Shown here: positions 1 through 64,000 of the stretch, in pieces
Numbering within the stretch: position 1 is the stretch's first letter
How the letters are laid out: each line of letters begins with the position of its first letter
NCBI GenBank assembly: GCA_019752535.1
Contig: JAIEMA010000019.1
Location: 62,001 to 126,000, forward strand
DNA from: Bacteriovoracaceae bacterium
GTDB taxonomy: Bacteria; Bdellovibrionota; Bacteriovoracia; Bacteriovoracales; Bacteriovoracaceae
DNA: 64,000 nt
Reading direction: 5' to 3'
Made by a program: the position numbers and the translations under genes
The notes under the pieces: model-generated
The model's database searches: none
What the model saw: only the letters and a program-made list of their open reading frames with translations
What the model was told of the DNA's origin: nothing

Positions 1-1392
1 AAGTACAAACTCAGTCACACTGAGGTCGACAAAATTAATTCCACTTTTAAGAAAAGCGACTAGAACCAATAGTCCAATAACTAAAGGGAAAAAAAGTGAC
101 TTATAGAGAGCTGCAAGCTTTAGCTTGAAATTGATCTCTAAGATCTTTGGGTAAAACAGGAGAGGAACAATCAAAAAACTTATTAATGTCCCAAAGAGCG
201 GCCCAATTCCCCCAAAGTAATAAGTCCCAAGAATACTAGCTGACACATTTATGATGGCCTGAATCCAAAATGGTTTCGTTAATAAATCGGCCTTACCAAG
301 AACCGTAATTATATAGCCCCAAAAACTAAACACACCATGAAGAATGGCATTAGCAGAAGCTAAGAAAATAAGTGTATCCGTATCCATGAGTAGATCTTTT
401 CCAACCCACAAAGTGATAAAAGATCTATTCAGCAGACAGACAGGAACAAGTAAGATCATCGCAGTGAATGATAATAATTTGCTCATCTCATAAAATCTCT
501 TATCAAATCTTTCTGTGCCTTCATTTGAGTAATAGAGGGTACTTAGTGACGCCCAGCTCGCTTGCCCTAAAGAGAGGAGTTGTTGCTGCATTATTGTTGC
601 GACTCTTTGACCAATAAAGACTTTGGTAACCATAGTCGTATCAATCATACTTGCAATGACGACTTGATCAATTTGCCAACAGAGCTTTCCAGCTAATTCA
701 TTCAGAACCTGCGAGAGTTGTCTTTTTGAGACGAGATGCCCCTCTTCGTAATTACGTTTTGATAAATCGACTTTAATATCTGAAAAATATCTCATCAGCC
801 AGGCACCAAAAATGACAGAAATAAGTAAACCAATAGCCTGTGACTTCAAACCTAAGCCTTGATAAGCAAACAGCACCGATAATAGGGTGAAGATCGTGTT
901 CTGAAAGAAAATAATTAAATGAACAAGGTAGCCTTTATTCTGTGCCTCAAGATATGCCTTATAAATATTTGATGGGATTGTTATGGAGCTAAACAGAAGT
1001 ATCGCGAATGAAAAATAGAGTTCGGTTGGAGCGGCACTATCCCAAGATGTCAGTTTTTCTAGAAAGGGGAAGATACAAATACCTACTCCCACAGTCCACA
1101 AGACAACTTTATAAAATCTCCAACTTCCATGGGCCATCAGTCTTGTCAGTTGCTCCCGATTTTTGGATTTAACAAGTGGTAACATGCAGGTGATAACTGC
1201 TGTCATCAAACCCATTTCTGCGAGGCTGAGATAGGAATAGATTTCATTTAAAACTCTAAATGTTCCAAAATCTTTGGTTCCTAGAAGCTTGATCAAAATA
1301 GGTGTAAGAATAAAGGTTAAAGCTAAAATACCGCCAGTCTTAACCAGAGAAGCCAGAAAGTTTAAAAATGACTTTTTAGTGAGCTCACTCAA
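1..1392 (-). CDS. Wzx-type polysaccharide flippase, 3' end outside window
   Basis: The reading frame stays open from a TTG at 1392 down to base 1, giving 464 residues with the C-terminus missing. The N-terminus (SELTKKSFLNFLASLVKTGG) is followed by long hydrophobic segments alternating with short charged loops, the pattern of the MATE/Wzx polysaccharide flippase family that moves undecaprenyl-linked repeat units across the inner membrane. Wzx proteins usually have 12-14 helices and 430-510 residues, so only a short tail is probably missing. The TTG start has only a weak GAG upstream. The gene is divergent from the glycosyltransferase at 1468, with 75 nt between them for both promoters. Its place at the edge of a glycosyltransferase cluster supports the assignment. 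Confidence 0.8.
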   Translation of the reverse strand, partial: MSELTKKSFLNFLASLVKTGGILALTFILTPILIKLLGTKDFGTFRVLNEIYSYLSLAEMGLMTAVITCMLPLVKSKNREQLTRLMAHGSWRFYKVVLWTVGVGICIFPFLEKLTSWDSAAPTELYFSFAILLFSSITIPSNIYKAYLEAQNKGYLVHLIIFFQNTIFTLLSVLFAYQGLGLKSQAIGLLISVIFGAWLMRYFSDIKVDLSKRNYEEGHLVSKRQLSQVLNELAGKLCWQIDQVVIASMIDTTMVTKVFIGQRVATIMQQQLLSLGQASWASLSTLYYSNEGTERFDKRFYEMSKLLSFTAMILLVPVCLLNRSFITLWVGKDLLMDTDTLIFLASANAILHGVFSFWGYIITVLGKADLLTKPFWIQAIINVSASILGTYYFGGIGPLFGTLISFLIVPLLFYPKILEINFKLKLAALYKSLFFPLVIGLLVLVAFLKSGINFVDLSVTEFVL

Positions 1393-1467
1393 GATTTATT
1401 CTCGATTGAAAATAAAATAATTTTATCTCTTATTCTAATTGCTCGCAATGAGGTTAAAATACTCATA

Positions 1468-2535
1468 ATGGATAATCGCCCAATACTCATTATCGTTCCA
1501 AGGCTTCCCCCTTCTATAAACGGAGTGGGAGACTATGCTTTAGAATTAGCTAAAAGAATCAATCAAGATCATAGCCAGCTGTTCGAATTCTTAGTTTCTG
1601 ATCCTTCCTGGAAGGGAGAGAATCTTATTTCAGGCTTTCCAGTCCATAAACTGGAGTCTAGAGATCAAACTTCGCTTAATGGTTTTTTGAAACCATATTC
1701 CTCGGTCTTTCTACACTATGTGGGTTATGGCTATGCCAAGCGAGGCTCCCCTGTTTGGCTCGTCAAAGGACTGGGGCACTGGTTGAATCAGAATCCTAGT
1801 AGAAGACTCTATACAATGTTCCATGAGCTTTATGCCTTTGGTCCAGTGTGGACAAGCCAATTTTGGACATCTCCCCTACAGAAGCAATTGGCCCAAAAAC
1901 TCATGCTTATGAGTACCAAATGTGCAACCAGTAAGCAGGGTTATGCTGAAAAGATTGAAAAACTCTCCAAGGGAAAGCATACAAACATTTTAGTCTCTCC
2001 GGTCTTTTCAAATATTGGAGAACCACAAGAGAGACTTCCTTATATAGAGAGAGACTCGAATTTAATTATTTTTGGCAGTCCGGGACCCAAAAATAGAATT
2101 TACGAGCAATCAATGGCTGGAGTTGAAAAGATTATAAGTGCGGCAAAAATTAAGAGGGTCATCGAAATTGGACAAAAATCTGATCATGCTCCCTCTGCAA
2201 TTGGTGGAATAAAAATTGAGCAAATGGGTACTCTGCCATCTCCTGAAATCAGCAAGCTCTTAAGTCATTCTAAAATTGGTTTCATTAACTATCCAACCGA
2301 ATATCTTTCTAAATCTGGAATATTTGCGGCTTACTGCTCTCATGGACTCTTAACTGTAGCGACAGAATACAAGAATCAAAAAGTTGATCAGGTGATCGAA
2401 AGTAAGCATTACATGATTTCAGATAGTGAATTTAATGAAGAGATCGCTGAAAGAATTTCTGGCCAGGCTTTTAAATGGTACCAAGAGCACAATCTAAAAG
2501 CCCAAGCACAGAAGTTTTATAATCTTTTAAATTAA
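1468..2535 (+). CDS. Glycosyltransferase (GT4/GT-B-like)
   Basis: 355 residues. It starts IIVPRLPPSINGVGDYALELA, the usual GT-B opening in which a Gly-rich loop after the first beta strand contacts the acceptor, and has a second Rossmann half (around 190-300) with FGSPGPKNR and a weak donor-site region (KIGFINYPTEYLSKSG). It lacks the clear E-x7-E motif of GT4, so donor and linkage cannot be named. It presumably adds a sugar to the lipid-linked repeat unit on the cytoplasmic face. A GAGGT element lies upstream of the ATG. The stop shares TTAA with the stop of the convergent methyltransferase gene. Confidence 0.72.
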   Translation: MDNRPILIIVPRLPPSINGVGDYALELAKRINQDHSQLFEFLVSDPSWKGENLISGFPVHKLESRDQTSLNGFLKPYSSVFLHYVGYGYAKRGSPVWLVKGLGHWLNQNPSRRLYTMFHELYAFGPVWTSQFWTSPLQKQLAQKLMLMSTKCATSKQGYAEKIEKLSKGKHTNILVSPVFSNIGEPQERLPYIERDSNLIIFGSPGPKNRIYEQSMAGVEKIISAAKIKRVIEIGQKSDHAPSAIGGIKIEQMGTLPSPEISKLLSHSKIGFINYPTEYLSKSGIFAAYCSHGLLTVATEYKNQKVDQVIESKHYMISDSEFNEEIAERISGQAFKWYQEHNLKAQAQKFYNLLN

Positions 2536-3140
2536 CCGGCTTTTTTCCATATTGTCGTTTCACCGTCAAAGCCAAAGCTGCTATGGCAAACTTCCCAATC
2601 TTCCGGAACTCCCCACTGCTCTCTTGGCATCCAGTTGGAATTATCAACCAGCAAGAGTCCACCCTTCTTCAATTTTGGTAGGCTCGCTTGGATACAGGCT
2701 TGGCGATAATGACCATCCACTACAATCAGATCTAAACTCTCATCTTCGAACTCTTCAGCGACAGCGACGTATCGAGGAGTTTCTTCATATTTTTGTTTGG
2801 CCGGTTCATCAATCGGGTGGTCTAAATCAATAAAACGATAATCCACGTTATTAAGATTGATCTCGCGGAACTTGTTTTTTACATAGTCGTACCAGGATTT
2901 TTTGTCCTCAACGCTCAGGATCTTTTTCACTCTTTTGGCGAACCAAATGGTACTTCGCCCACTTCCCCATTCCAGGGCGACAAAATCTTTTTTTAAATGT
3001 TGATCGCAGAATTTGACGGCGTAGTGAGAGATCCAAGGTTCATCGGGATAAAATTTTCTATAAACTTCTCCAGCGACTCTTCTAACGAATGATACGGGAT
3101 GGGTGGCCCACCAAATGACATTTGCAGGAAACTTTTTCAT
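2532..3140 (-). CDS. Class I SAM-dependent methyltransferase-like protein
   Basis: 202 residues. EWGSGRSTIWFAKRV (about 57-71) is a good match to the SAM-binding glycine motif I (E/DxGxGxG), SVEDKKSWYDY follows as the acidic end of strand 2, and LDLIVVDGHYRQACI (about 135-149) fits motif II. KKGGLLLVDNSN fits the later strand. These suggest a Rossmann-fold methyltransferase acting on a sugar or small substrate. The N-terminal stretch VIWWATHPVSFVRR is hydrophobic but too short and charged for a definite membrane anchor. It sits 23 nt downstream of the FkbM-type methyltransferase gene on the same strand, probably co-transcribed. The substrate is unknown. Confidence 0.7.
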   Translation of the reverse strand: MKKFPANVIWWATHPVSFVRRVAGEVYRKFYPDEPWISHYAVKFCDQHLKKDFVALEWGSGRSTIWFAKRVKKILSVEDKKSWYDYVKNKFREINLNNVDYRFIDLDHPIDEPAKQKYEETPRYVAVAEEFEDESLDLIVVDGHYRQACIQASLPKLKKGGLLLVDNSNWMPREQWGVPEDWEVCHSSFGFDGETTIWKKAG

Positions 3141-3163
3141 TAAGATACATCCTTCTCTAGCTA

Positions 3164-3895
3164 TTAAATGTGATTGCCCTCCCTTTCATCGGTAAACAAA
3201 CAGGTGTTTATTAGTCTTCCTTTGAAATTATATTTTTGTGATTTTAAATATTGATAGGTTTCATTGGCTTGCAAGGACTCTATTTCTAGACCTAAACACT
3301 CAACTAAAATAAACCTCGGTCTAAATTTGCTCCAATCATTCGACTTCAAGACATCAAGGTCGAAGCCTTCGACGTCTACAGTCAAAAAATCAATCATTTG
3401 ACCCTTGGGCATGTGCTTGTTCAGAATGTCGGATAAGGGCAGTATCTCAATCTCAAACCGATCCTTTAAAATTCTCCCGGCGCTCTCTCTGTCTGCTGCA
3501 AGTTTTTCATCAAATGTACTAAGGGCCGGCTCTTGAAAGGAATAAAATTTCATTAAGGCTTTGGTGCGGCCAACACCTGAGGTGACATTGATATCGCGAG
3601 GTCTAAGTTTGTGAAAAATTCTCATGCATTCAGGATTGGCATCAATATTGATTCCTGACCAACCCTCTTGATAAAAAATCTGAGTATTTGAAAGAAATTT
3701 AGGATGATGTGCCCCTATGTCGACATAGAATCCATTCTGCTTATTCTTGAGCAGAGCTTTTAGAACACGATCCTCACCTTCTTGGCTGAAACTCGCTTCG
3801 CCCTTGTAAGAATACAGATGAAAGTTCTCAGCTAAAGAACTTAAATTAGACTTACCAATGAGAAAGCCAATCAGACGTTTAAGCAGATTTTTCAT
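3164..3895 (-). CDS. FkbM family methyltransferase
   Basis: 243 residues. GFYVDIGAHHPKFLSNT (about 55-71) is the FkbM-type motif I; WSGINIDANPE is the post-I strand with the acidic residue binding the SAM ribose; IDFLTVDVEGFDLDVL (about 167-182) is the family signature. FkbM enzymes O-methylate sugars or polyketides, and in polysaccharide loci they usually methylate a glycan hydroxyl. It is the first gene of a minus-strand pair with the methyltransferase at 2532-3140 and is divergent from the acyltransferase at 3945. Confidence 0.85.
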   Translation of the reverse strand: MKNLLKRLIGFLIGKSNLSSLAENFHLYSYKGEASFSQEGEDRVLKALLKNKQNGFYVDIGAHHPKFLSNTQIFYQEGWSGINIDANPECMRIFHKLRPRDINVTSGVGRTKALMKFYSFQEPALSTFDEKLAADRESAGRILKDRFEIEILPLSDILNKHMPKGQMIDFLTVDVEGFDLDVLKSNDWSKFRPRFILVECLGLEIESLQANETYQYLKSQKYNFKGRLINTCLFTDEREGNHI

Positions 3896-3944
3896 AGCTC
3901 GATCAGTTTATCATAAATTTTAAAAAGCCATTATAATCTAGAGA

Positions 3945-5027
3945 ATGGAAAATAAGAGCTCTTTAACTTCCCTACGGTTCATTGCCGCCTATATGGTTAT
4001 TGGCTCACATTATTTTAATTTCTATCCACCTTATGACTATCTAGATCAAATTTTTGGTAAAGGGTATCTTGGAGTTGGTTTCTTCTTTGTTCTCTCGGGC
4101 TTCGTTATGGCGCTACGTTACGACAAAGATATTCAAAGAGACGAATTTAAACCAAAAACATTCATTTCTCACCGACTGATGAGAATTGTGCCAGCGTATT
4201 ATCTCTCACTATTGCTCTCAGCTCCTCTTCTTTTAAAAGCAATTCCAAATTCCGCTTTTTTAAAGAACCCGAGCCATTTATCCTTTTTTGTATTTTCAAA
4301 TCTGACTTTTATTCAAGCTTATTGGCCGGTAAATGCTCTTATTGAAGATTGGAATTTACCAGACTGGAGCCTAAGTGTTGAAATGTTTTTCTATCTCATG
4401 TTTCCAATTTTTTCAGTGAAATTATTGAGAAAAGAAAATCATAAAAATTGGCTCATCTTTCTCTATCTCATCTGCGCAGGATTTTATTTTCTCAATCTAT
4501 ACTTACCTACACATGTAATGTTTATGGGTGTTAAGACGAGAATATTATGGATCAATTCACCTCTCTTTAGACTGAGTCAATTTCTTTTAGGGAATTGCCT
4601 CTATAAAGTTTACCAGTCCTATACAAAACAAACGAACGATCATTATAAGTTCATCTTTTTTGCGCTTTTTAGCTGTATGTTTTTTTTAGTACCCTTTCCC
4701 AACTACATTATTGGAATGGGCAATCCATTCTCACTCCTAGCCTTCGCTGGACTCATTTTCTATTCAGCTGTTTGTGATAAAGGTAATGGAATATTGAATG
4801 CAAGACCGCTTGTGGCTCTTGGGGAAGCAAGTTATGCACTTTACATACTTCAAGTACCTCTCAAAGTTTTCTTTCAGCAGTTTTATTCCAAGATCTTTCG
4901 TCTAGGCGACACAATGGGATTTCTCTATTGTGGCTACATCTCTGTCACGCTGATTATAAGTAGCTACTTTATCTATCGCTATTTTGAGTTGCCCATCGAT
5001 CAACATTTAAGAGGGCGAAAGAAATGA
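3945..5027 (+). CDS. Acyltransferase 3 family membrane protein
   Basis: 360 residues with about ten hydrophobic segments. The N-terminus SLRFIAAYMVIGSHYFNF carries the conserved R and the catalytic-type H (AAYMVIGSHY) of the acyltransferase 3 (OafA/NodX) family; YLGVGFFFVLSGFVMALRY and the DWSLSVEMFFYLMFP segment are also diagnostic. These inner-membrane enzymes transfer acetyl or other acyl groups to surface sugars. Its stop overlaps the start of the next glycosyltransferase (ATGA), so the two are translated together. It is one of three family members in this window. Confidence 0.9.
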   Translation: MENKSSLTSLRFIAAYMVIGSHYFNFYPPYDYLDQIFGKGYLGVGFFFVLSGFVMALRYDKDIQRDEFKPKTFISHRLMRIVPAYYLSLLLSAPLLLKAIPNSAFLKNPSHLSFFVFSNLTFIQAYWPVNALIEDWNLPDWSLSVEMFFYLMFPIFSVKLLRKENHKNWLIFLYLICAGFYFLNLYLPTHVMFMGVKTRILWINSPLFRLSQFLLGNCLYKVYQSYTKQTNDHYKFIFFALFSCMFFLVPFPNYIIGMGNPFSLLAFAGLIFYSAVCDKGNGILNARPLVALGEASYALYILQVPLKVFFQQFYSKIFRLGDTMGFLYCGYISVTLIISSYFIYRYFELPIDQHLRGRKK

Positions 5028-6166
5028 AAAAGCTGCGGATACTGATGTGCTGCCAGTTCCCGATCAAGGCAGACCTGGGTGGACCCAAGGGATATATTGA
5101 GATCGCAGAGACTTATCGTCAAAGAGGTCATGAAGTCACGCTCGTAGGAATCAATCAAATTGTTGGTGACGAGACGATTGAATATCATGAGGCCTGGAGG
5201 CTGAGACATTTTGCCCCTTATCTCAAAGATTATATTCTGGCCAATCATCACAACTATGATGTGATTGAATATGAAGCAGTCTATCTTCCATATAATTTAA
5301 AAGATCAAGTAAAATCGATTCTGGTTGCAAGGTCTGTTTTACTAGAGCTTCACTTCAAAAAAATAAAACTTCCTGTTCTAAAAACGCTCAGAGCATATGT
5401 CTCTCATGTTGTGAAATTTAAGAAAAGGTCTCAACAACTTAACCAGCGAATCAACACCTTTTTAACGGCCATGAAGTACTCCGACGTAGTCAATGTCTCT
5501 AACCCAGACGACAAAGAAATACTCATTCAATATGGTGTAGATCCTAATAAAATTGTCATGCAACCCTACGGGATAAGCCTGGAGCGATTTAATGAATTTC
5601 AGATTGATAAGAATGAAAATTCCAACATCACAATTGCTTTTGTAGGATCTTTTGATAGAAGAAAAGGTGCTGTTGAATTTCCAGCAATTGTGAAAGAACT
5701 GAGCAAAAGCTACCCCCAAATTAAATTCAAACTTTTGGGTGTCTTGGGTCTTTTCCGTTCTGTTGAATCTATCTATAAATATTTTGGCAATGATTTGAGT
5801 GATAATGTTGAGGTTATAGCCAGATACAATCCAAAAGATTTGCCGAGACTTCTCTCTGAATGTCATTTAGGCATATTTCCCAGTCATCTTGAAAGTTTTG
5901 GTTTTGGTGTCCTGGAAATGATGGCCGCAAGTTTGCCTGTTGTAGGTTATAGTGCACCAGGGACAAGCATGCTCCTGCCGAAAGATCTCCTCGTCGCAAG
6001 AGGGGATTACAAAGCGATGATCAAAAAAATTAAAATCTTGCTTGAAAACAATGACGAGAGATTAAGACTTTCACTAGCGTGCAATCGACTTGCAAGAGAA
6101 TATATCTATGAGAACCAAGAGAACGCTTCACTTGAAAAATACAACCAATTGATTAATTCCATCTAA
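5024..6166 (+). CDS. Glycosyltransferase family 4
   Basis: 380 residues, GT-B fold. The N-terminal domain opens with CCQFPIKADLGGPKGYIEIA. The C-terminal nucleotide-sugar domain has AFVGSFDRRKGAVEFPAIV (around 205-223) and the donor-binding run LGIFPSHLESFGFGVLEMMA, where the two Glu of the GT4 E-x7-E motif are visible. It retains configuration at the anomeric carbon by family rule; donor and acceptor are unknown. The start overlaps the preceding acyltransferase by 4 nt, and its stop shares CTAA with the convergent gene at 6163. Confidence 0.88.
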   Translation: MKKLRILMCCQFPIKADLGGPKGYIEIAETYRQRGHEVTLVGINQIVGDETIEYHEAWRLRHFAPYLKDYILANHHNYDVIEYEAVYLPYNLKDQVKSILVARSVLLELHFKKIKLPVLKTLRAYVSHVVKFKKRSQQLNQRINTFLTAMKYSDVVNVSNPDDKEILIQYGVDPNKIVMQPYGISLERFNEFQIDKNENSNITIAFVGSFDRRKGAVEFPAIVKELSKSYPQIKFKLLGVLGLFRSVESIYKYFGNDLSDNVEVIARYNPKDLPRLLSECHLGIFPSHLESFGFGVLEMMAASLPVVGYSAPGTSMLLPKDLLVARGDYKAMIKKIKILLENNDERLRLSLACNRLAREYIYENQENASLEKYNQLINSI

Positions 6167-7635
6167 GTATCTTTATTTTGATATATCGTTTCTTCGTTAG
6201 CCAAAAAAACCATAAGATCTTTGATAACTGGCTTCGCATCAGTTAAAAATTTTTTCAGAGAATGTGGTGAACTATTATTATTAAACTGCGAATAGCTTAG
6301 CGCTAAAAGCAAAACATCGCTCGACTTCTCAAGTTTACCTTTTAGAAATGGATCTAATGAGTCATAGCTTTCTTTGTCCTTAACTTTATCAAGTAAAAGA
6401 TTAAATACTTCCTTGATTGATGTCCTCTCACTATTGATTATTTCAGAATATTTCTTAGAGTTAATTTTAACTTCCGGCATTTCTAATTTCTCAAGAAACG
6501 AGAGATATTTAACTGAAAGCATCCATCTATAATACTCCAATTCATGCGTTGAACTGATTGGCCCGAGTGGGCTAAGTAAGGACTTTCCGTCTTGAACAAT
6601 AGTTCTGAATGAATTCACAGGCAAATCAGCAAGCTGGTCAGTTTGCTTTGAAAGAATTAGACGACAAGCCTTTAGACACTCTTCAACAAATTTTGAATTT
6701 TTAACGACACTATTTATTAAAACACTTCTCTCATTAATTGAGTAATTACTTAAAGGAAGTTCATTCATCGAATTTATAAACAATGTTGGTGTACTTACTA
6801 AATCAGCAAATGTTTTCACAGCGTAGCTATCGGTAACGACAAGCTCTACATTTGATAAAAGCTGCAACAAGCTTTTATCTTCTACTGCCACCACATGGAG
6901 TTCGTCACCAAGAGAAGATCTTAGTTTATCAATAATAAATGAATCGTTATCTATGTTTTTTGTAAACAGCAGAGGTGAGAATTCAGGAGACTCATCGATG
7001 GTTTTTACAAAATTAAGGAAGAAATTGATATTGCCTACGTTATTCACGCGGCCTAACTCGGTATCCACAAGGACAAAATGTTTTTTTGATCTTTTTTCTA
7101 GCACTCTCTTTAACTTGAATTTTAGATCATCTATATGCTTAGAACTCCAAACAGTGGGCACTGATTTAATCTCATTGTGGTAACTCACAATCTCAAAATA
7201 AATCTGGCTTATGTGGAGTGGGAAATGGCCGGAGCTCTTCTCTGTCAGCAAAAAAGAGAAGAAAGAATTATGAGAAATTCCAATCTCTTTCGTTCGATCT
7301 CTCGTTGGTCCAACCTTCTCTTTTGCTTTAATGCTTGAAGCCAAACCAGCTGAATCAGTATCTCTAGAATTATTAATGACGTAGCTCCACTCACTGCTAA
7401 ACAACTCAGGCAACTTTTCGCTAATTATTTGTAAAGAATTAGCTCCCAAAACATCCTCTTGATCAATTTGATAAACCCTTTCAAAAACACCCAAAGATTC
7501 GTAGACCTCTTTTCCTTCAGTACAAATCAAGCTGAGCTTTGTTTCTTTATTCAGATTAAAGAGCGAACAAGCCACGAGCGAAGAGTAGCCTGCGTAGTCG
7601 TTGGAATCGAGATTAATAAGCAATATTCGAATCAT
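6163..7635 (-). CDS. GT9/heptosyltransferase-like glycosyltransferase with long C-terminal extension
   Basis: 490 residues, longer than the usual 330-350 of GT9. The start MIRILLINLDSNDYAGYSS resembles the GT9 opening (iLii....iGD), and VELVVTDSYAVKTFADLV with PTLFINSM matches the GT9 donor-site pattern (vGpDSGpmHlA...P.valf) in degraded form. After about residue 330 a largely helical, lysine-rich extension follows with no recognised domain. It overlaps the WecA-like gene by 4 nt (ATGA), so it probably acts on that product. The assignment rests on fold-level similarity only. Confidence 0.5.
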   Translation of the reverse strand: MIRILLINLDSNDYAGYSSLVACSLFNLNKETKLSLICTEGKEVYESLGVFERVYQIDQEDVLGANSLQIISEKLPELFSSEWSYVINNSRDTDSAGLASSIKAKEKVGPTRDRTKEIGISHNSFFSFLLTEKSSGHFPLHISQIYFEIVSYHNEIKSVPTVWSSKHIDDLKFKLKRVLEKRSKKHFVLVDTELGRVNNVGNINFFLNFVKTIDESPEFSPLLFTKNIDNDSFIIDKLRSSLGDELHVVAVEDKSLLQLLSNVELVVTDSYAVKTFADLVSTPTLFINSMNELPLSNYSINERSVLINSVVKNSKFVEECLKACRLILSKQTDQLADLPVNSFRTIVQDGKSLLSPLGPISSTHELEYYRWMLSVKYLSFLEKLEMPEVKINSKKYSEIINSERTSIKEVFNLLLDKVKDKESYDSLDPFLKGKLEKSSDVLLLALSYSQFNNNSSPHSLKKFLTDAKPVIKDLMVFLANEETIYQNKDT

Positions 7636-8876
7636 TGATTTTCTAAATCCTTATTTTCATCGCGCTTTGAATTAATAATTATTTTAAAATCATTAATCGT
7701 ATTAGATGGAATCACTCTTACTTCTTTTTTGATCAAAAACTTTTCTAGCAGGGCAAGGCTCAAGCTGAATCCTTCACCAAACCAGTGTTTTTTACCAAGA
7801 AGTATGTAATAGCCAAAAGTATAAAATCCTAGAAATAGCAGACCCCAGTAGGAATCAGAATAATAATTTAGAATGAATGCTAATACGAGACCGCTCAAAT
7901 AGAGACTGGCCAAAATTGTGGAGGCTCCAGTAGGAGTAAAACCATGCTTTTCAACAAGTATGTGGTGATTATGTAGCTTGTCTCCTCTAAAGGGAGATTT
8001 CCCATTTAAGATTCTTCTAACAAAGCTCACACCTAATTCTATAAATGGGAGCACACAAGGAAGCGATGAAAAGCAGAACGATTCGAAAGTTGTATGATTA
8101 ACTCTATAACCATCAAATAAAATTGAAGCTAGGATAATATAGGACAGCCCTAAACTACTTACGCCTATCTCTCCCATATGTATTTTTGAGGGAGCACGAT
8201 TATAAACGAGAAATCCTGTCATGTTTGCAATACCAGTGAGAGCCAAGCAAATGGTCGTCACATTATTAATGGGAATCGATAGGGCGATGAAAGCACCATA
8301 AATAACGAGAGAGAATTTATAAGTGAGTGTATCAAGTCCATCCAGTAGATTCGATCCATTTACTATCGCCACCGAAAAGAACATCATCACTAAGAAAGCT
8401 AATGCGGAATTTTCACTAAAAATAACATTCGAAACTCGTAAACAAAAAATGACAATCACAGCTAACTGTAAAAGTAATTTAATGGAGGCTCTAATCTCAA
8501 AGCAGTCATCAAGATATCCATAAATCAAAATGCCGACCCATGATTGATAAGCACAAGCAATAATTTTGTACTGATGGTTGGAGATTAGGTAGGGATACCA
8601 TTCATAAAGCAGGGAGATGGCTATCATCGAGACAATTGAAAATACGATACCACCAACCTGCAATGCGCCAGTCGTCGATTTATCCGCACTAATAAAGAGA
8701 AAACGTCTCATTTTTATCGGAACGTACTTGTGTCCTGGTCCGTTTAAAAAAAGAATAAGTGTGTAACCAAAAAATGAAGTAAGGAATACGCAAACGATAT
8801 AGATCAATAATTTTTTTAGATTGAGATCTAAAAAAACATCTAAAACTAAACTCTCTATAATGTTAAAAAATGACAT
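7632..8876 (-). CDS. WecA/MraY-type undecaprenyl-phosphate sugar-1-phosphate transferase
   Basis: 414 residues, about ten membrane segments. Family motifs are visible in order: IYGYLDDCFEIRASIKLLLQ (the DDxxD-like Mg/polyprenyl-phosphate site, around 120), VNGSNLLDGLDTLT (the catalytic NxxNxxDGxD region, around 175), KIHMGEIGVSSLGL (around 230) and KSPFRGDKLHNHHILVEKHG, the HxHH loop of WecA-like enzymes (around 300). The enzyme starts glycan synthesis by moving a HexNAc-1-phosphate (GlcNAc or similar) to undecaprenyl phosphate at the inner membrane. A C-terminal Lys/Asp-rich tail follows. It is the probable initiating enzyme of this locus and is translationally coupled to the GT9-like gene. 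Confidence 0.88.
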   Translation of the reverse strand: MSFFNIIESLVLDVFLDLNLKKLLIYIVCVFLTSFFGYTLILFLNGPGHKYVPIKMRRFLFISADKSTTGALQVGGIVFSIVSMIAISLLYEWYPYLISNHQYKIIACAYQSWVGILIYGYLDDCFEIRASIKLLLQLAVIVIFCLRVSNVIFSENSALAFLVMMFFSVAIVNGSNLLDGLDTLTYKFSLVIYGAFIALSIPINNVTTICLALTGIANMTGFLVYNRAPSKIHMGEIGVSSLGLSYIILASILFDGYRVNHTTFESFCFSSLPCVLPFIELGVSFVRRILNGKSPFRGDKLHNHHILVEKHGFTPTGASTILASLYLSGLVLAFILNYYSDSYWGLLFLGFYTFGYYILLGKKHWFGEGFSLSLALLEKFLIKKEVRVIPSNTINDFKIIINSKRDENKDLENQ

Positions 8877-8950
8877 ATAATCTACCTTAGGAGAATTTTA
8901 AGCATTCCTTTATTAAAAAGCTCCCCCTTTTATGATCATTGGAGAAATTA

Positions 8951-9622
8951 ATGGAGCAGAGTCTTGAACTCAGTATTCAAGTCAAGCAGAGCCTAGGGAA
9001 GTCAGGGGAAGAAATCTATGAAACCTGTCTTAAATGGTTGGGGATACTGAATAGAAAATCAAAAATCCTAGATTTTGGTTCAGGCAAAGGGGAATTTCTT
9101 AAAAGAGCTCATCTCGCCCAGTATTCTGATCTTTTTGGTACAGATATTATGCCAAGACCTGAATTCCTCCCTAAAGATATTCAATGGCTTCAAACAGATC
9201 TCAACAGTGGAGTTCAGATTCAGTCCGAAAGCTTTGAGACAATTGTTTCACTTGAGGTAATTGAGCATTTAGAAAACCCGCGACAGATGATTAGGGATCT
9301 TAAGAATATTCTTAAATCCAAGGGCTATCTAATCCTCTCAACACCCAACAATGGCTCTATTAGATCTCTCTTGGCTTTGATTTTTAAAGGCCATTTTGTC
9401 TCATTTTTAGAAAGAGATTATCCCGCGCACATTACTGCACTCACGCGATTAGACCTCAAAAGAATTCTCGAAGAACAAGAATTTACGGATATCGTTTTTG
9501 ATTTTACACCAAAAGGCCTCATTCCCGGACTCAGAGGTTTAACCTGGCAAAAAATTAGCTTTGGACTCTTAAAGGGTGAGCTTTTTAGCGACAATATCTT
9601 CGTGATCGCTAAGAAAAAATAA
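8951..9622 (+). CDS. Class I SAM-dependent methyltransferase (Methyltransf_23-like)
   Basis: About 223 residues from the ATG at 8951, chosen because GGAG at 8941-8944 lies 6 nt upstream; an in-frame TTG at 8939 is less likely. KILDFGSGKGEFLKRA is motif I, SFETIVSLEVIEHLENPRQM is the EVIEH motif of the ubiG/Methyltransf_23 group, and KSKGYLILSTPN is motif III. Such enzymes in glycan loci often methylate sugar or terminate chains. The next gene starts 1 nt after the stop, so the pair forms an operon. Confidence 0.85.
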   Translation: MEQSLELSIQVKQSLGKSGEEIYETCLKWLGILNRKSKILDFGSGKGEFLKRAHLAQYSDLFGTDIMPRPEFLPKDIQWLQTDLNSGVQIQSESFETIVSLEVIEHLENPRQMIRDLKNILKSKGYLILSTPNNGSIRSLLALIFKGHFVSFLERDYPAHITALTRLDLKRILEEQEFTDIVFDFTPKGLIPGLRGLTWQKISFGLLKGELFSDNIFVIAKKK

Positions 9623-9623
9623 A

Positions 9624-10745
9624 ATGAAAAAGATTCTTTATCTCTCGGCCAATGGATATATCGGAGGAGCAGAGAAATTTATTTTGAATAGTTGCAAAAT
9701 GCATCTCCAAAATAACAAATATCTTCCCTGCATTTTGTTTTTTAAAAACGGTGAAGCGGTTAAAGAAGCAAAACTCCTCAACATTCCCCATTTCGTACTT
9801 AAAAATGAATTCAAGCTCTCAAGCCCCCTAAGATTACTTAGAGCGATTTTAGAGATACGAGATATTACAAAAACCATGAACCCAGAATGGGTACATACGA
9901 CAATGCCCTATACTCAAATAGTCTTTGGTCTCTCATCTTATGGGATTAGAACAAAGGTTGCTTGGTTTCAACATGGCCCAGTGGGAGGAACGCTCGATAA
10001 GATTGCCTCGCTATTTAAAAGCCATCTCCTTCTTTTTAATAGCCAATTTTTGAAGAGTGCTCATTTCGCTACAGTTCCAATAATAAGAAGCAATGAAGTA
10101 GAGATTATCAAATTAGGTGTTGAAAGTGCGAACAACTACAATGAAAAATTCCTAAGTTCTAAACTAAGACTTGGAACAAGTGGACGCATTTGTTCATGGA
10201 AAGGCTTTCATCTCATCGTAGAGGCTCTCAAATTATTAAAAGAGAATTATCCACATTCAAGATTCAGTTTTAGCATCGCTGGTAATGCTAAAACCCCAAA
10301 AGATATTGAGTATGAAAATAGTCTTAAAAACTTAGTTGTTAAGAATAATCTTCATCAAGAGATAAAATTCATTGGGCACGTGATTGATATAAAGAACTTT
10401 TATCAAACGATAGATGTATTCATTCATTCATCCACTATCCCTGAACCTTTTGGACTAGTCGTTGCAGAGGCAATGGGACAAAGTTGCTTAGTCATTGGAT
10501 CAAACCAAGGTGGTGTCACTGACCTAATAATAAATGGCGACACTGGGTTGAGTTTTAAATCGACAACTCATGAAGCGGTTCAAGATCTTTACTCCATTCT
10601 AGAGAGGCTTCTCTTAAATTTTGAATCAAAAAATCTTGATGAGTATAAAAAAATACAAAAAGCAGGATTTGAATTAATCAAGAATCAGTATTCTCTCGTC
10701 TGCATGACAAATGAGCTCGAGGATTTATATAAGAATTCTAAATAA
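9624..10745 (+). CDS. Glycosyltransferase family 4
   Basis: 373 residues. ILYLSANGYIGGAEKFILNS is the GT4 acceptor loop (GGAE), GTSGRICSWKGFHLIVEALK begins the C-terminal domain, and IHSSTIPEPFGLVVAEAMGQ (about 270-289) contains the EPFGxxxxEAM donor motif with both catalytic-type Glu. No good ribosome-binding site is visible; the start 1 nt after the methyltransferase stop suggests translational coupling. The 3' end overlaps the convergent gene at 10738 by 8 nt. Confidence 0.9.
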   Translation: MKKILYLSANGYIGGAEKFILNSCKMHLQNNKYLPCILFFKNGEAVKEAKLLNIPHFVLKNEFKLSSPLRLLRAILEIRDITKTMNPEWVHTTMPYTQIVFGLSSYGIRTKVAWFQHGPVGGTLDKIASLFKSHLLLFNSQFLKSAHFATVPIIRSNEVEIIKLGVESANNYNEKFLSSKLRLGTSGRICSWKGFHLIVEALKLLKENYPHSRFSFSIAGNAKTPKDIEYENSLKNLVVKNNLHQEIKFIGHVIDIKNFYQTIDVFIHSSTIPEPFGLVVAEAMGQSCLVIGSNQGGVTDLIINGDTGLSFKSTTHEAVQDLYSILERLLLNFESKNLDEYKKIQKAGFELIKNQYSLVCMTNELEDLYKNSK

Positions 10746-11886
10746 AGTTTGCTAATTCGGCTCCAGCTTTGCTCCAAGAGACATCGCCCAGTAATTTGAT
10801 GCGCTCATTTCTTAAATGCATTTTGGCATTTAAATCTTTGACCTCTACTGGCACAAAGGAGAAGTCTTTTTCATCTGAAAAATACACTTCGGGCAAGCCC
10901 TTAAGTAACTCACTGGCCCCCACTTGATCGAATCGTGTGACAATGGCCAATCCCATTGCCATCGCTTCAAAAAGCACTAAGCCAAATGGCTCATAGATCG
11001 TTGGAAAGATAAATGCATCACTTAGTGAATAGAAGAGTGGGACTTCTCTTGTGAATGTAATGGGATAAACATTTATATCTTTAGGCCAAACAACTGGCTT
11101 TCCAGCAGATGGACTGCCAATGACAATAAACTGACACCCCTTAACTTGAGAAACTATCTCTAAGGCTTGTGGGAGGCCCTTTCTCTCATAAGCTCCAATA
11201 AATAGATAAATGGGCTTACTGACATTCAGACCCTTGAGAATTGGATAGCGAGTGACGAGATCATTTAAGATTTCAATCTTAGGCTTTTTATTAATTTCAA
11301 AACGAGACAAGTTGACGCCACTATAAATTGTTTTAGCCTCAATACCTGTGTAATTATCTTTCAAGTAATTTGTTAAAAAATGTGCAGGCGAGAAGAATTT
11401 CAATCCTTTCTTTTTAAAAAGATAATTCTCGCACATTTCAAAATACGCAAAAAGAATTTTTTTATAAATCTTTCTCACTCCATGATTGCTCTCTTGCTCT
11501 AAACCTCTTTGTGTCCAAATGTGATGAATGAATTGAATACTCACTGAATCGACACTTAATGAACTTATTCCGATTCCTATTCTAAATGTCTCATCTCCAA
11601 AAAATAAAAGGTTATAGAAATAGGTCCACACTTGATAAAAAAGGCTCTTCAACAAAACAGGCTTTATCTTTGGAAAAGGGACTCTTCCCCAGCTTAATTT
11701 TCCCTTAAAGCCAGGAAACAATTCGGTCAAATTACTGGTTGAGAATGACACCACTCGAATTTCTGAGAATTGGTCAAGATACCCTACCGGTAGGTGCCTA
11801 ATTAACTCAATGAGCGAGTTACTATGCCCAATCTCAATTTTAAAATCATGAACATAGAGCGCCAATCTAGTCTTTCTCTTATTCAA
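10738..11886 (-). CDS. Glycosyltransferase family 4
   Basis: 382 residues. The acceptor loop is degenerate (FKIEIGHSNSLIELIRHLP), but YLFIGAYERKGLPQALEIV starts a normal C-terminal domain and FPTIYEPFGLVLFEAMAMGL carries the EPFGxxxxEAM motif. Several features (HHIWTQRGLE, FSPAHFLTNYLKDNY, YSGVNLSRF) fit a cytoplasmic mannosyl- or glucosyltransferase. It is a single gene divergent from the glycosyltransferase at 11946 and convergent with that at 9624. Confidence 0.88.
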   Translation of the reverse strand: MNKRKTRLALYVHDFKIEIGHSNSLIELIRHLPVGYLDQFSEIRVVSFSTSNLTELFPGFKGKLSWGRVPFPKIKPVLLKSLFYQVWTYFYNLLFFGDETFRIGIGISSLSVDSVSIQFIHHIWTQRGLEQESNHGVRKIYKKILFAYFEMCENYLFKKKGLKFFSPAHFLTNYLKDNYTGIEAKTIYSGVNLSRFEINKKPKIEILNDLVTRYPILKGLNVSKPIYLFIGAYERKGLPQALEIVSQVKGCQFIVIGSPSAGKPVVWPKDINVYPITFTREVPLFYSLSDAFIFPTIYEPFGLVLFEAMAMGLAIVTRFDQVGASELLKGLPEVYFSDEKDFSFVPVEVKDLNAKMHLRNERIKLLGDVSWSKAGAELANFI

Positions 11887-11945
11887 ACCAATTCCTTTGT
11901 ACCCGATTTCAAGATTATCTATTATCCTAACATAGGATAAAAAAA

Positions 11946-13082
11946 ATGAAATTATTAGTCATTGGACACTCACTCATAATTGACACCAATAGATCCTTTT
12001 GGAGCACTTTTGCAAAAGCAAATAAAGCCCAAATTGATCTCATTGCGCCGTCACAATGGAGTTCGAATCTCAAAAGTGAGATTGAGTTTCAACCTAACCC
12101 GGCCACTGATGCCCACATCGCAAAAATAATCCCAACAAAAGTTTTTTTTAGAGGAAATGGAAGCCGTTTTTTTTATAATCCGTTTAAGATCTTCTCTCTT
12201 TTAAATTCTACAAAATACGATGCGATTTACATGAACCAAGAGACATGGGCCTTAAGCACTAGTTTATTTATTTTAACTAAGCTTGCCTCAAGAAATAAGA
12301 ACACAGCACTCTTTCTTACAGTGGCGCAAAACCTGAAAAAAGACAGACTCAAATTCATGCACCCATATGAGAGATTTGTGTCTCGATTTATCTCAAGTTT
12401 TTTATATTGCTCTGAAGGGGTCAAGAATGTCCTTCGATGGAAGGGCATTACAACTGACTGCATCTACTTCCCACTTCCCTATGACGAAGAGAAATACAAA
12501 ATAACGCCAATACAATTGTCCCAAGAATTCAAGATTGGTTATCTCGGTAGAATTTCTACAGACAAAGGAATCGAAATCCTTCTTAAAGCATGCGAACTTT
12601 TGAAACAAGAGGGTTTCAAATTCAAACTCATTGTTGCTGGCAACGGCCCACTCGTTGAGCTCATCAAATCTAAAAATTATGTGCAATATGAAGGGTTAAT
12701 TCCTCATAATCAGGCGCATTTATTTTATGAAAAAATCGACTGCTTTGTACTTCCCTCTCAATCCACTCCACACTGGATTGAGCAATTTGGCAGAGTCATC
12801 GTTGAATCTTTTGGTGCCGGAAGGCCTGTCATTGGATCAAGCAGTGGCTCAATCCCAGAGGTTTTAAATTTTGTTGATTGGAACTGGATATTTAGCGAAA
12901 AATCCGCTTTAGAATTATCTGAGAAGATTAAAGCCCTTTATGAGCACTTAAAGCAAGATGGGGGCATAAAAAATCTTGAACGTTCAGTTGAGCTCAATTC
13001 GAAGCTTTTTTCTCAAAAGCAAGTCTCGCTAAAACTTTATCACGATATATCAAAAAGACTTTCTCAACTCCATAGTACGTAA
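11946..13082 (+). CDS. Glycosyltransferase family 4
   Basis: 378 residues, GT-B. KIGYLGRISTDKGIEILLKA (around 195) and EQFGRVIVESFGAGRPVIGS (around 280) are the donor-domain signatures, the latter with Glu residues spaced as in GT4. Its last 89 nt lie antisense to the last 89 nt of the convergent acyltransferase gene, an unusually long overlap in which both frames look conserved in length. AGGATA lies upstream of the ATG. Confidence 0.88.
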   Translation: MKLLVIGHSLIIDTNRSFWSTFAKANKAQIDLIAPSQWSSNLKSEIEFQPNPATDAHIAKIIPTKVFFRGNGSRFFYNPFKIFSLLNSTKYDAIYMNQETWALSTSLFILTKLASRNKNTALFLTVAQNLKKDRLKFMHPYERFVSRFISSFLYCSEGVKNVLRWKGITTDCIYFPLPYDEEKYKITPIQLSQEFKIGYLGRISTDKGIEILLKACELLKQEGFKFKLIVAGNGPLVELIKSKNYVQYEGLIPHNQAHLFYEKIDCFVLPSQSTPHWIEQFGRVIVESFGAGRPVIGSSSGSIPEVLNFVDWNWIFSEKSALELSEKIKALYEHLKQDGGIKNLERSVELNSKLFSQKQVSLKLYHDISKRLSQLHST

Positions 13083-14079
13083 TTGCAGAAATAATAAGAT
13101 TGAGAATGAAAAAAATTATCAATTTTAATAACCAATGAATCGAAAGATCCCATTTTAAAAAAACGCGTATAAATAAATTATTCCATAGATACAAACCGTA
13201 GGACCAAAGTGCTATCTTATGGATTGGCATAAATATAAAATCAGGGATTCTAATCGAATAGGTAGAGATGAGAAGAAAAGAAAAAGCTAAAGCCAGAATT
13301 GAATATAAAAAGACGATATTAAATCCGTAGATATCAGGACCAGATATCCCTAAACTCACAAAAAGAAGAGACAAGCCTAAGATAGCCAATACTTTTCTTG
13401 AACCAGTTGAGATTTTTTCCCAAGACTTAAAGCTTGCAGCGAGGAGAACTCCTGCAGAGATACCATCAAGGTGAGTATGAAAAGGAAATCTTACTAAACT
13501 TGAAAGAACAATCTCGTTGGCGCTATTCATGGCACCAGACTTCCAAATAAAAAATCTAGCAATCACACTCATCAAAACAGGTAAGCACCAAATTTTTAAA
13601 TTATTGGATTTCACACCAAACACAAAAAAAACAATAGGGAATAGTATATAAAACTGCTCCTCGATACAAAGTGACCAAGACTGTACAAAGTCATTGAGGT
13701 TAAAATAATTTTGAAAAAAAACGAGAAAGGAATAATTCCAGTCGTTAAAAGGGAAACCAAAATAAGGTTTAATAAATAAATAGACGAAAAGAACAAGAAA
13801 ATAGAGAGGAAATGTTCGAAACCATCTCTTAATCCAAAATGTTTTTAAGCCTTGAATGACTCCCATTGTTGAATTGAGAGAAAACACTTGATTGGCGATA
13901 AGAAATCCTGAAAGAACAAAAAAAAGATCCACCCCAATCCACCCGTATGAAAAGAGTCTAGAAATAGACTGAGGAATTTCTGGTATGGCCTGACTGGAGT
14001 GCAAGAGAAGAACCATTAAAATAGCAAAAAACCTTAAAAGATCTAACCCTTGATTTCTTTTTAAAGAATTCACATTCAT
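12994..14079 (-). CDS. Acyltransferase 3 family membrane protein
   Basis: 361 residues, about ten transmembrane helices. GLDLLRFFAILMVLLLHSSQ (residues about 11-30) contains the R/H catalytic-type motif, YGWIGVDLFFVLSGFLIANQ follows, and QSWSLCIEEQFYILFPIVF is the third family hallmark. It probably O-acetylates the surface glycan. It is translated with the upstream glycosyltransferase (4-nt overlap at 14076-14079). The final residues are encoded antisense to the glycosyltransferase at 11946-13082. Confidence 0.92.
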   Translation of the reverse strand: MNVNSLKRNQGLDLLRFFAILMVLLLHSSQAIPEIPQSISRLFSYGWIGVDLFFVLSGFLIANQVFSLNSTMGVIQGLKTFWIKRWFRTFPLYFLVLFVYLFIKPYFGFPFNDWNYSFLVFFQNYFNLNDFVQSWSLCIEEQFYILFPIVFFVFGVKSNNLKIWCLPVLMSVIARFFIWKSGAMNSANEIVLSSLVRFPFHTHLDGISAGVLLAASFKSWEKISTGSRKVLAILGLSLLFVSLGISGPDIYGFNIVFLYSILALAFSFLLISTYSIRIPDFIFMPIHKIALWSYGLYLWNNLFIRVFLKWDLSIHWLLKLIIFFILNLIISAITYYGVEKVFLIYRDKVLARLAFEKKASN

Positions 14080-15161
14080 AAGGAACTCAGAAATTTATCT
14101 ACATTCCTTAAGAATGCAGGATAACTTAATTCTCTATGAAAAAAATCTAAACTATTTTGGGACAGTTCTTGAATGAGATTTTGATTCTCTGAGAGCATTT
14201 TAATTTTTTGCTCTAAAATTTCGGCGTTTTTAATTGGAAATTTTAAGCCTGTTTTGTTTTCTTGGACCAAAAAAGAAACCCCTGTATCAATATCTGATGC
14301 TAAAACAGGTAAACCTTGTGAAAAAGCTTCTACAATCGTCATCCCGTAGGCTTCGGCACGATTTATACTCGAAACAATGAGGGCATCATGTTCCTCAAAT
14401 AACTCAAATTTTTTCTTTTCTGACACGGATCCCAAAAACTTCACATTATTGCCAGCAAGTTTTTTTAATTTATTTTCTAGAGGACCTCCACCTACGACTG
14501 TTAGTTCGTATGGTAAATTTTTAAAACATTCGATGAGAAACTCAAATCCTTTGTAGGGCACCATTCTCCCAATGGTAAGGAATTTACCTTTAAACGGTGA
14601 TCTAAGCGTAGAGAGAGGTGGCAGTGATTCAATACAAAATGGAATAACTTGAACTTTATTTCTTTCAAGCGTTGAAAGTATGGCAGAAGTTTCTCTTAAG
14701 TTTGGCGAGGAGCAGATAAAATAATCATAGACCGAAAGTGAATTTTTAAAATGAAGATTGTAGGCATCGCGAAGAGTGACCTGATTGATAATATCACTGT
14801 GATAAATACCTACTATTTTTATATTCTTTGCCCTGATCATTGAACCAAAGAGCTTAAGAAGCTCGTGTGCATAGGGATTAGGAAGATGAACAAATATGAC
14901 ACTGGGTGTGTTATTTTTGAGTTGAGAGTAGAACTGCCAAAGATAAGAGTATGAAAGAGGGGAAGATTTGACTTTGATATCTTCTCTCGACTGCAGGACT
15001 TGCTCTTTATAGCTCCCAGCATATTTCTTATTCACTTCACCCAAGGAGAGAACGACAACCTCGTGATTCAAATCTAGGGCAGCACGCGAGAAAAATTCAG
15101 CCACGATCTCTAAGCCGCCGTAGGTGGGTGGGTAATACTTAGAGAGCTGAAGAACTTTCAC
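14076..15161 (-). CDS. Glycosyltransferase family 4
   Basis: 361 residues. LQLSKYYPPTYGGLEIVAEF is a textbook GT4 N-terminus, FLTIGRMVPYKGFEFLIECF opens the donor domain and SSINRAEAYGMTIVEAFSQG holds the E-x7-E motif (EAYGMTIVE). GVSFLVQENKTGL is the usual strand near the end. It begins 11 nt downstream of the SLBB protein gene and overlaps the acyltransferase gene by 4 nt, so the three form one minus-strand operon. Confidence 0.93.
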   Translation of the reverse strand: MKVLQLSKYYPPTYGGLEIVAEFFSRAALDLNHEVVVLSLGEVNKKYAGSYKEQVLQSREDIKVKSSPLSYSYLWQFYSQLKNNTPSVIFVHLPNPYAHELLKLFGSMIRAKNIKIVGIYHSDIINQVTLRDAYNLHFKNSLSVYDYFICSSPNLRETSAILSTLERNKVQVIPFCIESLPPLSTLRSPFKGKFLTIGRMVPYKGFEFLIECFKNLPYELTVVGGGPLENKLKKLAGNNVKFLGSVSEKKKFELFEEHDALIVSSINRAEAYGMTIVEAFSQGLPVLASDIDTGVSFLVQENKTGLKFPIKNAEILEQKIKMLSENQNLIQELSQNSLDFFHRELSYPAFLRNVDKFLSSL

Positions 15162-15172
15162 AAAATCTCATT

Positions 15173-15712
15173 TTAATTATTTCGAGTATCTTGGATTCGT
15201 TGATAGAGAAGTACTGACGATAAGATTCCTACAACAACTCCCACGAGACTTGTGTAATAGGCACGATTTGTATAAAAACGATCATTACTGACAAAAACAG
15301 TGTCACCTGGTTTCAAAACATAATCATGGGCCTCAAGTGAGCCCCCACTGGTTAAATCAAATTCTTTGCGAAGAACTTTCCCGTCCATAATTCTTGTTAC
15401 GGTCACTTCTTCGAGATCAGCACTCCCCGTTCCACCGCCAGCAAAGGACAAGCCCTTTACTAACTTTGTATCCACGGGAATGTAGTGTAATCCTGATCGA
15501 TTTACTTCTCCCCACATGTGAACAGGCATCAAAGGCTTATTCTTATTTGTACTCGAGTAAAAAACGGCCCCAGTGCTCTTCCCCAAATCCTTTACATCAG
15601 ACGGTAAAGCCAGGTCTTGAAGATCTATGTCTTGAGACCAAACACATTGAGGTGAAATTAAAACTGTTATTAGCGACAAGCTAAAAATAAATCTTCTTAA
15701 AAGTTGAGCCAT
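15173..15712 (-). CDS. Small SLBB-type polysaccharide export protein with C-terminal membrane anchor
   Basis: 179 residues. A Sec signal (residues 1-26, ending CVWSQ) is followed by a single soluble-ligand-binding beta-grasp repeat: VHMWGEVNRSGLHYIPVDTK (about 64-83), LSFAGGGTGSADLEEVTVTR, then YVLKPGDTVFVSND, the standard SLBB ending. A hydrophobic helix (SLVGVVVGILSSVLLYQR) lies at the C-terminus. Wza-type outer-membrane exporters have an additional poly_export domain and are about 350-400 residues; that domain is absent here. It may be a periplasmic partner of a separate outer-membrane channel, anchored in the inner membrane. It is first in the operon with the glycosyltransferase and acyltransferase genes. 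Confidence 0.75.
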   Translation of the reverse strand: MAQLLRRFIFSLSLITVLISPQCVWSQDIDLQDLALPSDVKDLGKSTGAVFYSSTNKNKPLMPVHMWGEVNRSGLHYIPVDTKLVKGLSFAGGGTGSADLEEVTVTRIMDGKVLRKEFDLTSGGSLEAHDYVLKPGDTVFVSNDRFYTNRAYYTSLVGVVVGILSSVLLYQRIQDTRNN

Positions 15713-15756
15713 GCTAAAATTATAAAAAGACTATAAACAAAACACAACTTATTAAA

Positions 15757-17277
15757 ATGCAAGTTCAATGGTTTGATGAAAAATACAGCGTTAAAACCAA
15801 CTGGGTCAACTACTGTTGCCTCATAGTGTTGTTTGCGTTTAATTTTTTAGGCTTTCCCTCTCTGAAATATGTCTACCTGGCCTATAGCTTCATCGTTTAT
15901 CTCTCTGTTCTCTTTTTTAATCCTGCGACAACTCTCCCTCTCATCATCTCCTACGGATTCGTTGAAGGTCAGGGTAGAATTTTGTGGGGCTATCATCCGG
16001 CGGCTCGTATTGCGTTTGATTTATTGATCGTACTTGCGACTCTTCGTGGTTTCGTGACGAGAAGAGATGTTAAACTCGCTCGCTTTCTACCAATTCACAT
16101 GTTGTTCTTAATTTCACTGCACTTTCTTTGGTATTTGGTCGAAATATTTAATATTAGCGGCATTAATACTCTCGCAGCCATTGCGGGTACCAAAGTTTAT
16201 GTATTTCCCTTTTTTCTACTCATTTACTTTCGACAAAATGAGGCTATTTTCACATCTGATTATTTACAAAAAATTTCAAATTTAATTCTTTTTTTGCTTA
16301 TTTTGGAATGTGCATTAGGAATTTTTCAACTTCAAAATCTCGAAGGCTTTCTTCTTGATACTTCGGAGCATTATCGCCGGGCGATGCGAGGAGATATTTT
16401 CACATTAGATAAATTTCGTCCGTTTGGAACTACTCAGCTGCCAGGAGCGATTTCTGTTTTTATCTTTCTTTCTATGGGATTAATCTTTTTGCGTAAGAAA
16501 TTTCAAAAATGGATGATTGCTTTTTTAGTTCCCGTTTTTTATCTTTTTTTTATCGTGCTTATCATTTGCCAAGTCCGATCTGCGATGATTAAAACGGCCC
16601 TCGTTTTAGTGGGAATACTCATTAGTTTATTTATTAATTCAAAAGAGAAAATGGCGACGATTGTTAGAGTTTCCTCTATCGCGGCGATCCTCATTCCAGT
16701 CGCTGTCTTTTTCGTTTACCCAAAAATTGAAAAACAAGTTGAAGCTTATATAAATCTTGAAGCAGGCTTTGAGCGTTGGGAAGGCCTTGATGAAGTCAAT
16801 GATGTCTCAAAGCACCGTTTAACACCTAGCCAGGTCGCAGACATAATGTTTGAGAAACTCTATGAGTTTCCAATTGGTGTGGGACCCGCGATGACGGGTG
16901 CATCTGGAAGTTTATCAACTGACCTGATTCAGAAAGATCCGATTTATGATAAGAATACTTTTTGGGGCTATGATAATTTTTATCTCAGTTTAGTAATCGA
17001 ATTTGGCTACGGTGCCATTTTTTATATCGCTTATTTTTTAAGTGTTCCTTTAGCATTGATGTATTTCTTAAAAGTAGTCTTCCTCGCAAAAGATTTTCAA
17101 TCTTCAAAGGTCATCTCAATATGCCTCGTGAATATCTTGATTATTTTGGCCGGAAACTGGGGTGCTATTGGTTTGAGCTATAACCCAGAATCCTTCTTTT
17201 TTTGGCTTTGGACAGCCATCGGATTCAACACATATTATTTAGCGCAAAAGTCTCAGGCAGAAGCCGTAACTGCTTAA
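15757..17277 (+). CDS. Wzy/O-antigen ligase family membrane protein
   Basis: 506 residues with roughly eleven hydrophobic helices and a long periplasmic loop around residues 325-410 (contains RWEGLDEVNDVSKHRL and PIGVGPAMTGASGS), the arrangement of Wzy_C/O-antigen ligase proteins. Arg in CQVRSAMIKT (about 270) corresponds to the R-S/T/A motif in that family. It should polymerise repeat units or ligate the finished glycan in the periplasm. It is divergent from the SLBB gene and is the last glycan gene before the protease/RiPP segment. Confidence 0.8.
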   Translation: MQVQWFDEKYSVKTNWVNYCCLIVLFAFNFLGFPSLKYVYLAYSFIVYLSVLFFNPATTLPLIISYGFVEGQGRILWGYHPAARIAFDLLIVLATLRGFVTRRDVKLARFLPIHMLFLISLHFLWYLVEIFNISGINTLAAIAGTKVYVFPFFLLIYFRQNEAIFTSDYLQKISNLILFLLILECALGIFQLQNLEGFLLDTSEHYRRAMRGDIFTLDKFRPFGTTQLPGAISVFIFLSMGLIFLRKKFQKWMIAFLVPVFYLFFIVLIICQVRSAMIKTALVLVGILISLFINSKEKMATIVRVSSIAAILIPVAVFFVYPKIEKQVEAYINLEAGFERWEGLDEVNDVSKHRLTPSQVADIMFEKLYEFPIGVGPAMTGASGSLSTDLIQKDPIYDKNTFWGYDNFYLSLVIEFGYGAIFYIAYFLSVPLALMYFLKVVFLAKDFQSSKVISICLVNILIILAGNWGAIGLSYNPESFFFWLWTAIGFNTYYLAQKSQAEAVTA

Positions 17278-17414
17278 TATCATGAAGCAACGCTTTTAGA
17301 ATCAATTCCCTAATTCCGACTACTTAGCTCTCAGCTAGGCAAGAACTTCAAATCTTTCGCACAAAGTAATATTAAGAACGCTTCAATATATAATATTCGA
17401 GGGGAGAATGCCTT
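17278..17414. other. Intergenic region before the giant protease
   Basis: Contains TAGCT...AGCTA (about 17324-17336), which could be part of a weak terminator for the polymerase gene, the TATAAT noted above, and GGGGAG for the protease. No further gene. Confidence 0.4.
17389..17394 (+). promoter_or_regulatory. Possible -10 element (TATAAT) of the giant protease gene
   Basis: A perfect TATAAT lies 26 nt before the TTG start, in the 137-nt gap after the polymerase gene. No convincing -35 hexamer is visible at 16-18 nt spacing, and a start site about 7 nt downstream would leave only a short leader bearing GGGGAG. In AT-rich DNA this can occur by chance. Confidence 0.25.
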
Positions 17415-20400
17415 TTGAATATTGTTTTACCCTTAATACTTTTTCTCACGATTTTGGTCCCACGGTCCTACGCGGCTTGTGGCGCCACTGACAGGACATG
17501 GATTGGTCAAACCAACACCAATTGGGGAACAAACGCGAACTGGGTTCCAGGAACTTTTCCAAACGCCACAACAGTAAACGCGATCATTGTCACAAACGTG
17601 AGAAATCCAAGTGCGAACACCAACGTTTCAGTTGGCTGCTTAGATGTTCAGTCAGGAATTTTAAGTTCGGTCAATAACAGAACAATTACTGTGGCCGGTG
17701 ATTACGTCAAATCCTTAGCGACTGGCGGTTTAAACGTAAATGCAGCTCATAATTTTACTTTTGCTCTCACTGGTACTACGACTCAAGCCTTCGATGTGGT
17801 TGACCCGGTTAACACGATCACGATTTCAAATAATACGACTGTGAATTTTGGTCAACCCTTCACGATTAGAACAGCGCTCACCTTGAGCGGGACCACCACG
17901 ACATTAAACATCAATGATGATCTCACATATTCAAGTGCCACATTATTCACTATTCCTGCAGGTAACACGGTCAACATTGCGGCCGGAAAAACTCTTTACA
18001 TGTCAGGGAGTATTACAGTCAATGGTACATTAAGACTTAATCCCGGTGCTCAAATGTTGATGGCGCCCGGAACAACGATTACAGTGAACGCTGGTGGACA
18101 GTTAAGACTTGAAGGCGCCAGCGGTAACATTGCTTCAATTGTAGGTAACGGTGGCTACTATAATCTTGCTGTGGCCGGAACTCTTTATGCGAACTACTTT
18201 CGCTTCAATAAAGTCGGTGCAGATCTTAAAGGCGTGAGTGTCACTGGAACTCTTTCAAGCTTTAGTAACGGTGAAGTTCTTTTTATCAACAACAATGGTT
18301 ACGGTCTGACTCTAGGTCCTGCGGCCGTTATTCCTACTACATTTGATGCTGTTGGCTTTTATGACAACTCTGGTTTTGGGACAGCAAAAAACATTAACGC
18401 CACTGGATTTAACGTTTCTTCAGTAACCGTAAATAATTGGGCGGGACTTGATTCTACATTTGAAACCGATCCCAATAATCGAATCACCTGGGGCACACAA
18501 GCGGGAACCGTTTTAAACGTTTCTCAAAATACCAATGCAGGAAGACCAGTGACTCCAGTGACGGCCGGGGCAGCTGCGGCTGAATGGCTTATTCTCTCTT
18601 TCTCTCTTAATCAAGTTTCAGCGGCAACAGATATCACTTCACTGTCTCTAACAATGACTGGCACAGCCGATTTGACCGATGTGGTCTCGATCACACTTTA
18701 TAATCAGGGTGCCACTTGCCAAACGAGAGGGGCAATTATTGGCACAGCTCAAGTTCCGTCAGGAACACCGGGTAAAGTGACGTTCAGTATCCCAGCGGCG
18801 ACAGTGACAGTTTCAGATACAAATGCCAAATGTGTTCATGCTTATCTTCAAACTTCATCAAGTGCAGTCAATGGAAATACCGTCGGTCTCTCACTTGAAG
18901 CCACTGGGGATGTGACAAACTCCCAGGGCTACTCTTTCTCTCCTACATCAGGTCCTCCTGTTCAATCTTCTCTTGCCACCATTTCTGGTAGCGCAACCAG
19001 TGTTTGGGATGGATCGACCAGTGGTAACTGGGCGACGAATTCAAATTGGACACCTGCGACAGCCCCAACATTGACTCGAAGCTGCACCATTGGATCTGGG
19101 ACAAACAGTATATTAATGAACGCAAACAGAGCGTGTATTAATATCATTCTGAATTCTGGCGGTACAATCAACTGGAGCAACACTGCTTTCACACTGAGTG
19201 CTTACGGTGCATTTGATATTCAGTCTGGCTTCACTTTCCAAACCGCAACGAATGGCACTCTTCAAATGCTGGGAGCAAACAACCAGACCTTCTCTTTTGC
19301 TACGGCATGGCCCGGAAACATGATCATTAATAACTCTGGTGGGGTGACAAAACTTATCTCTGTCACAAGTGATACAACCATAAATGGAAACTTGACCCTA
19401 ACTTCTGGAACTCTTGTTATTAATCCAAGCGTGACTCTAACGGTGCTAGGAAATATCACCGTTCAAACAGGAACTGTCTTAAAAATTTCCGGTGGAGGAA
19501 CTTTAAAGCTAGCTAACGGCAGAACCTTAACAGTGAATGCGGGTGGAACCCTTGAGATGGTGGGAAGTGGATCCAATGCCACGATGACTTCAACTTCAAC
19601 AGCTGCAGGCTATACTGTCATCGTAAACGGAACCATCAAAGCTGATCAATACGCCTTCAGTAATCTGGGCACCAATGGAGTCACAATCAACTCTGGTGCC
19701 ACCATTGATCCAACCTACAATCTCTCTAACGGATCTTTCAGCTATCCAGTAAGCAGTAACTCAACATTCCTAAGATTATTCAAAGCCATTCCTGGCAACA
19801 CCATGAGCTCTGTTCAGTTCGCCTCTGGTGGATCAGCTGCCACAAACGTTAAAAATATTTATACGGATGCGACGATTGGCGCGGGAACTTTAACGATTAG
19901 CAACTACTCCGGCGACTTATCTGGTGCTACTTTTGATAACGATAATACTTATCTCATTTCATGGACAACTGTTGGTAATAAGATTGTTGTCGCTCAAGGG
20001 ACGACTTCTCCGACGAACGTGAATCAAGGCCAAGTCGGCGTGGTCATGGGTCGCTTCACATTTAATCAGCAGAACACGGGTAGCACGAGCGCTGACATTA
20101 CAAGTCTGAAACTCACTCTTACGGGAACAGGGGCGGCCAGTTATATTGATGCCGTCAAGATTTACTATGATTCTGGATGCACTAGTTCTGGTGGCGTGCT
20201 TCTTGGCACAGGAACATATTCTGGCTCTCCGGCTACTCTGACATTCTCAGGACTGACTGGTGCAACTATCCCGGCCTCTCTTACCACTCCCCCTACTCGC
20301 TGCATTTATGTCACTTATGATATTTCAGCCACTGCTCCCAATGCTTCAACACTTGGTGTGAGTATTGCGGCTAGCACTGATATAGTCGATTCTCAAGCTT

Positions 20401-23400
20401 GGGGTATAGCCAATACCGTAGGATTCCCAGTTACATTGGGAGCTGCCTCTAACGTTGTGGGAACTTCTACAACTTGGACGGGTGCCGTGAGTACAGCGTG
20501 GGCGACAGCTGGAAACTGGAATGGCGGAGTTCCATCTGCTACCTTGAATTGTATTATCAACTCTGCTGCGAATAATCCGATTATTTCTACGGGAACTGTG
20601 AGTTGTAAATCACTTACAGTTGGAACAGGTAACCTCACGATTAACGTTGGCTCTAATTTACAAGTCTACGGCAACCTTTCAAACTCAGGCACCATCACAA
20701 ATAATGGGACACTCACGCTGCGTGATGATGGTGTCAGCATTGCGAATCACACCCTCACACTCAGCTCAGCTCTCAGCAACGTCGTTTTTGCCAACACCAT
20801 TGGTGGGGCCATCAATTATAGTGGAGCCATCACTCTTAATGGCTTGACCATGAACGGCTCTAATTACAATTTCAATATTGGTAACGGACGCTCACTGACT
20901 TTGCCAGCTGGAATGACCATTAATGGCGGAACACTTACAGTCAGTGGCGGCGGAAGTATCCTGGTGGCTAACGGTCAAACTCTCACTTTAAGCGGTGGAA
21001 CACTTTGGTTGAATGGAACTAGCGAAGCCTCACCTCAAAACTTAGCCACAAAAGCTAAAATCACCGTCTCTGGAGCGGGTACGTGGAATTTCAACTCCAC
21101 AAGTGGAACGTTAAAACTTCAAGGCTTTCAACTTGATTACATTAGTACAAATGGTTTGGTCATTGGTGGCTCAACAATTCTCAGCAACTTTGATGGCGGT
21201 CAATTTACGAATCTTTCAAGTAACTATGCGGCAGTAAAAGTCGTTCAAGTCAACACAACTGGAACAATCCCTACCACTGCTAATAATGTGGGATTTAACT
21301 TCACAACTACACCAGCTAGTACTGATGGATACAAAATCTTATCAAGCACAGGTTGCTCAAACCGTTCCATGGATTTTGCAGGTTGGTTTGGTAACTGGGC
21401 TGAGAATGTCGCCACCTTTGATGTCACTACAAAAATTTCTCAAGTCAGCTGTAACTTAAGTCTCGGAGCGATGGCTTCTGCCGTGAGCCTTCTCTCTTTT
21501 ACAGCTACACCTTATGACCAAAAGATTGATTTAAAATGGGAAACAATCACAGAGTCAGATCATTTAGGATTTAATATCTTAAGAGATGATGGCACTGGCA
21601 ACTTAGTCCAAATCAATGAACAGTTATTAAGAAATATTTTCACTCCAGGATCTTTTAGAGGGAAATATCGCTTTATTGATACAACAGCACTCAATGACGT
21701 TCGCTACTACTACTATATTCAAGACATCAGCTTCACAGGCACAACAAAAATTCATGGCTCTGTATCAGCTATGGCCAAGAGTGGCCTTGGCCTTCCGCCG
21801 GCAGATCAAACGAATGAGAACTCTGGTGGTAATAATGGCAGCACTCCAACGCCTCCCTCTTCAACAATACCAAACCCAACCTATGAAGATTTAGGTGATG
21901 GTGTTGTGATCCTTGCGCAATCCAACAGCACCCTGCGATTAAAGATTACGCCTCCAGCGGCTGTCTTTGCGGCCTCAACCTGGAATCCTTCATACAAATC
22001 AGTCACCATGTCTGGTTACTCTAAACAAGCCGAAATTGGAAAACCAGAAGCCTTACAAAAAACTATATTGATTGAAGTGAGTCCAGATTTTTCGACTGCA
22101 ACTCTTGAGTCGAACTCAAAATCAACGAGCTTATTAAATGGAAAACTTCTTCAACCGGCCCCAAGCTATACTCTTGTGGGGTCAAATCTTGTAGCGCAAT
22201 ATGCAGTCAATGCCTCTGTCTACTCTCAGAATAGTTTCGGAATAGAAGATTTTTATTCTGTTTCGCCTACTCTGATTTCAATCGGTGAGCGTAAATATTT
22301 AAAAATTGATGTCAAACCATTATTTCAAAATCCTGTGACTCAAGAGATTAAATCTTTAACTGAGGCGACTCTTGATATCTCCCTTAACGGAAATGGCTGG
22401 GATCAAACCCCACCTTCTCATAAAGAAGCCAATGCCGCCTATATCACAAACAATGCTCTCGCGATCTCTTACACATCGGCTGGCATGTATGAATTAAGCT
22501 ATGATCAAATGGTTGATTCTTCTGTTGAAGGACCTTTCAATGGAGCTCATATCGATGATCTCAGACTTTTCCATCAAGAAGATGAGCTTCCAATTGAGAT
22601 CGTCTCTGCTGATTCCTATTTTAATTCAGGCGATAAAATCCGATTCTATGTTGATTACTTTGAGTATGCAGAACATTTTAACAATGTAGCCATTCTCACC
22701 ACCGCAAATCTTTATAACAGAAACGCCCTTAGAATGGACGCTATCAATGGGGATCCCACTGGCGTTTCTCAGACTTCAAAAATAAGCGAAACTGCTAAGG
22801 TCTTAGCCGAAACCAATGCGATGGCCCTTCTCAGTGCCCCACTTGGAGAGGAACAGGATCATTTCTATTGGGGAATGATTTACGCCACCAGTACAGTCGG
22901 TGGAGCTCCTTCTTATAAAGACTTTTCAGTCAATCTTGAATCGATAGATACTTCTTCAAGCCAGAATGTTGAGTTGGCTTTCTCACTTAAGGGAGCGAGC
23001 GGCAGCTCTCTTTTCACAAAACATTCGCTTGAAGTTTACATCAATAATGTCGTGGCCCCTCTTGCAAGCTTCTCACTTGAAAACCAAGACCCAACAGTAT
23101 CAAAGGTTTCTATCTCTTCTAATTATTTCCACCCTGGAAATAACAAAGTGAGAATTAAAGTCACAGCCGCTTACACTCTTGCTGGTGAGTATGATATTGT
23201 CTATGTGAATAAGCTCAATGTCAGTTACCCAAAGCTCAGAATTTCAAATTCTGACTATTTTGAGATAGCTAATACACTCAAGAATAAAGCGATCTCGATC
23301 ACAGGTTTTAGTACGAATCTCTTAAAAATTTATGACATCTCTTCCTCTCTTTATACGAGTGAAATAGTAAATCCTCTTATTCAAAACAATGCTGGCGATT

Positions 23401-24821
23401 ACAGTGTTTATTTCAATACCAATGATGAAGGCGATTTCAATTTAGGACGCAAATACTTAGTTCTTTCAGATTCTCAGTACAAAACAGTGGCGAGCCTCAA
23501 TCTCATTCGTGGCGCTAAGAGTTTGTATGATCCAACCAATAAAGCAGACTATATCATTATCGCTGAGAGAAAAATGATTCCTCATCTCTCTGCCTACTTG
23601 GACCATAAAGCGACTCAAGGACTTAATGTTAAAGCTATAAGCCTTGAGCAAATCTTCAATGAATTCTCTCATGGAAGAAAAGATCCTTCTGCAATTAAGA
23701 GCTTTATCGATTTTGCTTACACGAGCTGGACGAAGCCACAGCTGAAATACATCCTTTTAATTGGTGATACGACTTATGATCCAAAAGATTACTTAGGTCT
23801 TGATGCGAGCCATCACCGTGTTCCAAGTCAATTTGTCAAAGGCATGGTTTACGATTATCCCTCAGACCATTGGTTTACAACCAAAGATAGCTCTCAACAT
23901 ATGCCACGCGTTGCCTTGGGACGCATCCCTAGCAATGACTCACAAGTCATAAAAAATTATCTTAAAAAAGTGATGGATTATGAAGACGGTGTTTTATCCC
24001 CAGACTTAACTCAAGAGAAAAGAATTCAGTTCTTTAACACCAAGAGTGAGAGCCTTGAGAATTTTGAAGGGAAGACTCAAGAGCTTGCGAGCAATGTCTC
24101 ACTTGCCAACTCAAACTTTAAAACTTCTCGTCTCTCATTTAGCGATTATTCGCTTAATGACTTCAATAATTCACTGGCCGGATCTTTTGATCAAAACAAT
24201 TTCTTGATCAATTTCATGGGGCATGGTGCAGAAGACCGCTGGGCCGCTGAAAATGGTGATGTGCATTTCAACAACACTCAAGCGACTAATCTCTCAAATA
24301 GCAAACTTCCCATCGTGATGGCCCTCAACTGTTTGAATGCTAACTTCCAAGAAGCTGATGCAAGCGTGGTCACTCTTGCAGAAAAATCTATATTCAATGA
24401 AAACGGTGGAGCTATTGCCTTTATCGCTTCTAGCACCATGACGACCTCAATGGCCCAATTCCATTTTGCGAATAATTTCTTTACGGAAATGGGGAACGCC
24501 AGCAAAACAGGAAACACGAATACTCGTCTTGGCGATGTCTTTATGCTGACAAAAATTGCTTTAGGAGATGACAATTATAACCGTGACGTTCTTTACAGCT
24601 ACAATATCGTTGGGGATCCAAGTTTAAAATTCCCTGAGGCTTATTTTGAGAAAGTGAAGACAAATACTGAGAATAACAAACAAAATTCAAGCCTCTTGGG
24701 GAAAACTTTTGGCTGTGATGCCAATGCCTCAGACGGTAAAACAAGCACCCAAGATGGAATCCTTGAGCTTCTAGGTCTCGCACTGCTCTTCATTCTTGCC
24801 CGCAAACTTAAATTTAGTTAG
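17415..24821 (+). CDS. Giant secreted gingipain-like (C25) cysteine protease with C-terminal sorting signal
   Basis: 2468 residues. The TTG start at 17415 is supported by GGGGAG at 17401-17406; the ATG at 17408 is out of frame. A Sec signal (1-20, ends PRSYA) precedes three modules that each open with a WxG...NW...NW motif near residues 28, 527 and 1018 and continue as beta-helix-like Gly/Asn/Thr repeats, with two intervening Ig-like domains (LSLTMTGT..., LKLTLTGT...). An FnIII-like domain (about 1357-1460) and a linker precede a C25 propeptide/catalytic region. Catalytic candidates are His2270 (FMGHGAED) and Cys2306 (MALNCLNANF), spaced 36 apart, close to gingipain (33). The end has Cys2434, a hydrophobic helix (2449-2463) and a basic ARKLKFS tail, the layout of MYXO-CTERM-like sorting tags, suggesting cell-surface anchoring. 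The RiPP precursor gene starts 9 nt after its stop. Confidence 0.85.
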   Translation: MNIVLPLILFLTILVPRSYAACGATDRTWIGQTNTNWGTNANWVPGTFPNATTVNAIIVTNVRNPSANTNVSVGCLDVQSGILSSVNNRTITVAGDYVKSLATGGLNVNAAHNFTFALTGTTTQAFDVVDPVNTITISNNTTVNFGQPFTIRTALTLSGTTTTLNINDDLTYSSATLFTIPAGNTVNIAAGKTLYMSGSITVNGTLRLNPGAQMLMAPGTTITVNAGGQLRLEGASGNIASIVGNGGYYNLAVAGTLYANYFRFNKVGADLKGVSVTGTLSSFSNGEVLFINNNGYGLTLGPAAVIPTTFDAVGFYDNSGFGTAKNINATGFNVSSVTVNNWAGLDSTFETDPNNRITWGTQAGTVLNVSQNTNAGRPVTPVTAGAAAAEWLILSFSLNQVSAATDITSLSLTMTGTADLTDVVSITLYNQGATCQTRGAIIGTAQVPSGTPGKVTFSIPAATVTVSDTNAKCVHAYLQTSSSAVNGNTVGLSLEATGDVTNSQGYSFSPTSGPPVQSSLATISGSATSVWDGSTSGNWATNSNWTPATAPTLTRSCTIGSGTNSILMNANRACINIILNSGGTINWSNTAFTLSAYGAFDIQSGFTFQTATNGTLQMLGANNQTFSFATAWPGNMIINNSGGVTKLISVTSDTTINGNLTLTSGTLVINPSVTLTVLGNITVQTGTVLKISGGGTLKLANGRTLTVNAGGTLEMVGSGSNATMTSTSTAAGYTVIVNGTIKADQYAFSNLGTNGVTINSGATIDPTYNLSNGSFSYPVSSNSTFLRLFKAIPGNTMSSVQFASGGSAATNVKNIYTDATIGAGTLTISNYSGDLSGATFDNDNTYLISWTTVGNKIVVAQGTTSPTNVNQGQVGVVMGRFTFNQQNTGSTSADITSLKLTLTGTGAASYIDAVKIYYDSGCTSSGGVLLGTGTYSGSPATLTFSGLTGATIPASLTTPPTRCIYVTYDISATAPNASTLGVSIAASTDIVDSQAWGIANTVGFPVTLGAASNVVGTSTTWTGAVSTAWATAGNWNGGVPSATLNCIINSAANNPIISTGTVSCKSLTVGTGNLTINVGSNLQVYGNLSNSGTITNNGTLTLRDDGVSIANHTLTLSSALSNVVFANTIGGAINYSGAITLNGLTMNGSNYNFNIGNGRSLTLPAGMTINGGTLTVSGGGSILVANGQTLTLSGGTLWLNGTSEASPQNLATKAKITVSGAGTWNFNSTSGTLKLQGFQLDYISTNGLVIGGSTILSNFDGGQFTNLSSNYAAVKVVQVNTTGTIPTTANNVGFNFTTTPASTDGYKILSSTGCSNRSMDFAGWFGNWAENVATFDVTTKISQVSCNLSLGAMASAVSLLSFTATPYDQKIDLKWETITESDHLGFNILRDDGTGNLVQINEQLLRNIFTPGSFRGKYRFIDTTALNDVRYYYYIQDISFTGTTKIHGSVSAMAKSGLGLPPADQTNENSGGNNGSTPTPPSSTIPNPTYEDLGDGVVILAQSNSTLRLKITPPAAVFAASTWNPSYKSVTMSGYSKQAEIGKPEALQKTILIEVSPDFSTATLESNSKSTSLLNGKLLQPAPSYTLVGSNLVAQYAVNASVYSQNSFGIEDFYSVSPTLISIGERKYLKIDVKPLFQNPVTQEIKSLTEATLDISLNGNGWDQTPPSHKEANAAYITNNALAISYTSAGMYELSYDQMVDSSVEGPFNGAHIDDLRLFHQEDELPIEIVSADSYFNSGDKIRFYVDYFEYAEHFNNVAILTTANLYNRNALRMDAINGDPTGVSQTSKISETAKVLAETNAMALLSAPLGEEQDHFYWGMIYATSTVGGAPSYKDFSVNLESIDTSSSQNVELAFSLKGASGSSLFTKHSLEVYINNVVAPLASFSLENQDPTVSKVSISSNYFHPGNNKVRIKVTAAYTLAGEYDIVYVNKLNVSYPKLRISNSDYFEIANTLKNKAISITGFSTNLLKIYDISSSLYTSEIVNPLIQNNAGDYSVYFNTNDEGDFNLGRKYLVLSDSQYKTVASLNLIRGAKSLYDPTNKADYIIIAERKMIPHLSAYLDHKATQGLNVKAISLEQIFNEFSHGRKDPSAIKSFIDFAYTSWTKPQLKYILLIGDTTYDPKDYLGLDASHHRVPSQFVKGMVYDYPSDHWFTTKDSSQHMPRVALGRIPSNDSQVIKNYLKKVMDYEDGVLSPDLTQEKRIQFFNTKSESLENFEGKTQELASNVSLANSNFKTSRLSFSDYSLNDFNNSLAGSFDQNNFLINFMGHGAEDRWAAENGDVHFNNTQATNLSNSKLPIVMALNCLNANFQEADASVVTLAEKSIFNENGGAIAFIASSTMTTSMAQFHFANNFFTEMGNASKTGNTNTRLGDVFMLTKIALGDDNYNRDVLYSYNIVGDPSLKFPEAYFEKVKTNTENNKQNSSLLGKTFGCDANASDGKTSTQDGILELLGLALLFILARKLKFS

Positions 24822-24830
24822 GATTAATCT

Positions 24831-24983
24831 ATGGAAAAGAAGAAAAAGAAATACGTGAAGCCTGAAATCAAGAAAGAGCCCCTTGTAACCTTTGGCGCCG
24901 TTTGCAATGGCACTACGACCGGTGGACGAAAAGCGGTCACCACTCCCCCTGCTAGATGTAATTCAGCTCGTCTCATTTCCTAA
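24831..24983 (+). CDS. Putative RiPP precursor peptide
   Basis: A 50-codon gene too short for ordinary ORF calling. GGA (24821-24823) lies 7 nt before the ATG. The leader is very basic (MEKKKKKYVKPEIKKEPL) with Y8-V-K-P11, a YxxP motif like the one bound by PqqD-type recognition elements in lasso leaders. The probable core (from about residue 21) starts FGAVCNGTTTGG and ends PPARCNSARLIS; it has two Cys (25, 43), each followed by Asn, is rich in Thr/Gly, and ends in Ser50. The stop and the kinase start share TAATG, so kinase translation depends on this frame. The neighbouring kinase, S26-type peptidase, PqqD and radical SAM genes support a modified peptide. Function of the product is unknown; cleavage site is a guess (after the Leu18-Phe21 region). 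Confidence 0.78.
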   Translation: MEKKKKKYVKPEIKKEPLVTFGAVCNGTTTGGRKAVTTPPARCNSARLIS

Positions 24984-25864
24984 TGAGCTCTTTTGAGTCG
25001 AAATTACAGTTTCTCAATCAGTATAACTTTGATTCCCCCCAATTTTGTTATCATCTCAACCTTAATTACTATGGACTCAAAGTTAGGTTTGAAAGTGATG
25101 ATTTAAATTTTATTGAAGCGATAAAAGCTTACCATCCTTCAAGCTGGGTGAGCCAAGAAGATGGCGATGTCACATTAAGGTTTATATCCTACTCTGTTGC
25201 TTTTGAGAGATCATTCTTCGAGGAAATTTCACCAGAATTCAATGTTTTTAAATCAAACAATCATCTTTGCTGCATTCAAAGAGACTTCATTGGTTGGACA
25301 CAAAATGGAAACGTCTTCACGTTTGTGACTGATCTCACCATAGACGATGGCTATTTCAATTGTATGAGATGGGCCATTCCAAGTTTGCTTATCAAATCGC
25401 AAGCCATGGTGGTGCACAGCTCAAGTGTGGTTGACGATGAAGGCGCTTGCTTTGTTTTTTTGGGCCAAAGTGGGGCCGGAAAAACAACGACGGTTTCAAA
25501 TTTTAAAAATAGAATTGTCTTAGGTGATGATATGAATATTTTCACCACTCATCACTCAAAATCTCTCGTCCAGTCTGGCGCGATTGGTGGGCAGATTGTG
25601 TTTCCAGAATTTGATAAAAAATTTGCTCTTAAAGGCATGTTTTGGCTAAGGAAGAACGAAAAACTTTCTCTTCGTAAGCTTTCTCTGGAAGATGCACGTT
25701 TAAAAATGTTGGGGTCTCTTGCCAATATTTTCTTTGGATTTGAAAGCGAGGATTTCACCAATCAGGTCATGAATAATATTGATAATTTAATTCAAAGTGT
25801 ACCTATGTTTGAGTTAAGTCTCATGAAAGGTGATGACTTTTGGCCATTGATTCAAAAAATTTAA
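24983..25864 (+). CDS. HprK-like P-loop kinase of the RiPP cassette
   Basis: 293 residues. VVHSSSVVDDEGACFVFLGQ leads into Walker A GQSGAGKT (161-168) and LGDD (180-183) gives the Walker B-like acidic pair, the core of HPr-kinase-related proteins; the regulatory HPr kinase N-domain is absent. Homologues occur in lasso and other RiPP clusters; in paeninodin biosynthesis such a kinase phosphorylates the C-terminal Ser of the precursor. Here the precursor also ends in Ser, so phosphorylation of Ser50 is a natural inference, not shown. The start overlaps the precursor stop by 1 nt. The 3' end overlaps the peptidase gene by 25 nt. Confidence 0.8.
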   Translation: MSSFESKLQFLNQYNFDSPQFCYHLNLNYYGLKVRFESDDLNFIEAIKAYHPSSWVSQEDGDVTLRFISYSVAFERSFFEEISPEFNVFKSNNHLCCIQRDFIGWTQNGNVFTFVTDLTIDDGYFNCMRWAIPSLLIKSQAMVVHSSSVVDDEGACFVFLGQSGAGKTTTVSNFKNRIVLGDDMNIFTTHHSKSLVQSGAIGGQIVFPEFDKKFALKGMFWLRKNEKLSLRKLSLEDARLKMLGSLANIFFGFESEDFTNQVMNNIDNLIQSVPMFELSLMKGDDFWPLIQKI

Positions 25865-26232
25865 TTTTCACCTACAAGGGTGAAAGTATGAAAACGACCT
25901 TCCGTGAAAACCAAAAAATTACGGCGTCACCTGTGATTCATCTTCAAATCGGATGTATTTATGTCTTTATCTATAATGATGAACTGACAATACATAGACT
26001 TATGAATATTGGAGAACATTCACTCAAATTCAAGGGTGATATGTCTCTATGTTACGAAACAATCCCGGCCAATTCTGTTTTAGGTTTTGTGCCTAGTCGC
26101 TACAACTTTATTTATCTTTTTCTCTCACCCTACAATCAATTAAATCAGCCGAAGTTTATAAGATTTTTAAGCCGATTTTTGATGATTCAATTTTCTAAAA
26201 TATTTCCTCAACCAAATAAAATCATACTTTAA
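25840..26232 (+). CDS. S26/Sec11-like Ser-His peptidase of the RiPP cassette
   Basis: 130 residues from a TTG at 25840; a TGA two codons upstream blocks any earlier start, and AAAGG at 25826-25830 is well placed. This start keeps YKGESMKTTFRENQKI, where GESM (14-17) matches the GxSM nucleophile motif of S24/S26 peptidases; the ATG of SM itself would remove it. ELTIHRLMNIGE then KFKGD match the His (Sec11-type base) and KGD motifs in order. In related RiPP clusters such small peptidases are candidates for leader removal. The C-terminus is hydrophobic and basic (RFLSRFLMIQFSK). Alternative: a non-catalytic homologue. The last 66 nt overlap the convergent nucleotidyltransferase gene. Confidence 0.62.
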   Translation: MAIDSKNLIFTYKGESMKTTFRENQKITASPVIHLQIGCIYVFIYNDELTIHRLMNIGEHSLKFKGDMSLCYETIPANSVLGFVPSRYNFIYLFLSPYNQLNQPKFIRFLSRFLMIQFSKIFPQPNKIIL

Positions 26233-27033
26233 AGCATCCAATAAATTCTTTTTTGTTAAGTGCTTTAGCAGGTAATATTTAATTTTATGAGACTGGGGAT
26301 CGAGCAGGAAATCAAAACTATAGAATCTCTCCATAGAGAACGTGTCAGATCCTATATGGGTATCGAAAAAACGATTTAAAAAATGAAAAGTAATCTCAAA
26401 ACTTTTTAAATGCCCTCTCGATTTTGCTAGTGAAATGAGACCACTGAGGGTTTCTGGATTCTGCTTAATGAAGAGTGCAATATCTATAAACCAATTTAAT
26501 CTTAGAAAAGTATGCTGATAACTCAAATGGTAAATCAAATAGTAGAGATGCTCTTGTTTGGATAGTGATTCACTCTCGAAGATGGGTTGAATTGTTGAAT
26601 CTCGATAGAGACGAGAGTGTAACTCAAATACAACCTCATTCCCTTCGATCATTTTAGAAAGCGTCATCTTGTAATCAGTCTTATCAACCTTTTTATACCC
26701 CTGATCGAAAAGAACTTTTCTTAAGTTTTCAATTTGATCTGTCAGAATATCAATATCCGACATTTTTCTCATTCCATAATCTTGAAATATTGTCTTAAGA
26801 AGATAGGTCCCCTTAATGGGAATACACTGAATATTTAACTTTTTGGAAAGAGAGAGAAGTTGATCCAACTCTCTCATATAAATTCCATTCAGTAGATTTG
26901 TCTGGAGATATAGAGACTCAATATAGGAGTTTCTCGCCTCACTTTCAGTGACAAAGAAATACCCTGCAAGTCCATGCTGCTGCACAAACATGTCTCTGTG
27001 AGTTAAATCCCTAAAATGAGGCCAAATATCCAT
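26167..27033 (-). CDS. Nucleotidyltransferase family protein (NTP_transf_5-like) of the RiPP cassette
   Basis: 288 residues. CIPIKGTYLLKTIFQDYGMR followed by KMSDIDIL (residues about 70-97) is the family signature: KG, then R and DxD, the acidic pair coordinating metal in the polymerase-beta fold. VVFELHSRLYRDS adds the third acidic/His segment typical of this group. Such proteins recur in lasso and radical-SAM peptide clusters beside HprK-like kinases, with no established reaction; nucleotidylation of peptide or intermediate is conceivable. It is on the opposite strand, divergent from pqqD-like gene (37 nt apart) and overlapping the peptidase gene's 3' end. Confidence 0.75.
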   Translation of the reverse strand: MDIWPHFRDLTHRDMFVQQHGLAGYFFVTESEARNSYIESLYLQTNLLNGIYMRELDQLLSLSKKLNIQCIPIKGTYLLKTIFQDYGMRKMSDIDILTDQIENLRKVLFDQGYKKVDKTDYKMTLSKMIEGNEVVFELHSRLYRDSTIQPIFESESLSKQEHLYYLIYHLSYQHTFLRLNWFIDIALFIKQNPETLSGLISLAKSRGHLKSFEITFHFLNRFFDTHIGSDTFSMERFYSFDFLLDPQSHKIKYYLLKHLTKKNLLDALKYDFIWLRKYFRKLNHQKSA

Positions 27034-27070
27034 GCTTTATTTTATCGCGAGAAGTAGATAGAATTCTAGT

Positions 27071-27337
27071 ATGAAAACCTATATTCGCCGTCAGGTTCCA
27101 TTTAAGGTCATGGATGAAATCTGCTATATTATTGATAGTTTTGAAACGAAGGCTGCCTATAAGCTGAACACGACCTCTACTTCCCTTTGGCTTTTTTTAA
27201 GTGAGCCGCGGACTTTCGATGAAATTCTGTCTCATTTTAGATCTGAATTTGAGGATATGACCCAAGCAGATCTTGAAGCTGATGTTGAAGAGGTTATTCA
27301 AGAATTTATAAAAATGTCGTTGATCAATGAAGCCTAA
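27071..27337 (+). CDS. PqqD-family RiPP recognition element
   Basis: 88 residues. The winged-helix PqqD pattern is clear: an N-terminal beta segment (RRQVPFKVMDEICYIIDS), LNTTSTSLWLFLSEPRTFDE (the aliphatic ...t..a...w.ll....t..ei stretch) and an acidic helix DLEADVEEVIQEFIKMSLI. PqqD-like proteins bind the precursor leader and present it to the modifying enzyme; the YVKP motif of the 50-residue peptide is the expected ligand. It overlaps the radical SAM gene by 11 nt, so the two proteins are probably made in equal amounts and act as a complex. Confidence 0.88.
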   Translation: MKTYIRRQVPFKVMDEICYIIDSFETKAAYKLNTTSTSLWLFLSEPRTFDEILSHFRSEFEDMTQADLEADVEEVIQEFIKMSLINEA

Positions 27338-28397
27338 AAGAAACACTCATTATCACGATTTAGATCACTCCCACTTTCTTGCCGAATTAGGTCAAGAAGC
27401 TTTCAAAAAAAACATCCCTCTTTTTACTACACTGGAACTTTCTCAAGATTGTAATTTTAAGTGTCACCACTGTTACAACTTTGATCGAACTTCAAGTGCA
27501 AGGCCCAATACTGGACAGACTCCACTTACTTTTGAGGAGTGGAAAAACGTCATTGATCAAGTGATGGATGAAGGAGCTTTTTATATCTGTTTTACAGGTG
27601 GCGAAGTTTTTCTCTATCCAAGACTTTGGGAGCTTATCGATTACGTGAATCAACGTGATGGCATTGTTAAACTTAAATCCAATGGGGCCCTACTCACCCA
27701 GGAAAATGTAGAGAGACTTATTCAACATAAGGTATCGAGCCTAGAAATTAGTCTCTATGGTATGTCAGAAGAGAGCTATCGTTCATTCACTGGAAAGAGT
27801 GGAATGTTTGCCAAAACGATTGATGGTATTAAAAGACTAAATCAAAACAATATATCACTCATTTTAAATATTATTCTTCATCGCTTAAACTTCCACGAAC
27901 TCCAAGAGATGATCGACTTTTCAACCTCACAAAACATTCCTTACAATTTTTCAGACGAGATCACAAAACGATATGACGACACTGACTCCTCATTAGAATT
28001 TAATCTCACTGATGATCAATACCGATCACTTTTGCGAGGGCTACATAAAGAGTTTTTTCAAGTAGAGAATGATCTAAGCAAGCATTCTTTCCAGTGCTCC
28101 TGCGCTCGAAATGTTTGTGGAATTAGTTTCAGTGGAGATATTTTCCCTTGTATCGGAGCACCAGTAAAAGCTGGTAATTTTAAGACTGACTCATTTAAAA
28201 AGACATGGAATGAATCCTCTGTCTTCTTAAAGATAAGATCCATCAACAATAATGATTTCAAAGAATGTGTGAAATGTGATGTGGCGGAATTTTGCAACAG
28301 AAGCTCGGGTTCAGCTTTAATTAATACAAATAATTATTATGGCTGTGATCCCACTTCTCTTCGAATTGCAAAATTACGAAAGGATGAGATGGGCTAG
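27327..28397 (+). CDS. Radical SAM/SPASM peptide-modifying enzyme
   Basis: 356 residues. Cys42, Cys46 and Cys49 (DCNFKCHHCY) form the CxxxCxxC motif binding the catalytic 4Fe-4S cluster; CFTGGEVFLYP is the SAM-binding GGE motif. The C-terminus has a Cys-rich SPASM region (CSCARNVCGISFSGDIFPC, then CVKCDVAEFC and YYGC) for auxiliary clusters. Enzymes of this layout paired with PqqD make C-S, C-C or C-O crosslinks or epimerise residues in RiPP precursors. Two Cys in the precursor would allow thioether formation, but the reaction cannot be read from sequence. Its 3' end overlaps the ABC permease gene by 24 nt. Confidence 0.9.
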   Translation: MKPKRNTHYHDLDHSHFLAELGQEAFKKNIPLFTTLELSQDCNFKCHHCYNFDRTSSARPNTGQTPLTFEEWKNVIDQVMDEGAFYICFTGGEVFLYPRLWELIDYVNQRDGIVKLKSNGALLTQENVERLIQHKVSSLEISLYGMSEESYRSFTGKSGMFAKTIDGIKRLNQNNISLILNIILHRLNFHELQEMIDFSTSQNIPYNFSDEITKRYDDTDSSLEFNLTDDQYRSLLRGLHKEFFQVENDLSKHSFQCSCARNVCGISFSGDIFPCIGAPVKAGNFKTDSFKKTWNESSVFLKIRSINNNDFKECVKCDVAEFCNRSSGSALINTNNYYGCDPTSLRIAKLRKDEMG

Positions 28398-29177
28398 CTT
28401 TCTCTTTATTTTGATGCCCTCTAACCATTTTTTGATTTTCTTCACAACAAATGCCGTCATTAAAATGTAAGCAATGTAATAAAGATATTTTGCGGCCATC
28501 TCCTGTGGGCTTAATTGAAGTCCTAGTCTTGCAAATAAAAGAGCCAAGGTTTGTGGAAACAGCCAAACCGCATAATCTTTAATAAAAGGTGCCATATAGC
28601 TTACGGGAAAGTAGGCGCCACCAATGAGAGCAAGGACTGAATTTATTGAATAAAAAACTTTAAGACCGCGATTGTAACAGCTGTAAAAAGAGAGCACCAG
28701 TTCTGTGACAGTAATCATAGACATTAATGTGAGAGCTTGAGAGAGAACAAAATTGACATAAAACAGATGTGGGACTTGAGTTTCTAAAAGAAAAAATCCA
28801 CCTAAGAAAATACATATCATTCTTAAGAGAGGTCTCACCATTTCATTCAAAGCTAATTTTCTAATAATACGATAAGGATCAATCTGACTTGATTTTAGTG
28901 TGACTATAAATCCAGAAGAAATGAAGGCCAAAAAGATTCGAATGGAGTTCTCAAAATAGGCTAACGGTAACAGCAAAGCGACTTCTCCTATCAGGAGAAA
29001 TTCAAAATAATTTCGAGAAGTATTTTGTAATTTATCTGAAGGGACGAGCTGACTCGTCATTTTAAAGAGATATAGAGTCAGGCAAATCGAGAAAGCCTCG
29101 CCCAACAACAATAATGCTCGATTTTGGCTGTTACCAATGATCATTCCTAAAAGCCACTTTATGAGATGACTAAACAT
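28374..29177 (-). CDS. ABC-2-like permease, probable peptide exporter subunit
   Basis: 267 residues, about six hydrophobic helices, with the soluble loop pattern of small ABC-2-type permeases; YSCYNRGLKVFYSINSVLAL and GGAYFPVSYMAPFIKDYAVW resemble the late helices in those families (GGxxxP near the last pair). No enzymatic motif. It lies 1 nt downstream of an ABC ATPase gene on the same strand and next to the radical SAM gene, so export of, or immunity to, the modified peptide is the best guess. An unrelated surface-glycan role is possible given the flanking loci. Confidence 0.65.
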   Translation of the reverse strand: MFSHLIKWLLGMIIGNSQNRALLLLGEAFSICLTLYLFKMTSQLVPSDKLQNTSRNYFEFLLIGEVALLLPLAYFENSIRIFLAFISSGFIVTLKSSQIDPYRIIRKLALNEMVRPLLRMICIFLGGFFLLETQVPHLFYVNFVLSQALTLMSMITVTELVLSFYSCYNRGLKVFYSINSVLALIGGAYFPVSYMAPFIKDYAVWLFPQTLALLFARLGLQLSPQEMAAKYLYYIAYILMTAFVVKKIKKWLEGIKIKRKLAHLILS

Positions 29178-29178
29178 T

Positions 29179-29778
29179 CTAAGACAACTCCAAACGATAA
29201 TCGATTCCCGAAATCTCGTCCAACTTCGATTGGGAAGTTAGAAAAATGATGGATTCGTCTTTTCTCTTCATTAGATCGTTAATGATAAGATCCTTATTTT
29301 GAGAATCTAGGAAGCTAAAAGGTTCATCCAGTAATAACAATTGGGGGTGCCAAAATGTGTGAAGATAATATTTAAAAATCTGCCTCATCCCATTTGAGAG
29401 AGTCATACCTTTTTGAGGCAAGCATTTCTGAAAAATACTACTGTTATAAACATCATTTTTGTCTAATGGCTTATTTTTTTGAATGCAAAAGAGACGTAGG
29501 ATATCTTCACAAACCATTTCATCATGTAGCCCATTAGATTGAAGATGGAAAAATGAAATATCATTGATTTCATTTAGCGTTATTTTCCCATAGCTCACTT
29601 GATGATTTTCGAGAAGATTTAAGAATGTCGTTTTTCCCTTCCCGTTTCCACCATAGATTAAATTAAGAGAGGGCAAAATATCTTTGCTGTAGTGATTTAA
29701 GATAAAATTGTTATCTATCTGTATACTGAGTGATTTTATTTTTACCATCATTACAATTAAAGATAGCATTAGAAGCAT
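29179..29778 (-). CDS. ABC transporter ATP-binding subunit, small
   Basis: 199 residues, short for an ABC ATPase (usually 220-250). Walker A is GGNGKGKTT, signature LSNGMRQ (variant of LSGGQ), Walker B LLLLDEPFSFLD, and a switch region IIFLTSQSKLDE in which the usual His is replaced by Gln. No good ribosome-binding site distinguishes the first ATG (29778) from two ATGs ten codons on (MMVKIKSL); the later start is plausible. It pairs with the permease at 28374-29177. Confidence 0.82.
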   Translation of the reverse strand: MLLMLSLIVMMVKIKSLSIQIDNNFILNHYSKDILPSLNLIYGGNGKGKTTFLNLLENHQVSYGKITLNEINDISFFHLQSNGLHDEMVCEDILRLFCIQKNKPLDKNDVYNSSIFQKCLPQKGMTLSNGMRQIFKYYLHTFWHPQLLLLDEPFSFLDSQNKDLIINDLMKRKDESIIFLTSQSKLDEISGIDYRLELS

Positions 29779-29820
29779 AAGGTTAAACAGCCATCATTCC
29801 TGAGTGTTACAGTAGGTTTT

Positions 29821-30132
29821 ATGTTTCCAGGTGCTATTCAAAAAATTATTTCTTCCTACATGATTCTTGGCCTTATCCCATTGGATAAAGTTCTGCATTT
29901 TGTTGTAGGCGCTATTGTAACGATGATTCTAAGGGCCTTTAGAGTGCGTATGAGTCTTGTTTTCGTGGCTGTACTGTTTATATGCATACTTAAGGAGATT
30001 ATTGACCTGAGAACGCTTCAAAGCAGAGTGCTTGAGTCAATTATTGACTCTTTAGTCACTTTTATCTATCCGGTCTGTTTATTGATGGTGTCTTGGATTA
30101 AAAAAAAGTCTATTGAATCTAATCAAACTTAG
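29821..30132 (+). CDS. Small membrane protein, VanZ-like
   Basis: 103 residues with three hydrophobic segments. LDKVLHFVVGAIVTMILRAF near the N-terminus matches the DKxxHF pattern of VanZ-like and related small membrane proteins, and the KEIIDLRT...ESIIDSLV spacing of acidic residues between helices fits too. AGTAGG is placed upstream of the ATG. The role is unknown. It is a lone plus-strand gene between the exporter pair and the polysaccharide co-polymerase, overlapping the latter's 3' end by 14 nt. Confidence 0.6.
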   Translation: MFPGAIQKIISSYMILGLIPLDKVLHFVVGAIVTMILRAFRVRMSLVFVAVLFICILKEIIDLRTLQSRVLESIIDSLVTFIYPVCLLMVSWIKKKSIESNQT

Positions 30133-31618
30133 GGGCGTAACCAATAACTCGAAGGTCCTCATAACATTTTTCAAACTCTCTCTCGTCATAGATTTTATCA
30201 TCTAATAGATAAATGATCATCAGAGCAAGGAACATAAAGAACCCTACAAAGAAAAAGCTAAAAGACATAATCTTTATAGCGGAATTGCGCTTAAATGAAC
30301 TGACCTCAGGACCATAGTCTTCAAACATCACGTTGGCTCTTGCACCAGACTTGAGCATTCTAAGTCCTACAAGCTTGGTCTCCATCTTTTTTAAATACTC
30401 AAGATCGGGCTTCAGCGCCAATAGTTCGTTATCCAGTTTCGCTTTCTGAGATAAGAGATAACTCAAGTCGCTTTTAGCTTTTTCTGACTCTGACTGGAGC
30501 TTTTTTAATTTTTGCTTTGTAATTGTGTAATCAAATTCATAATCAGTTTGATTACTCATTTGGGAATCAATGAACTTCTGTTCATGAGCGACGTTTCTAC
30601 TGATCTTACCTAAACTCTGAAGTTCAGCCTCACTCTTCTTGAGATCGGTCTGAAGTTGGCCCAATATCACATTGTCAGAAGGAGATCGTGAACTCTCTGG
30701 AATGGAAGAGAGACTTTCTATATTTTGCTTCAGCTTTGCAATGTTTTTAGTAATGGCCTGGTATTGCTCAAAACCTTCTTTACTCTGATCTCCCACGGTC
30801 GTATTCGCCGCGACCTCAGAGGTTTTCAAACGAACCTCTTGAAAGTGATTCTGGTGAATCTCCCCGTTGAGACGGACAATAATGTCTTTCATCTTATCAT
30901 GCTGACGTGCAATGCTTGCTTCAAGAGACTCAAGAGATGCCACTTTCTCAAAGCCGCCCTTTGTATAGACATCTTTCCTAGAAGTATTAATTAATTCTTC
31001 TGTATGAGAAATTTTCTTTTCATACTCTTCTAGTGCCATATTTAGTCGATTTTCTTTAATGGCAACGATGAAATAATTTATAAACTCAGTAGTCGTTAAA
31101 GCTGAACGAGTCGTCACCGTAAGTACAAATCTACCTGTTCCAATTTCACTTTCAATGTCATACATTCCAGAGATCACTGCTTCAAGAATTCTTACTTTAC
31201 AATCGCGGCTTGAACAGCTTGCAAAGAGATCATCCGGCTTTCTTAAAGAATTAGTTGCAGGACTGTTAAAGTCTAGCTTTGTGAAATTGGGAGAATCAAC
31301 CATCTTCTCCGCAAGAAGATGAATAAATTTGAAATTGCTAACCATGGCCTTCACTTCATTGTGGTTCACAAAATTTGAAGCCACATCACCAACCAATTCG
31401 TCTATTTTACGACCTCCGCCTGTGTCCTCTTGGGAAGTCATTTTAAAAAATACTTTCTTCGAATGAACCGTGGTCTGACTGAAATAGAAATAAGAAGTTA
31501 AAATCAGGAATGCACCTACGGCAAGACGAGTAACCGTCTTGTAACGTTTCGCTAACTTCACCATAAAGGCGAAGTCGATTAGCGTTACATCATGTAGAAG
31601 TGCATTTATCTTTTTCAA
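30119..31618 (-). CDS. Wzz/GumC-like polysaccharide co-polymerase
   Basis: About 499 residues from the TTG at 31618, which overlaps the upstream stop as TTGA and has GGGGAGG 9 nt before it; an ATG seven codons earlier is possible but would sit on that ribosome-binding site. An N-terminal helix (VTRLAVGAFLILTSYFYF) and a C-terminal one (FFFVGFFMFLALMIIYLL) flank a long periplasmic coiled-coil region (about 180-420, EKKISHTEEL..., KLKQNIESL..., KQKLKKLQSE...). This is the PCP family layout that sets glycan chain length. There is no fused kinase domain; the two adjacent cytoplasmic P-loop-like proteins take its place. Confidence 0.82.
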   Translation of the reverse strand: MKKINALLHDVTLIDFAFMVKLAKRYKTVTRLAVGAFLILTSYFYFSQTTVHSKKVFFKMTSQEDTGGGRKIDELVGDVASNFVNHNEVKAMVSNFKFIHLLAEKMVDSPNFTKLDFNSPATNSLRKPDDLFASCSSRDCKVRILEAVISGMYDIESEIGTGRFVLTVTTRSALTTTEFINYFIVAIKENRLNMALEEYEKKISHTEELINTSRKDVYTKGGFEKVASLESLEASIARQHDKMKDIIVRLNGEIHQNHFQEVRLKTSEVAANTTVGDQSKEGFEQYQAITKNIAKLKQNIESLSSIPESSRSPSDNVILGQLQTDLKKSEAELQSLGKISRNVAHEQKFIDSQMSNQTDYEFDYTITKQKLKKLQSESEKAKSDLSYLLSQKAKLDNELLALKPDLEYLKKMETKLVGLRMLKSGARANVMFEDYGPEVSSFKRNSAIKIMSFSFFFVGFFMFLALMIIYLLDDKIYDEREFEKCYEDLRVIGYAPKFD

Positions 31619-32388
31619 AACGCAAAGCCTCCCCACCATTTAGATTTTTTCACGGGCTTCTCCACTTGTAGTTTATCAAAAACTACGCCTTTTATATTGA
31701 CGCCAAAACCGGAAAAATATTCCTTTAGCTCACTTACGTCTTTGGAATTACTTGCGGCTTGAGAAATGATTATTGTCAGTGACTCAATAAAGCTTAAAGC
31801 CTGTCTATAAGTGAAGGATTTATTTTTGAAGGTATTAAGCGTTGGTGAGTCCCAGAATACTATATCATAACTATCAAGTAGGCTCTTCATTGCTCTTTCA
31901 AACTCAAAATTTGGCTTCTCTTTGCTATTTAGATGGATCAGGTCATCCAGATCAATGAGATCAAAGTGCTCTCCAAAATGATTAACTTTTACAGTTCGAG
32001 TTGAATTTTTCACTTGGACATCTTCTTTGGTCGCTTCATTCATCACATCGACAAACATACCCATATTCAAGGTGTCGGAAATGATAAGAATCTTCATATC
32101 AAACAAATGATCAAAATAGCATGCGAGAGCTAAAACTGTTCTTTGTTGAGAAGACTTATAATCTGTTGAAGTAACAGCAAAACTTTTCACTCCATTTTTG
32201 AAGTCTTCAAGATACGATTGGCCTATTTTTGCTAATTCCATCGGATTACCTACTTGGTAGAAATAGTCTGAAGGTTTATGCTCTTTTGATTTTAAAAGCT
32301 TAAGCTGTCGCTCTTTATGGCGAATCTTTAGCGCCTCAGAATCTTCTGAGTGTAGCGCTTCTTGATTTGCTCTAGCTTCTGACGACAT
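31615..32388 (-). CDS. BY-kinase-like (CpsD/MinD fold) protein lacking Walker A
   Basis: About 257 residues from ATG 32388 (GAGG 9 nt upstream); a TTG at 32403 overlapping the previous stop is the alternative. After a basic N-terminus, KSFAVTSTDYKSSQQRTVLA (from about 70) occupies the position of the CpsD Walker A (TSxxxGEGKST) but has no GxGK; MKILIISDTLN stands where LLIDxDxR should be; YDIVFWDSPTLN replaces the Walker B DTPP. No Tyr-rich tail. It therefore looks like a pseudo-ATPase partner of the Wzz-like protein. It is coupled to the Wzz gene by a TTGA overlap. Confidence 0.65.
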   Translation of the reverse strand: MSSEARANQEALHSEDSEALKIRHKERQLKLLKSKEHKPSDYFYQVGNPMELAKIGQSYLEDFKNGVKSFAVTSTDYKSSQQRTVLALACYFDHLFDMKILIISDTLNMGMFVDVMNEATKEDVQVKNSTRTVKVNHFGEHFDLIDLDDLIHLNSKEKPNFEFERAMKSLLDSYDIVFWDSPTLNTFKNKSFTYRQALSFIESLTIIISQAASNSKDVSELKEYFSGFGVNIKGVVFDKLQVEKPVKKSKWWGGFAF

Positions 32389-32399
32389 TAACTTAAACC

Positions 32400-33470
32400 T
32401 CAACCTTGGCTAACAATAACTCCGTTAATTTTTACTTTATAATTCTCAAAAAACTCTTTAAGCGAATGAATCTCTGTAAACGTGCTTTTCTCAAGACCTA
32501 CAATTAAGCTCACATTTTTTACAATCTGCAGGATTGGGAAATAGGTATCGTAGTATTCTTTCATCTCAACAGGATCAGGAAGATCAAAAAGAACCAGATC
32601 ATAGTCTGCAAATAAGTTCTGCATTAAATAGACCTGATCTTTAATATTTTGAGCAATCGACTTTTCACGAATCTCTGAGACTTCAAGATAGTTCAATCCC
32701 TCATGGCAATAAACATCATATTGAAAATCACTAATGGCACTTACAGACATCTCTTGGCGATTTTCATCGGTTTTGAAACTTGAAAAGATCGAACCATTCA
32801 TCGACGCACAAACGATAAGAATTTTTAAATTCTCATGGTAATGAATGAAAGAAGCGATACCGAGGATAGAGCGTTTTTGAGCCTCATCGCTTTTTAGATG
32901 AGAGAAAGAAAACTGATGAGTGCCATCTTTGAAAGCTTCGTAATAAGAGTTACCAAGCTTAAATAGACCAGGGCCATCTTTTGCCCTAAAGAAGAAGCTA
33001 TTCTTCTTACGGGTAATCTCTTGTCTATAAACAAGAACTTCATTTTCTACTTTTCTAAATTCTGCCTTTAGCTTCTTCTTTTCTTTCTTAAGATCAATTT
33101 GAGGGGCTTTTAATTGCTGAGGGATCTCGCTAGAAGGAGCACTCTCATTAATTACTAAACGAGTCGTTTTGCCTGAAGAGTTTTTATGACTAACAATACT
33201 TGCTTCAGTGACTTTGAGCTTCTCTAACTGCACTTCCTGAATCTCAGTCGCATCAATCATGTTTTTATTCACAAGAGTTAATGACTGATCTTTTTTTACA
33301 TCAACAAGCTTGTAGTTATTTTCCTCAAGCTTGGTCATGACTTTGTCGGAAACTTTTTGATTTGAAATTGTGTGAAAAACAAGCGATCCATTTAAAAACG
33401 ATTCTCTACTCCAAGATATGTTATCTAGGTAATCTGATGAATCTTGTTTTAAAATAGGTGCCTCGCCCAT
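32400..33470 (-). CDS. Second BY-kinase-like protein lacking Walker A
   Basis: About 356 residues. ATG at 33470 is preferred because GAGGAGG lies just upstream; an ATG eight codons earlier is less likely. The first 170 residues are unique and charged (KKEKKKLKAEFRKVENEVLV), then comes the same degenerate fold as the next gene: HQFSFSHLKSDEAQKRSILG instead of Walker A, LKILIVCASMNGSIF, and YDLVLFDLPDP at the Walker B position. FENYKVKINGVIVSQG matches FSGFGVNIKGVVFDK in the neighbour, so the two are paralogues. Together they may form an inactive or regulatory heteromer that controls glycan length. Confidence 0.62.
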   Translation of the reverse strand: MGEAPILKQDSSDYLDNISWSRESFLNGSLVFHTISNQKVSDKVMTKLEENNYKLVDVKKDQSLTLVNKNMIDATEIQEVQLEKLKVTEASIVSHKNSSGKTTRLVINESAPSSEIPQQLKAPQIDLKKEKKKLKAEFRKVENEVLVYRQEITRKKNSFFFRAKDGPGLFKLGNSYYEAFKDGTHQFSFSHLKSDEAQKRSILGIASFIHYHENLKILIVCASMNGSIFSSFKTDENRQEMSVSAISDFQYDVYCHEGLNYLEVSEIREKSIAQNIKDQVYLMQNLFADYDLVLFDLPDPVEMKEYYDTYFPILQIVKNVSLIVGLEKSTFTEIHSLKEFFENYKVKINGVIVSQG

Positions 33471-33583
33471 GTCTCCTCCTCGGAGCTTTATCAAAGAGCT
33501 CTTAAAACTTTATCATTTCGCGAGGTTTGGTCCTATTCGAGGCAAATAGTACCGGGATATTGATTTGGATCAGTTGAAATTTC

Positions 33584-34744
33584 TTATAGAAAAATTCGGT
33601 CTATTGCCTCAAGGGCTTGATTTTCAATTTCTCGTGCATGCTGGTAGGCAGATTTTTCCAGCCTTAAACGGTTCTCTTTATAGAGCGTCAGGCCTTCAAT
33701 GGAGTCAAAAAGACCTCTATAGTCGTGCAAAATATATTTAAGTCCACACTCACTCTCTTTCAACAATTCAGAGCTTCCTCCTAGAGACGTAGAGATAACT
33801 GGCACACCAGACAGAAAGGCTTCAAGTACAATTCTTCCAAAGGGTTCAGGCTTTAAGGAGGGATGAATCAGAAGATCAATCTTTTGATAGATCTTATCTG
33901 GTGAAACGTGCCCACCCCATTCGACAAGTGAGCAATTCAGCTTTTTAGTTAAATTCAAAAGATCTCTACTGTAATCATTACTTCCCTGATCTGTTTGATA
34001 GATATTGCTACCAAAAAAAATGATTCGCTCTATGCCAATGTTTCGTAATTCTTTTTCGTAAAGTTTTGACATTAAAACGACAGAATGAAGACCTTTCCAA
34101 GCCGCATGCATCGCAACCACACCAATTGTTTTCACCTCGCCGCCGCTGGGTTTCCTTGGCATATCTCCAGCAAGATTGTAGACCACTTGAACAGGGAGCC
34201 ATGGAAAGACTTTTTTAATTTCTTCAGCAACAGAGTAAGAATTCGCAATTATTTTCACTTCAAAGTTTTTATGAAATTTATTAGCAATCGAGAGATACTT
34301 TTGAATTAATTTAAAATAACCACGCTCAGGATAATCACGAAAATGCCAGAGAAGCTTACATTTGGCTCTAAAAATATTTGCCCATATCAGTATGGGAACA
34401 CTCGCCTTATTTCCATTAGCATAAAATGTGCTGTAGTTTTTGAAAATCTCATTCCAATGCAATAAATAGTAAATAAGCGCTGGTGCAAAAAAAAGAAGTT
34501 TGAATAGATTTGCTCTTTTCTCTCTCGAGACGGAGTAGAGAAAGAGTGGATATTGAAAGGACTTAATGTCATTGAGCCCACATCTTCTCAATTCATCTGC
34601 AAGTGGGGATTTGTTAGAATTTAAGTTTGGAATATAGATTGTGAATTCTTGCTTTCTAATCTGGATTTTCAGCTGCTCAATTAGGCTTTTTTCAGCCCCC
34701 CCGAGTTGATCAGTATTAAATATCACGGCAACTTTCTTGTTCAT
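33584..34744 (-). CDS. Glycosyltransferase family 4
   Basis: 386 residues. VIFNTDQLGGAEKSLIEQLK is the acceptor loop (GGAE), VVAMHAAWKGLHSVVLMSK opens the donor domain, and IHPSLKPEPFGRIVLEAFLS (about 297-316) has EPFGxxxxEAF. LLWHFRDYPERGYFK fits the usual His in the first domain. It starts inside the stop of the upstream glycosyltransferase (4-nt overlap). The 113 nt between this gene's end and 33470 hold no gene and may carry the promoter of the downstream pseudo-kinase/Wzz unit. Confidence 0.92.
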   Translation of the reverse strand: MNKKVAVIFNTDQLGGAEKSLIEQLKIQIRKQEFTIYIPNLNSNKSPLADELRRCGLNDIKSFQYPLFLYSVSREKRANLFKLLFFAPALIYYLLHWNEIFKNYSTFYANGNKASVPILIWANIFRAKCKLLWHFRDYPERGYFKLIQKYLSIANKFHKNFEVKIIANSYSVAEEIKKVFPWLPVQVVYNLAGDMPRKPSGGEVKTIGVVAMHAAWKGLHSVVLMSKLYEKELRNIGIERIIFFGSNIYQTDQGSNDYSRDLLNLTKKLNCSLVEWGGHVSPDKIYQKIDLLIHPSLKPEPFGRIVLEAFLSGVPVISTSLGGSSELLKESECGLKYILHDYRGLFDSIEGLTLYKENRLRLEKSAYQHAREIENQALEAIDRIFL

Positions 34745-35745
34745 GATAAAATTAGCTCACGAAAAAGTTTTGTCCAGTTATCTAAGCCATGACTTGCGAT
34801 CGTGTGATTGAAGCAATTTTGAGAAATTTTTTTATAACTACTCTCGTTGAGTCTTTCAACAAGCGCCACTATGGACTTTTCGCTTAGATCATTTAAAACC
34901 CAACCTGTCTCATTATCATGAACCGATTCTGGCAGGCCCCCTGTTGAGAGAACTATACTAGGTGTCCCAAACATGCCAGCTTCTTGGACAACCTGCCCAA
35001 AGCCTTCAAAAAAGCCATTTTTTGAGTCATCCAGCGATAGCAGCAGATTGATGTGTGCTTCCTTGAGAAGATTGTCTCTAAGTTCATTTGAAGGATTTAC
35101 ATAGGATCTTATATTTATCTTTGATGAATGAAATTTTTTATCCGTGACAGTAATAAACTCAACCTCTCGTCCCGTTACTCTTTGAATTTCTTCACAAAGT
35201 TTAATTGCTCCCCTGAAGTTTTTATGAGGGACATCGCGAGCCACACAAATGAACTTGAGAGCTCCTGTATCCCAATTTTTTGGACAAAACTCTTTTTTAC
35301 TAATATCGATGGCCATATGAAAGATGAGATCTCTCGAGTAATCCGGTCTTAGCCCTTTTGAAATAAGCGTTTGGTAGGTAAAGTTTGAAATAAAAACATT
35401 GAAGTAAGCTTTTTCAACACGTCGAACTTTAATTTTTCTTGTGATTTTTTTGATTACGTTTTTGAAAAAATTTGGTGAGTAAAAAAGTATCTCTGCCCCA
35501 TTTACAAAATTGATCACTTTTGCGGAGGATTCAGGCATATACATATGAAAACCTGAATGAATATTGAGAATATGGCTGTATTTCTGAATCTTCTCATTTG
35601 GAAAAGTGATGACATCCTTATAATTTTTCCATACGAACAATTCATACTCAATTTTTAGCTCACGCAAAACTTTTTCTATATTTTGAGTATGTGAGCTAAG
35701 CCCACCAAGCTTTGGAAGATAATCTGGAGTTGTTAACAGCAGCAA
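34741..35745 (-). CDS. Glycosyltransferase family 4-like
   Basis: 334 residues. TTPDYLPKLGGLSSHTQNIE is the GT4 opening, FICVARDVPHKNFRGAIKL starts the donor domain, and GFFEGFGQVVQEAGMFGTPS has the Glu pair (EGFGQVVQEA). It lies 9 nt downstream of the epimerase gene and overlaps the next glycosyltransferase by 4 nt. Use of the UDP-xylose or related sugar made by that epimerase would be a reasonable guess, not evident from the sequence. Confidence 0.88.
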   Translation of the reverse strand: MLLLTTPDYLPKLGGLSSHTQNIEKVLRELKIEYELFVWKNYKDVITFPNEKIQKYSHILNIHSGFHMYMPESSAKVINFVNGAEILFYSPNFFKNVIKKITRKIKVRRVEKAYFNVFISNFTYQTLISKGLRPDYSRDLIFHMAIDISKKEFCPKNWDTGALKFICVARDVPHKNFRGAIKLCEEIQRVTGREVEFITVTDKKFHSSKINIRSYVNPSNELRDNLLKEAHINLLLSLDDSKNGFFEGFGQVVQEAGMFGTPSIVLSTGGLPESVHDNETGWVLNDLSEKSIVALVERLNESSYKKISQNCFNHTIASHGLDNWTKLFRELILS

Positions 35746-35754
35746 AAGTCTACC

Positions 35755-36723
35755 TCACTTAATGTCGTAAAACTTTGCCAAATCACCCTTGAGCAGATCA
35801 TCAAAGTAGGCAATTGTCTTCTTTAGGCCTTCCTCAAGCTGGATCGTAGGCTCCCAATTGAGTACTTGTTTGGCAATCGTGATGACTGGTTGCCTTTGTT
35901 TTGGGTCATCAGATGGAAGTGGCTTGAAAATTATTTTCGAGCTGGAATTTGTGATTTTTAAAACAGATTGAGCTAATTCAAGCATTGTAAACTCGTTTGG
36001 ATTTCCAATGTTTATCGGCCCAGTCACTTCATCTGAAGTGTTCATTAATCTAATTAGTCCTTCAATCAAATCGTCTCTATAGCAGAACGATCTTGTCTGC
36101 AACCCATCACCAAAAATGGTGATGTCCTTGCCCGTTAGAGCTTGCATAATAAAATTACTCACAACTCTTCCGTCATTGGGGTGCATTCTTGGCCCATAGG
36201 TATTGAAAATTCGCGCAACTTTTATTCTGACCTTATGCTGGCGGTGATAATCAAAAAAAAGTGTCTCTGCACATCTCTTACCCTCGTCATAGCAACTTCT
36301 GATACCTATTGGATTGACCTTGCCCCAATAACTCTCTGGCTGAGGATGAATCTCTGGATCACCATAAACTTCACTCGTTGAGGCTTGAAGAATTTTTGCC
36401 TTTGTTCGCTTTGCCAAGCCAAGCATATTGATTGCACCGTGAACGCTAGTTTTAGTCGTTTGAACTGGGTCAAACTGATAATGAACCGGAGAAGCAGGAC
36501 AAGCTAAATTGTAAATTTCATCAACTTCCACAAAAAATGGAAATGTCACATCGTTTCTCACAAATCCAAAATAGGGATTACTCATGAGATGAGCGATGTT
36601 TTGTTTTTGACCTGTAAAAAGATTATCTAAACAGAGGACATCATGCCCTTGATCAAGCAGTCTTTCGCATAAATGCGATCCAAGAAACCCGGCACCACCC
36701 GTAACTAAAATACGCTTTCTCAT
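35755..36723 (-). CDS. UDP-glucuronate decarboxylase / UDP-xylose synthase-type epimerase
   Basis: 322 residues from ATG 36723, chosen because AGGA lies 5-6 nt upstream and [20 protein letters not shown] then follows immediately; upstream in-frame ATGs would add an unconserved tail. GxxGxxG NAD site is at residues about 8-14, STSEVYGDP and [11 protein letters not shown] provide the Ser/Tyr/Lys catalytic set (YxxxK), and [16 protein letters not shown] is the signature that separates UXS from other SDR sugar enzymes. It should convert UDP-glucuronate to UDP-xylose in the cytoplasm, supplying a pentose donor to the neighbouring glycosyltransferases. Confidence 0.87.
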
Positions 36724-36845
36724 GAAGTCCTCTCTCATTAAACCATTAAGGTAGAACTCCATTGTAACCGCATGATATGACAGCAACAAAATTTCTTTGA
36801 AATGGAATAAAATGCTAGAATTTATACTTGAGCCAAACGATTCAA

Positions 36846-37934
36846 TTATTGAGAAAATTTATCAGTTAGTTTTCTCTTAAGACGCACCTGTAGCGGCACT
36901 TCAAAGAAATAATAGAGCAGAAGACTTAATATAAGCACCGAGCTTAGATAAGATACACCAACTCCCACAGAGGGTTCAAAAGCAGTGAAATAGGTTTTAA
37001 GGGGTTGATGAAGAATATAGCTTGCATAGCTTGAAAGTCCCAGCTGCTGAATGATTCTTGAGGTGAAAAGCTCACTTCCCTTAATACCTTCATAGTAAGA
37101 GGACATGATGAGGAGGGCAAAAAAAGGAAGGGCAACCATTTGAGAGAAGAGTTTATCTTCAATAAGTGAATTCGACATGGCCAAAAAGATTGATAAAATA
37201 ATGCTGCTCCAAAATACGAATGTACAATTTCTCTTTATTCCCAATGTTAGTTTGTTTTCTTGCTTCACCACTTTAAATAAATAACACCCGATAACAAACT
37301 CCGATAATCTCAAGGGTGGGAAGCTTCTCCATAACGTTTTCATATAAAGAGAGTCTGAATTTGTATTGAAGATCTTAAACAACACGAAAAACAAAATGGC
37401 GGGCATGAGATAGAGGATAAAGACAGTACGCAGATTATATTTTGTTCTATTTATCCTAGGCATTAAAAAGATGAGAGCTGTGTAGAAGAACATCTCGCAT
37501 GAGAGTGACCAGGCCGGAGAATTCCAAACGGGAGTTAAATTTGGGACCCATGACTGGAGCATCAAAATATAACCTGTACCACTAATAAGAATTTTTAAAG
37601 TAGCCGTATTAATTTCATATTGTTCAAAAAAATATTTTACCACCCGAGGAGCATCGATAAGCATGGCAAGAAAATAAAGGGGGTAAAGCTTTGCCAATCT
37701 GCCGGAAAGATAGGCGATCTTTTCTTTTTTAGTCTCAAGTTTATCTTGATAAACATAAGCCAGCAAAAATCCGGAGAGAAGAAAGAAAAATGAAACGGCT
37801 GTTTCGCCTTTTGAGAGAAAATTTTGTATTGGGGAGTAAAGAGTGAAGGAGCCAAAAAGATAAAGATTGTGAAATAGGATCACATGGATCGCAGCATAAA
37901 AGCGCAAACCGGTTAAAATTTTAATATTCTTCAT
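36846..37934 (-). CDS. Acyltransferase 3 family membrane protein
   Basis: 362 residues, about ten helices. [20 protein letters not shown] carries the conserved R and [21 protein letters not shown] and [20 protein letters not shown] are the other hallmarks. The C-terminus ([17 protein letters not shown]) resembles that of the acyltransferase at 3945. It likely acylates the surface glycan. It is the first gene of the minus-strand run down to 30119, but 122 nt separate it from the epimerase, enough for another promoter. Confidence 0.9.
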
Positions 37935-38095
37935 GACTTATAAACTATAACTCGAACTCCACCCGCATTAAAGTATATTCAATCCAATTTTTGTGAAACC
38001 GTTAAATCCTTTGTGTGTTAAGACTCTGTTATTTGTCTCCCCTCCCATTTCCCACCCAATCGATCGATGCTACTTGTTTGCCACAAGGAGCTCTT

Positions 38096-38536
38096 ATGAA
38101 ATTTTTGTTGGTTTTCTCTCTTAGCCTACTAAGCCTTAATGGTTACTCTTACGTGAGCGAGTGTGAACAAAGCACAACACTAAAATGTGAAGTGACTTAT
38201 TACGCCAAGGATAATGATCAAAATATCACTACAACTAAGATATCAACTCAAGCTCACTACGAATTAGTGAATTGGGATGAACCTTCATTAGCCTTTTGTC
38301 AGGCCTGGGTCGGATTCAATAAAAAGGGACTGTATATTGAAGCTCACTTAACTGAAGAGTCTCAAAGCCTTTCGATAAGAATGATGAAGAGCCACAATGG
38401 TGAAGTGAGTAACGATCAAGCCAGCTCTGAGATGAAATTCCTCTTGGGAGAAACTTATACATCTTCCCTTTCTCTCGGGAACCAAACCACTGAGGGCGTC
38501 TACGCCTCAATTATTAAATGTAATGTAAACAAATAG
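38096..38536 (+). CDS. Small secreted protein of unknown function
   Basis: 146 residues from ATG 38096, set by AAGGAG at 38085-38090; an upstream ATG at 38015 would bury the signal peptide. The signal is MKFLLVFSLSLLSLNGYSY. The mature part has four Cys (SECEQSTTLKCEV, LAFCQAWVG, IIKCNVNK), suggesting two disulphides in a small beta-rich domain. I do not recognise the family. It stands alone between the glycan locus and flagellin, with a hairpin just after the stop. Confidence 0.75.
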   Translation: MKFLLVFSLSLLSLNGYSYVSECEQSTTLKCEVTYYAKDNDQNITTTKISTQAHYELVNWDEPSLAFCQAWVGFNKKGLYIEAHLTEESQSLSIRMMKSHNGEVSNDQASSEMKFLLGETYTSSLSLGNQTTEGVYASIIKCNVNK

Positions 38537-38541
38537 CATCA

Positions 38542-38565
38542 AGCCCCTCTTTGATTGGAGGGGCT
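38542..38565 (+). terminator. Hairpin terminator after the small secreted protein
   Basis: AGCCCCTC pairs with GAGGGGCT across an 8-nt loop, starting 6 nt after the stop codon. The tail CAACAAAATTCTTTG is not a clean T-run, so efficiency is uncertain. Confidence 0.6.
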
Positions 38566-38773
38566 CAACAAAATTCTTTGTCTCGCTAAGTTATTAAATA
38601 CTCCCTTTACATGATTTTTCTCACTCCATTTTATTCTAAAAAAAGACTCAAGGAATAATTATCCCCGGAGTCATTAATTCCTTTTTCAATTCTACGAAAA
38701 GATACTCACTCTCAAATAGGGAGTGCAACACAGAGTATGGAAGCTCGTCGTTTTCTCAGGGTTGAGAAGAAGT

Positions 38774-38794
38774 CCACCAAGGATATTAAGGTGG
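38774..38794 (+). repeat. Small inverted repeat in the flagellin leader
   Basis: CCACC and GGTGG are separated by 11 nt and lie 15 nt before the flagellin Shine-Dalgarno. It could fold in the mRNA leader; functional relevance is not shown. Confidence 0.3.
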
Positions 38795-38821
38795 GGTGAT
38801 GATAAACCAAGGAGGATTTTG

Positions 38822-39655
38822 ATGGGTTTCAGAATTAATACTAACGTGGCTTCTATCGCAGCTCAACGCAGCCTAGGAGTGAACAATCGAGAAAGCGAAA
38901 GCAATCTTGCTAAACTCTCTTCAGGATCCAGAATTAATAAAGCCTCAGACGATGCGGCGGGACTCGCGATCTCAGAAAAATTCAAAGCCAATGTGCGCTC
39001 ATTAAAGCAAGCTGACCGAAACGCCAACGATGGTATCTCAATGATACAAACAGCTGAAGGTGGCTTGAATGAGGTCTCCTCTATTCTCACACGGATGCGA
39101 GAGTTGGCCATTCAAACGGCCTCGGACACTGTTGGAGACAGTGAACGCAAAATGACCGATATGGAGTATCAAAACCTCAAGGAAGAGCTTGATCGTATCT
39201 CACAAGTCACAGAGTTTAACGGACATAAACTGCTTGATGGGAATGGTAAAAAATATGATTTCCAGATTGGTGTCAATAACGATGAATTTCAAGACAGAAT
39301 TGGTTATGACTCCAACACAGTTAACGCGAGAATTGATTCCCTTGGTGTAGATGGCCTCTCAGTCACAACCAAAGAAGGCTCTCAAACCTCACTGGCCGCT
39401 GTTGATAGTGCGATTGAGAAGGTTTCAGGTTATAGAGCTTATCTTGGCGCCACTCAAAACCGACTCACATCAACCAGTAACAACTTACAAGTGAGTGTTG
39501 AAAATATCTCTCAAGCCAACTCTCGAATTCGTGATGTGGATTACGCGGAAGCGACAGCGATGCAAGCTAAAAACTCGATTTTAAGCGCTGCCGGAACTTC
39601 TGTATTGGCTCAAGCCAATGCTACCGGACAGAATGCTCTCAAGCTTATTGGATAG
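38822..39655 (+). CDS. fliC: Flagellin
   Basis: 277 residues from ATG 38822, chosen because AAGGAGG (38809-38815) is 6 nt upstream and MGFRINTNVASIAAQRSLG is a standard flagellin N-terminus. The conserved D0/D1 ends are complete: SGSRINKASDDAAGLAISEK (N-terminal) and NILSAAGTSVLAQANATGQN... (C-terminal, ending ALKLIG); the variable middle is short (about residues 165-200). It polymerises into the filament after FliC-type export. It has its own 5' region (about 286 nt from the previous stop) containing hairpins at about 38705-38720 and 38774-38794 but no clear sigma-28 promoter. Only one copy is present here; other flagellins may be elsewhere. Confidence 0.95.
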   Translation: MGFRINTNVASIAAQRSLGVNNRESESNLAKLSSGSRINKASDDAAGLAISEKFKANVRSLKQADRNANDGISMIQTAEGGLNEVSSILTRMRELAIQTASDTVGDSERKMTDMEYQNLKEELDRISQVTEFNGHKLLDGNGKKYDFQIGVNNDEFQDRIGYDSNTVNARIDSLGVDGLSVTTKEGSQTSLAAVDSAIEKVSGYRAYLGATQNRLTSTSNNLQVSVENISQANSRIRDVDYAEATAMQAKNSILSAAGTSVLAQANATGQNALKLIG

Positions 39656-39661
39656 ATTCTT

Positions 39662-39682
39662 GGGCCCCAATCATTGGGGCCC
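39662..39682. terminator. Bidirectional terminator between flagellin and mscS-like gene
   Basis: GGGCCCCAA pairs perfectly with TTGGGGCCC across a 3-nt loop (TCA), followed by CTTT on the plus strand. It serves the flagellin mRNA. The loop TCA is also the stop codon (TGA) of the convergent channel gene, and one arm encodes its last residues, so it would also end that transcript very close to its stop. Confidence 0.8.
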
Positions 39683-40549
39683 CTTTCCTTCACTTTTGAT
39701 ATGAAGATCACGTTGCGGGAATGGTATCTCGATATTTTGGGCTCTGAAGAGACTCATGATTTCAACGCGAATGTCACTGGCCACACGATCCATGTACCAA
39801 ATGTCACTGGACCAAAACCGGAGATCGAAATCTAAACTTGATTCTCCAAAGTTTTCAAAAATGGCGATCGGAGGTGGATCTTGCAAAACGGTAGGATGCA
39901 TAGAAGCGGCTTGCACAAGAAGAGACATAACTTTATTTACATCTGAACTGTATGCCACACCCACTTTTACATGCTGGCGAATCCTCTCACCAGTATAGCT
40001 ATCATTAATCACATCTTCTGACAGAAGCTTTGAGTTTGGCACCATGATCGTGACGTCATCTCTCGTCTGAATCATAGTGGAGCGCACATGAATATCGACA
40101 ATTCTTCCTGAAGTTTCTCCAACTTGGATAATGTCACCCACTTTAACTGGCCTCTCAATAAGAAGAATAATTCCTGAGATAAAGTTCTGCGTAATATTTT
40201 GAAGGCCAAAACCAATTCCTACCATCAAGACGGCACTTAAAGCGGCTAGTGAATTAATAGAAATTCCAAGATTATCAAGCGAGAACAGCATGCCCAGTGT
40301 GATAATGATATAGCGAACGAATTTCTCAATTGAGTTTCTTAAACCAGAATCGACTTCTTTTTTTTCAAGAGCAGCATTGGTCGCCTTTGCAATATAGCGA
40401 GCAACTTTTACTGTGATTAAAAAAAGAGAAATTGAAATGACAAAACTAAAGATAGATATTTTTGTTCCATTGATTTGAAAAATGGGTTCTTTCAAAATAA
40501 AAATAAAATTTTTGAATTGATCTAAAACTGAATCCATCGACTGTTCCAT
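39671..40549 (-). CDS. Small-conductance mechanosensitive channel (MscS family)
   Basis: 292 residues. Three hydrophobic helices precede the pore helix LAALSAVLMVGIGFGLQNIT and the beta domain VGDIIQVGETSGRIVDIHVR and MVPNSKLL, all MscS hallmarks; the pore has the Gly/Ala packing. The first helices (FIFILKEPIFQINGTKISIFS) are shorter than in E. coli MscS (286 residues overall, so length is normal). It releases solutes on hypo-osmotic shock in the inner membrane. It is convergent with flagellin and divergent from the nitrilase gene, so monocistronic. Confidence 0.92.
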   Translation of the reverse strand: MEQSMDSVLDQFKNFIFILKEPIFQINGTKISIFSFVISISLFLITVKVARYIAKATNAALEKKEVDSGLRNSIEKFVRYIIITLGMLFSLDNLGISINSLAALSAVLMVGIGFGLQNITQNFISGIILLIERPVKVGDIIQVGETSGRIVDIHVRSTMIQTRDDVTIMVPNSKLLSEDVINDSYTGERIRQHVKVGVAYSSDVNKVMSLLVQAASMHPTVLQDPPPIAIFENFGESSLDFDLRFWSSDIWYMDRVASDIRVEIMSLFRAQNIEIPFPQRDLHIKSEGKGPQ

Positions 40550-40612
40550 AGTGTTTCTCTCTTATTGTGCTCTACGCGTTGCAATTCTATTGGATCATAG
40601 TTATAGTTCATT

Positions 40613-41506
40613 ATGAATAGAATTCGAGTTGCATCCCTTCAGTACTTTATCCGTCCCGTTAAATCATTTGAGGACTTTGGTCTTCAAGTGGAGTCGTTTG
40701 TAGAAACGGCAAAAGACTACAAGGTTAAAGTTTTAGTTTTCCCAGAATACTACGCTGTTCAATTGCTCACGCTTGGACAAATCAAAAGACCAATTGCAGA
40801 ACAGATTAAGGATTTAGCATCTCAAGAAGAGAGAATCGTTGAATTCATGTCTTCATTGGCCAAAAAGTTTAATATTCTTATTGTCGGCGGCTCAATTCCC
40901 GTTTTCAGCAAAGATAAAACTAAAGTCTTCAATCGCTGTTATGTCTACGGCTCTGATGGAAGCTATGATTATCAAGATAAACTCCACATGACTCGTTTTG
41001 AAAAAGATGAATGGTTTGTCAGTCCCGGCGATCGTTTGAAAATTTTTGAAACTGATTTCGGAAAATTTGCCGTGACCATTTGTTACGATGTCGAATTTCC
41101 AGAAATTGCCCGCGCTGCCGCTCGCCTAGGTGCTCACTTTTTAGTCGTGCCAAGTTGTACAGATGACCGCCAAGGTTATCTGCGAGTTCGCTACTGTGCT
41201 CAGGCACGTGCTATTGAAAATCAAATGTATGTTATCCACTCGCCTTTAGTAGGCTCTCTCCCAACGGTACCAGCTGTGTCACTGAACTATGGTCAAGCAG
41301 CTATTTATACCCCAAGTGATTATTCTTTTTCTCGCGATGGCCTTCTTGCAGAAGGTGCCGTGAATCAAGAAAGTATGATTATTGGAGATATTAATATTAG
41401 TCTCATTGAAGACTCGCGTGAAAGCGGAACGGTTCTACCTCTACGAGATAGTCAAACGACTGGCGAACTTTTAAAGGTTGCCGATCATGTTAAACTCAAA
41501 ATCTAA
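40613..41506 (+). CDS. Carbon-nitrogen hydrolase (nitrilase superfamily)
   Basis: 297 residues. The Glu-Lys-Cys triad is visible: VLVFPEYYAVQ (Glu, about 45), YQDKLHMTRFE (Lys, about 125) and VTICYDVEFPEIARAAA (Cys, about 160). Family members hydrolyse amides or transfer ammonia; the substrate is not evident. In the Bacillus YhcX type, a nitrilase domain is fused to an N-terminal GNAT domain; here the GNAT domain is instead in the next protein, whose start lies within this gene's 3' end (20-nt overlap), so the pair keeps the association. Confidence 0.9.
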   Translation: MNRIRVASLQYFIRPVKSFEDFGLQVESFVETAKDYKVKVLVFPEYYAVQLLTLGQIKRPIAEQIKDLASQEERIVEFMSSLAKKFNILIVGGSIPVFSKDKTKVFNRCYVYGSDGSYDYQDKLHMTRFEKDEWFVSPGDRLKIFETDFGKFAVTICYDVEFPEIARAAARLGAHFLVVPSCTDDRQGYLRVRYCAQARAIENQMYVIHSPLVGSLPTVPAVSLNYGQAAIYTPSDYSFSRDGLLAEGAVNQESMIIGDINISLIEDSRESGTVLPLRDSQTTGELLKVADHVKLKI

Positions 41507-44483
41507 TATCGAAGTCATCCATCCAAGACCCGAGCATTTTGAGGGGATTCAAGATCTCTGCAAACGTGTCTACCCATTCACAAAGCCTTGGTCGATAGCT
41601 CAACTGGAATCCCACCGCTCCTATTTTCCAGGAGGGCAACTGGTTGCCATTGATACTGAAACAGGCAAAGTGGTGGGCCTTGCCTTCAGCCTTATTATTC
41701 TTTGGGATGACTACTCCCCTCAGGATAATTGGTCAGATTTCACTTCAAACGGTTTTTTCCAAAACCATAACCCCAAGAAAGGTAAAACACTCTACGGTGC
41801 AGAGGTGATGGTTGATCCTGAGATGAGAGGACGTGGTATTGGCAAGATGCTCTATAAAGGGCGACAAGACCTCGTTGAAAAATATGAGCTCAAGCGTATC
41901 CGCGCAGGAGCGAGACTCAGAGGCTATAGCAAATATAAAGATAAGCTCACTCCATATGAGTACACAGTTCAGGTTGCCCAAAAGAAAATTTACGATCCCA
42001 CTTTAAGTTTTCAACTGAATCAAGGCTTCGTCGTGATCGATGTCGCTAAGAATTATCTCTATAATGATCCTGAAAGTCTGGGGTATGCGGCAGTTATCGA
42101 ATGGCTAAATCCTAAAACGGCTACTCCTGCTGAAGTCAAAAAACAACAAGACAGCGTGGACTCATTTCTAAATAATAAAAAATTCATCTCTGAATTTCTT
42201 CCCCGTGAACTTCATCGTTTAGTAAGAAAAACGACTCTTCTTTTAGGGGAAGTCATTAAAGAGAATGAAGGCCAAGATTTTTTTAATCAAATTGAAAGAT
42301 ACCGACAAACACTAAAAAAAATGAGGGCGAAAATTGATATTGAGAAAATATCAAGACTCAAGACATTTACCTCTAAGCAATCGCCCCTAGACCAACTTAA
42401 AACGGCCCATGCCTTTGCTTTACAGCTTGAGCTGATTAATTCTTGTGAGACCACCTATCGAACTTGGCGGCTGAGAAAAACTCCAGTGGTTCAAGGACTT
42501 AAAAATAGAACTGATCTTAAATTCGTACTCACGGCTCACCCCACCGAAGCCAGATCTCCAGTCGTTGTTGAGCTTCTGCAACGAATTAATGAACTTCTCA
42601 TCGATGGAGTCAGTAATAATTTTGTCTTTAGAGAACAGGAACTCAAAAGTTTAATTCGTCTTCTCTGGGCGACGCCGCTTGCAAAAAAGCAATCACCAAC
42701 AGTCTTGGATGAGGCTGAATATCTCTTTTCACATATCTTCTCTGAGAAAGTCCTCGATTTCTTTATAAGTGAGAAGCCTAGTTATGATTTAAAGATTCGC
42801 ACCTGGGTTGGAGGTGACAAGGATGGACATCCCGGGGTAAATGCCGAAGTCATGAAGAAGTGCCTCACACTTTCAAGGGGTCATATTCTTAAAGTCGTCA
42901 GTGCCAAAGTTCATCACATTATCACAGACATCGAATCTCTCAATTCCAATGTCACGACTAAGAAGATTAAAATTGAACCTCTTAAGGATTTACTCAAAGA
43001 TCTCTCGAGTATAAATCAAATCACTTCCGGTGACGGCAACCGAGTGAAGAAATGGATTATCAAAGTGAAGAAGTTTCAACACTCTTCTCCTATGATTATT
43101 AAAATGCATCATCAAATGCTGCTTATAAATCAATTGATTGATGTATTTCCAGGACTTGTCGTTCCAATTGAATTTCGAGAAGACGCGGGTGAAATTGAAA
43201 AGGCTCTAAAATTAAAAAACACGGCCATATGGCATATGGTAGAAGACCTCTCTAAACTTGCGGGAGCCCTAGAGATCACAAGTTACGTGAGAGGTTTTGT
43301 GATCTCTCACTGTGAAACGGCCCAAGACATGAACAATGCTTGTGAGCTGGCCCTTATCGCAGGAAAGACCAAGAACCTGCCCATCATTCCATTGTTTGAA
43401 AGTAAGGATGCTCTCATCAATGGGCCAAAAATTGTTAAAGAATGGATTAAAAACAAGGGATACCTTGAGCAAGTGCGAAGACATTGGTTTGGCTATTTAG
43501 AAGTAATGCTTGGCTATTCTGACTCAGCCAAAGAGATTGGTGTCTTTCCCAGTCGAAAACTGATCCAAAAATCCATGTTTGAAATTGAATCAACACTCAA
43601 ATCAAGTGGAGTGAAACCCATATTCTTCCATGGCTCAGGTGGCAGCGTCGCCAGGGGCGGCGGAAGTATTAAAGAGCAGATCTCTTGGTGGCCGAATTCC
43701 GCGATTGAAAAACCAAAAATCACCATACAAGGAGAAATGATTCAAAGAACTTTCTCAACCAAAGAGATTTTGAACTCTCAATGTGTTCATTTCACCAACG
43801 AAGCGACGAAGAGAAGGGCCCAAAAAGTAAAACTAATTCAATCAAGTGCGCTTGATGAATTCGCTAAGATCATTGAAAAAAAGTATAAATCAATCATTGA
43901 TGAACCAAAGTTTTTTAGCAACTTGCTAGATACCACACCTTATCGTTATCTCAACCTCCTTAAAATTGGTTCTCGTCCCGCAAAAAGAGTGAGCAGTGAG
44001 CTCTCTATCTCCTCGCTACGGGCCATTCCATGGATTCTTTGCTGGACTCAGACAAGATCACTACTCCCTACATGGTGGGGTGTAGGGACTGCTTGGAAGA
44101 GCATGTCGTCTCAGCAGAAAGATGACATACGAGAGCAATTTAGAGATAACCCATTCTTTACTTCATTCGTAAAATCTCTCGGTTTTACTCTAGCGAAAGT
44201 AGAATTAGATATTTGGAAACTCTATAACCAAAAAAGCGTGAGTGAGGATTTCTTTAAAGAGGCTGAAGCTGAGTACAAGAGAGCAATGCAATTTGTTTTT
44301 GACGTAACTGGTGAAAAGCAGCTGATTTGGTATCGTCCATGGCTTGAAGAAAGCATCCGCTTGAGAGCGCCACAGATTCATATTCTTAATCTCTTACAAA
44401 TTTCGGCCATGAAGAGATCAGATGAGGCACTTTTAAGAGAAACACTGGTAGGTATTGCTTGTGGAATGCTCACTACCGGTTAA
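41487..44483 (+). CDS. GNAT acetyltransferase - phosphoenolpyruvate carboxylase-like fusion
   Basis: 998 residues from ATG 41487 (AAAGG at 41473-41477). An N-terminal GNAT domain (about 8-200; VMVDPEMRGRGIGKMLYKG is the acetyl-CoA motif) is joined to a PEPC-like domain (about 220-998). PEPC motifs in order: TAHPTEA with His351, GGDKDGHP (Lys445), GYSDSAKE (Lys682), FHGSGGSVARGG (Ser717, Arg723), LRAIPWILCWTQTR, and a C-terminal GMLTTG. Compared with E. coli PEPC, Arg396 is Lys, Arg581 is Ser and the RNTG end is changed, so the phosphate-binding set is altered. Normal role would be PEP + bicarbonate to oxaloacetate; here activity is uncertain. It is co-transcribed with the nitrilase gene. Confidence 0.85.
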   Translation: MLNSKSNIEVIHPRPEHFEGIQDLCKRVYPFTKPWSIAQLESHRSYFPGGQLVAIDTETGKVVGLAFSLIILWDDYSPQDNWSDFTSNGFFQNHNPKKGKTLYGAEVMVDPEMRGRGIGKMLYKGRQDLVEKYELKRIRAGARLRGYSKYKDKLTPYEYTVQVAQKKIYDPTLSFQLNQGFVVIDVAKNYLYNDPESLGYAAVIEWLNPKTATPAEVKKQQDSVDSFLNNKKFISEFLPRELHRLVRKTTLLLGEVIKENEGQDFFNQIERYRQTLKKMRAKIDIEKISRLKTFTSKQSPLDQLKTAHAFALQLELINSCETTYRTWRLRKTPVVQGLKNRTDLKFVLTAHPTEARSPVVVELLQRINELLIDGVSNNFVFREQELKSLIRLLWATPLAKKQSPTVLDEAEYLFSHIFSEKVLDFFISEKPSYDLKIRTWVGGDKDGHPGVNAEVMKKCLTLSRGHILKVVSAKVHHIITDIESLNSNVTTKKIKIEPLKDLLKDLSSINQITSGDGNRVKKWIIKVKKFQHSSPMIIKMHHQMLLINQLIDVFPGLVVPIEFREDAGEIEKALKLKNTAIWHMVEDLSKLAGALEITSYVRGFVISHCETAQDMNNACELALIAGKTKNLPIIPLFESKDALINGPKIVKEWIKNKGYLEQVRRHWFGYLEVMLGYSDSAKEIGVFPSRKLIQKSMFEIESTLKSSGVKPIFFHGSGGSVARGGGSIKEQISWWPNSAIEKPKITIQGEMIQRTFSTKEILNSQCVHFTNEATKRRAQKVKLIQSSALDEFAKIIEKKYKSIIDEPKFFSNLLDTTPYRYLNLLKIGSRPAKRVSSELSISSLRAIPWILCWTQTRSLLPTWWGVGTAWKSMSSQQKDDIREQFRDNPFFTSFVKSLGFTLAKVELDIWKLYNQKSVSEDFFKEAEAEYKRAMQFVFDVTGEKQLIWYRPWLEESIRLRAPQIHILNLLQISAMKRSDEALLRETLVGIACGMLTTG

Positions 44484-45286
44484 ATTTTTACGAAGGCTTC
44501 ACCAGTTCCATCGACAGATCTTTTGAAACAACTGACAAAATTCATGGGGGATTCAGAACCTCCCATGAATATATAACCATTTGCGACTAAGCTCTTAGCC
44601 ATCTTTTCTAAAATATCTTTTTTGGTTGGCGTATCAAAATAAAGCAGTACATTTCGACAAAAAATAGCATCAAATTGACCAAGCTCAAGATAGCTTTCAA
44701 GCAAATTATGAGATCTGAACTGTATTGCTTGCTTAACCTTAGGGATAATCTCCCAGCCTTGATTAGTTTTTGAAAAATACTGATTCAAATCTTGAGGGGA
44801 GAGACCTCTTTTAATTTCAAATTCACTATAAGCTCCAATCTTGGCCTTATCTAAAACGTTTGAAGATATATCTGTAGCCACTATTTCTAGTTTAAATAAA
44901 GGATTCAGTTGTTTAAATTTTTCCGCAACGATCGATACAGAATAAGGTTCTTGCCCCGTTGAACAGGCAGCGCACCAAATTCTTCTTGTTTTGTTGGGGT
45001 CCTCTTTAATCCATTCCTTGAAGGCGAATTGAGCTAAAAAATCAAAAGGCCTTGAATCTCTGAAGAAGAGAGTTTCATTTGTCGTAAGAGCGTTTATCAA
45101 ACCTTGCTCAAGAGATCTTTTATCCCAGTTCTTTTGATAATAATTTCCCCACTCTTCCACATTCTTAAGTCCTAATGTTTGTAGAGTCTCCATGAGGCGA
45201 ATATCAATAAAACTATCTCGATCTTCTTCAATACCAATACCTGTTCGCTGCTTAATAATTTGACGAATAAGTTGATGCGCTCTCAT
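44480..45286 (-). CDS. cheR: CheR chemotaxis protein methyltransferase
   Basis: 268 residues from ATG 45286, which overlaps the CheB stop as ATGA and has AGGAG 7 nt upstream. The CheR N-domain (about 1-75) leads to TTNETLFFRDSRPFDFLAQF (typical NETxFFR), WCAACSTGQEPYSVSI (SAM motif I), VATDISSNVLDKAKIGAYS and FDAIFCRNVLLYFD. It transfers methyl groups from SAM to chemoreceptor glutamates. It is last in the receptor-cheB-cheR operon and shares TTAA with the stop of the PEPC fusion gene. Confidence 0.95.
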   Translation of the reverse strand: MRAHQLIRQIIKQRTGIGIEEDRDSFIDIRLMETLQTLGLKNVEEWGNYYQKNWDKRSLEQGLINALTTNETLFFRDSRPFDFLAQFAFKEWIKEDPNKTRRIWCAACSTGQEPYSVSIVAEKFKQLNPLFKLEIVATDISSNVLDKAKIGAYSEFEIKRGLSPQDLNQYFSKTNQGWEIIPKVKQAIQFRSHNLLESYLELGQFDAIFCRNVLLYFDTPTKKDILEKMAKSLVANGYIFMGGSESPMNFVSCFKRSVDGTGEAFVKI

Positions 45287-46311
45287 GAGATTCTCCTCAT
45301 TTTGGCGACTGACTCGGCCAGATTCACGACAGGTCCAATTTGATCTGCTAAGCCTTCTTTGACAACTTTCCCCGGCATGCCCCAAACCACAGAACTGGCT
45401 TCATCTTGAGCCCACACATGGCCTCCAGTACTCTTTAAAATAGAGCAGCCTCGATAACCATCTTCACCCATTCCAGTGAGGATAATGGCCAGCAGTTGGC
45501 TGGAATAATGCTCTTTTAAACTTTTAAGCATCGTATCTACAGATGGGCGACAAAAATTTTCTGGCTCTGTCTGGGAGAGATGAATCACAAGATCTTTACC
45601 TGATTTTTTCAAAACAAGATGATAGTCACCAGCAGCGACATAAACTCTGCCATTTTCAACGACCTCACCTTCAACTGCTTCGCTGACATTATGAGATGTA
45701 GATCTCTTCAAAGTATCTGCCAATTGTTTGGTAAAGCCAGGTGGCATGTGTTGAGTCACAAAGATTGGCATATCATTTTGCACAGGAAGTTTGGTAAAGA
45801 AATCAATTAAAGCCTTTGGCCCTCCAGTACTACTTCCTATGGCAAGAGCTTTCATTTCAAACTTCTTTGTTTCAACTTTTTGAGGCTGATCCGCCATTGA
45901 GAGCTTTTCAGTTCTCTTATTTGGTAAGCCCGTAATCTTCTCAAGAACAGTATCTTGAAAAGTCATCATCCCTCTATGCCCATCATCGCCTTTTGGCTTT
46001 AGGCAAAAATCTGCCGCTCCCGCGCTTAATACACTGACAGATTTTTCGGCTAAGGAGGGAGAGGTCAGAACAATAATTGAAAGTTTAGGGTTTACGGCTA
46101 AATACTGTGGAATAGCTTGGTGCCCATTCATCTTTGGCATCTCTAAGTCCAAGAGAACTATATCCGCTCCTGATTCTTTTAATATCTTAAGACCTTCCTC
46201 GCCATCACTCGCAAGTCCAATGAGAACAATTCCTGGAACGTCTTTTGAAAGACGTTTCCAGAAATTGCGATAAACTAATGAGTCATCTACAACGAGTATC
46301 TTTTTGTTCAT
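45283..46311 (-). CDS. cheB: CheB chemotaxis methylesterase/response regulator
   Basis: 342 residues. Receiver domain: ILVVDDSLVYRNF (acidic pair) and ADIVLLDLEMPKMNG with the phospho-acceptor Asp, then the CheB esterase domain: AIGSSTGGPKALIDF (nucleophile Ser), VTQHMPPGFTKQLA (His) and ILTGMGEDGYRG (Asp). It removes methyl groups from chemoreceptors when phosphorylated. It is coupled to the chemoreceptor frame (TAATG) and to CheR (ATGA). No cheA, cheW or cheY is present in this window. Confidence 0.95.
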   Translation of the reverse strand: MNKKILVVDDSLVYRNFWKRLSKDVPGIVLIGLASDGEEGLKILKESGADIVLLDLEMPKMNGHQAIPQYLAVNPKLSIIVLTSPSLAEKSVSVLSAGAADFCLKPKGDDGHRGMMTFQDTVLEKITGLPNKRTEKLSMADQPQKVETKKFEMKALAIGSSTGGPKALIDFFTKLPVQNDMPIFVTQHMPPGFTKQLADTLKRSTSHNVSEAVEGEVVENGRVYVAAGDYHLVLKKSGKDLVIHLSQTEPENFCRPSVDTMLKSLKEHYSSQLLAIILTGMGEDGYRGCSILKSTGGHVWAQDEASSVVWGMPGKVVKEGLADQIGPVVNLAESVAKMRRIS

Positions 46312-47542
46312 TAATGAGACATTTTCTTCTGAGCAGACTCAACCCAACCTAGAGTCTCAAGGAATTTGTTAATCTCGTTTGTCTTATCATTAACTGCTTT
46401 AATGCTGTCTGCTACACCTTTAAGTGAGTGAGCATTTTTAGCACCTTCTGCTGCAGCTTGTGAGACGTGACCAATACTTTGATTCACTTCTTGAGAGCCT
46501 TTTGCTGCTTCTTGAGCGGCACGTGAAATTTCAAACGTGGCTGCATTTTGCTCTTCAGCCGCAGAAGCGACACTCACGTTTACTTCTTTGAGGTTTTCAA
46601 TCAAGTCAGTGATTCCTTGAACCGCATTGACCGCTGCATTGGTTTCAGTTTGAACAGAATTAATTTTTTATTAATCTCCTCAGTCGCTTTAGCAGTCTGT
46701 CTTGCAAGTTCTTTAACTTCACTTGCAACCACAGCAAAACCTTTACCGGCATCACCCGCTCTTGCGGCTTCAATTGTGGCGTTCAGAGCAAGAAGATTGG
46801 TTTGCTGAGCAATTGAGGCAATAACCTTTACAACATGACCAATCTCTTCAGACGCTTTAACAAGTGATGCGATGTTGTTATTTGTCATCAAAGCCTGAGA
46901 TGAGGCATCTTGGGCCATCTTTGAGCCTTCATTAATTCTCAAAGTGATCTCTTTAATGGATTTCGTCATCTCTTCCGCTGCTGCGGCCACACTTTCAACT
47001 GAACGTGAGGCTTGCTCCGAAGCACTGGCTACAGCTTGAGCTTGGCGAGAAGTTTCCTCTGAGCTAGCGGCCATGGAAGAAGAAATCTCAAAGAGCTGTT
47101 TAGTTGATTGTCCAAGAGTCGTAGAGACTGCATTAATATCAGCACCAATTTTTACGTTCGTAGTAATCACTGACCAAGTCGCCATAGCGCCCACATAAAC
47201 TCCACCATCATAGATAGCAGTGACATGAAGATCGAGATTTTCTGTCGCTAGTTTAATAGTCGTTCTATATGGAAGATTTGTTGGATCGGCCAAAAGTTGT
47301 CTTTGGTGAGCTGGATTTTTGTGGAAGATATCAATCTTCTTTCCGATCATTTGCTCAACACGCACTGGGAGAAGATGCTCAAGAGTTTTAAGAGTCTCTC
47401 TTGATTTATTATTTAAATAAATCAATGTTAAATCGCGATCAATCGCCATCGCATTCAAAGGAAGAGCTTCCATCATCGCTTGGTATCTGAAAGTGGCATC
47501 GTAAATTGGAGATTTTACTTCTTGTACTGTTTCTAGTGACAT
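46311..47542 (-). pseudogene. PAS-domain soluble chemoreceptor (MCP) with a frameshift
   Basis: Two frames overlap at 46601-46604. The first (47542-46601, start with AAGGA 7 nt upstream) encodes an N-terminal PAS-like domain (about 15-125; [20 protein letters not shown]) and most of the receptor signalling domain including the hairpin tip ([20 protein letters not shown]). It breaks after ATEEINKK. The second (to 46311) continues with IENLKEVNVSVASAAEEQNA and the end of the domain. One extra A in the A6 run (T6 at 46664-46669 on the plus strand) restores [19 protein letters not shown] and joins them. No transmembrane segment is present. It could be a sequencing error, a true mutation or slippage; see findings. 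Confidence 0.8.
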
Positions 47543-47571
47543 GTCTCATTCCTTGAGTTTGGTTAGTGATT

Positions 47572-47600
47572 TATCCTTGGAGATCTTTTCTCCAAGGATA
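47572..47600 (-). repeat. Perfect 12-bp inverted repeat in the chemoreceptor leader
   Basis: TATCCTTGGAGA pairs with TCTCCAAGGATA across a 5-nt loop. It is 30-58 nt upstream of the chemoreceptor start and includes an AAGGA that could sequester or mimic a ribosome-binding site. No T-run follows on either strand. Confidence 0.65.
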
Positions 47601-47671
47601 GAATGCGATTATCTTAATTTGTTTGATATGACTGAAATGCTTCCTAAAAATGATTCTTTATCATCCCTAAA

Positions 47672-47685
47672 TTGATTTTTATCAA
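47672..47685. promoter_or_regulatory. Perfect FNR-type box upstream of the chemotaxis operon
   Basis: TTGATTTTTATCAA matches the FNR/CRP-FNR consensus TTGAT-N4-ATCAA exactly. It spans the end of the FNR-type gene (stop at 47682-47684) and lies 130-143 nt before the chemoreceptor start. Confidence 0.6.
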
Positions 47686-48380
47686 GCTGTCATTGCGACT
47701 CTAGGGCTTAGCTTTTCTGGTTTTGCGATAAGCATTTTTCGCCCTGATTGCTCAAGAATTCCTTCATCCTTAAATTCAGAAAGCATTCGAATCAAGGTTT
47801 CAGTTGCCACTCCTACCATTGAAGAGAGCTCATCTCTTGAAAGCTGAGTGGTGATTTCGATCACTCCCCCTCGCTTTACACCGTGGTATTCAGTTAATTC
47901 ATGAAGCAACATTCTTACGCGCTCTCGGACATTTTTTCCGATTAAGCTTGAAAGTCGGACCTGGGTTTGTTGGGCTTGCTCTAAAGAGTAGTTAAACATT
48001 CTGAACGCAAGTTCTGGCTCTTTGCTCATTAACTCTCTCATTGCTTCTCGAGGAAAGAAGCAAGTGGTCGCGTTTTCAATCGCCACGACAGTAAAGGGCG
48101 AATCCTCAGTAAGAGAAGCAATGAATTCTCCTGGGCGACTAAGACCAATGACTGTCTCATTTCCAAGATTTCCAACTAATGTATATTTTAATTTTCCGCT
48201 CATTGAACAAAAGAACCCAGGTGAAGGAAATCCCTGAGTAATAATCGAGTGCCCTTTTTTAAAAGTTCGCACCGTCTTGATCTCTTTGAGTTGGTTCAAA
48301 ACATTCTCATTGAGTCCTTTAAACACGGAATGAGAAAAAGTGGGGCAGTCTTGGCAGCTACATTTTTGGCAATTATTCAT
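47682..48380 (-). CDS. FNR/CRP family transcription regulator with N-terminal Cys cluster
   Basis: 232 residues from ATG 48380 (AAGGA 6 nt upstream; an earlier TTG is less likely). The first residues hold Cys4, Cys7, Cys9 and Cys12 (CxxCxCxxC), plus Cys58 and another in ATTCFFPRE, so an Fe-S or other redox sensor is possible. The cyclic-nucleotide-fold follows (GHSIITQGFPSPGFFCSMSG, LSRPGEFIASL), then a winged helix: LSRDELSSMVGVATETLIRM, with E..R of the FNR recognition helix kept (Ile in place of the usual Ser). It should bind TTGAT-N4-ATCAA sites; perfect ones flank it, so it likely controls itself and the chemotaxis operon in response to oxygen or NO. Confidence 0.85.
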   Translation of the reverse strand: MNNCQKCSCQDCPTFSHSVFKGLNENVLNQLKEIKTVRTFKKGHSIITQGFPSPGFFCSMSGKLKYTLVGNLGNETVIGLSRPGEFIASLTEDSPFTVVAIENATTCFFPREAMRELMSKEPELAFRMFNYSLEQAQQTQVRLSSLIGKNVRERVRMLLHELTEYHGVKRGGVIEITTQLSRDELSSMVGVATETLIRMLSEFKDEGILEQSGRKMLIAKPEKLSPRVAMTA

Positions 48381-48428
48381 GAACAATCCTTGTTCGGTTA
48401 AAAATCTAGAATCGATTTTTACTCAACC

Positions 48429-48442
48429 CGGATAAATATCAA
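48429..48442. promoter_or_regulatory. Imperfect FNR-type box near the FNR gene start
   Basis: CGGATAAATATCAA keeps 12 of 14 consensus positions counting the free spacer; on the minus strand it reads TTGATATTTATCCG with the same ATTT spacer as the next box. It lies 49-62 nt upstream of the regulator start. Confidence 0.4.
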
Positions 48443-48503
48443 CAAATGAGCTGCCATATGAGGCCAATCTTATGGTGTGTGCTGTAAATGAGGCCTTTTG
48501 AGC

Positions 48504-48517
48504 TTGATATTTATCAA
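48504..48517. promoter_or_regulatory. Perfect FNR-type box in the divergent intergenic region
   Basis: TTGATATTTATCAA is an exact TTGAT-N4-ATCAA palindrome, 124-137 nt before the FNR-type regulator start and 106-119 nt before the small secreted protein gene at 48623. It could serve either. Confidence 0.6.
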
Positions 48518-48622
48518 TATAATTAATGAGCACTTTAATAATTAAGAGGCATTTAAAAACTAATTCATGGCAATATAACCAATTGAAATTATTTACAGCA
48601 CAGAGTCATGGTATAATAGGAC

Positions 48623-48859
48623 ATGCTTATTTTTATACTTCTCTCCTCTATGGCCATAGCTCAGGACTGCTCCAGCCCCTCTCAAGACTGTGAGGAAAAG
48701 AGCTCTCGAGAGAGAGATTTAGAGAAGCAAATTGAATACCGCCAAATGGAAGTCAATGACGCTAAGAATTTTGAGAATCCCACCAAAGTCATGATTAAAG
48801 AGATGCGTCTTAATGAAGAAAAAAAAGAATTGGAATCTATGAGCGATAATGAGAATTAG
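48623..48859 (+). CDS. Small secreted charged protein
   Basis: 78 residues. A short Sec signal (MLIFILLSSMAIAQ) is followed by SSPSQDCEEKSSRERDLEKQ and a helix-rich, very charged remainder (KVMIKEMRLNEEKKELESM) with coiled-coil character; two Cys near the mature N-terminus. I do not recognise the family. It precedes the MFS gene by 7 nt and may be co-transcribed. It lies downstream of a perfect FNR box. Confidence 0.6.
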   Translation: MLIFILLSSMAIAQDCSSPSQDCEEKSSRERDLEKQIEYRQMEVNDAKNFENPTKVMIKEMRLNEEKKELESMSDNEN

Positions 48860-48866
48860 TCTGTAG

Positions 48867-50045
48867 ATGTCTTCATTAACCAAAATAATTTTTCAGCCTC
48901 GTTTACTCATGCTTGGAGGTATCAGTTTTTTTACTGATGTCTCAAGTGAGATGCTCTATCCGATTCTCCCCTTCTATTTGATATCGGTAGGCTTTAGTGC
49001 CCAATCGATTGGACTACTCGAAGGCATTGCAGAAGTTGTTGTGAGCCTCTCTAAGGGCTTCTTTGGCTCAATGTCAGATCGCTTAGGGAAGAGACTGCCT
49101 TTTATTCGTACAGGCTATGCAATCTCTAACCTCACCCGTCCCCTCATCGGTCTCTCGTCTCATCCTCTCTGGATATTTCTTCAAAGACTCGGAGATCGCT
49201 TCGGTAAGGGACTTCGAACAGGAGCTCGCGATGCCATGCTTGCTGAGAGTGTTCCTTCTGAAAATAGAGGCATTGCCTTCGGCTTTCATCGCACTTTAGA
49301 CACGCTGGGTGCCGTAGCTGGACCTCTGGTGGCGACCTTCTGGCTCACGCGCCACCCAGGGGATTATAGATCACTGTTCTTTATCGCTTTTATTCCAGGT
49401 GCCATCACGATGGTGATAGCTGCTTTCTTAAAAGAGACACCAAAAGTTCCCTCACAAAATCCCTCGATCAGCCTGGTTGATAAAATTCTCTATTGGAAGA
49501 GATCATCGGCAAGTTTTAAACGGGCCAGTATACTTCTCTTATTTTTTGCCTTTCTCTCTTCATCTCATATGTTTTTCATTCTCATGCTTAAAAGCCATGG
49601 CATTGCTGAATCAGAAATCGTGACCACCTACATGCTGTATAATGTAGTATATGCTGGACTTGCTATTATTATGGGAAAGCTAGCAGATGACTGGGGATCA
49701 AGACCAATCGTCAGTTTAGGAATTGCATGCTTAACCTTTACCTTTGCAGGCTTCTCCATTGCCAAAGACCAAGATTTCTTACGTTATCTTTTTATTTTTT
49801 TGGGTTTCACAAGTGCTTGCGTCGAAGGCAATACCAAAGCATGGCTCAGTCAGCTGGTTGATAAGGCTGATCTGGCTTCCGCTCTTGGGGGATTTGCGGC
49901 CCTTTCAGGTCTGGCCATCCTTTTAGGTAACGTTGTGATGGGAATTCTATGGGAAACGATAGGCCATGATTATGCCTTTCGCCTCTTTGCCCTTTTGGGC
50001 GCATCACTCTTTATTGCACTATTTATTTTTAGAAAAAAGATCTAA
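48867..50045 (+). CDS. Major facilitator superfamily transporter
   Basis: 392 residues, twelve predicted helices. GFFGSMSDRLGKRLPFIRTG is the MFS loop 2-3 motif (GxxxDRxGRR), and a related LADDWGSRPIVSLG repeats in the second half. RFGKGLRTGARDAMLAESVP resembles a loop found in an uncharacterised group of MFS proteins. The substrate is unknown. No strong ribosome-binding site is visible before the ATG. The stop shares CTAA with the convergent flavin reductase gene. Confidence 0.85.
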   Translation: MSSLTKIIFQPRLLMLGGISFFTDVSSEMLYPILPFYLISVGFSAQSIGLLEGIAEVVVSLSKGFFGSMSDRLGKRLPFIRTGYAISNLTRPLIGLSSHPLWIFLQRLGDRFGKGLRTGARDAMLAESVPSENRGIAFGFHRTLDTLGAVAGPLVATFWLTRHPGDYRSLFFIAFIPGAITMVIAAFLKETPKVPSQNPSISLVDKILYWKRSSASFKRASILLLFFAFLSSSHMFFILMLKSHGIAESEIVTTYMLYNVVYAGLAIIMGKLADDWGSRPIVSLGIACLTFTFAGFSIAKDQDFLRYLFIFLGFTSACVEGNTKAWLSQLVDKADLASALGGFAALSGLAILLGNVVMGILWETIGHDYAFRLFALLGASLFIALFIFRKKI

Positions 50046-50536
50046 GCCAAAAGCTGCTGGCAAACATCAGCTAAAGTATTTGGATCAAGTGGCTTATGAT
50101 TGCTGATATTAATTTGTCGTCCGACAACAGTCATCCCCATATAAGAGAGCTGCAATCTCATCATCACTAAAGCTTGAAGGCCATCTCCGCCAGAGTGTGT
50201 GGCGATCGCGGCGCGCTTTCCATTGAAGTGAATGCGCCAATCCTTTGAGGAAGTTGAGCACCAGGCGATGAAATTACTGAGAACAGGCGTGTTAGCCCCA
50301 TTATATTCAGGTGAAACAAATACGTATTTTTCAGCATTCAGGGCTTCTTTAAACGGTTCAATCACCTTTGCCCCTTCTAGCTTTCCGTACTGTGCGGGTG
50401 AAAAGAGAGGCAAGTCAGCCGCTACTAAATCAATCAAGGTCGCTTGATGACCGAGAGATTTTAAGTGCTCCTCGAACTGCTTAGCCAGAACAAGATTTTT
50501 ACCATTACTACCAGCAATAATTGTGATTTTTTTCAT
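50042..50536 (-). CDS. NADPH-dependent FMN reductase-like flavoprotein
   Basis: 164 residues, flavodoxin-like. ITIIAGSNGKNLVLAKQFEE binds the FMN phosphate, and VFVSPEYNGANTPVLSNFIA is the PEYNG signature of the NADPH-dependent FMN reductase (SsuE/ArsH/quinone reductase) family. It probably uses NAD(P)H to reduce flavin or quinones in the cytoplasm. Monocistronic. Confidence 0.9.
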   Translation of the reverse strand: MKKITIIAGSNGKNLVLAKQFEEHLKSLGHQATLIDLVAADLPLFSPAQYGKLEGAKVIEPFKEALNAEKYVFVSPEYNGANTPVLSNFIAWCSTSSKDWRIHFNGKRAAIATHSGGDGLQALVMMRLQLSYMGMTVVGRQINISNHKPLDPNTLADVCQQLLA

Positions 50537-50590
50537 ATCCTAACTTTAGTGATTTAGTTGCTATTTGTCTTGCGTGAAATGAGAGTCCAA

Positions 50591-51202
50591 TTAAATTCCA
50601 TCAATCAATTTTAGACCTCTTATGTACTTAGAGTAGCGATTAACAGGCCATGGAAATTTCTCCAGGAAGCCTTGCCCCTCACGGGCTTTATCTAAATCGT
50701 ATTTAATTTCGGCCACAGCCACAAATTCTGGATCCCTTAACCAATGACCACAAGTTGGAGATTTAAATTCAATCTGAGAATCAATCGTGAGGCGAATAGA
50801 GTGACAAGAAGAGACATAATATTGCCTCTCATATCTGTTCATGAGTACTGGATAAAGTAATTTTTCGTAACATAAAATCGAGGAATGAGTCTCAGCGGCA
50901 GAAATAGCGTTTGTTGGATCATGATAAAACTTATGTCCTAAATCCCCATCCTTTCTTTTTTCTTCTAATGTTCTCCAAGAGGAATCATCATAAGCGCGCA
51001 ATCGCCACTTATTTCTTTTTTGAAAGCCGTTCACATGAGAAAAATAAGATAACAAGTCAGGCGTATCGAAATATAAATTTTTGACGATTCTTTTTGGATA
51101 AGCCGTCACAAGTCCAGCTGGATGAGTCTGGACAATCGACTCAAGAGCTAAGAGGTCTTCAAATTTCAGCGGGATTTTTTTCTCGAATCGCCACTCGCTC
51201 AT
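50591..51202 (-). CDS. VTC-type polyphosphate polymerase-domain protein
   Basis: 203 residues from ATG 51202, which forms an ATGA overlap with the upstream stop and has GAGGGA 8 nt before it; an ATG three codons earlier is the alternative. EWRFEKKIPL, VKNLYFDTPDLLSYFSHVNG, KWRLRAYDD, TLEEKRKDGD and VAEIKYD form the tunnel-lining pattern of the VTC domain (triphosphate-tunnel fold). In yeast VTC makes polyphosphate from ATP; bacterial homologues next to DUF4956 proteins are uncharacterised. It is the last gene of the eight-gene operon. Confidence 0.75.
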   Translation of the reverse strand: MSEWRFEKKIPLKFEDLLALESIVQTHPAGLVTAYPKRIVKNLYFDTPDLLSYFSHVNGFQKRNKWRLRAYDDSSWRTLEEKRKDGDLGHKFYHDPTNAISAAETHSSILCYEKLLYPVLMNRYERQYYVSSCHSIRLTIDSQIEFKSPTCGHWLRDPEFVAVAEIKYDLDKAREGQGFLEKFPWPVNRYSKYIRGLKLIDGI

Positions 51203-51846
51203 ATTGGCCATCCCTCAGGCCAGAGACAAAACTTAATCCATTGATTGTTTTTTGTATCCCAGCCAAACCAAACATTTTCTACTTTTTCTAAGAGATTCTT
51301 TTTTTGTTCAAAGATATTCACAAGTGAAGAAATCTTTTTTGAGCGTTTTGACATCTCACCGTTTTTAACTAAAGGAGAGATGCCTTGAGATAATCCCTGT
51401 AAAAATGGATTCGCAATCAGGGAGTAAGCCCCGATCGATTTTCCATTTAAATACAGTTCTCCCTGCTTAAGAATGGCAAGGTTCGCAGATTTTGAAATCT
51501 CTTGAAACTCTGGTAAGTCATTTCTTACAAGGACGAGGTCATGAAATTCTACATCGACTTCTTCGCCAACTTGTATTTCAAACGCAGCAAATGGTTTTTG
51601 ACTTAAACTCGGAATGACACTTAACTCAACATTTTGTTTAAATTGACCAAAAGAGAGCAATCCCAGGATTGTTTCCCCCTCCCAATCCCTATTTTCATGG
51701 ATTTTTGCCTGATCATAAACCAATCGTCTTACTGATTTAAAATCTATCGAAAGGCTAAATTCTTGATGAGGCGCCTGATGCTCTTGAAAGTAAGCTCCTG
51801 CACCCACAATTAAGCCACAAAAAATAAAGGCGATTAAAAACTTCAT
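51199..51846 (-). CDS. Exported protein of unknown function
   Basis: 215 residues. A signal or anchor helix (FLIAFIFCGLIVGAGAYF) precedes a beta-rich, low-Cys periplasmic part (EFSLSIDFKSVRRLVYDQAK; VGEEVDVEFHDLVLVRND; GELYLNGKSIGAYSLIANPF). YLNGKSIGAYSLIAN resembles the loop that precedes kinase domains in CotH-type spore-coat kinases, but the rest is missing; this is a weak impression. Start and stop overlap the flanking genes by 1-4 nt, so it is translated with DUF4956 and VTC proteins. Confidence 0.65.
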   Translation of the reverse strand: MKFLIAFIFCGLIVGAGAYFQEHQAPHQEFSLSIDFKSVRRLVYDQAKIHENRDWEGETILGLLSFGQFKQNVELSVIPSLSQKPFAAFEIQVGEEVDVEFHDLVLVRNDLPEFQEISKSANLAILKQGELYLNGKSIGAYSLIANPFLQGLSQGISPLVKNGEMSKRSKKISSLVNIFEQKKNLLEKVENVWFGWDTKNNQWIKFCLWPEGWPI

Positions 51847-52514
51847 TAAGCTAAGTCTTGATACTCAGTAATTAATATTTGAGAAGAGGGAAGTTTTTCT
51901 TTCAATAATTTTCTGACGCTATCAATTTCACTTATTGTTTTTAATTCGACTAGAAAAACGGCTTCTTCTTCACTTGAACGCTTGAGCTTTACTCTTTTGG
52001 CATTTAAAAGAAGAAGCTTTTCAATTTCTTGCAGACTCACATCTTTTATTTTGCTCATGTGAAAATACAGAGAGCCAGGTTTGTCGACTCCACCTTTTTT
52101 AAATTTCAAGATGACATAAACAATCAAAATAGCAATCACCCCAGCGATGGTCACGGGTCTCTGATCGGCCCCTAACCCCAAACCTATGGCGATTGAGAGA
52201 AAGAGAAATGAGAGCTCTTCAGGGTCCTTGATGGCCGTTCTAAAGCGAATGACTGAGAGGGCACCCACAAGACCCAGGGAGAGAGCGAGAGAAGATTTAA
52301 CCACACTAATCACCAGGAGTGTTGTCATTGTGATCAAATAAAAATTTCCAGCGAAGATTGATCGATGGGATTGCCCTCTTCCCCATTTCGCATAAGCGTA
52401 AGCCATCAAACCCGCCAGCAAACCGGCCACCCCTAAATTCATCACAAATTGAACGAGATCAATCTGAGGGGCCTGATTGGCCAAAAAATCTTCAAAGGTA
52501 TTTGTCGAATTCAT
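51846..52514 (-). CDS. DUF4956 membrane protein
   Basis: 222 residues with four helices. GLVGALSVIRFRTAIKDPEE is the conserved DUF4956 core, followed by LSFLFLSIAIGLGLGADQ, and a soluble C-terminal domain (about 150-222) reminiscent of the small MgtC-like or ACT-like domain. DUF4956 proteins commonly sit beside VTC and CotH genes; function is unknown. It lies 12 nt from the UbiA gene upstream. Confidence 0.85.
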   Translation of the reverse strand: MNSTNTFEDFLANQAPQIDLVQFVMNLGVAGLLAGLMAYAYAKWGRGQSHRSIFAGNFYLITMTTLLVISVVKSSLALSLGLVGALSVIRFRTAIKDPEELSFLFLSIAIGLGLGADQRPVTIAGVIAILIVYVILKFKKGGVDKPGSLYFHMSKIKDVSLQEIEKLLLLNAKRVKLKRSSEEEAVFLVELKTISEIDSVRKLLKEKLPSSQILITEYQDLA

Positions 52515-52526
52515 AGTTCTTCCTTT

Positions 52527-53414
52527 TTATCGTAACCATTCGGCGGCTATCCAAAAAAGTCTAGCGCCTAATAATGTAAAAATCACAGATTTAAATTGTG
52601 GTGTCGCATTTTCAAAGGGAGATTTTGACCATCTTAAGCATTGGACCACTCCCCAGCTAAAAATGACAAAAAAGAGAGCGTAAAGAATTTGAGAATATGA
52701 ACTTACACCATGGTTCATCAAATCAGGATACAGCAGCCACCCTACTCCAAGAAGACCCGAGATGAGCATCACGGCGCCTACTCTTAATGCGAGCTGAGCT
52801 CCCAGCAAACTTGAAAAGTTTCTTGCCGTCTCATAGGTGTCTGTTGGTTTTAATTGAAATATTTGAGTGGCGGCGTAACTGCCAGCAGCTGTGAGAGTGA
52901 AAAGCCAGCCAATCATCCATGTGCGCGAAGTCGGCTCTACTCCCGCGATTGAAGCTCCCATAATAATTGCTATCACCCCACAGCCAGAAGCATCGATAAC
53001 GAGATCGACTCCTCCCACTTCTTTCCCTCTCCATTTGATTCCAGGAACTCTTCCCGAATAGGCATAGGAGGTAATCAGGGCCGTAATCGATGACCAAAAA
53101 ACATAAGGTCCAAAAAAGTAGGAGATATGGCAAGCCAAGACCATACATAAAATACCAAAGTGACCTAGCCATTTAGGACGAGGCGGAGGATTGTCTAAAA
53201 AATTCAAGGGTCCCACATCTCTATCGACGTGAGTGTTTAGAGCACAAGTGCCTCCAAACAGAAGAACACTATAAAGAATAAATAGCAGAGGAATTTCATA
53301 CCACCAGTTCTCTTTCGAAGGATTAAGGGCATAGCCCGAAAGCACAAAGACAAAGCTAGGTAAAAAAGTTTTTGGACGCATATGAATGAGATACAACTTC
53401 CATTCACTCATCAT
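52527..53414 (-). CDS. UbiA-family prenyltransferase-like membrane protein
   Basis: 295 residues, eight or nine helices. MRPKTFLPSFVFVLSGYALN is the typical beginning, CALNTHVDRDVGPLNFLDNP (about 60-79) is the first Asp-rich motif, and FQLKPTDTYETARNFSSLLG the degenerate second. UbiA enzymes transfer isoprenyl chains to aromatic or other acceptors in the membrane; the substrate is not evident and the second motif is weaker than usual. It starts inside the stop of the CYTH gene (4-nt overlap). A second UbiA protein is encoded at the head of the operon. Confidence 0.78.
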   Translation of the reverse strand: MMSEWKLYLIHMRPKTFLPSFVFVLSGYALNPSKENWWYEIPLLFILYSVLLFGGTCALNTHVDRDVGPLNFLDNPPPRPKWLGHFGILCMVLACHISYFFGPYVFWSSITALITSYAYSGRVPGIKWRGKEVGGVDLVIDASGCGVIAIIMGASIAGVEPTSRTWMIGWLFTLTAAGSYAATQIFQLKPTDTYETARNFSSLLGAQLALRVGAVMLISGLLGVGWLLYPDLMNHGVSSYSQILYALFFVIFSWGVVQCLRWSKSPFENATPQFKSVIFTLLGARLFWIAAEWLR

Positions 53415-54292
53415 GTATTCTCCCTAAAATAAAGGCGCGCCCTTAGAAACTTTGATTCCTTTCCAGGCTTCATCTTATAATCGTTAATCATAATTTGCTC
53501 TAATTTATCTAATAGCTTTGTCCCTCTCTCTCTGGGGCGATACTTATTCTCCACTTCTAATTCTTTAATCAAAAATTCTCTTTTATCTCCGTGTGGATCT
53601 ATAAAAACAGATTCATCCCAAGAGGCTTCCATCAACCATACCCAGTCTTTGTGATCTCGAATAATGGCGGGCGTGAGTAGTAAACTCTTTTGCGATTCTT
53701 TTAATAAAAGAAGGGAAGAGACTTCGATAGATTTATCATAAATCACATGAAAGCGTTGCCTCTTAGAATAGCCAACAACCACTGGCCTAAGCCCGACACA
53801 TGAAACATTTCTTCTTCTTAACTCCTGGAACGGAGCCAAGCTTGAGGTCGCCTTTCTCTCTATCCACTTTGAAAGCTTCTCTTCCTGATCTTTAGATATT
53901 TGACGTTTAAGGATCATCTCTTCAACAATTGAGATGATGGATACTCCGTCAATGAATTGGATTGTGAGATCTTTATCTTCTTCCTCGACGCGAGCAGTTC
54001 CAGGTGCATCCATCTCACTTTTTAGTTGAATGGAATACTGAGGGGGGAGACTCCCCTTTCGCACACGACGAATCCTCAAACCAAGACCAGACTTAACGAG
54101 GATGCTGTCACTCGAATCAAAATAGACGTCTTCAGCGAGATAGGTGTCGTGAGGATAAAAAATAAACTCTCCAAAAGAGAATTGCTTATCTGATAATTTA
54201 AGATTATCTCCAATGACATATTTTCTCTGCTCTTCAATTCGATTAGCAGAGATTAAAAGACCCATCATAAGAAGGCAGAGGATTTTTACCAT
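53411..54292 (-). CDS. Exported CYTH-like (triphosphate-tunnel) protein
   Basis: 293 residues with a short signal (ILCLLMMGLLISA). VYFDSSDSILVKSGLGLRIR (about 56-75), YSIQLKSE and ARVEEEDKDL give the CYTH pattern (YFDT...LRIR...LK...E.E), and FLIKELEVENKYR adds the late acidic strand. The usual N-terminal ExExK is not obvious. CYTH proteins bind triphosphate-containing substrates or polyphosphate with metal; location outside the cytoplasm is unusual. With the VTC protein, it is the second tunnel-fold protein in the operon. It overlaps the kinase-like gene by 7 nt. Confidence 0.65.
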   Translation of the reverse strand: MVKILCLLMMGLLISANRIEEQRKYVIGDNLKLSDKQFSFGEFIFYPHDTYLAEDVYFDSSDSILVKSGLGLRIRRVRKGSLPPQYSIQLKSEMDAPGTARVEEEDKDLTIQFIDGVSIISIVEEMILKRQISKDQEEKLSKWIERKATSSLAPFQELRRRNVSCVGLRPVVVGYSKRQRFHVIYDKSIEVSSLLLLKESQKSLLLTPAIIRDHKDWVWLMEASWDESVFIDPHGDKREFLIKELEVENKYRPRERGTKLLDKLEQIMINDYKMKPGKESKFLRARLYFRENT

Positions 54293-55806
54293 CCATACCC
54301 CCTGAATCTTCCCTTATTATCAAATAATCCCTCAGGATAGAGACGCTTATTGGGCTCTTTAATTAAAACACCATTTTTTATGACATCATTTTCAGATCTA
54401 TTTTTGTCAATAAACCACTCATAGGGATCTGCCACTTCAAAAACAGATAGGATGTTCTTTCTTCGGCTCGCAAGCTTGGCAAAATAAAGATTCTGAATCT
54501 CTATAGGCCATCCAGAATAGGATAAAATCTCTTTTAGATCCTCAGGTGATATTCTTGCGATTTGTTCTGCCATCCAAGAGAGATCACTCCAGCTGGCTTC
54601 TCTCCAAAGCTCAGGGATCTGATTCATGCGATGATTAAACTTCACACCCTCCGACGTTTTCTCTGCCACTTCCCAATCTAGCTCATTGACGAGTCCTGCT
54701 TTTAAGTCTCTAGGGAATTTATTAATCCTCGCGCCTAAAGAGACACCTAAATCACTGAATGAACCTCGTAATTTATTTCCCGCTTTATAGGTTTCGATGG
54801 CCAGAAGAGTGTTATCGCTTTTTGTATCCCAATTCCCAATCCAGATGTGAGCCAGCAGTGCTCCTCGCAATTCTGTTCGCTCATTATTGAAGCGATCATC
54901 AAGCATCAATGGACCTAAGCGTGTTTGCATAAGAGGTCTGGGTTCAATCGCCACACCTGTGAACTCAAGGTAAGTTTCATTTAATTTATTTCTTAATAAG
55001 GGCTCTTCTTTAATGTCGCTTTCAGATATCTTGGAGACTTTAGTGATAAAGGGACTCAAATTTACTTTGTAGCTGTTATAAATAAAATTAACCAGCTGCT
55101 TAACATTTCTTTTTCTCTTCCCTTGTTTTCCCAAAATTAATTTTACCGATCCTTCATTCTTAAAGAATGGGTAATCAACATAATAGCCAAGGGCCGCAAA
55201 GAGCCTTGAGGAGACGGGGTCACTGTGAATTTCATCTCCCCACTTAAGAAGCCATCTGGAATCATTCTTAATATCCAGTGCGTGCACCTTCGCGACACTT
55301 CCCTTGCCTTCCATTTTATCAATTTCGAGCCATTCAATATTGGGATCAATTTGTAGATTTTTCCATTGATGATCAAAGGCTTCATGAAGAGGAGGATTTT
55401 GCTTGGTCCAAACGTAGCTATCGATGACTTCTTTTCTCGTTTTGTTCTCTTTTTTAAATTTTAAAAGATAGGGTGAAATGTCGTTGGTAAAACCCATCTT
55501 TAAAATATCAATAAGCGAGACCCCTGCCTCCACTCGATGCTTATCGATAAATGAAGCATATATAAGATTCAACTCTCCATCAATTTCGGAATTCGGAAAT
55601 TTTCCTAGATCAAAATTGGCTTCTTGAAGCTCACAGAGATGTCTGACATAGAATTGTAAAATAGGCTTTCTTGAGTCAAGCTTCCAGCCTTCGGCCGATA
55701 AAACATCAGCATTCGTTAATGTCTCACACTTTTCACGGTGTTCTTGAATTGAAGCGCCATGCCCCAAGTTCAAAAACAATGAGATAAAAAGTGTGAAGAA
55801 CATCAA
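54286..55806 (-). CDS. Secreted protein-kinase-like (HipA/Fam20-type fold) protein
   Basis: 506 residues. A signal (FFTLFISLFLNLGHG) precedes a helical domain (about 20-160). The remainder has kinase-like landmarks: GKGSVAKVH (167-175, Gly-rich loop), WLLKWGDE with Lys188, GNWDTKSDN (324-332, like the catalytic HxD/DxxxxN loop) and SDLG (351-354, the metal-binding DFG position). This combination occurs in HipA, Fam20 and PI-kinase-like families; CotH is a further relative found near DUF4956/VTC genes. Its placement outside the cytoplasm suggests phosphorylation of exported or cell-wall substrates. Family assignment rests on motif order only. Confidence 0.5.
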   Translation of the reverse strand: MMFFTLFISLFLNLGHGASIQEHREKCETLTNADVLSAEGWKLDSRKPILQFYVRHLCELQEANFDLGKFPNSEIDGELNLIYASFIDKHRVEAGVSLIDILKMGFTNDISPYLLKFKKENKTRKEVIDSYVWTKQNPPLHEAFDHQWKNLQIDPNIEWLEIDKMEGKGSVAKVHALDIKNDSRWLLKWGDEIHSDPVSSRLFAALGYYVDYPFFKNEGSVKLILGKQGKRKRNVKQLVNFIYNSYKVNLSPFITKVSKISESDIKEEPLLRNKLNETYLEFTGVAIEPRPLMQTRLGPLMLDDRFNNERTELRGALLAHIWIGNWDTKSDNTLLAIETYKAGNKLRGSFSDLGVSLGARINKFPRDLKAGLVNELDWEVAEKTSEGVKFNHRMNQIPELWREASWSDLSWMAEQIARISPEDLKEILSYSGWPIEIQNLYFAKLASRRKNILSVFEVADPYEWFIDKNRSENDVIKNGVLIKEPNKRLYPEGLFDNKGRFRGYGW

Positions 55807-56312
55807 ACTCTCGCACCCTTATAATCCATGACTTCATGATGACCAATCCAGCTATACCAAACGAATAATAAGCCGAAGGCTATCTTGAGTGGAAGTGCCA
55901 GCAGAGCAAATCCTTCATACTGTCTAAAGAAGCCCCAACAGAAAGTAATGGCCGTGCCCGCGTGAATGCAAATCCACATGACCAAATGAATGAGTGTCTC
56001 TTTTTCACTGCAACGGGGAAGATGCCAATGGATCTCATCCATGAATTCATGCAAGGTTCTTGTGACCCAACAGCCAACAAATAAAAAGAGTGCTTGTCCT
56101 GGCCACCAAGCCATGAGGAGGAGCGAGAGCATTAAACCTTGGCTAGCATAGAGAATCATACGATGAGTACGAAGCTCGCCATCTGTAATATCTTTTTTCC
56201 AAATGGATAAATGAGTCAAATGATCGATATACCAAAATATTCCAAAGACTAATCCAAAGAAAAGCATTCCATAAGCAAAATGCTCTGAAGGTATTGAATC
56301 AAGCCATGACAT
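55803..56312 (-). CDS. Four-helix membrane protein of unknown function
   Basis: 169 residues with about five hydrophobic segments (FGLVFGIFWYIDHL, LMLSLLLMAWWPGQALFLFV, LVMWICIHAGTAITFCWGF, IAFGLLFVWYSW). A conserved-looking loop has HEFMDEIHWHLPRCSEKE with His/Asp/Glu residues, which might bind metal. I do not recognise the family. Overlaps the UbiA gene by 14 nt and the kinase-like gene by 4 nt, so it is part of the same unit. Confidence 0.65.
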   Translation of the reverse strand: MSWLDSIPSEHFAYGMLFFGLVFGIFWYIDHLTHLSIWKKDITDGELRTHRMILYASQGLMLSLLLMAWWPGQALFLFVGCWVTRTLHEFMDEIHWHLPRCSEKETLIHLVMWICIHAGTAITFCWGFFRQYEGFALLALPLKIAFGLLFVWYSWIGHHEVMDYKGARV

Positions 56313-57102
56313 AATTCACCATCCTTAAAATAAAAATCATCCCGCAAGTCGCAAGATTCATATATTGAGTTGCATAGTGGCCAGGGTTACCCCATCTTAG
56401 CCATTCAAGATTGGCCGCTCTCCAAATTAAAACACCACTCCAAATTGTGGCCCAAGTAAAAGGCATCAAAAATATCAAGACTCCGCTTAAAAGATTTAAC
56501 CCGTGTAAGAGCGCATAAGTGGTTCTCACCCCAAAGACGATGGGCAATGTCTTCGTTCCACTTTTTCTATCTTCTTCCACATCATCTAAATCTCTCAGCA
56601 CACTACCGGCCATCACTTGTAAGGCCACAAAACCCGCCACCCAGTTTGTGACTTCAGAATAGAGAGCGCCGTAGCCTAGATAAACAAGTAAAGCCCAACC
56701 GATTCCAATCCATGCGCTCTTAATTCCAGTTAAGGATTTTAAACGAAAAATTCCTGTCTTGGTTTCAATTGGGTAAGAATAGGACAGTCCTAAAAGTAAG
56801 ATTAATCCTGAACAAGCAAGTGTCACCGGACCTCTCCACCAGGCGAGAGATAAACCTGTTAACAAAAGGGGCATCAGTTTTACACCGTCTATTGAAAAAA
56901 GAGCTTCAATGGGATGCCTCTCATCAGTCAGTGAATCCATTCCATAGACAAAACCCACGAGGGAAAATGTGATCCACACCACTGCTAAAGTAGAGTGAAA
57001 TTCCCAAGGGCTTAAGCTTCTTCCAGTGAGAACGATGGAGATCGCTGCGAAGATCAAAAGCCATATCGACTTTCTTCGCCAAAGTAGAAATTGAGACGCC
57101 AT
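56299..57102 (-). CDS. UbiA-family prenyltransferase-like membrane protein
   Basis: 267 residues. VYGMDSLTDERHPIEALFSI (about 53-72) is the first Asp-rich region and VLRDLDDVEEDRKSGTKTLP (about 168-187) is a clear second motif (RDxxDxxxDxxxGxxTLP). Eight or so helices. It is the first gene of the operon, with AGGATC before the ATG. It differs from the other UbiA protein in having the intact second motif, so the two may act at different steps. Confidence 0.8.
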   Translation of the reverse strand: MASQFLLWRRKSIWLLIFAAISIVLTGRSLSPWEFHSTLAVVWITFSLVGFVYGMDSLTDERHPIEALFSIDGVKLMPLLLTGLSLAWWRGPVTLACSGLILLLGLSYSYPIETKTGIFRLKSLTGIKSAWIGIGWALLVYLGYGALYSEVTNWVAGFVALQVMAGSVLRDLDDVEEDRKSGTKTLPIVFGVRTTYALLHGLNLLSGVLIFLMPFTWATIWSGVLIWRAANLEWLRWGNPGHYATQYMNLATCGMIFILRMVNYVMA

Positions 57103-57298
57103 AATTGATCCTTCCTGGATTGCTTATATTCTATCTTGATGGAACGGTGCGCATGTAGGGTATTTTTTGTTTTAACGCTTGTTAAGTCTTTGAATCAACT
57201 ACTCTTTCCATCTAAACACTTTTACAGGGTCCCTTGTGTCTTTCACTCTCTAAAGATATGGTCCTACGGTTATAAATAGCCTCTTTAGGGAGTCCCTT

Positions 57299-58690
57299 AT
57301 GTTTTTAAAATTTGTCGCACTTTCTGCCCTCTCAATGATCACACTCTCTTCGAGTTGGGCTCTCAATGAAGGTCTCCAATTTCATAAGGAATCTTTGGCT
57401 CATGGGAAGGCAGCTGCCTATCGCTTTGATGGCACATTAAGACTCACTCGCGATGGATTTTTTGATCAAAAACTCAGCCATGAAGACGCGGGGTCTGCGA
57501 CTTTTGGTCAGCGCTATTTCATCGATTCAAAATATGCAGTAAACGGCGAGACAGCTCCTGTTTTCTATATCATTTGTGGTGAATGGAATTGCGGTGGAAC
57601 TGGATCGTACTCTTCAGTCGAGAGATTGGCGAAGCAAGTTGGCGCTCACCTGGTCGCACTTGAGCATCGCTTTTATGGCGAGAGCTTACCGTTTAGAAAA
57701 TTAACCACAGAGCGCTTATCTTATTTAAATTTGAATTCTGCGATTGAAGATCTCGCTGAATTTCAAAAATTTGCGATGGATAAATTAAACCTTAAAGGAA
57801 AGTGGATTTCATTCGGGGGCTCTTACGCTGGAACGCTTGCGGCTTTCTATCGCTTAAAGCATCCTGAACTGGTGACTGGCTCCCTTGCTTCTTCAGGCCC
57901 TGTGCTCATGAAGCCTGAATTCAATGAATACGATGCGCACATAGCTTCTGTGATTAATAAGACAACCTGTGGTGATAAAGTGCGAGAAGCAGTTCAACTC
58001 ATTGAAGCCAAAATGAGTACTCGTGCTGGAACTGATGAAGTGAAGGAACTTTTTGAATCTTCAGAAATTAGAAATGATGATGATTTCCTTTACGTCGTAG
58101 CCGATATGTTAGCCGCTGCCGTTCAGTACGGAAGACATACAAAGTTTTGTAGTGATTTAAACTCTTCTCCCGATTTGATTGCTTCGTATGCTAAAGCCGG
58201 ACTTAATGCTTTACGCTCACTTGGCTCAACTCCTTTAGATAGTTCTATGCAATCGGCAGAAGCGATCGACATTACTCCTGAGAGCTATTTCCGTCAGTGG
58301 ATGTGGCAGAGCTGTAGCGAGTTTGGATGGTTCCAAGTGGCAAATGGCCAAGGCACCGACAGCTCTCGCTCAAGTCGCATTGATCTCGCCTACCATGACA
58401 GGGCCTGTGAGCGCCTTTATGGAGAGCCACGTAGAGCTGATGGATCAATGAATCAAACTTGGTACAATCCGTTATTTGATCCCTCAACGACTCGTATTAT
58501 TTTCACCAATGGCTCTAATGATCCATGGTCAACACTCTCTATCGTTCCGGGGATGGATGCTCCAAGTTTGGATCTCTTCATGATGGCCGATGCTGCTCAT
58601 TGCAATGATTTGAATGCCATGATCTCTATACCTTCAGTCATGGCCGCTCAAGTTCGCTTTGGTGAGATCATTAAGGATTGGTTAAAGTAG
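57299..58690 (+). CDS. Secreted S28 family serine protease
   Basis: 463 residues. Signal peptide (residues 1-21, ending SSSWA) and AGGGAG before the start. Family S28 (prolyl carboxypeptidase/DPP7-like) landmarks: VALEHRFYGESLPF, ISFGGSYAGTLAAFYRLKHP with the nucleophile Ser, TNGSNDPWS with the Asp, and DAAHCNDL with the His. LASSGPV follows as in the family. It likely cleaves after proline in peptides outside the cell, consistent with predatory or scavenging growth. Its 3' end overlaps the convergent metalloprotease by 20 nt. Confidence 0.93.
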   Translation: MFLKFVALSALSMITLSSSWALNEGLQFHKESLAHGKAAAYRFDGTLRLTRDGFFDQKLSHEDAGSATFGQRYFIDSKYAVNGETAPVFYIICGEWNCGGTGSYSSVERLAKQVGAHLVALEHRFYGESLPFRKLTTERLSYLNLNSAIEDLAEFQKFAMDKLNLKGKWISFGGSYAGTLAAFYRLKHPELVTGSLASSGPVLMKPEFNEYDAHIASVINKTTCGDKVREAVQLIEAKMSTRAGTDEVKELFESSEIRNDDDFLYVVADMLAAAVQYGRHTKFCSDLNSSPDLIASYAKAGLNALRSLGSTPLDSSMQSAEAIDITPESYFRQWMWQSCSEFGWFQVANGQGTDSSRSSRIDLAYHDRACERLYGEPRRADGSMNQTWYNPLFDPSTTRIIFTNGSNDPWSTLSIVPGMDAPSLDLFMMADAAHCNDLNAMISIPSVMAAQVRFGEIIKDWLK

Positions 58691-60068
58691 GAAGAACACC
58701 AAGCCATCCCTGAGGAGATTTACATTCTTCAGGGATTGAATCACAGCTGTGCCCAATCGCGTTTTTGACTGCACTCGGTGTTGAGTGTCTATAAGAGTAG
58801 ACCGAGCATTTGTTATAATTTTGAGCTTTCACTTCGCTGCACGATCCCGCAAGCAATTTTTCAAACTGACCAGGATAGAGAAGAGATCGCTTTCCTGGTT
58901 GATTACGAATATCCAGAACAGTGCCATTCATTTTGACTCTTCCAGGCTCCAGAGAAAAATTAGAAGGGGCAATTCGTTTTGAGCTTCCAGGACAATCCAT
59001 CACAAAGATTGAAGGATCACTCGCTCGTAGGACTTGAGGACGAGCAAGATTTAAATACTCATAACAAGACTGCTCTCGGCTCGAGCAATCACAATCATAT
59101 TCAATTTCATAAGTCGTGACTTTTTTGTCTGTGGATGTAACATAATTCTCTCGGGAAGTGAATGTTAACCTCTCGTTGGTATTGCTTTTAAGTGTAATTC
59201 CAACTGTACCAGGAACAAAAGGAATCCACTTTTCTGCGACTCTTTTACAATAAACGTCTTTCACATTATCGACTTTCACTGCTGAGATATACCCCACATC
59301 CTCCATGCTGAAGTTGCCAATCGTTCGAAATGAACGCCTGGAAATATCGCGAATTTCATTTTCTGTTTTGCCTTCTAGCTTTTTCATATTGGGGTCTGTA
59401 CTTAAATCACATGAAAATATATCCCCTACAGTCTGATCATAGGCAGTGACCATACCTGACGACATCAATGAATCACCTGGCCCAATCCTTCTGCACCAAC
59501 CATCGTTGCGATTTGCATCTGGAATTCCGTAACCACTTTCATGGTACTCATCACAAAGACCTGCATGGTGCATCAGCTCGTGTGTAAAATGACCACAAGT
59601 AAAGCCATCACCAAAATTATTGGCATTACCTCTATCGAGATTCGTCAGTTTAATATCGATCTTAGGTGGCACAATTCCTTTAAGTTCAACACTGGCTTCA
59701 GTTGGAGAAAAGGCTGAAAAAATAAGCTTCTGCCCTTGCGGTCCTTGAATCGGAGGTATCGCCTTCAAACAAGATTGGACCCTCGCCATCATATCTTTTG
59801 GGGATGTCACTCCTGTGTCAGGAATAAAATTCAAGTTAAAGGACATCTCATATAAATTATTTTGATGACGTCTTAAAGTGTAGCGATTGTCATTTGATCG
59901 AGAACTATTGGCCGTTGCATCTTGAATTCTCGCGTCCCCTGCTTCCTTTAAGGGAGCGCAGCTGGAAACTTTCATGAAATTTTCTACCCATAAATCCAAA
60001 GATGAAGGTGGTGGAAGGCAGCTTTGCGTGAAGCCTAGACCAACAAAAATAAGACTGATTAAAAACAT
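58671..60068 (-). CDS. Secreted zinc metalloprotease
   Basis: 465 residues from ATG 60068, chosen because MFLISLIFVGLGFTQSCL is a signal peptide (GGGGA upstream); an ATG 19 codons earlier would hide it. HELMHHAGLCDEYHESG (zinc motif from residue 163) is an extended HExxHxxGLxDEY. The Cys after the signal might be lipidated, but the TQSC lipobox is poor. The C-terminal half has many Cys (YDCDCSSREQSCYEY and others) suggesting disulphides. I cannot assign it to a named peptidase family. It follows the TrmO gene by 92 nt. Confidence 0.75.
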   Translation of the reverse strand: MFLISLIFVGLGFTQSCLPPPSSLDLWVENFMKVSSCAPLKEAGDARIQDATANSSRSNDNRYTLRRHQNNLYEMSFNLNFIPDTGVTSPKDMMARVQSCLKAIPPIQGPQGQKLIFSAFSPTEASVELKGIVPPKIDIKLTNLDRGNANNFGDGFTCGHFTHELMHHAGLCDEYHESGYGIPDANRNDGWCRRIGPGDSLMSSGMVTAYDQTVGDIFSCDLSTDPNMKKLEGKTENEIRDISRRSFRTIGNFSMEDVGYISAVKVDNVKDVYCKRVAEKWIPFVPGTVGITLKSNTNERLTFTSRENYVTSTDKKVTTYEIEYDCDCSSREQSCYEYLNLARPQVLRASDPSIFVMDCPGSSKRIAPSNFSLEPGRVKMNGTVLDIRNQPGKRSLLYPGQFEKLLAGSCSEVKAQNYNKCSVYSYRHSTPSAVKNAIGHSCDSIPEECKSPQGWLGVLPTLTNP

Positions 60069-60160
60069 ACATTTTTCCCCAATCTCATTGTAGCAACAAT
60101 AAAGAGAACCCTTAAGGGGTGACATTTGCCTGTCATTAACCGACTAAATTACATCTGGCT

Positions 60161-60865
60161 TTATTTAATTTTTGGAGATGTTTCACTGAGGGTTATATCT
60201 TCGATGATTATCAGGTCATCCTCGCCTCTGAAACTAATATTTAAGCCTGCGAAACTTAATCCAAACAGAGAGTCCTTTTTAGAATTTCTCGGACGAGGAT
60301 CAAGTCTTAGCACCTGATCAATAATGGGCTTCTCTTCAAGACGTGATAATTTCTCTAGGCTGATGACAGCGTTCCCTCTCCACACGACTTCTAGTTGCTC
60401 TTGCACAATCGCATCTGACCAATGATGACTTGGTGTTTGTGGTTCATCATAACTTGCAACATATGGCTTGATATCAAAAACAGGAGTTCCATTCACAAAG
60501 TCATGCCCACTCACATGAATCTGTGCAGCTCCAGGCTTAACTAAAATTTTTTCGATTTTTACTAACGAGAGTCCAATTGGATTAGGTCTATGGGGTGAGC
60601 GCGTTGAGAAGACTCCCATTCTTTTCTCTCCCCCAAGAATTGGGGGGCGAACAGTCCCTCCTTTAAAGGGCTCACTTAAATGAAAATGAAATAGCACCCA
60701 AATGTGAGAACACTCTTCAATTCCTTTTAAACAAGTCTCATGCGCCCATTCCCCCTGTAACTCAATGATGGCCTTGAGACCCGGCGCAAGACCAGGCTGC
60801 TTAGGCACCCCAAATTTCTCAGGAAACGCAGAGTGTATATGTCCTATAGGAATAATTTCTAGCAT
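60161..60865 (-). CDS. trmO: tRNA m6t6A37 methyltransferase TrmO (TsaA family)
   Basis: About 234 residues from ATG 60865 (GAGG 6 nt upstream; ATG 60868 directly adjacent; a far upstream ATG has no conservation). IIPIGHIHSAFPEKFGVPKQ, STRSPHRPNPIGLSLVKI and FDIKPYVASYD are the conserved TrmO stretches; SPHRPNPIG contains the SAM-binding core. TrmO N6-methylates t6A at position 37 of tRNA-Thr. A C-terminal extension (about 150-234; VLRLDPRPRNSKKDSLFGLS) contains the RxDPRPR element found in many TrmO proteins. Confidence 0.92.
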   Translation of the reverse strand: MLEIIPIGHIHSAFPEKFGVPKQPGLAPGLKAIIELQGEWAHETCLKGIEECSHIWVLFHFHLSEPFKGGTVRPPILGGEKRMGVFSTRSPHRPNPIGLSLVKIEKILVKPGAAQIHVSGHDFVNGTPVFDIKPYVASYDEPQTPSHHWSDAIVQEQLEVVWRGNAVISLEKLSRLEEKPIIDQVLRLDPRPRNSKKDSLFGLSFAGLNISFRGEDDLIIIEDITLSETSPKIK

Positions 60866-60974
60866 CATGAACCTCATGTAACCTTTCAGGGCTGTTTGAC
60901 GTATACAATAATAACAAATATTTAGATGTTTCCAAGTTAACTTTCTCATCAGTGATATTCATTGGAGGTTTGAA

Positions 60975-61988
60975 GTGGTCGAATCGATGCTCGCAAAGCA
61001 GTTAATTCCCGATTTTGTCATTCGTTGGGGCATTAGAAGGCTGCTGAAACAAAGACTTGATGAGATTGCTCCAAATGAAAATCAAGAAGCTTTAAAAAAA
61101 TTTATTCAAACACTCAAGTCTGGGCCCATTGCAGTCAACACCAGTGATGCAAACGAGCAGCACTATGAAGTCCCGACAGAATTTTATTTAAAAGTTCTTG
61201 GCCCTCAATTGAAGTACTCAAGTGGATTCTGGGAGCCAGGAGACGACTTCCCTACTTCAGAGAAGAGAATGTTGGATCTCACTTGCGAGCGAGCTCAACT
61301 CAAAGATGGAATCGAAATCCTGGAACTGGGCTGTGGTTGGGGCTCACTGACTTTATGGACGGCAAAGAAATATCCTCATTCAAAAATTACGGCCGTGAGT
61401 AATTCGAATACTCAAAGAGAGTATATCCTCAATCAAGCCAAAGAGAGAAATCTCAATAATATTGAAATTATCACGGCTGATATGAATGAGTTCAATATCA
61501 GCAAGAAATTTGATCGCGTTGTTTCGGTTGAGATGTTTGAACATATGCGCAATTGGGAAAAACTTCTTGAAAGAGTTCATCAGTGGCTAAACGATGAGGG
61601 TAAGCTTTTTGTTCACATCTTTGTTCATCAATCGACTCCTTATCTCTTCGAAGTAAAGGATGAGTCTGATTGGATGTCTCGCTATTTTTTCTCTGGTGGC
61701 CTGATGCCAAGTTTCGACTTATTTGAACACTTTAATAAACACTTCTCTGTAAAAAACAAATGGAAAGTAAACGGCAACCACTACGCCCAAACTTCTGAGG
61801 CATGGCTCATTGAAACTGATAAGCATGAAAGCGAATTGATGCCCCTCTTTGAAAAGCATTACGGTAAAGGGGAAGGCAAGAAATGGCTTGAATGGTGGCG
61901 AGTATTCTTCATGTCATGCGCTGAGCTCTTCAAATATAAAAATGGCAATGAATGGTTTGTAGGTCACTATCTTTTGGAGCGTAAATGA
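60975..61988 (+). CDS. Cyclopropane-fatty-acyl-phospholipid synthase family methyltransferase
   Basis: 337 residues from GTG 60975, preceded by TTGGAGG 6 nt upstream. EQHYEVPTEFYLKVLGPQLK and SSGFW are the family opening, ILELGCGWGSLTLWTA is SAM motif I, VSVEMFEHMRNWEKLL follows, and the C-terminus is GHYLLERK. It is about 45 residues shorter than E. coli Cfa, lacking the N-terminal domain, as seen in Cfa-like proteins that sit beside FAD oxidoreductases and DUF1365 proteins. It methylates unsaturated acyl chains in membrane lipids using SAM. Confidence 0.85.
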   Translation: MVESMLAKQLIPDFVIRWGIRRLLKQRLDEIAPNENQEALKKFIQTLKSGPIAVNTSDANEQHYEVPTEFYLKVLGPQLKYSSGFWEPGDDFPTSEKRMLDLTCERAQLKDGIEILELGCGWGSLTLWTAKKYPHSKITAVSNSNTQREYILNQAKERNLNNIEIITADMNEFNISKKFDRVVSVEMFEHMRNWEKLLERVHQWLNDEGKLFVHIFVHQSTPYLFEVKDESDWMSRYFFSGGLMPSFDLFEHFNKHFSVKNKWKVNGNHYAQTSEAWLIETDKHESELMPLFEKHYGKGEGKKWLEWWRVFFMSCAELFKYKNGNEWFVGHYLLERK

Positions 61989-63238
61989 AGAAGAGACTGG
62001 CCATTGTAGGGACAGGAATGGCCGGAATGTCGGCTGCCTATTTTCTTAAGGATGATTACGATATCAGTCTTTTTGAAAAAAATGACTACATCGGTGGCCA
62101 CACGAATACAGTGTATGTGAAGGAAGAAGGTAAAGAGCTTCCGATTGATACTGGATTCATGGTCTTTAACGAGCACACCTATCCGCTCATGTGTAAGCTC
62201 TTTAAAAAACTCGCAGTTCCTTATCATGATACGAGCATGTCTTTTTGCGTTTATGATGCGAACAGAAACTTTGAGTACAATGGGGGCTCATTTGCAGATC
62301 TCTTCACTCAAAAGAAGAATGCCTTAAGTCCACGTTTCTGGAAGATGCTGATTGATATTGTAAAATTCGGTAAAGGAGTACCCAAGTATCTATCGGATTC
62401 AAGCTTCGATGGTATTTCTCTTGGAGATCTCATCAAGCGTGAAAAACTCGGAGAGGGATTTACTCACGACTATCTTCTGCCAATGACAGCTGCAGTCTGG
62501 TCGACTCCTCATGATGAAATGCTTCGCTTCCCGGCCAGATCAATGGTGAGGTTTCTTCTCAATCATGGTCTCACGGGTATTGATACTCAACATCAATGGA
62601 AAACCGTTGAGAAGGGTTCACAAACTTATAAATTGAAACTTATTGAGTCATTTAAAAATAAAATTCAAATCAATAAGGAAGTGACGGCCGTAGAGCAAAA
62701 TGAAAAGAGCGTAGTCATCGAATTCAAAGACAAGACATCTGAGACGTATGACATGGTCATCATGGCTTCTCATGCTGATGAAACCAAGCGCCTTTTAAAG
62801 AACCCTACTGCGCTTCAAAGAGAAATCCTCGCCCCTTTTGAATACCAAAAAAACGAGGCGTGGCTCCACACTGATTCAAGCGTGATGCCCAAGATTAAAA
62901 GAAACTGGTCATCCTGGAATCAAGTTCACAGAGAAGATGAACGATTTACTATTTATTACATGAATATGCTTCAACCTATATCCAAGAAAGTTGATTACTT
63001 CATCAACATCAACGGAACTCGTTTTGTTGATGAGAAAAAAGTTATAAAAAAAATCACTTACCATCATCCGGTCTTTAGCACACAAACAGAGATGGCCCAA
63101 AAACGAATCGGCGAACTAAATATTGGCAAGACTCCGATCTACTTCTGCGGCGCCTGGCAGCGCTATGGCTTTCACGAAGATGCATTGATGTCGAGTGTTC
63201 AATTGTGTGAGACTTTGCTGGGCAGAAGCGTTCTATGA
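61985..63238 (+). CDS. FAD-dependent amine-oxidase-like oxidoreductase
   Basis: 417 residues. KKRLAIVGTGMAGMSAAYFL is the FAD-binding GxGxxG and FEKNDYIGGHTNTV the second FAD motif (E..nYiGGH). The protein is of the NAD(P)-binding/amine oxidase type found in lipid-modification operons. PIYFCGAWQRYGFHEDALMS is the conserved C-terminal FAD contact. ATGA overlap with the cfa-like gene and with the DUF1365 gene indicates one operon. It probably oxidises the methylated or unsaturated acyl chain; in some bacteria similar gene sets make furan or cyclopropane fatty acids. Confidence 0.87.
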   Translation: MKKRLAIVGTGMAGMSAAYFLKDDYDISLFEKNDYIGGHTNTVYVKEEGKELPIDTGFMVFNEHTYPLMCKLFKKLAVPYHDTSMSFCVYDANRNFEYNGGSFADLFTQKKNALSPRFWKMLIDIVKFGKGVPKYLSDSSFDGISLGDLIKREKLGEGFTHDYLLPMTAAVWSTPHDEMLRFPARSMVRFLLNHGLTGIDTQHQWKTVEKGSQTYKLKLIESFKNKIQINKEVTAVEQNEKSVVIEFKDKTSETYDMVIMASHADETKRLLKNPTALQREILAPFEYQKNEAWLHTDSSVMPKIKRNWSSWNQVHREDERFTIYYMNMLQPISKKVDYFININGTRFVDEKKVIKKITYHHPVFSTQTEMAQKRIGELNIGKTPIYFCGAWQRYGFHEDALMSSVQLCETLLGRSVL

Positions 63239-64000
63239 AGTCAGCACTCTATACCGGGACCATAAGCCATGTGAGAAAATCGCTTAGGCCCTACAATTTT
63301 AAGAACACTCTTCCATGGTGGTTAATTGATCTTGATGAGCTTCAAGACTTGGCTGCTTTCAGTGGTTTTTCAAGAAATAATTTTTCTCTTTTTAGTTTTA
63401 GAGATCATGATCATATTTACATGGGTCACGAGACGCTGAAAGAGAACATTCTCACGTGGCTGAAGACTCAGGGTGTAGATGAGAAAATTATCAACATTCG
63501 ACTTTTAACTAATTTAAGAACCTTGGGTTATGTTTTTAATCCGGTTTCGTTTTACTTCATTCAAGGCGAGAGCCAGAGATGGATCATATCTGAAATAGGA
63601 AATACGTTTTGGGAACAAAAGCCCACACTTTTGGGGCCTTTTACGGCTGATGTTATTGAACAGAGGATTGATAAACTTTTTTACATTTCCCCCTTTCTTC
63701 CTCTTGATAATCAACTTCATCTCAAAGTCACCTGGCCTTCTGAAACCTTAATCGTTCACATTAACGATTTATCTCCTGAGGGACGAAGTGATTTGGTGGC
63801 CACTTTCAATGGAAAGCGGGAGGAGATTAATTCTTCTATTTTTATACGAACGGCTTTGAAGTATCCCCTTCTACCGTTTCTCATTACTTTTCTCATTCAT
63901 TGGCATGCACTCAAGTTGTGGCTAATGAAGATACCTTATTTAAAAAAATCTGATAGTCCTGAACTGCAAAAAGGAGTTTTTCAATGGAAATCGCGAAAAT
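63235..64000 (+). CDS. DUF1365 protein, 3' end outside window
   Basis: 255 codons are present; the C-terminus lies beyond the window. SALYTGTISHVRKSLRPYNF (N-terminus), TNLRTLGYVFNPVSFYF (about 95) and IHWHALKLWLMKIPYL are DUF1365 hallmarks. ATGA overlap with the oxidoreductase. DUF1365 proteins regularly accompany an FAD oxidoreductase and a Cfa-like enzyme, consistent with a lipid-modification operon; the biochemical role is unknown. Confidence 0.88.
   Translation, partial: MKSALYTGTISHVRKSLRPYNFKNTLPWWLIDLDELQDLAAFSGFSRNNFSLFSFRDHDHIYMGHETLKENILTWLKTQGVDEKIINIRLLTNLRTLGYVFNPVSFYFIQGESQRWIISEIGNTFWEQKPTLLGPFTADVIEQRIDKLFYISPFLPLDNQLHLKVTWPSETLIVHINDLSPEGRSDLVATFNGKREEINSSIFIRTALKYPLLPFLITFLIHWHALKLWLMKIPYLKKSDSPELQKGVFQWKSRK

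Follow-up and report, generated by a model that had tools for sequence, protein, structure and literature searches.

Gene content of the locus

The window analysed here is a stretch of 64,000 nucleotides from a Bacteriovoracaceae bacterium. Between positions 24831 and 29778, it encodes a short peptide precursor, an HprK-like kinase, an S26/S24-type Ser/His peptidase, a PF14907 nucleotidyltransferase, a PqqD protein, a radical SAM/SPASM enzyme and an ABC-2 exporter (Table 1), that is, every gene named in the original prediction, and the same gene content recurs locus after locus. The predicted gene set thus held, whereas the predicted extent did not: the functional unit reaches upstream to include the gene of a giant C25 peptidase, the most informative neighbor, which had been overlooked and stops 9 bases short of the precursor ATG. 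The cassette had also been placed between the two halves of a polysaccharide locus; linkage to polysaccharide genes was found in about a third of the loci and is not universal, with glycosyltransferase and Wzc genes often located near the cassettes.

Table 1. Features of the cassette and of the adjacent peptidase gene in the window
Feature	Position	Strand	Evidence
Giant secreted/surface protein, 2,468 aa	17415..24821	+	C25 domain, dyad, tail, co-occurrence with precursor
RiPP precursor, 50 codons	24831..24983	+	Conserved in 34/369 genomes; alignment and per-column conservation
Core region, residues 25-50	24903..24980	+	Per-column conservation
HprK/PEPCK-superfamily kinase	24983..25864	+	Alignment, fold, family-model matches, same genomes as precursor
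S26B/S24-type Ser/His peptidase	~25840..26232	+	Motifs GxSM, HR, KGD; start codon uncertain
Nucleotidyltransferase-like protein	26167..27033	-	PF14907, E=2e-26
PqqD-family leader-binding protein (RRE)	27071..27337	+	PF05402 5e-10
Radical SAM/SPASM enzyme	27327..28397	+	PF04055 7e-23, PF13186 5e-6
ABC-2 type membrane subunit of exporter	28374..29177	-	Homologues match PF01061; recurs with cassette
ABC exporter ATPase subunit	29179..29778	-	PF00005 2e-8; recurs with cassette

A search of the window against Rfam yielded no RNA family. Plasmid searches with the kinase and the precursor gave no matches, and those with the radical SAM enzyme retrieved unrelated SPASM proteins, including one of a Thiodictyon YcaO/TfuA cluster; the scan of genome contigs with the radical SAM protein produced one locus alone, also unrelated.

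A precursor with a nearly fixed core

The precursor profile matched 34 of the 369 sampled genomes of the phylum, with E-values down to 3e-28; these matches, together with the conserved core, led us to reject a chance open reading frame. The original prediction had considered that the enzymes might be conserved without the 50-codon frame, and the frame was found wherever the enzymes are (34/34). The leader carries a YxKPxI motif (Y8, P11), and the core of the window precursor, C25-N-G-x3-GGRK-x5-P-x2-C43-x6-S50, follows the family pattern C-N-G-x3-G-G-R-K...P..C...L-x-S, which is close to fixed across families. Both cysteines, G31 and K34 are invariant among the 32 sequences compared, and the C-terminal residue is Ser in 30 and Thr in two. 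Of the two CN pairs proposed as a signature, the first alone is conserved (N26 in 28/32, N44 in 12/32). One sister cassette (L064 in G025) combines the same enzyme set with a different core, in a genome that lacks the giant.

Enzymes of the cassette

The precursor stop overlaps the kinase start (TAATG). The kinase profile recovers all 34 precursor genomes and two more, G075, where the precursor is lost off the contig edge, and G366, where the extra match is weak. H145, K167 and D182 of the kinase are invariant and D183 is nearly so, family members match HprK_rel_A, ScmC and HprK_rel_B, and the AlphaFold2 model (pLDDT 89) has PEPCK and HPr kinase fold matches. In lasso peptides, the C-terminal Ser is phosphorylated by the HprK-like kinases PadeK, ThcoK and PsmK, and the nucleotidyltransferase PsmN adds hexoses (PMC9266682, PMC8498205). 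The His-Lys-Asp-Asp set corresponds, by comparison with the reported residues, to that of the lasso kinases (PMC9266682). The two features of lasso-type C-terminal Ser kinases that were tested, an HprK/PEPCK fold with His-Lys-Asp-Asp and a substrate with a conserved C-terminal Ser, are both present.

The start of the peptidase gene should lie upstream of 25889, since the ATG at that position is the Met codon of the GESM active-site motif. The S, M, H, R, G and D of SM...HR...KGD are invariant in 21/21 sequences; the PF00717 match (1.4e-4) falls just under the cut-off, and the model (pLDDT 91) matches the LexA/signal-peptidase fold with probability 1.0 and E about 1e-3. Motif and fold are thus those of an S26B-type Ser/His peptidase. 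The PF14907 nucleotidyltransferase is present in nearly every complete locus.

Each cassette has one radical SAM gene. The CX3CX2C motif, at residues 42-49 of the window enzyme, occurs in 30/30 sequences. The enzyme belongs to a monophyletic group of 18, and the same precursor family is served by two radical SAM lineages. Constant linkage of this enzyme to some other substrate, which would have spoken against the original prediction, was not seen: almost all loci with sufficient context pair it with this precursor. Matches were obtained to the AlbA, SkfB, StsB, PapB, PqqE and MftC models, the first four of them below every curated cut-off. The PqqE and MftC matches, and a core as conserved as those of cofactor precursors, would suit a cassette that matures an enzyme (the giant or some other protein), with the 50-codon frame encoding a small peptide of cofactor type in the manner of PqqA or mycofactocin. 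We consider this very unlikely, as no organic cofactor is known for C25 peptidases, a core of about 26 residues is long and the C-terminal Ser tailoring suggests that the whole peptide is kept.

A PqqD-type leader-binding protein, as expected of a lasso B1 component, is encoded in the window (PF05402), and related PqqDs best match the lasso B1 model NF033536, although scores against NF033536 and NF033530 are sub-threshold. Together with a kinase and a nucleotidyltransferase of lasso-cluster types, this could indicate a true lasso-like product whose ring is closed by the radical SAM enzyme or by a remote cyclase. Such a product is, however, extremely improbable: the B2 protease (PF13471, Transglut_core3) was found in 0/10 cassette genomes, no asparagine-synthetase-like cyclase occurs among the cassette ORFs, the Asn_synthase matches lie elsewhere in the genome and two cassette genomes have none, and the core has no conserved acidic residue at ring position 7-9. 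Lasso-peptide membership was rejected on the first two grounds, both absences having been foreseen in the original prediction. The radical SAM enzyme may, as the original prediction proposed, fill the role of the lasso cyclase. With the frame conserved and the lasso protease and cyclase absent, the earlier description of an undescribed radical SAM RiPP cassette with lasso-type kinase, peptidase, nucleotidyltransferase and PqqD is supported. The literature search returned no matching description, and the best reading of the cassette is a previously undescribed gene set defining a new RiPP class.

The giant C25 protein and its association with the cassette

The giant consists of a repetitive N-terminal part, C25 propeptide-like and Peptidase_C25 domains (PF08126 5e-7, PF01364 2e-68) and a tail formed by a GC motif, a transmembrane segment and a basic end. 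Its C25 domain and His-Cys dyad (His2270, Cys2306) place it in peptidase family C25; the dyad is intact, and the tail Cys is kept, in 24/24 relatives. The match to the NCBIfam PorU model NF033707 (1e-57) reaches 195.7 bits, below the 420-bit cut-off. GC tails with strong scores are found on giants only, as a rule one per genome. The Arg-specificity residue of RgpB we take to be Asp163; the aligned position is not conserved in the giant, and Arg specificity by this rule is unsupported.

Precursor and giant occur together in 27 of the 369 genomes, the precursor alone in seven, the giant alone in four and neither in 331 (Fisher P about 2e-30); among high-quality genomes the corresponding counts are 22, 2, 2 and 209. 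Giants without a cassette were observed in G281 and G305, and cassettes without a giant in G037 and G270. In G019 the order is precursor, giant, kinase, all on one strand. In G047 the 3' end of the giant gene overlaps the S26 gene, beside the nucleotidyltransferase and ABC genes, and precursor, kinase, PqqD and radical SAM genes lie on a separate contig from the giant. The two are unlinked in G010, G055, G063, G130, G255 and G360. Because several genomes carry them on different contigs or at a distance from each other, they need not be co-regulated. Their near-constant co-occurrence across the phylum suggests a joint function.

The six unlinked genomes, and the fact that the giant can occur without the cassette, would also fit a product of the same RiPP pathway that leaves the cell to act on its own, as a signal or an antimicrobial, with the giant sharing only its ecology (e.g. 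prey or surface contact), and pairing with an ABC exporter is typical of RiPPs that are secreted. We regard a free peptide as rather unlikely: antagonistic peptides have variable cores, whereas this one scarcely changes from family to family, no recurring immunity-like gene was seen around the cassette loci, the co-occurrence is near-absolute and the S26 gene is coupled to the giant in G047.

A different role for the peptide, to which we give little credence, is that of a prosthetic or anchoring group joined to the giant by the giant's own PorU-like C25 domain, or locking that domain. The corresponding view of the whole cassette, as an anchoring or processing system whose phosphoglycopeptide is covalently joined to the giant, e.g. 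by that domain, takes the joining of A-LPS to T9SS cargo as its model and seems quite unlikely to us. It would agree with the resemblance of the C25 domain to the T9SS sortase PorU, the confinement of strong-scoring GC tails to giants, the coupling of S26 to the giant 3' end in G047, the phospho-sugar handle that kinase and nucleotidyltransferase could make, and the glycosyltransferase and Wzc genes near cassettes. Against it, the two cassette-less giants retain the tail Cys, so the tail is independent of the cassette, and the idea that the GC tail depends on the cassette is unsupported.

Proposed pathway and its significance

Given the gene content, conservation, co-occurrence and catalytic residues observed, we consider it probable that the cassette represents a new RiPP class that makes a single conserved peptide, cross-linked and, at its C-terminus, phosphorylated (probably phosphoglycosylated), which is dedicated to the giant surface C25 peptidase. 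In the proposed order of steps, PqqD would, by analogy with characterized relatives, first bind the YxKP leader. Cross-linking of the C...GGRK...C core by the radical SAM/SPASM enzyme is the proposed next step, and our best guess is a thioether that involves one of the two invariant cysteines or both. As in the characterized relatives, phosphorylation of the C-terminal Ser is tentatively assigned to the kinase, and the PF14907 protein may extend the Ser phosphate with a hexose or a nucleotide. The S26B/S24-type peptidase is the proposed leader peptidase, with cleavage predicted near A23-C25, and the ABC-2 exporter would carry the peptide out. Once across the inner membrane, it would work together with the giant C25 protein encoded at the same locus. 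Our guess at the most probable mode is that it serves this protein as a substrate, an inhibitor or a tightly bound ligand, since the Cys-Cys loop presents at its center a conserved Arg-Lys, with the Lys invariant, that would suit the binding site of a gingipain-type enzyme. Several points count against this reading: giant and cassette each occur in genomes that lack the other and lie apart in several genomes, the C25 domain stays under the PorU cut-off, and the RgpB Asp163 position is not conserved, so that a preference of the giant for Arg or Lys is at most presumed.

RiPP pathways are almost always interpreted as routes to free antibiotics, toxins or cofactors. A RiPP whose core is near-fixed, and which is tied genetically to a single giant surface peptidase in several families of what is probably the phylum of predatory bacteria, offers a concrete and testable case for RiPPs as protein partners, be it regulator, substrate or anchor; the prosthetic or anchoring reading, if true, would amount to a RiPP-dependent system of surface-protein maturation. 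The cassette further places the C-terminal Ser kinases and nucleotidyltransferases known from lasso clusters, which are puzzling there, in a second setting, and it brings together a substrate and its enzymes in a set where the radical SAM lineage changes and the core scarcely does.

Comparison with known systems

Among the nearest parallels are the phosphorylated and phosphoglycosylated lasso peptides (paeninodin, pseudomycoidin), which share with the cassette a YxxP-like leader, a PqqD/B1-type protein, an ABC exporter, an HprK-like kinase with His-Lys-Asp-Asp, a C-terminal Ser and a nucleotidyltransferase. Unlike them, the cassette lacks the B2 protease and the asparagine-synthetase-like cyclase, and has a radical SAM/SPASM enzyme, a Ser/His S26-type peptidase, two invariant cysteines and a fixed core. 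A SPASM radical SAM enzyme and a Cys-containing core are shared with sactipeptides, ranthipeptides and other SPASM RiPPs; we know of no kinase or nucleotidyltransferase tailoring in classes of the sactipeptide/ranthipeptide type.

The combination of HprK-like, PqqD and radical SAM proteins recurs in the SynChlorMet cassette of NCBIfam (ScmC HprK-like, ScmD PqqD, ScmE and ScmF radical SAM), a published description of which was not found in the literature searched. ScmC is matched by 13/19 kinases (35.5 against a cut-off of 125 for L061), and ScmD is the best NCBIfam match of the window PqqD, at 18.2 bits against 100. The cassette differs in having one radical SAM enzyme instead of ScmE and ScmF, with scores far below the cut-offs of both, and the SynChlorMet cassette has, to our knowledge, no S26 or PF14907 partner. 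Membership was rejected, all scores being far below the curated cut-offs.

The giant shares a C25 catalytic domain and a His-Cys dyad with the T9SS sortase PorU and the gingipains, and differs from them in its repetitive N-terminus, its GC-transmembrane-basic tail, its sub-cut-off PorU score and the absence of RgpB Asp163. Its tripartite tail, an invariant-Cys motif followed by a transmembrane helix and a basic end, resembles the architecture of MYXO-CTERM/myxosortase sorting; TIGR03901 (MYXO-CTERM) is absent among the giant's matches, and in contrast to that system the tail is carried by the giants only.

Composition of the cassette

Open frames were found at the gene positions given in the original prediction of a radical-SAM RiPP cassette, and searches against Pfam and NCBIfam confirmed the PqqD protein (PF05402), the radical SAM/SPASM enzyme (PF04055 and PF13186), the nucleotidyltransferase (PF14907) and the ABC ATPase; in the same databases, the matches of the kinase were limited to PEPCK/HprK-type P-loop models, and the precursor and the ABC-2 subunit had no match. 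The precursor and kinase genes overlap at stop and start codon (TAATG), and the PqqD gene overlaps the radical SAM gene. Since the Met encoded by the ATG at 25889 is part of the catalytic G-E-S-M, the S26-like gene must start farther upstream.

When gene content was scored with profiles built in this analysis, complete loci comprised the precursor, the kinase, one or two PqqD proteins, the radical SAM enzyme, the S26-like peptidase, the nucleotidyltransferase and, usually, the ABC exporter, with gene order and strand shuffled between loci. Catalytic signatures are intact in 30 of 30 radical SAM proteins (CX3CX2C) and 21 of 21 S26-like peptidases (GxSM/HR/GD), and the kinases keep His-Lys-Asp together with a near-invariant Asp (alignment A3). 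In AlphaFold2 models, the kinase adopts the PEPCK/HPr-kinase fold and the S26-like protein that of LexA and signal peptidases, the latter with matches at probability 1.0, though with E no better than ~1e-3. The radical SAM genes fall into two monophyletic groups, one of 18 (the window type; support 99/99) and one of 12 (100/99), which are only ~25% identical to each other; the same precursor core occurs beside both. One genome (G130) carries two complete cassettes, L057 (contig C38) and L065 (C100), one per radical SAM lineage and with divergent precursor cores.

Conservation and distribution of the precursor

In the first relatives, tblastn with the window genes identified precursor homologues, 45-60% identical, beside the kinase. 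A profile built from 18 precursors (A1) detected the precursor in 34 of the 369 genomes of the phylum sample, in a single copy except for the two of G130. The kinase profile (A3) recovered the same 34 genomes, as well as G075, where the precursor falls beyond the contig edge, and a weak match in G366; the small frame proposed as the precursor is thus kept where the enzymes are. The radical SAM distribution, searched in the first 143 genomes, agrees with both. The precursor has a patchy distribution that spans 22 genera and six families or more, and the system is sporadic: within the window's genus, none of the four remaining genomes has it.

Across 32 precursors, Y8, P11, C25, G31, K34 and C43 are invariant, N26, G27, G32, R33, P40 and L48 are nearly so, and the last residue is Ser (30) or Thr (2). 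Conservation of the core equals or exceeds that of the leader, and therefore the product of the cassette is probably constant. In L121, L124 and L125, the precursors are divergent, the loop being poly-Gly or shortened and C...GGRK...C...L-[ST] retained; they possibly form a subclass.

Association with a giant C25 peptidase-domain protein

The original prediction is borne out as to the cassette; it overlooked the gene ending 9 bases upstream of the precursor. This gene encodes a giant protein of 2,468 aa that combines a C25 peptidase domain (2e-68) with a GC-transmembrane-basic tail and also matches the C25 propeptide and, with a score under the cut-off of that family, PorU. Together with its relatives (L066-L083, L142-L155) it belongs to a widespread family of surface proteins, 2,500-3,500 aa long, whose PorU-like C25 domain is C-terminal and which share this private tail; G010 has three members and G055 two. 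Strong homologues occur in 31 of the 369 genomes. The precursor accompanies them in 27; 7 further genomes have only the precursor, the other 4 of the 31 only the giant, and 331 have neither (Fisher P=2e-30, a value inflated by relatedness, as genomes are not independent events, in spite of the scatter over genera and families noted above). Among high-quality genomes, the corresponding counts are 22 with both, 2, 2 and 209. In one of these, G158, scored as precursor only, a fragment from the N-terminal part of the giant, 66% identical to that of G156, lies beside the precursor, so that G037, whose precursor is divergent, is alone among good precursor genomes in truly lacking the giant. G075, scored as giant only, carries the remaining cassette genes; G281 and G305, with a giant and no cassette, are real exceptions.

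The giant often adjoins the cassette, on either strand. In G019, one strand carries precursor, giant and kinase in this order; in G047, there is overlap between the giant and the S26 gene, beside the nucleotidyltransferase and ABC genes, and precursor, kinase, PqqD and radical SAM lie on a different contig. The active-site His2270 and Cys2306 and the tail GC are kept in 24 of 24 giants, and strong scores for the tail are confined to giants. The cassette could be read as the mere processing system of this tail; giants without a cassette still have the tail Cys, which argues against so simple a relation.

A sister cassette (L064), in a genome without the giant (G025), offers a natural control: it has the same enzyme types and a precursor whose Cys-containing core is unrelated to that of the window, yet ends in Ser. 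This one case suggests that the C-terminal Ser goes with the kinase, and the giant with the CNG...GGRK...C core. The link between peptide and giant is genetic, and does not distinguish a ligand or inhibitor from a substrate or an anchor. The conserved Arg-Lys of the Cys-Cys loop (Lys invariant) would suit a gingipain-like subsite; the RgpB specificity residue is not conserved in the giant.

Genomic surroundings

The polysaccharide setting is recurrent and, judged by neighbour counts, not required: 7-8 cassettes have glycosyltransferases resembling those of the window in their vicinity, 7 a WecA-like gene, 5 Wzc-like genes and 6 PilZ-like proteins. The latter, small and c-di-GMP receptor-like, adjoin the cassette in six loci.

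Features of the window and of related loci
Feature	Location	Positions	Strand	Remark
Giant C25 protein	window	17415-24821	+	
Cassette	window	24831-29778		
Polysaccharide genes	window	30119-37934		directly downstream of cassette; two GT4 glycosyltransferases, epimerase, acyltransferase
Chain-length/Wzc-like proteins	window	30119-33494		
Glycosyltransferases	window	33584-35745		
Phosphoenolpyruvate carboxylase	window	41478-44483		1,001 aa; apparent N-terminal GNAT acetyltransferase domain
Sister cassette	L064 (G025:C176)	7649-15405		
Sister precursor	L064	11933-12178	-	YVKPQI leader, several Cys, C-terminal Ser
ORF with DIDLDYF motif	L064	12475-13377		presumably recalls UPF0489 arginase-like proteins
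PilZ-like protein	L046	763-1122		
PilZ-like protein	L050	15410-15757		
PilZ-like protein	L051	2686-3048		

Proposed maturation and comparison with known systems

No description of such a cassette was found in the literature searched, which covers few subscription papers, and by its enzyme set and core we rate it as a new RiPP class; a partnership between a RiPP and a giant protein, if confirmed, would be unusual. Binding of YxxP leaders by PqqD proteins is established RRE biology, and PqqD would bind the leader here. Our guess is that the two invariant Cys give rise to a cross-link in the core. The HprK-like kinase would then phosphorylate the C-terminal Ser, and the PF14907 protein would extend the phosphate. 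In lasso-peptide clusters, the C-terminal Ser of the precursor is the phosphorylation target of HprK-like kinases, whose activity depends on His-Lys-Asp-Asp, and the phosphate receives one or two hexoses from PsmN, a protein with a nucleotidyltransferase annotation (PMC9266682, PMC8498205). By inference, these findings carry over directly to the present system, with its kinase, PF14907 protein and C-terminal Ser, the likeness to the lasso kinases being one of reported residues.
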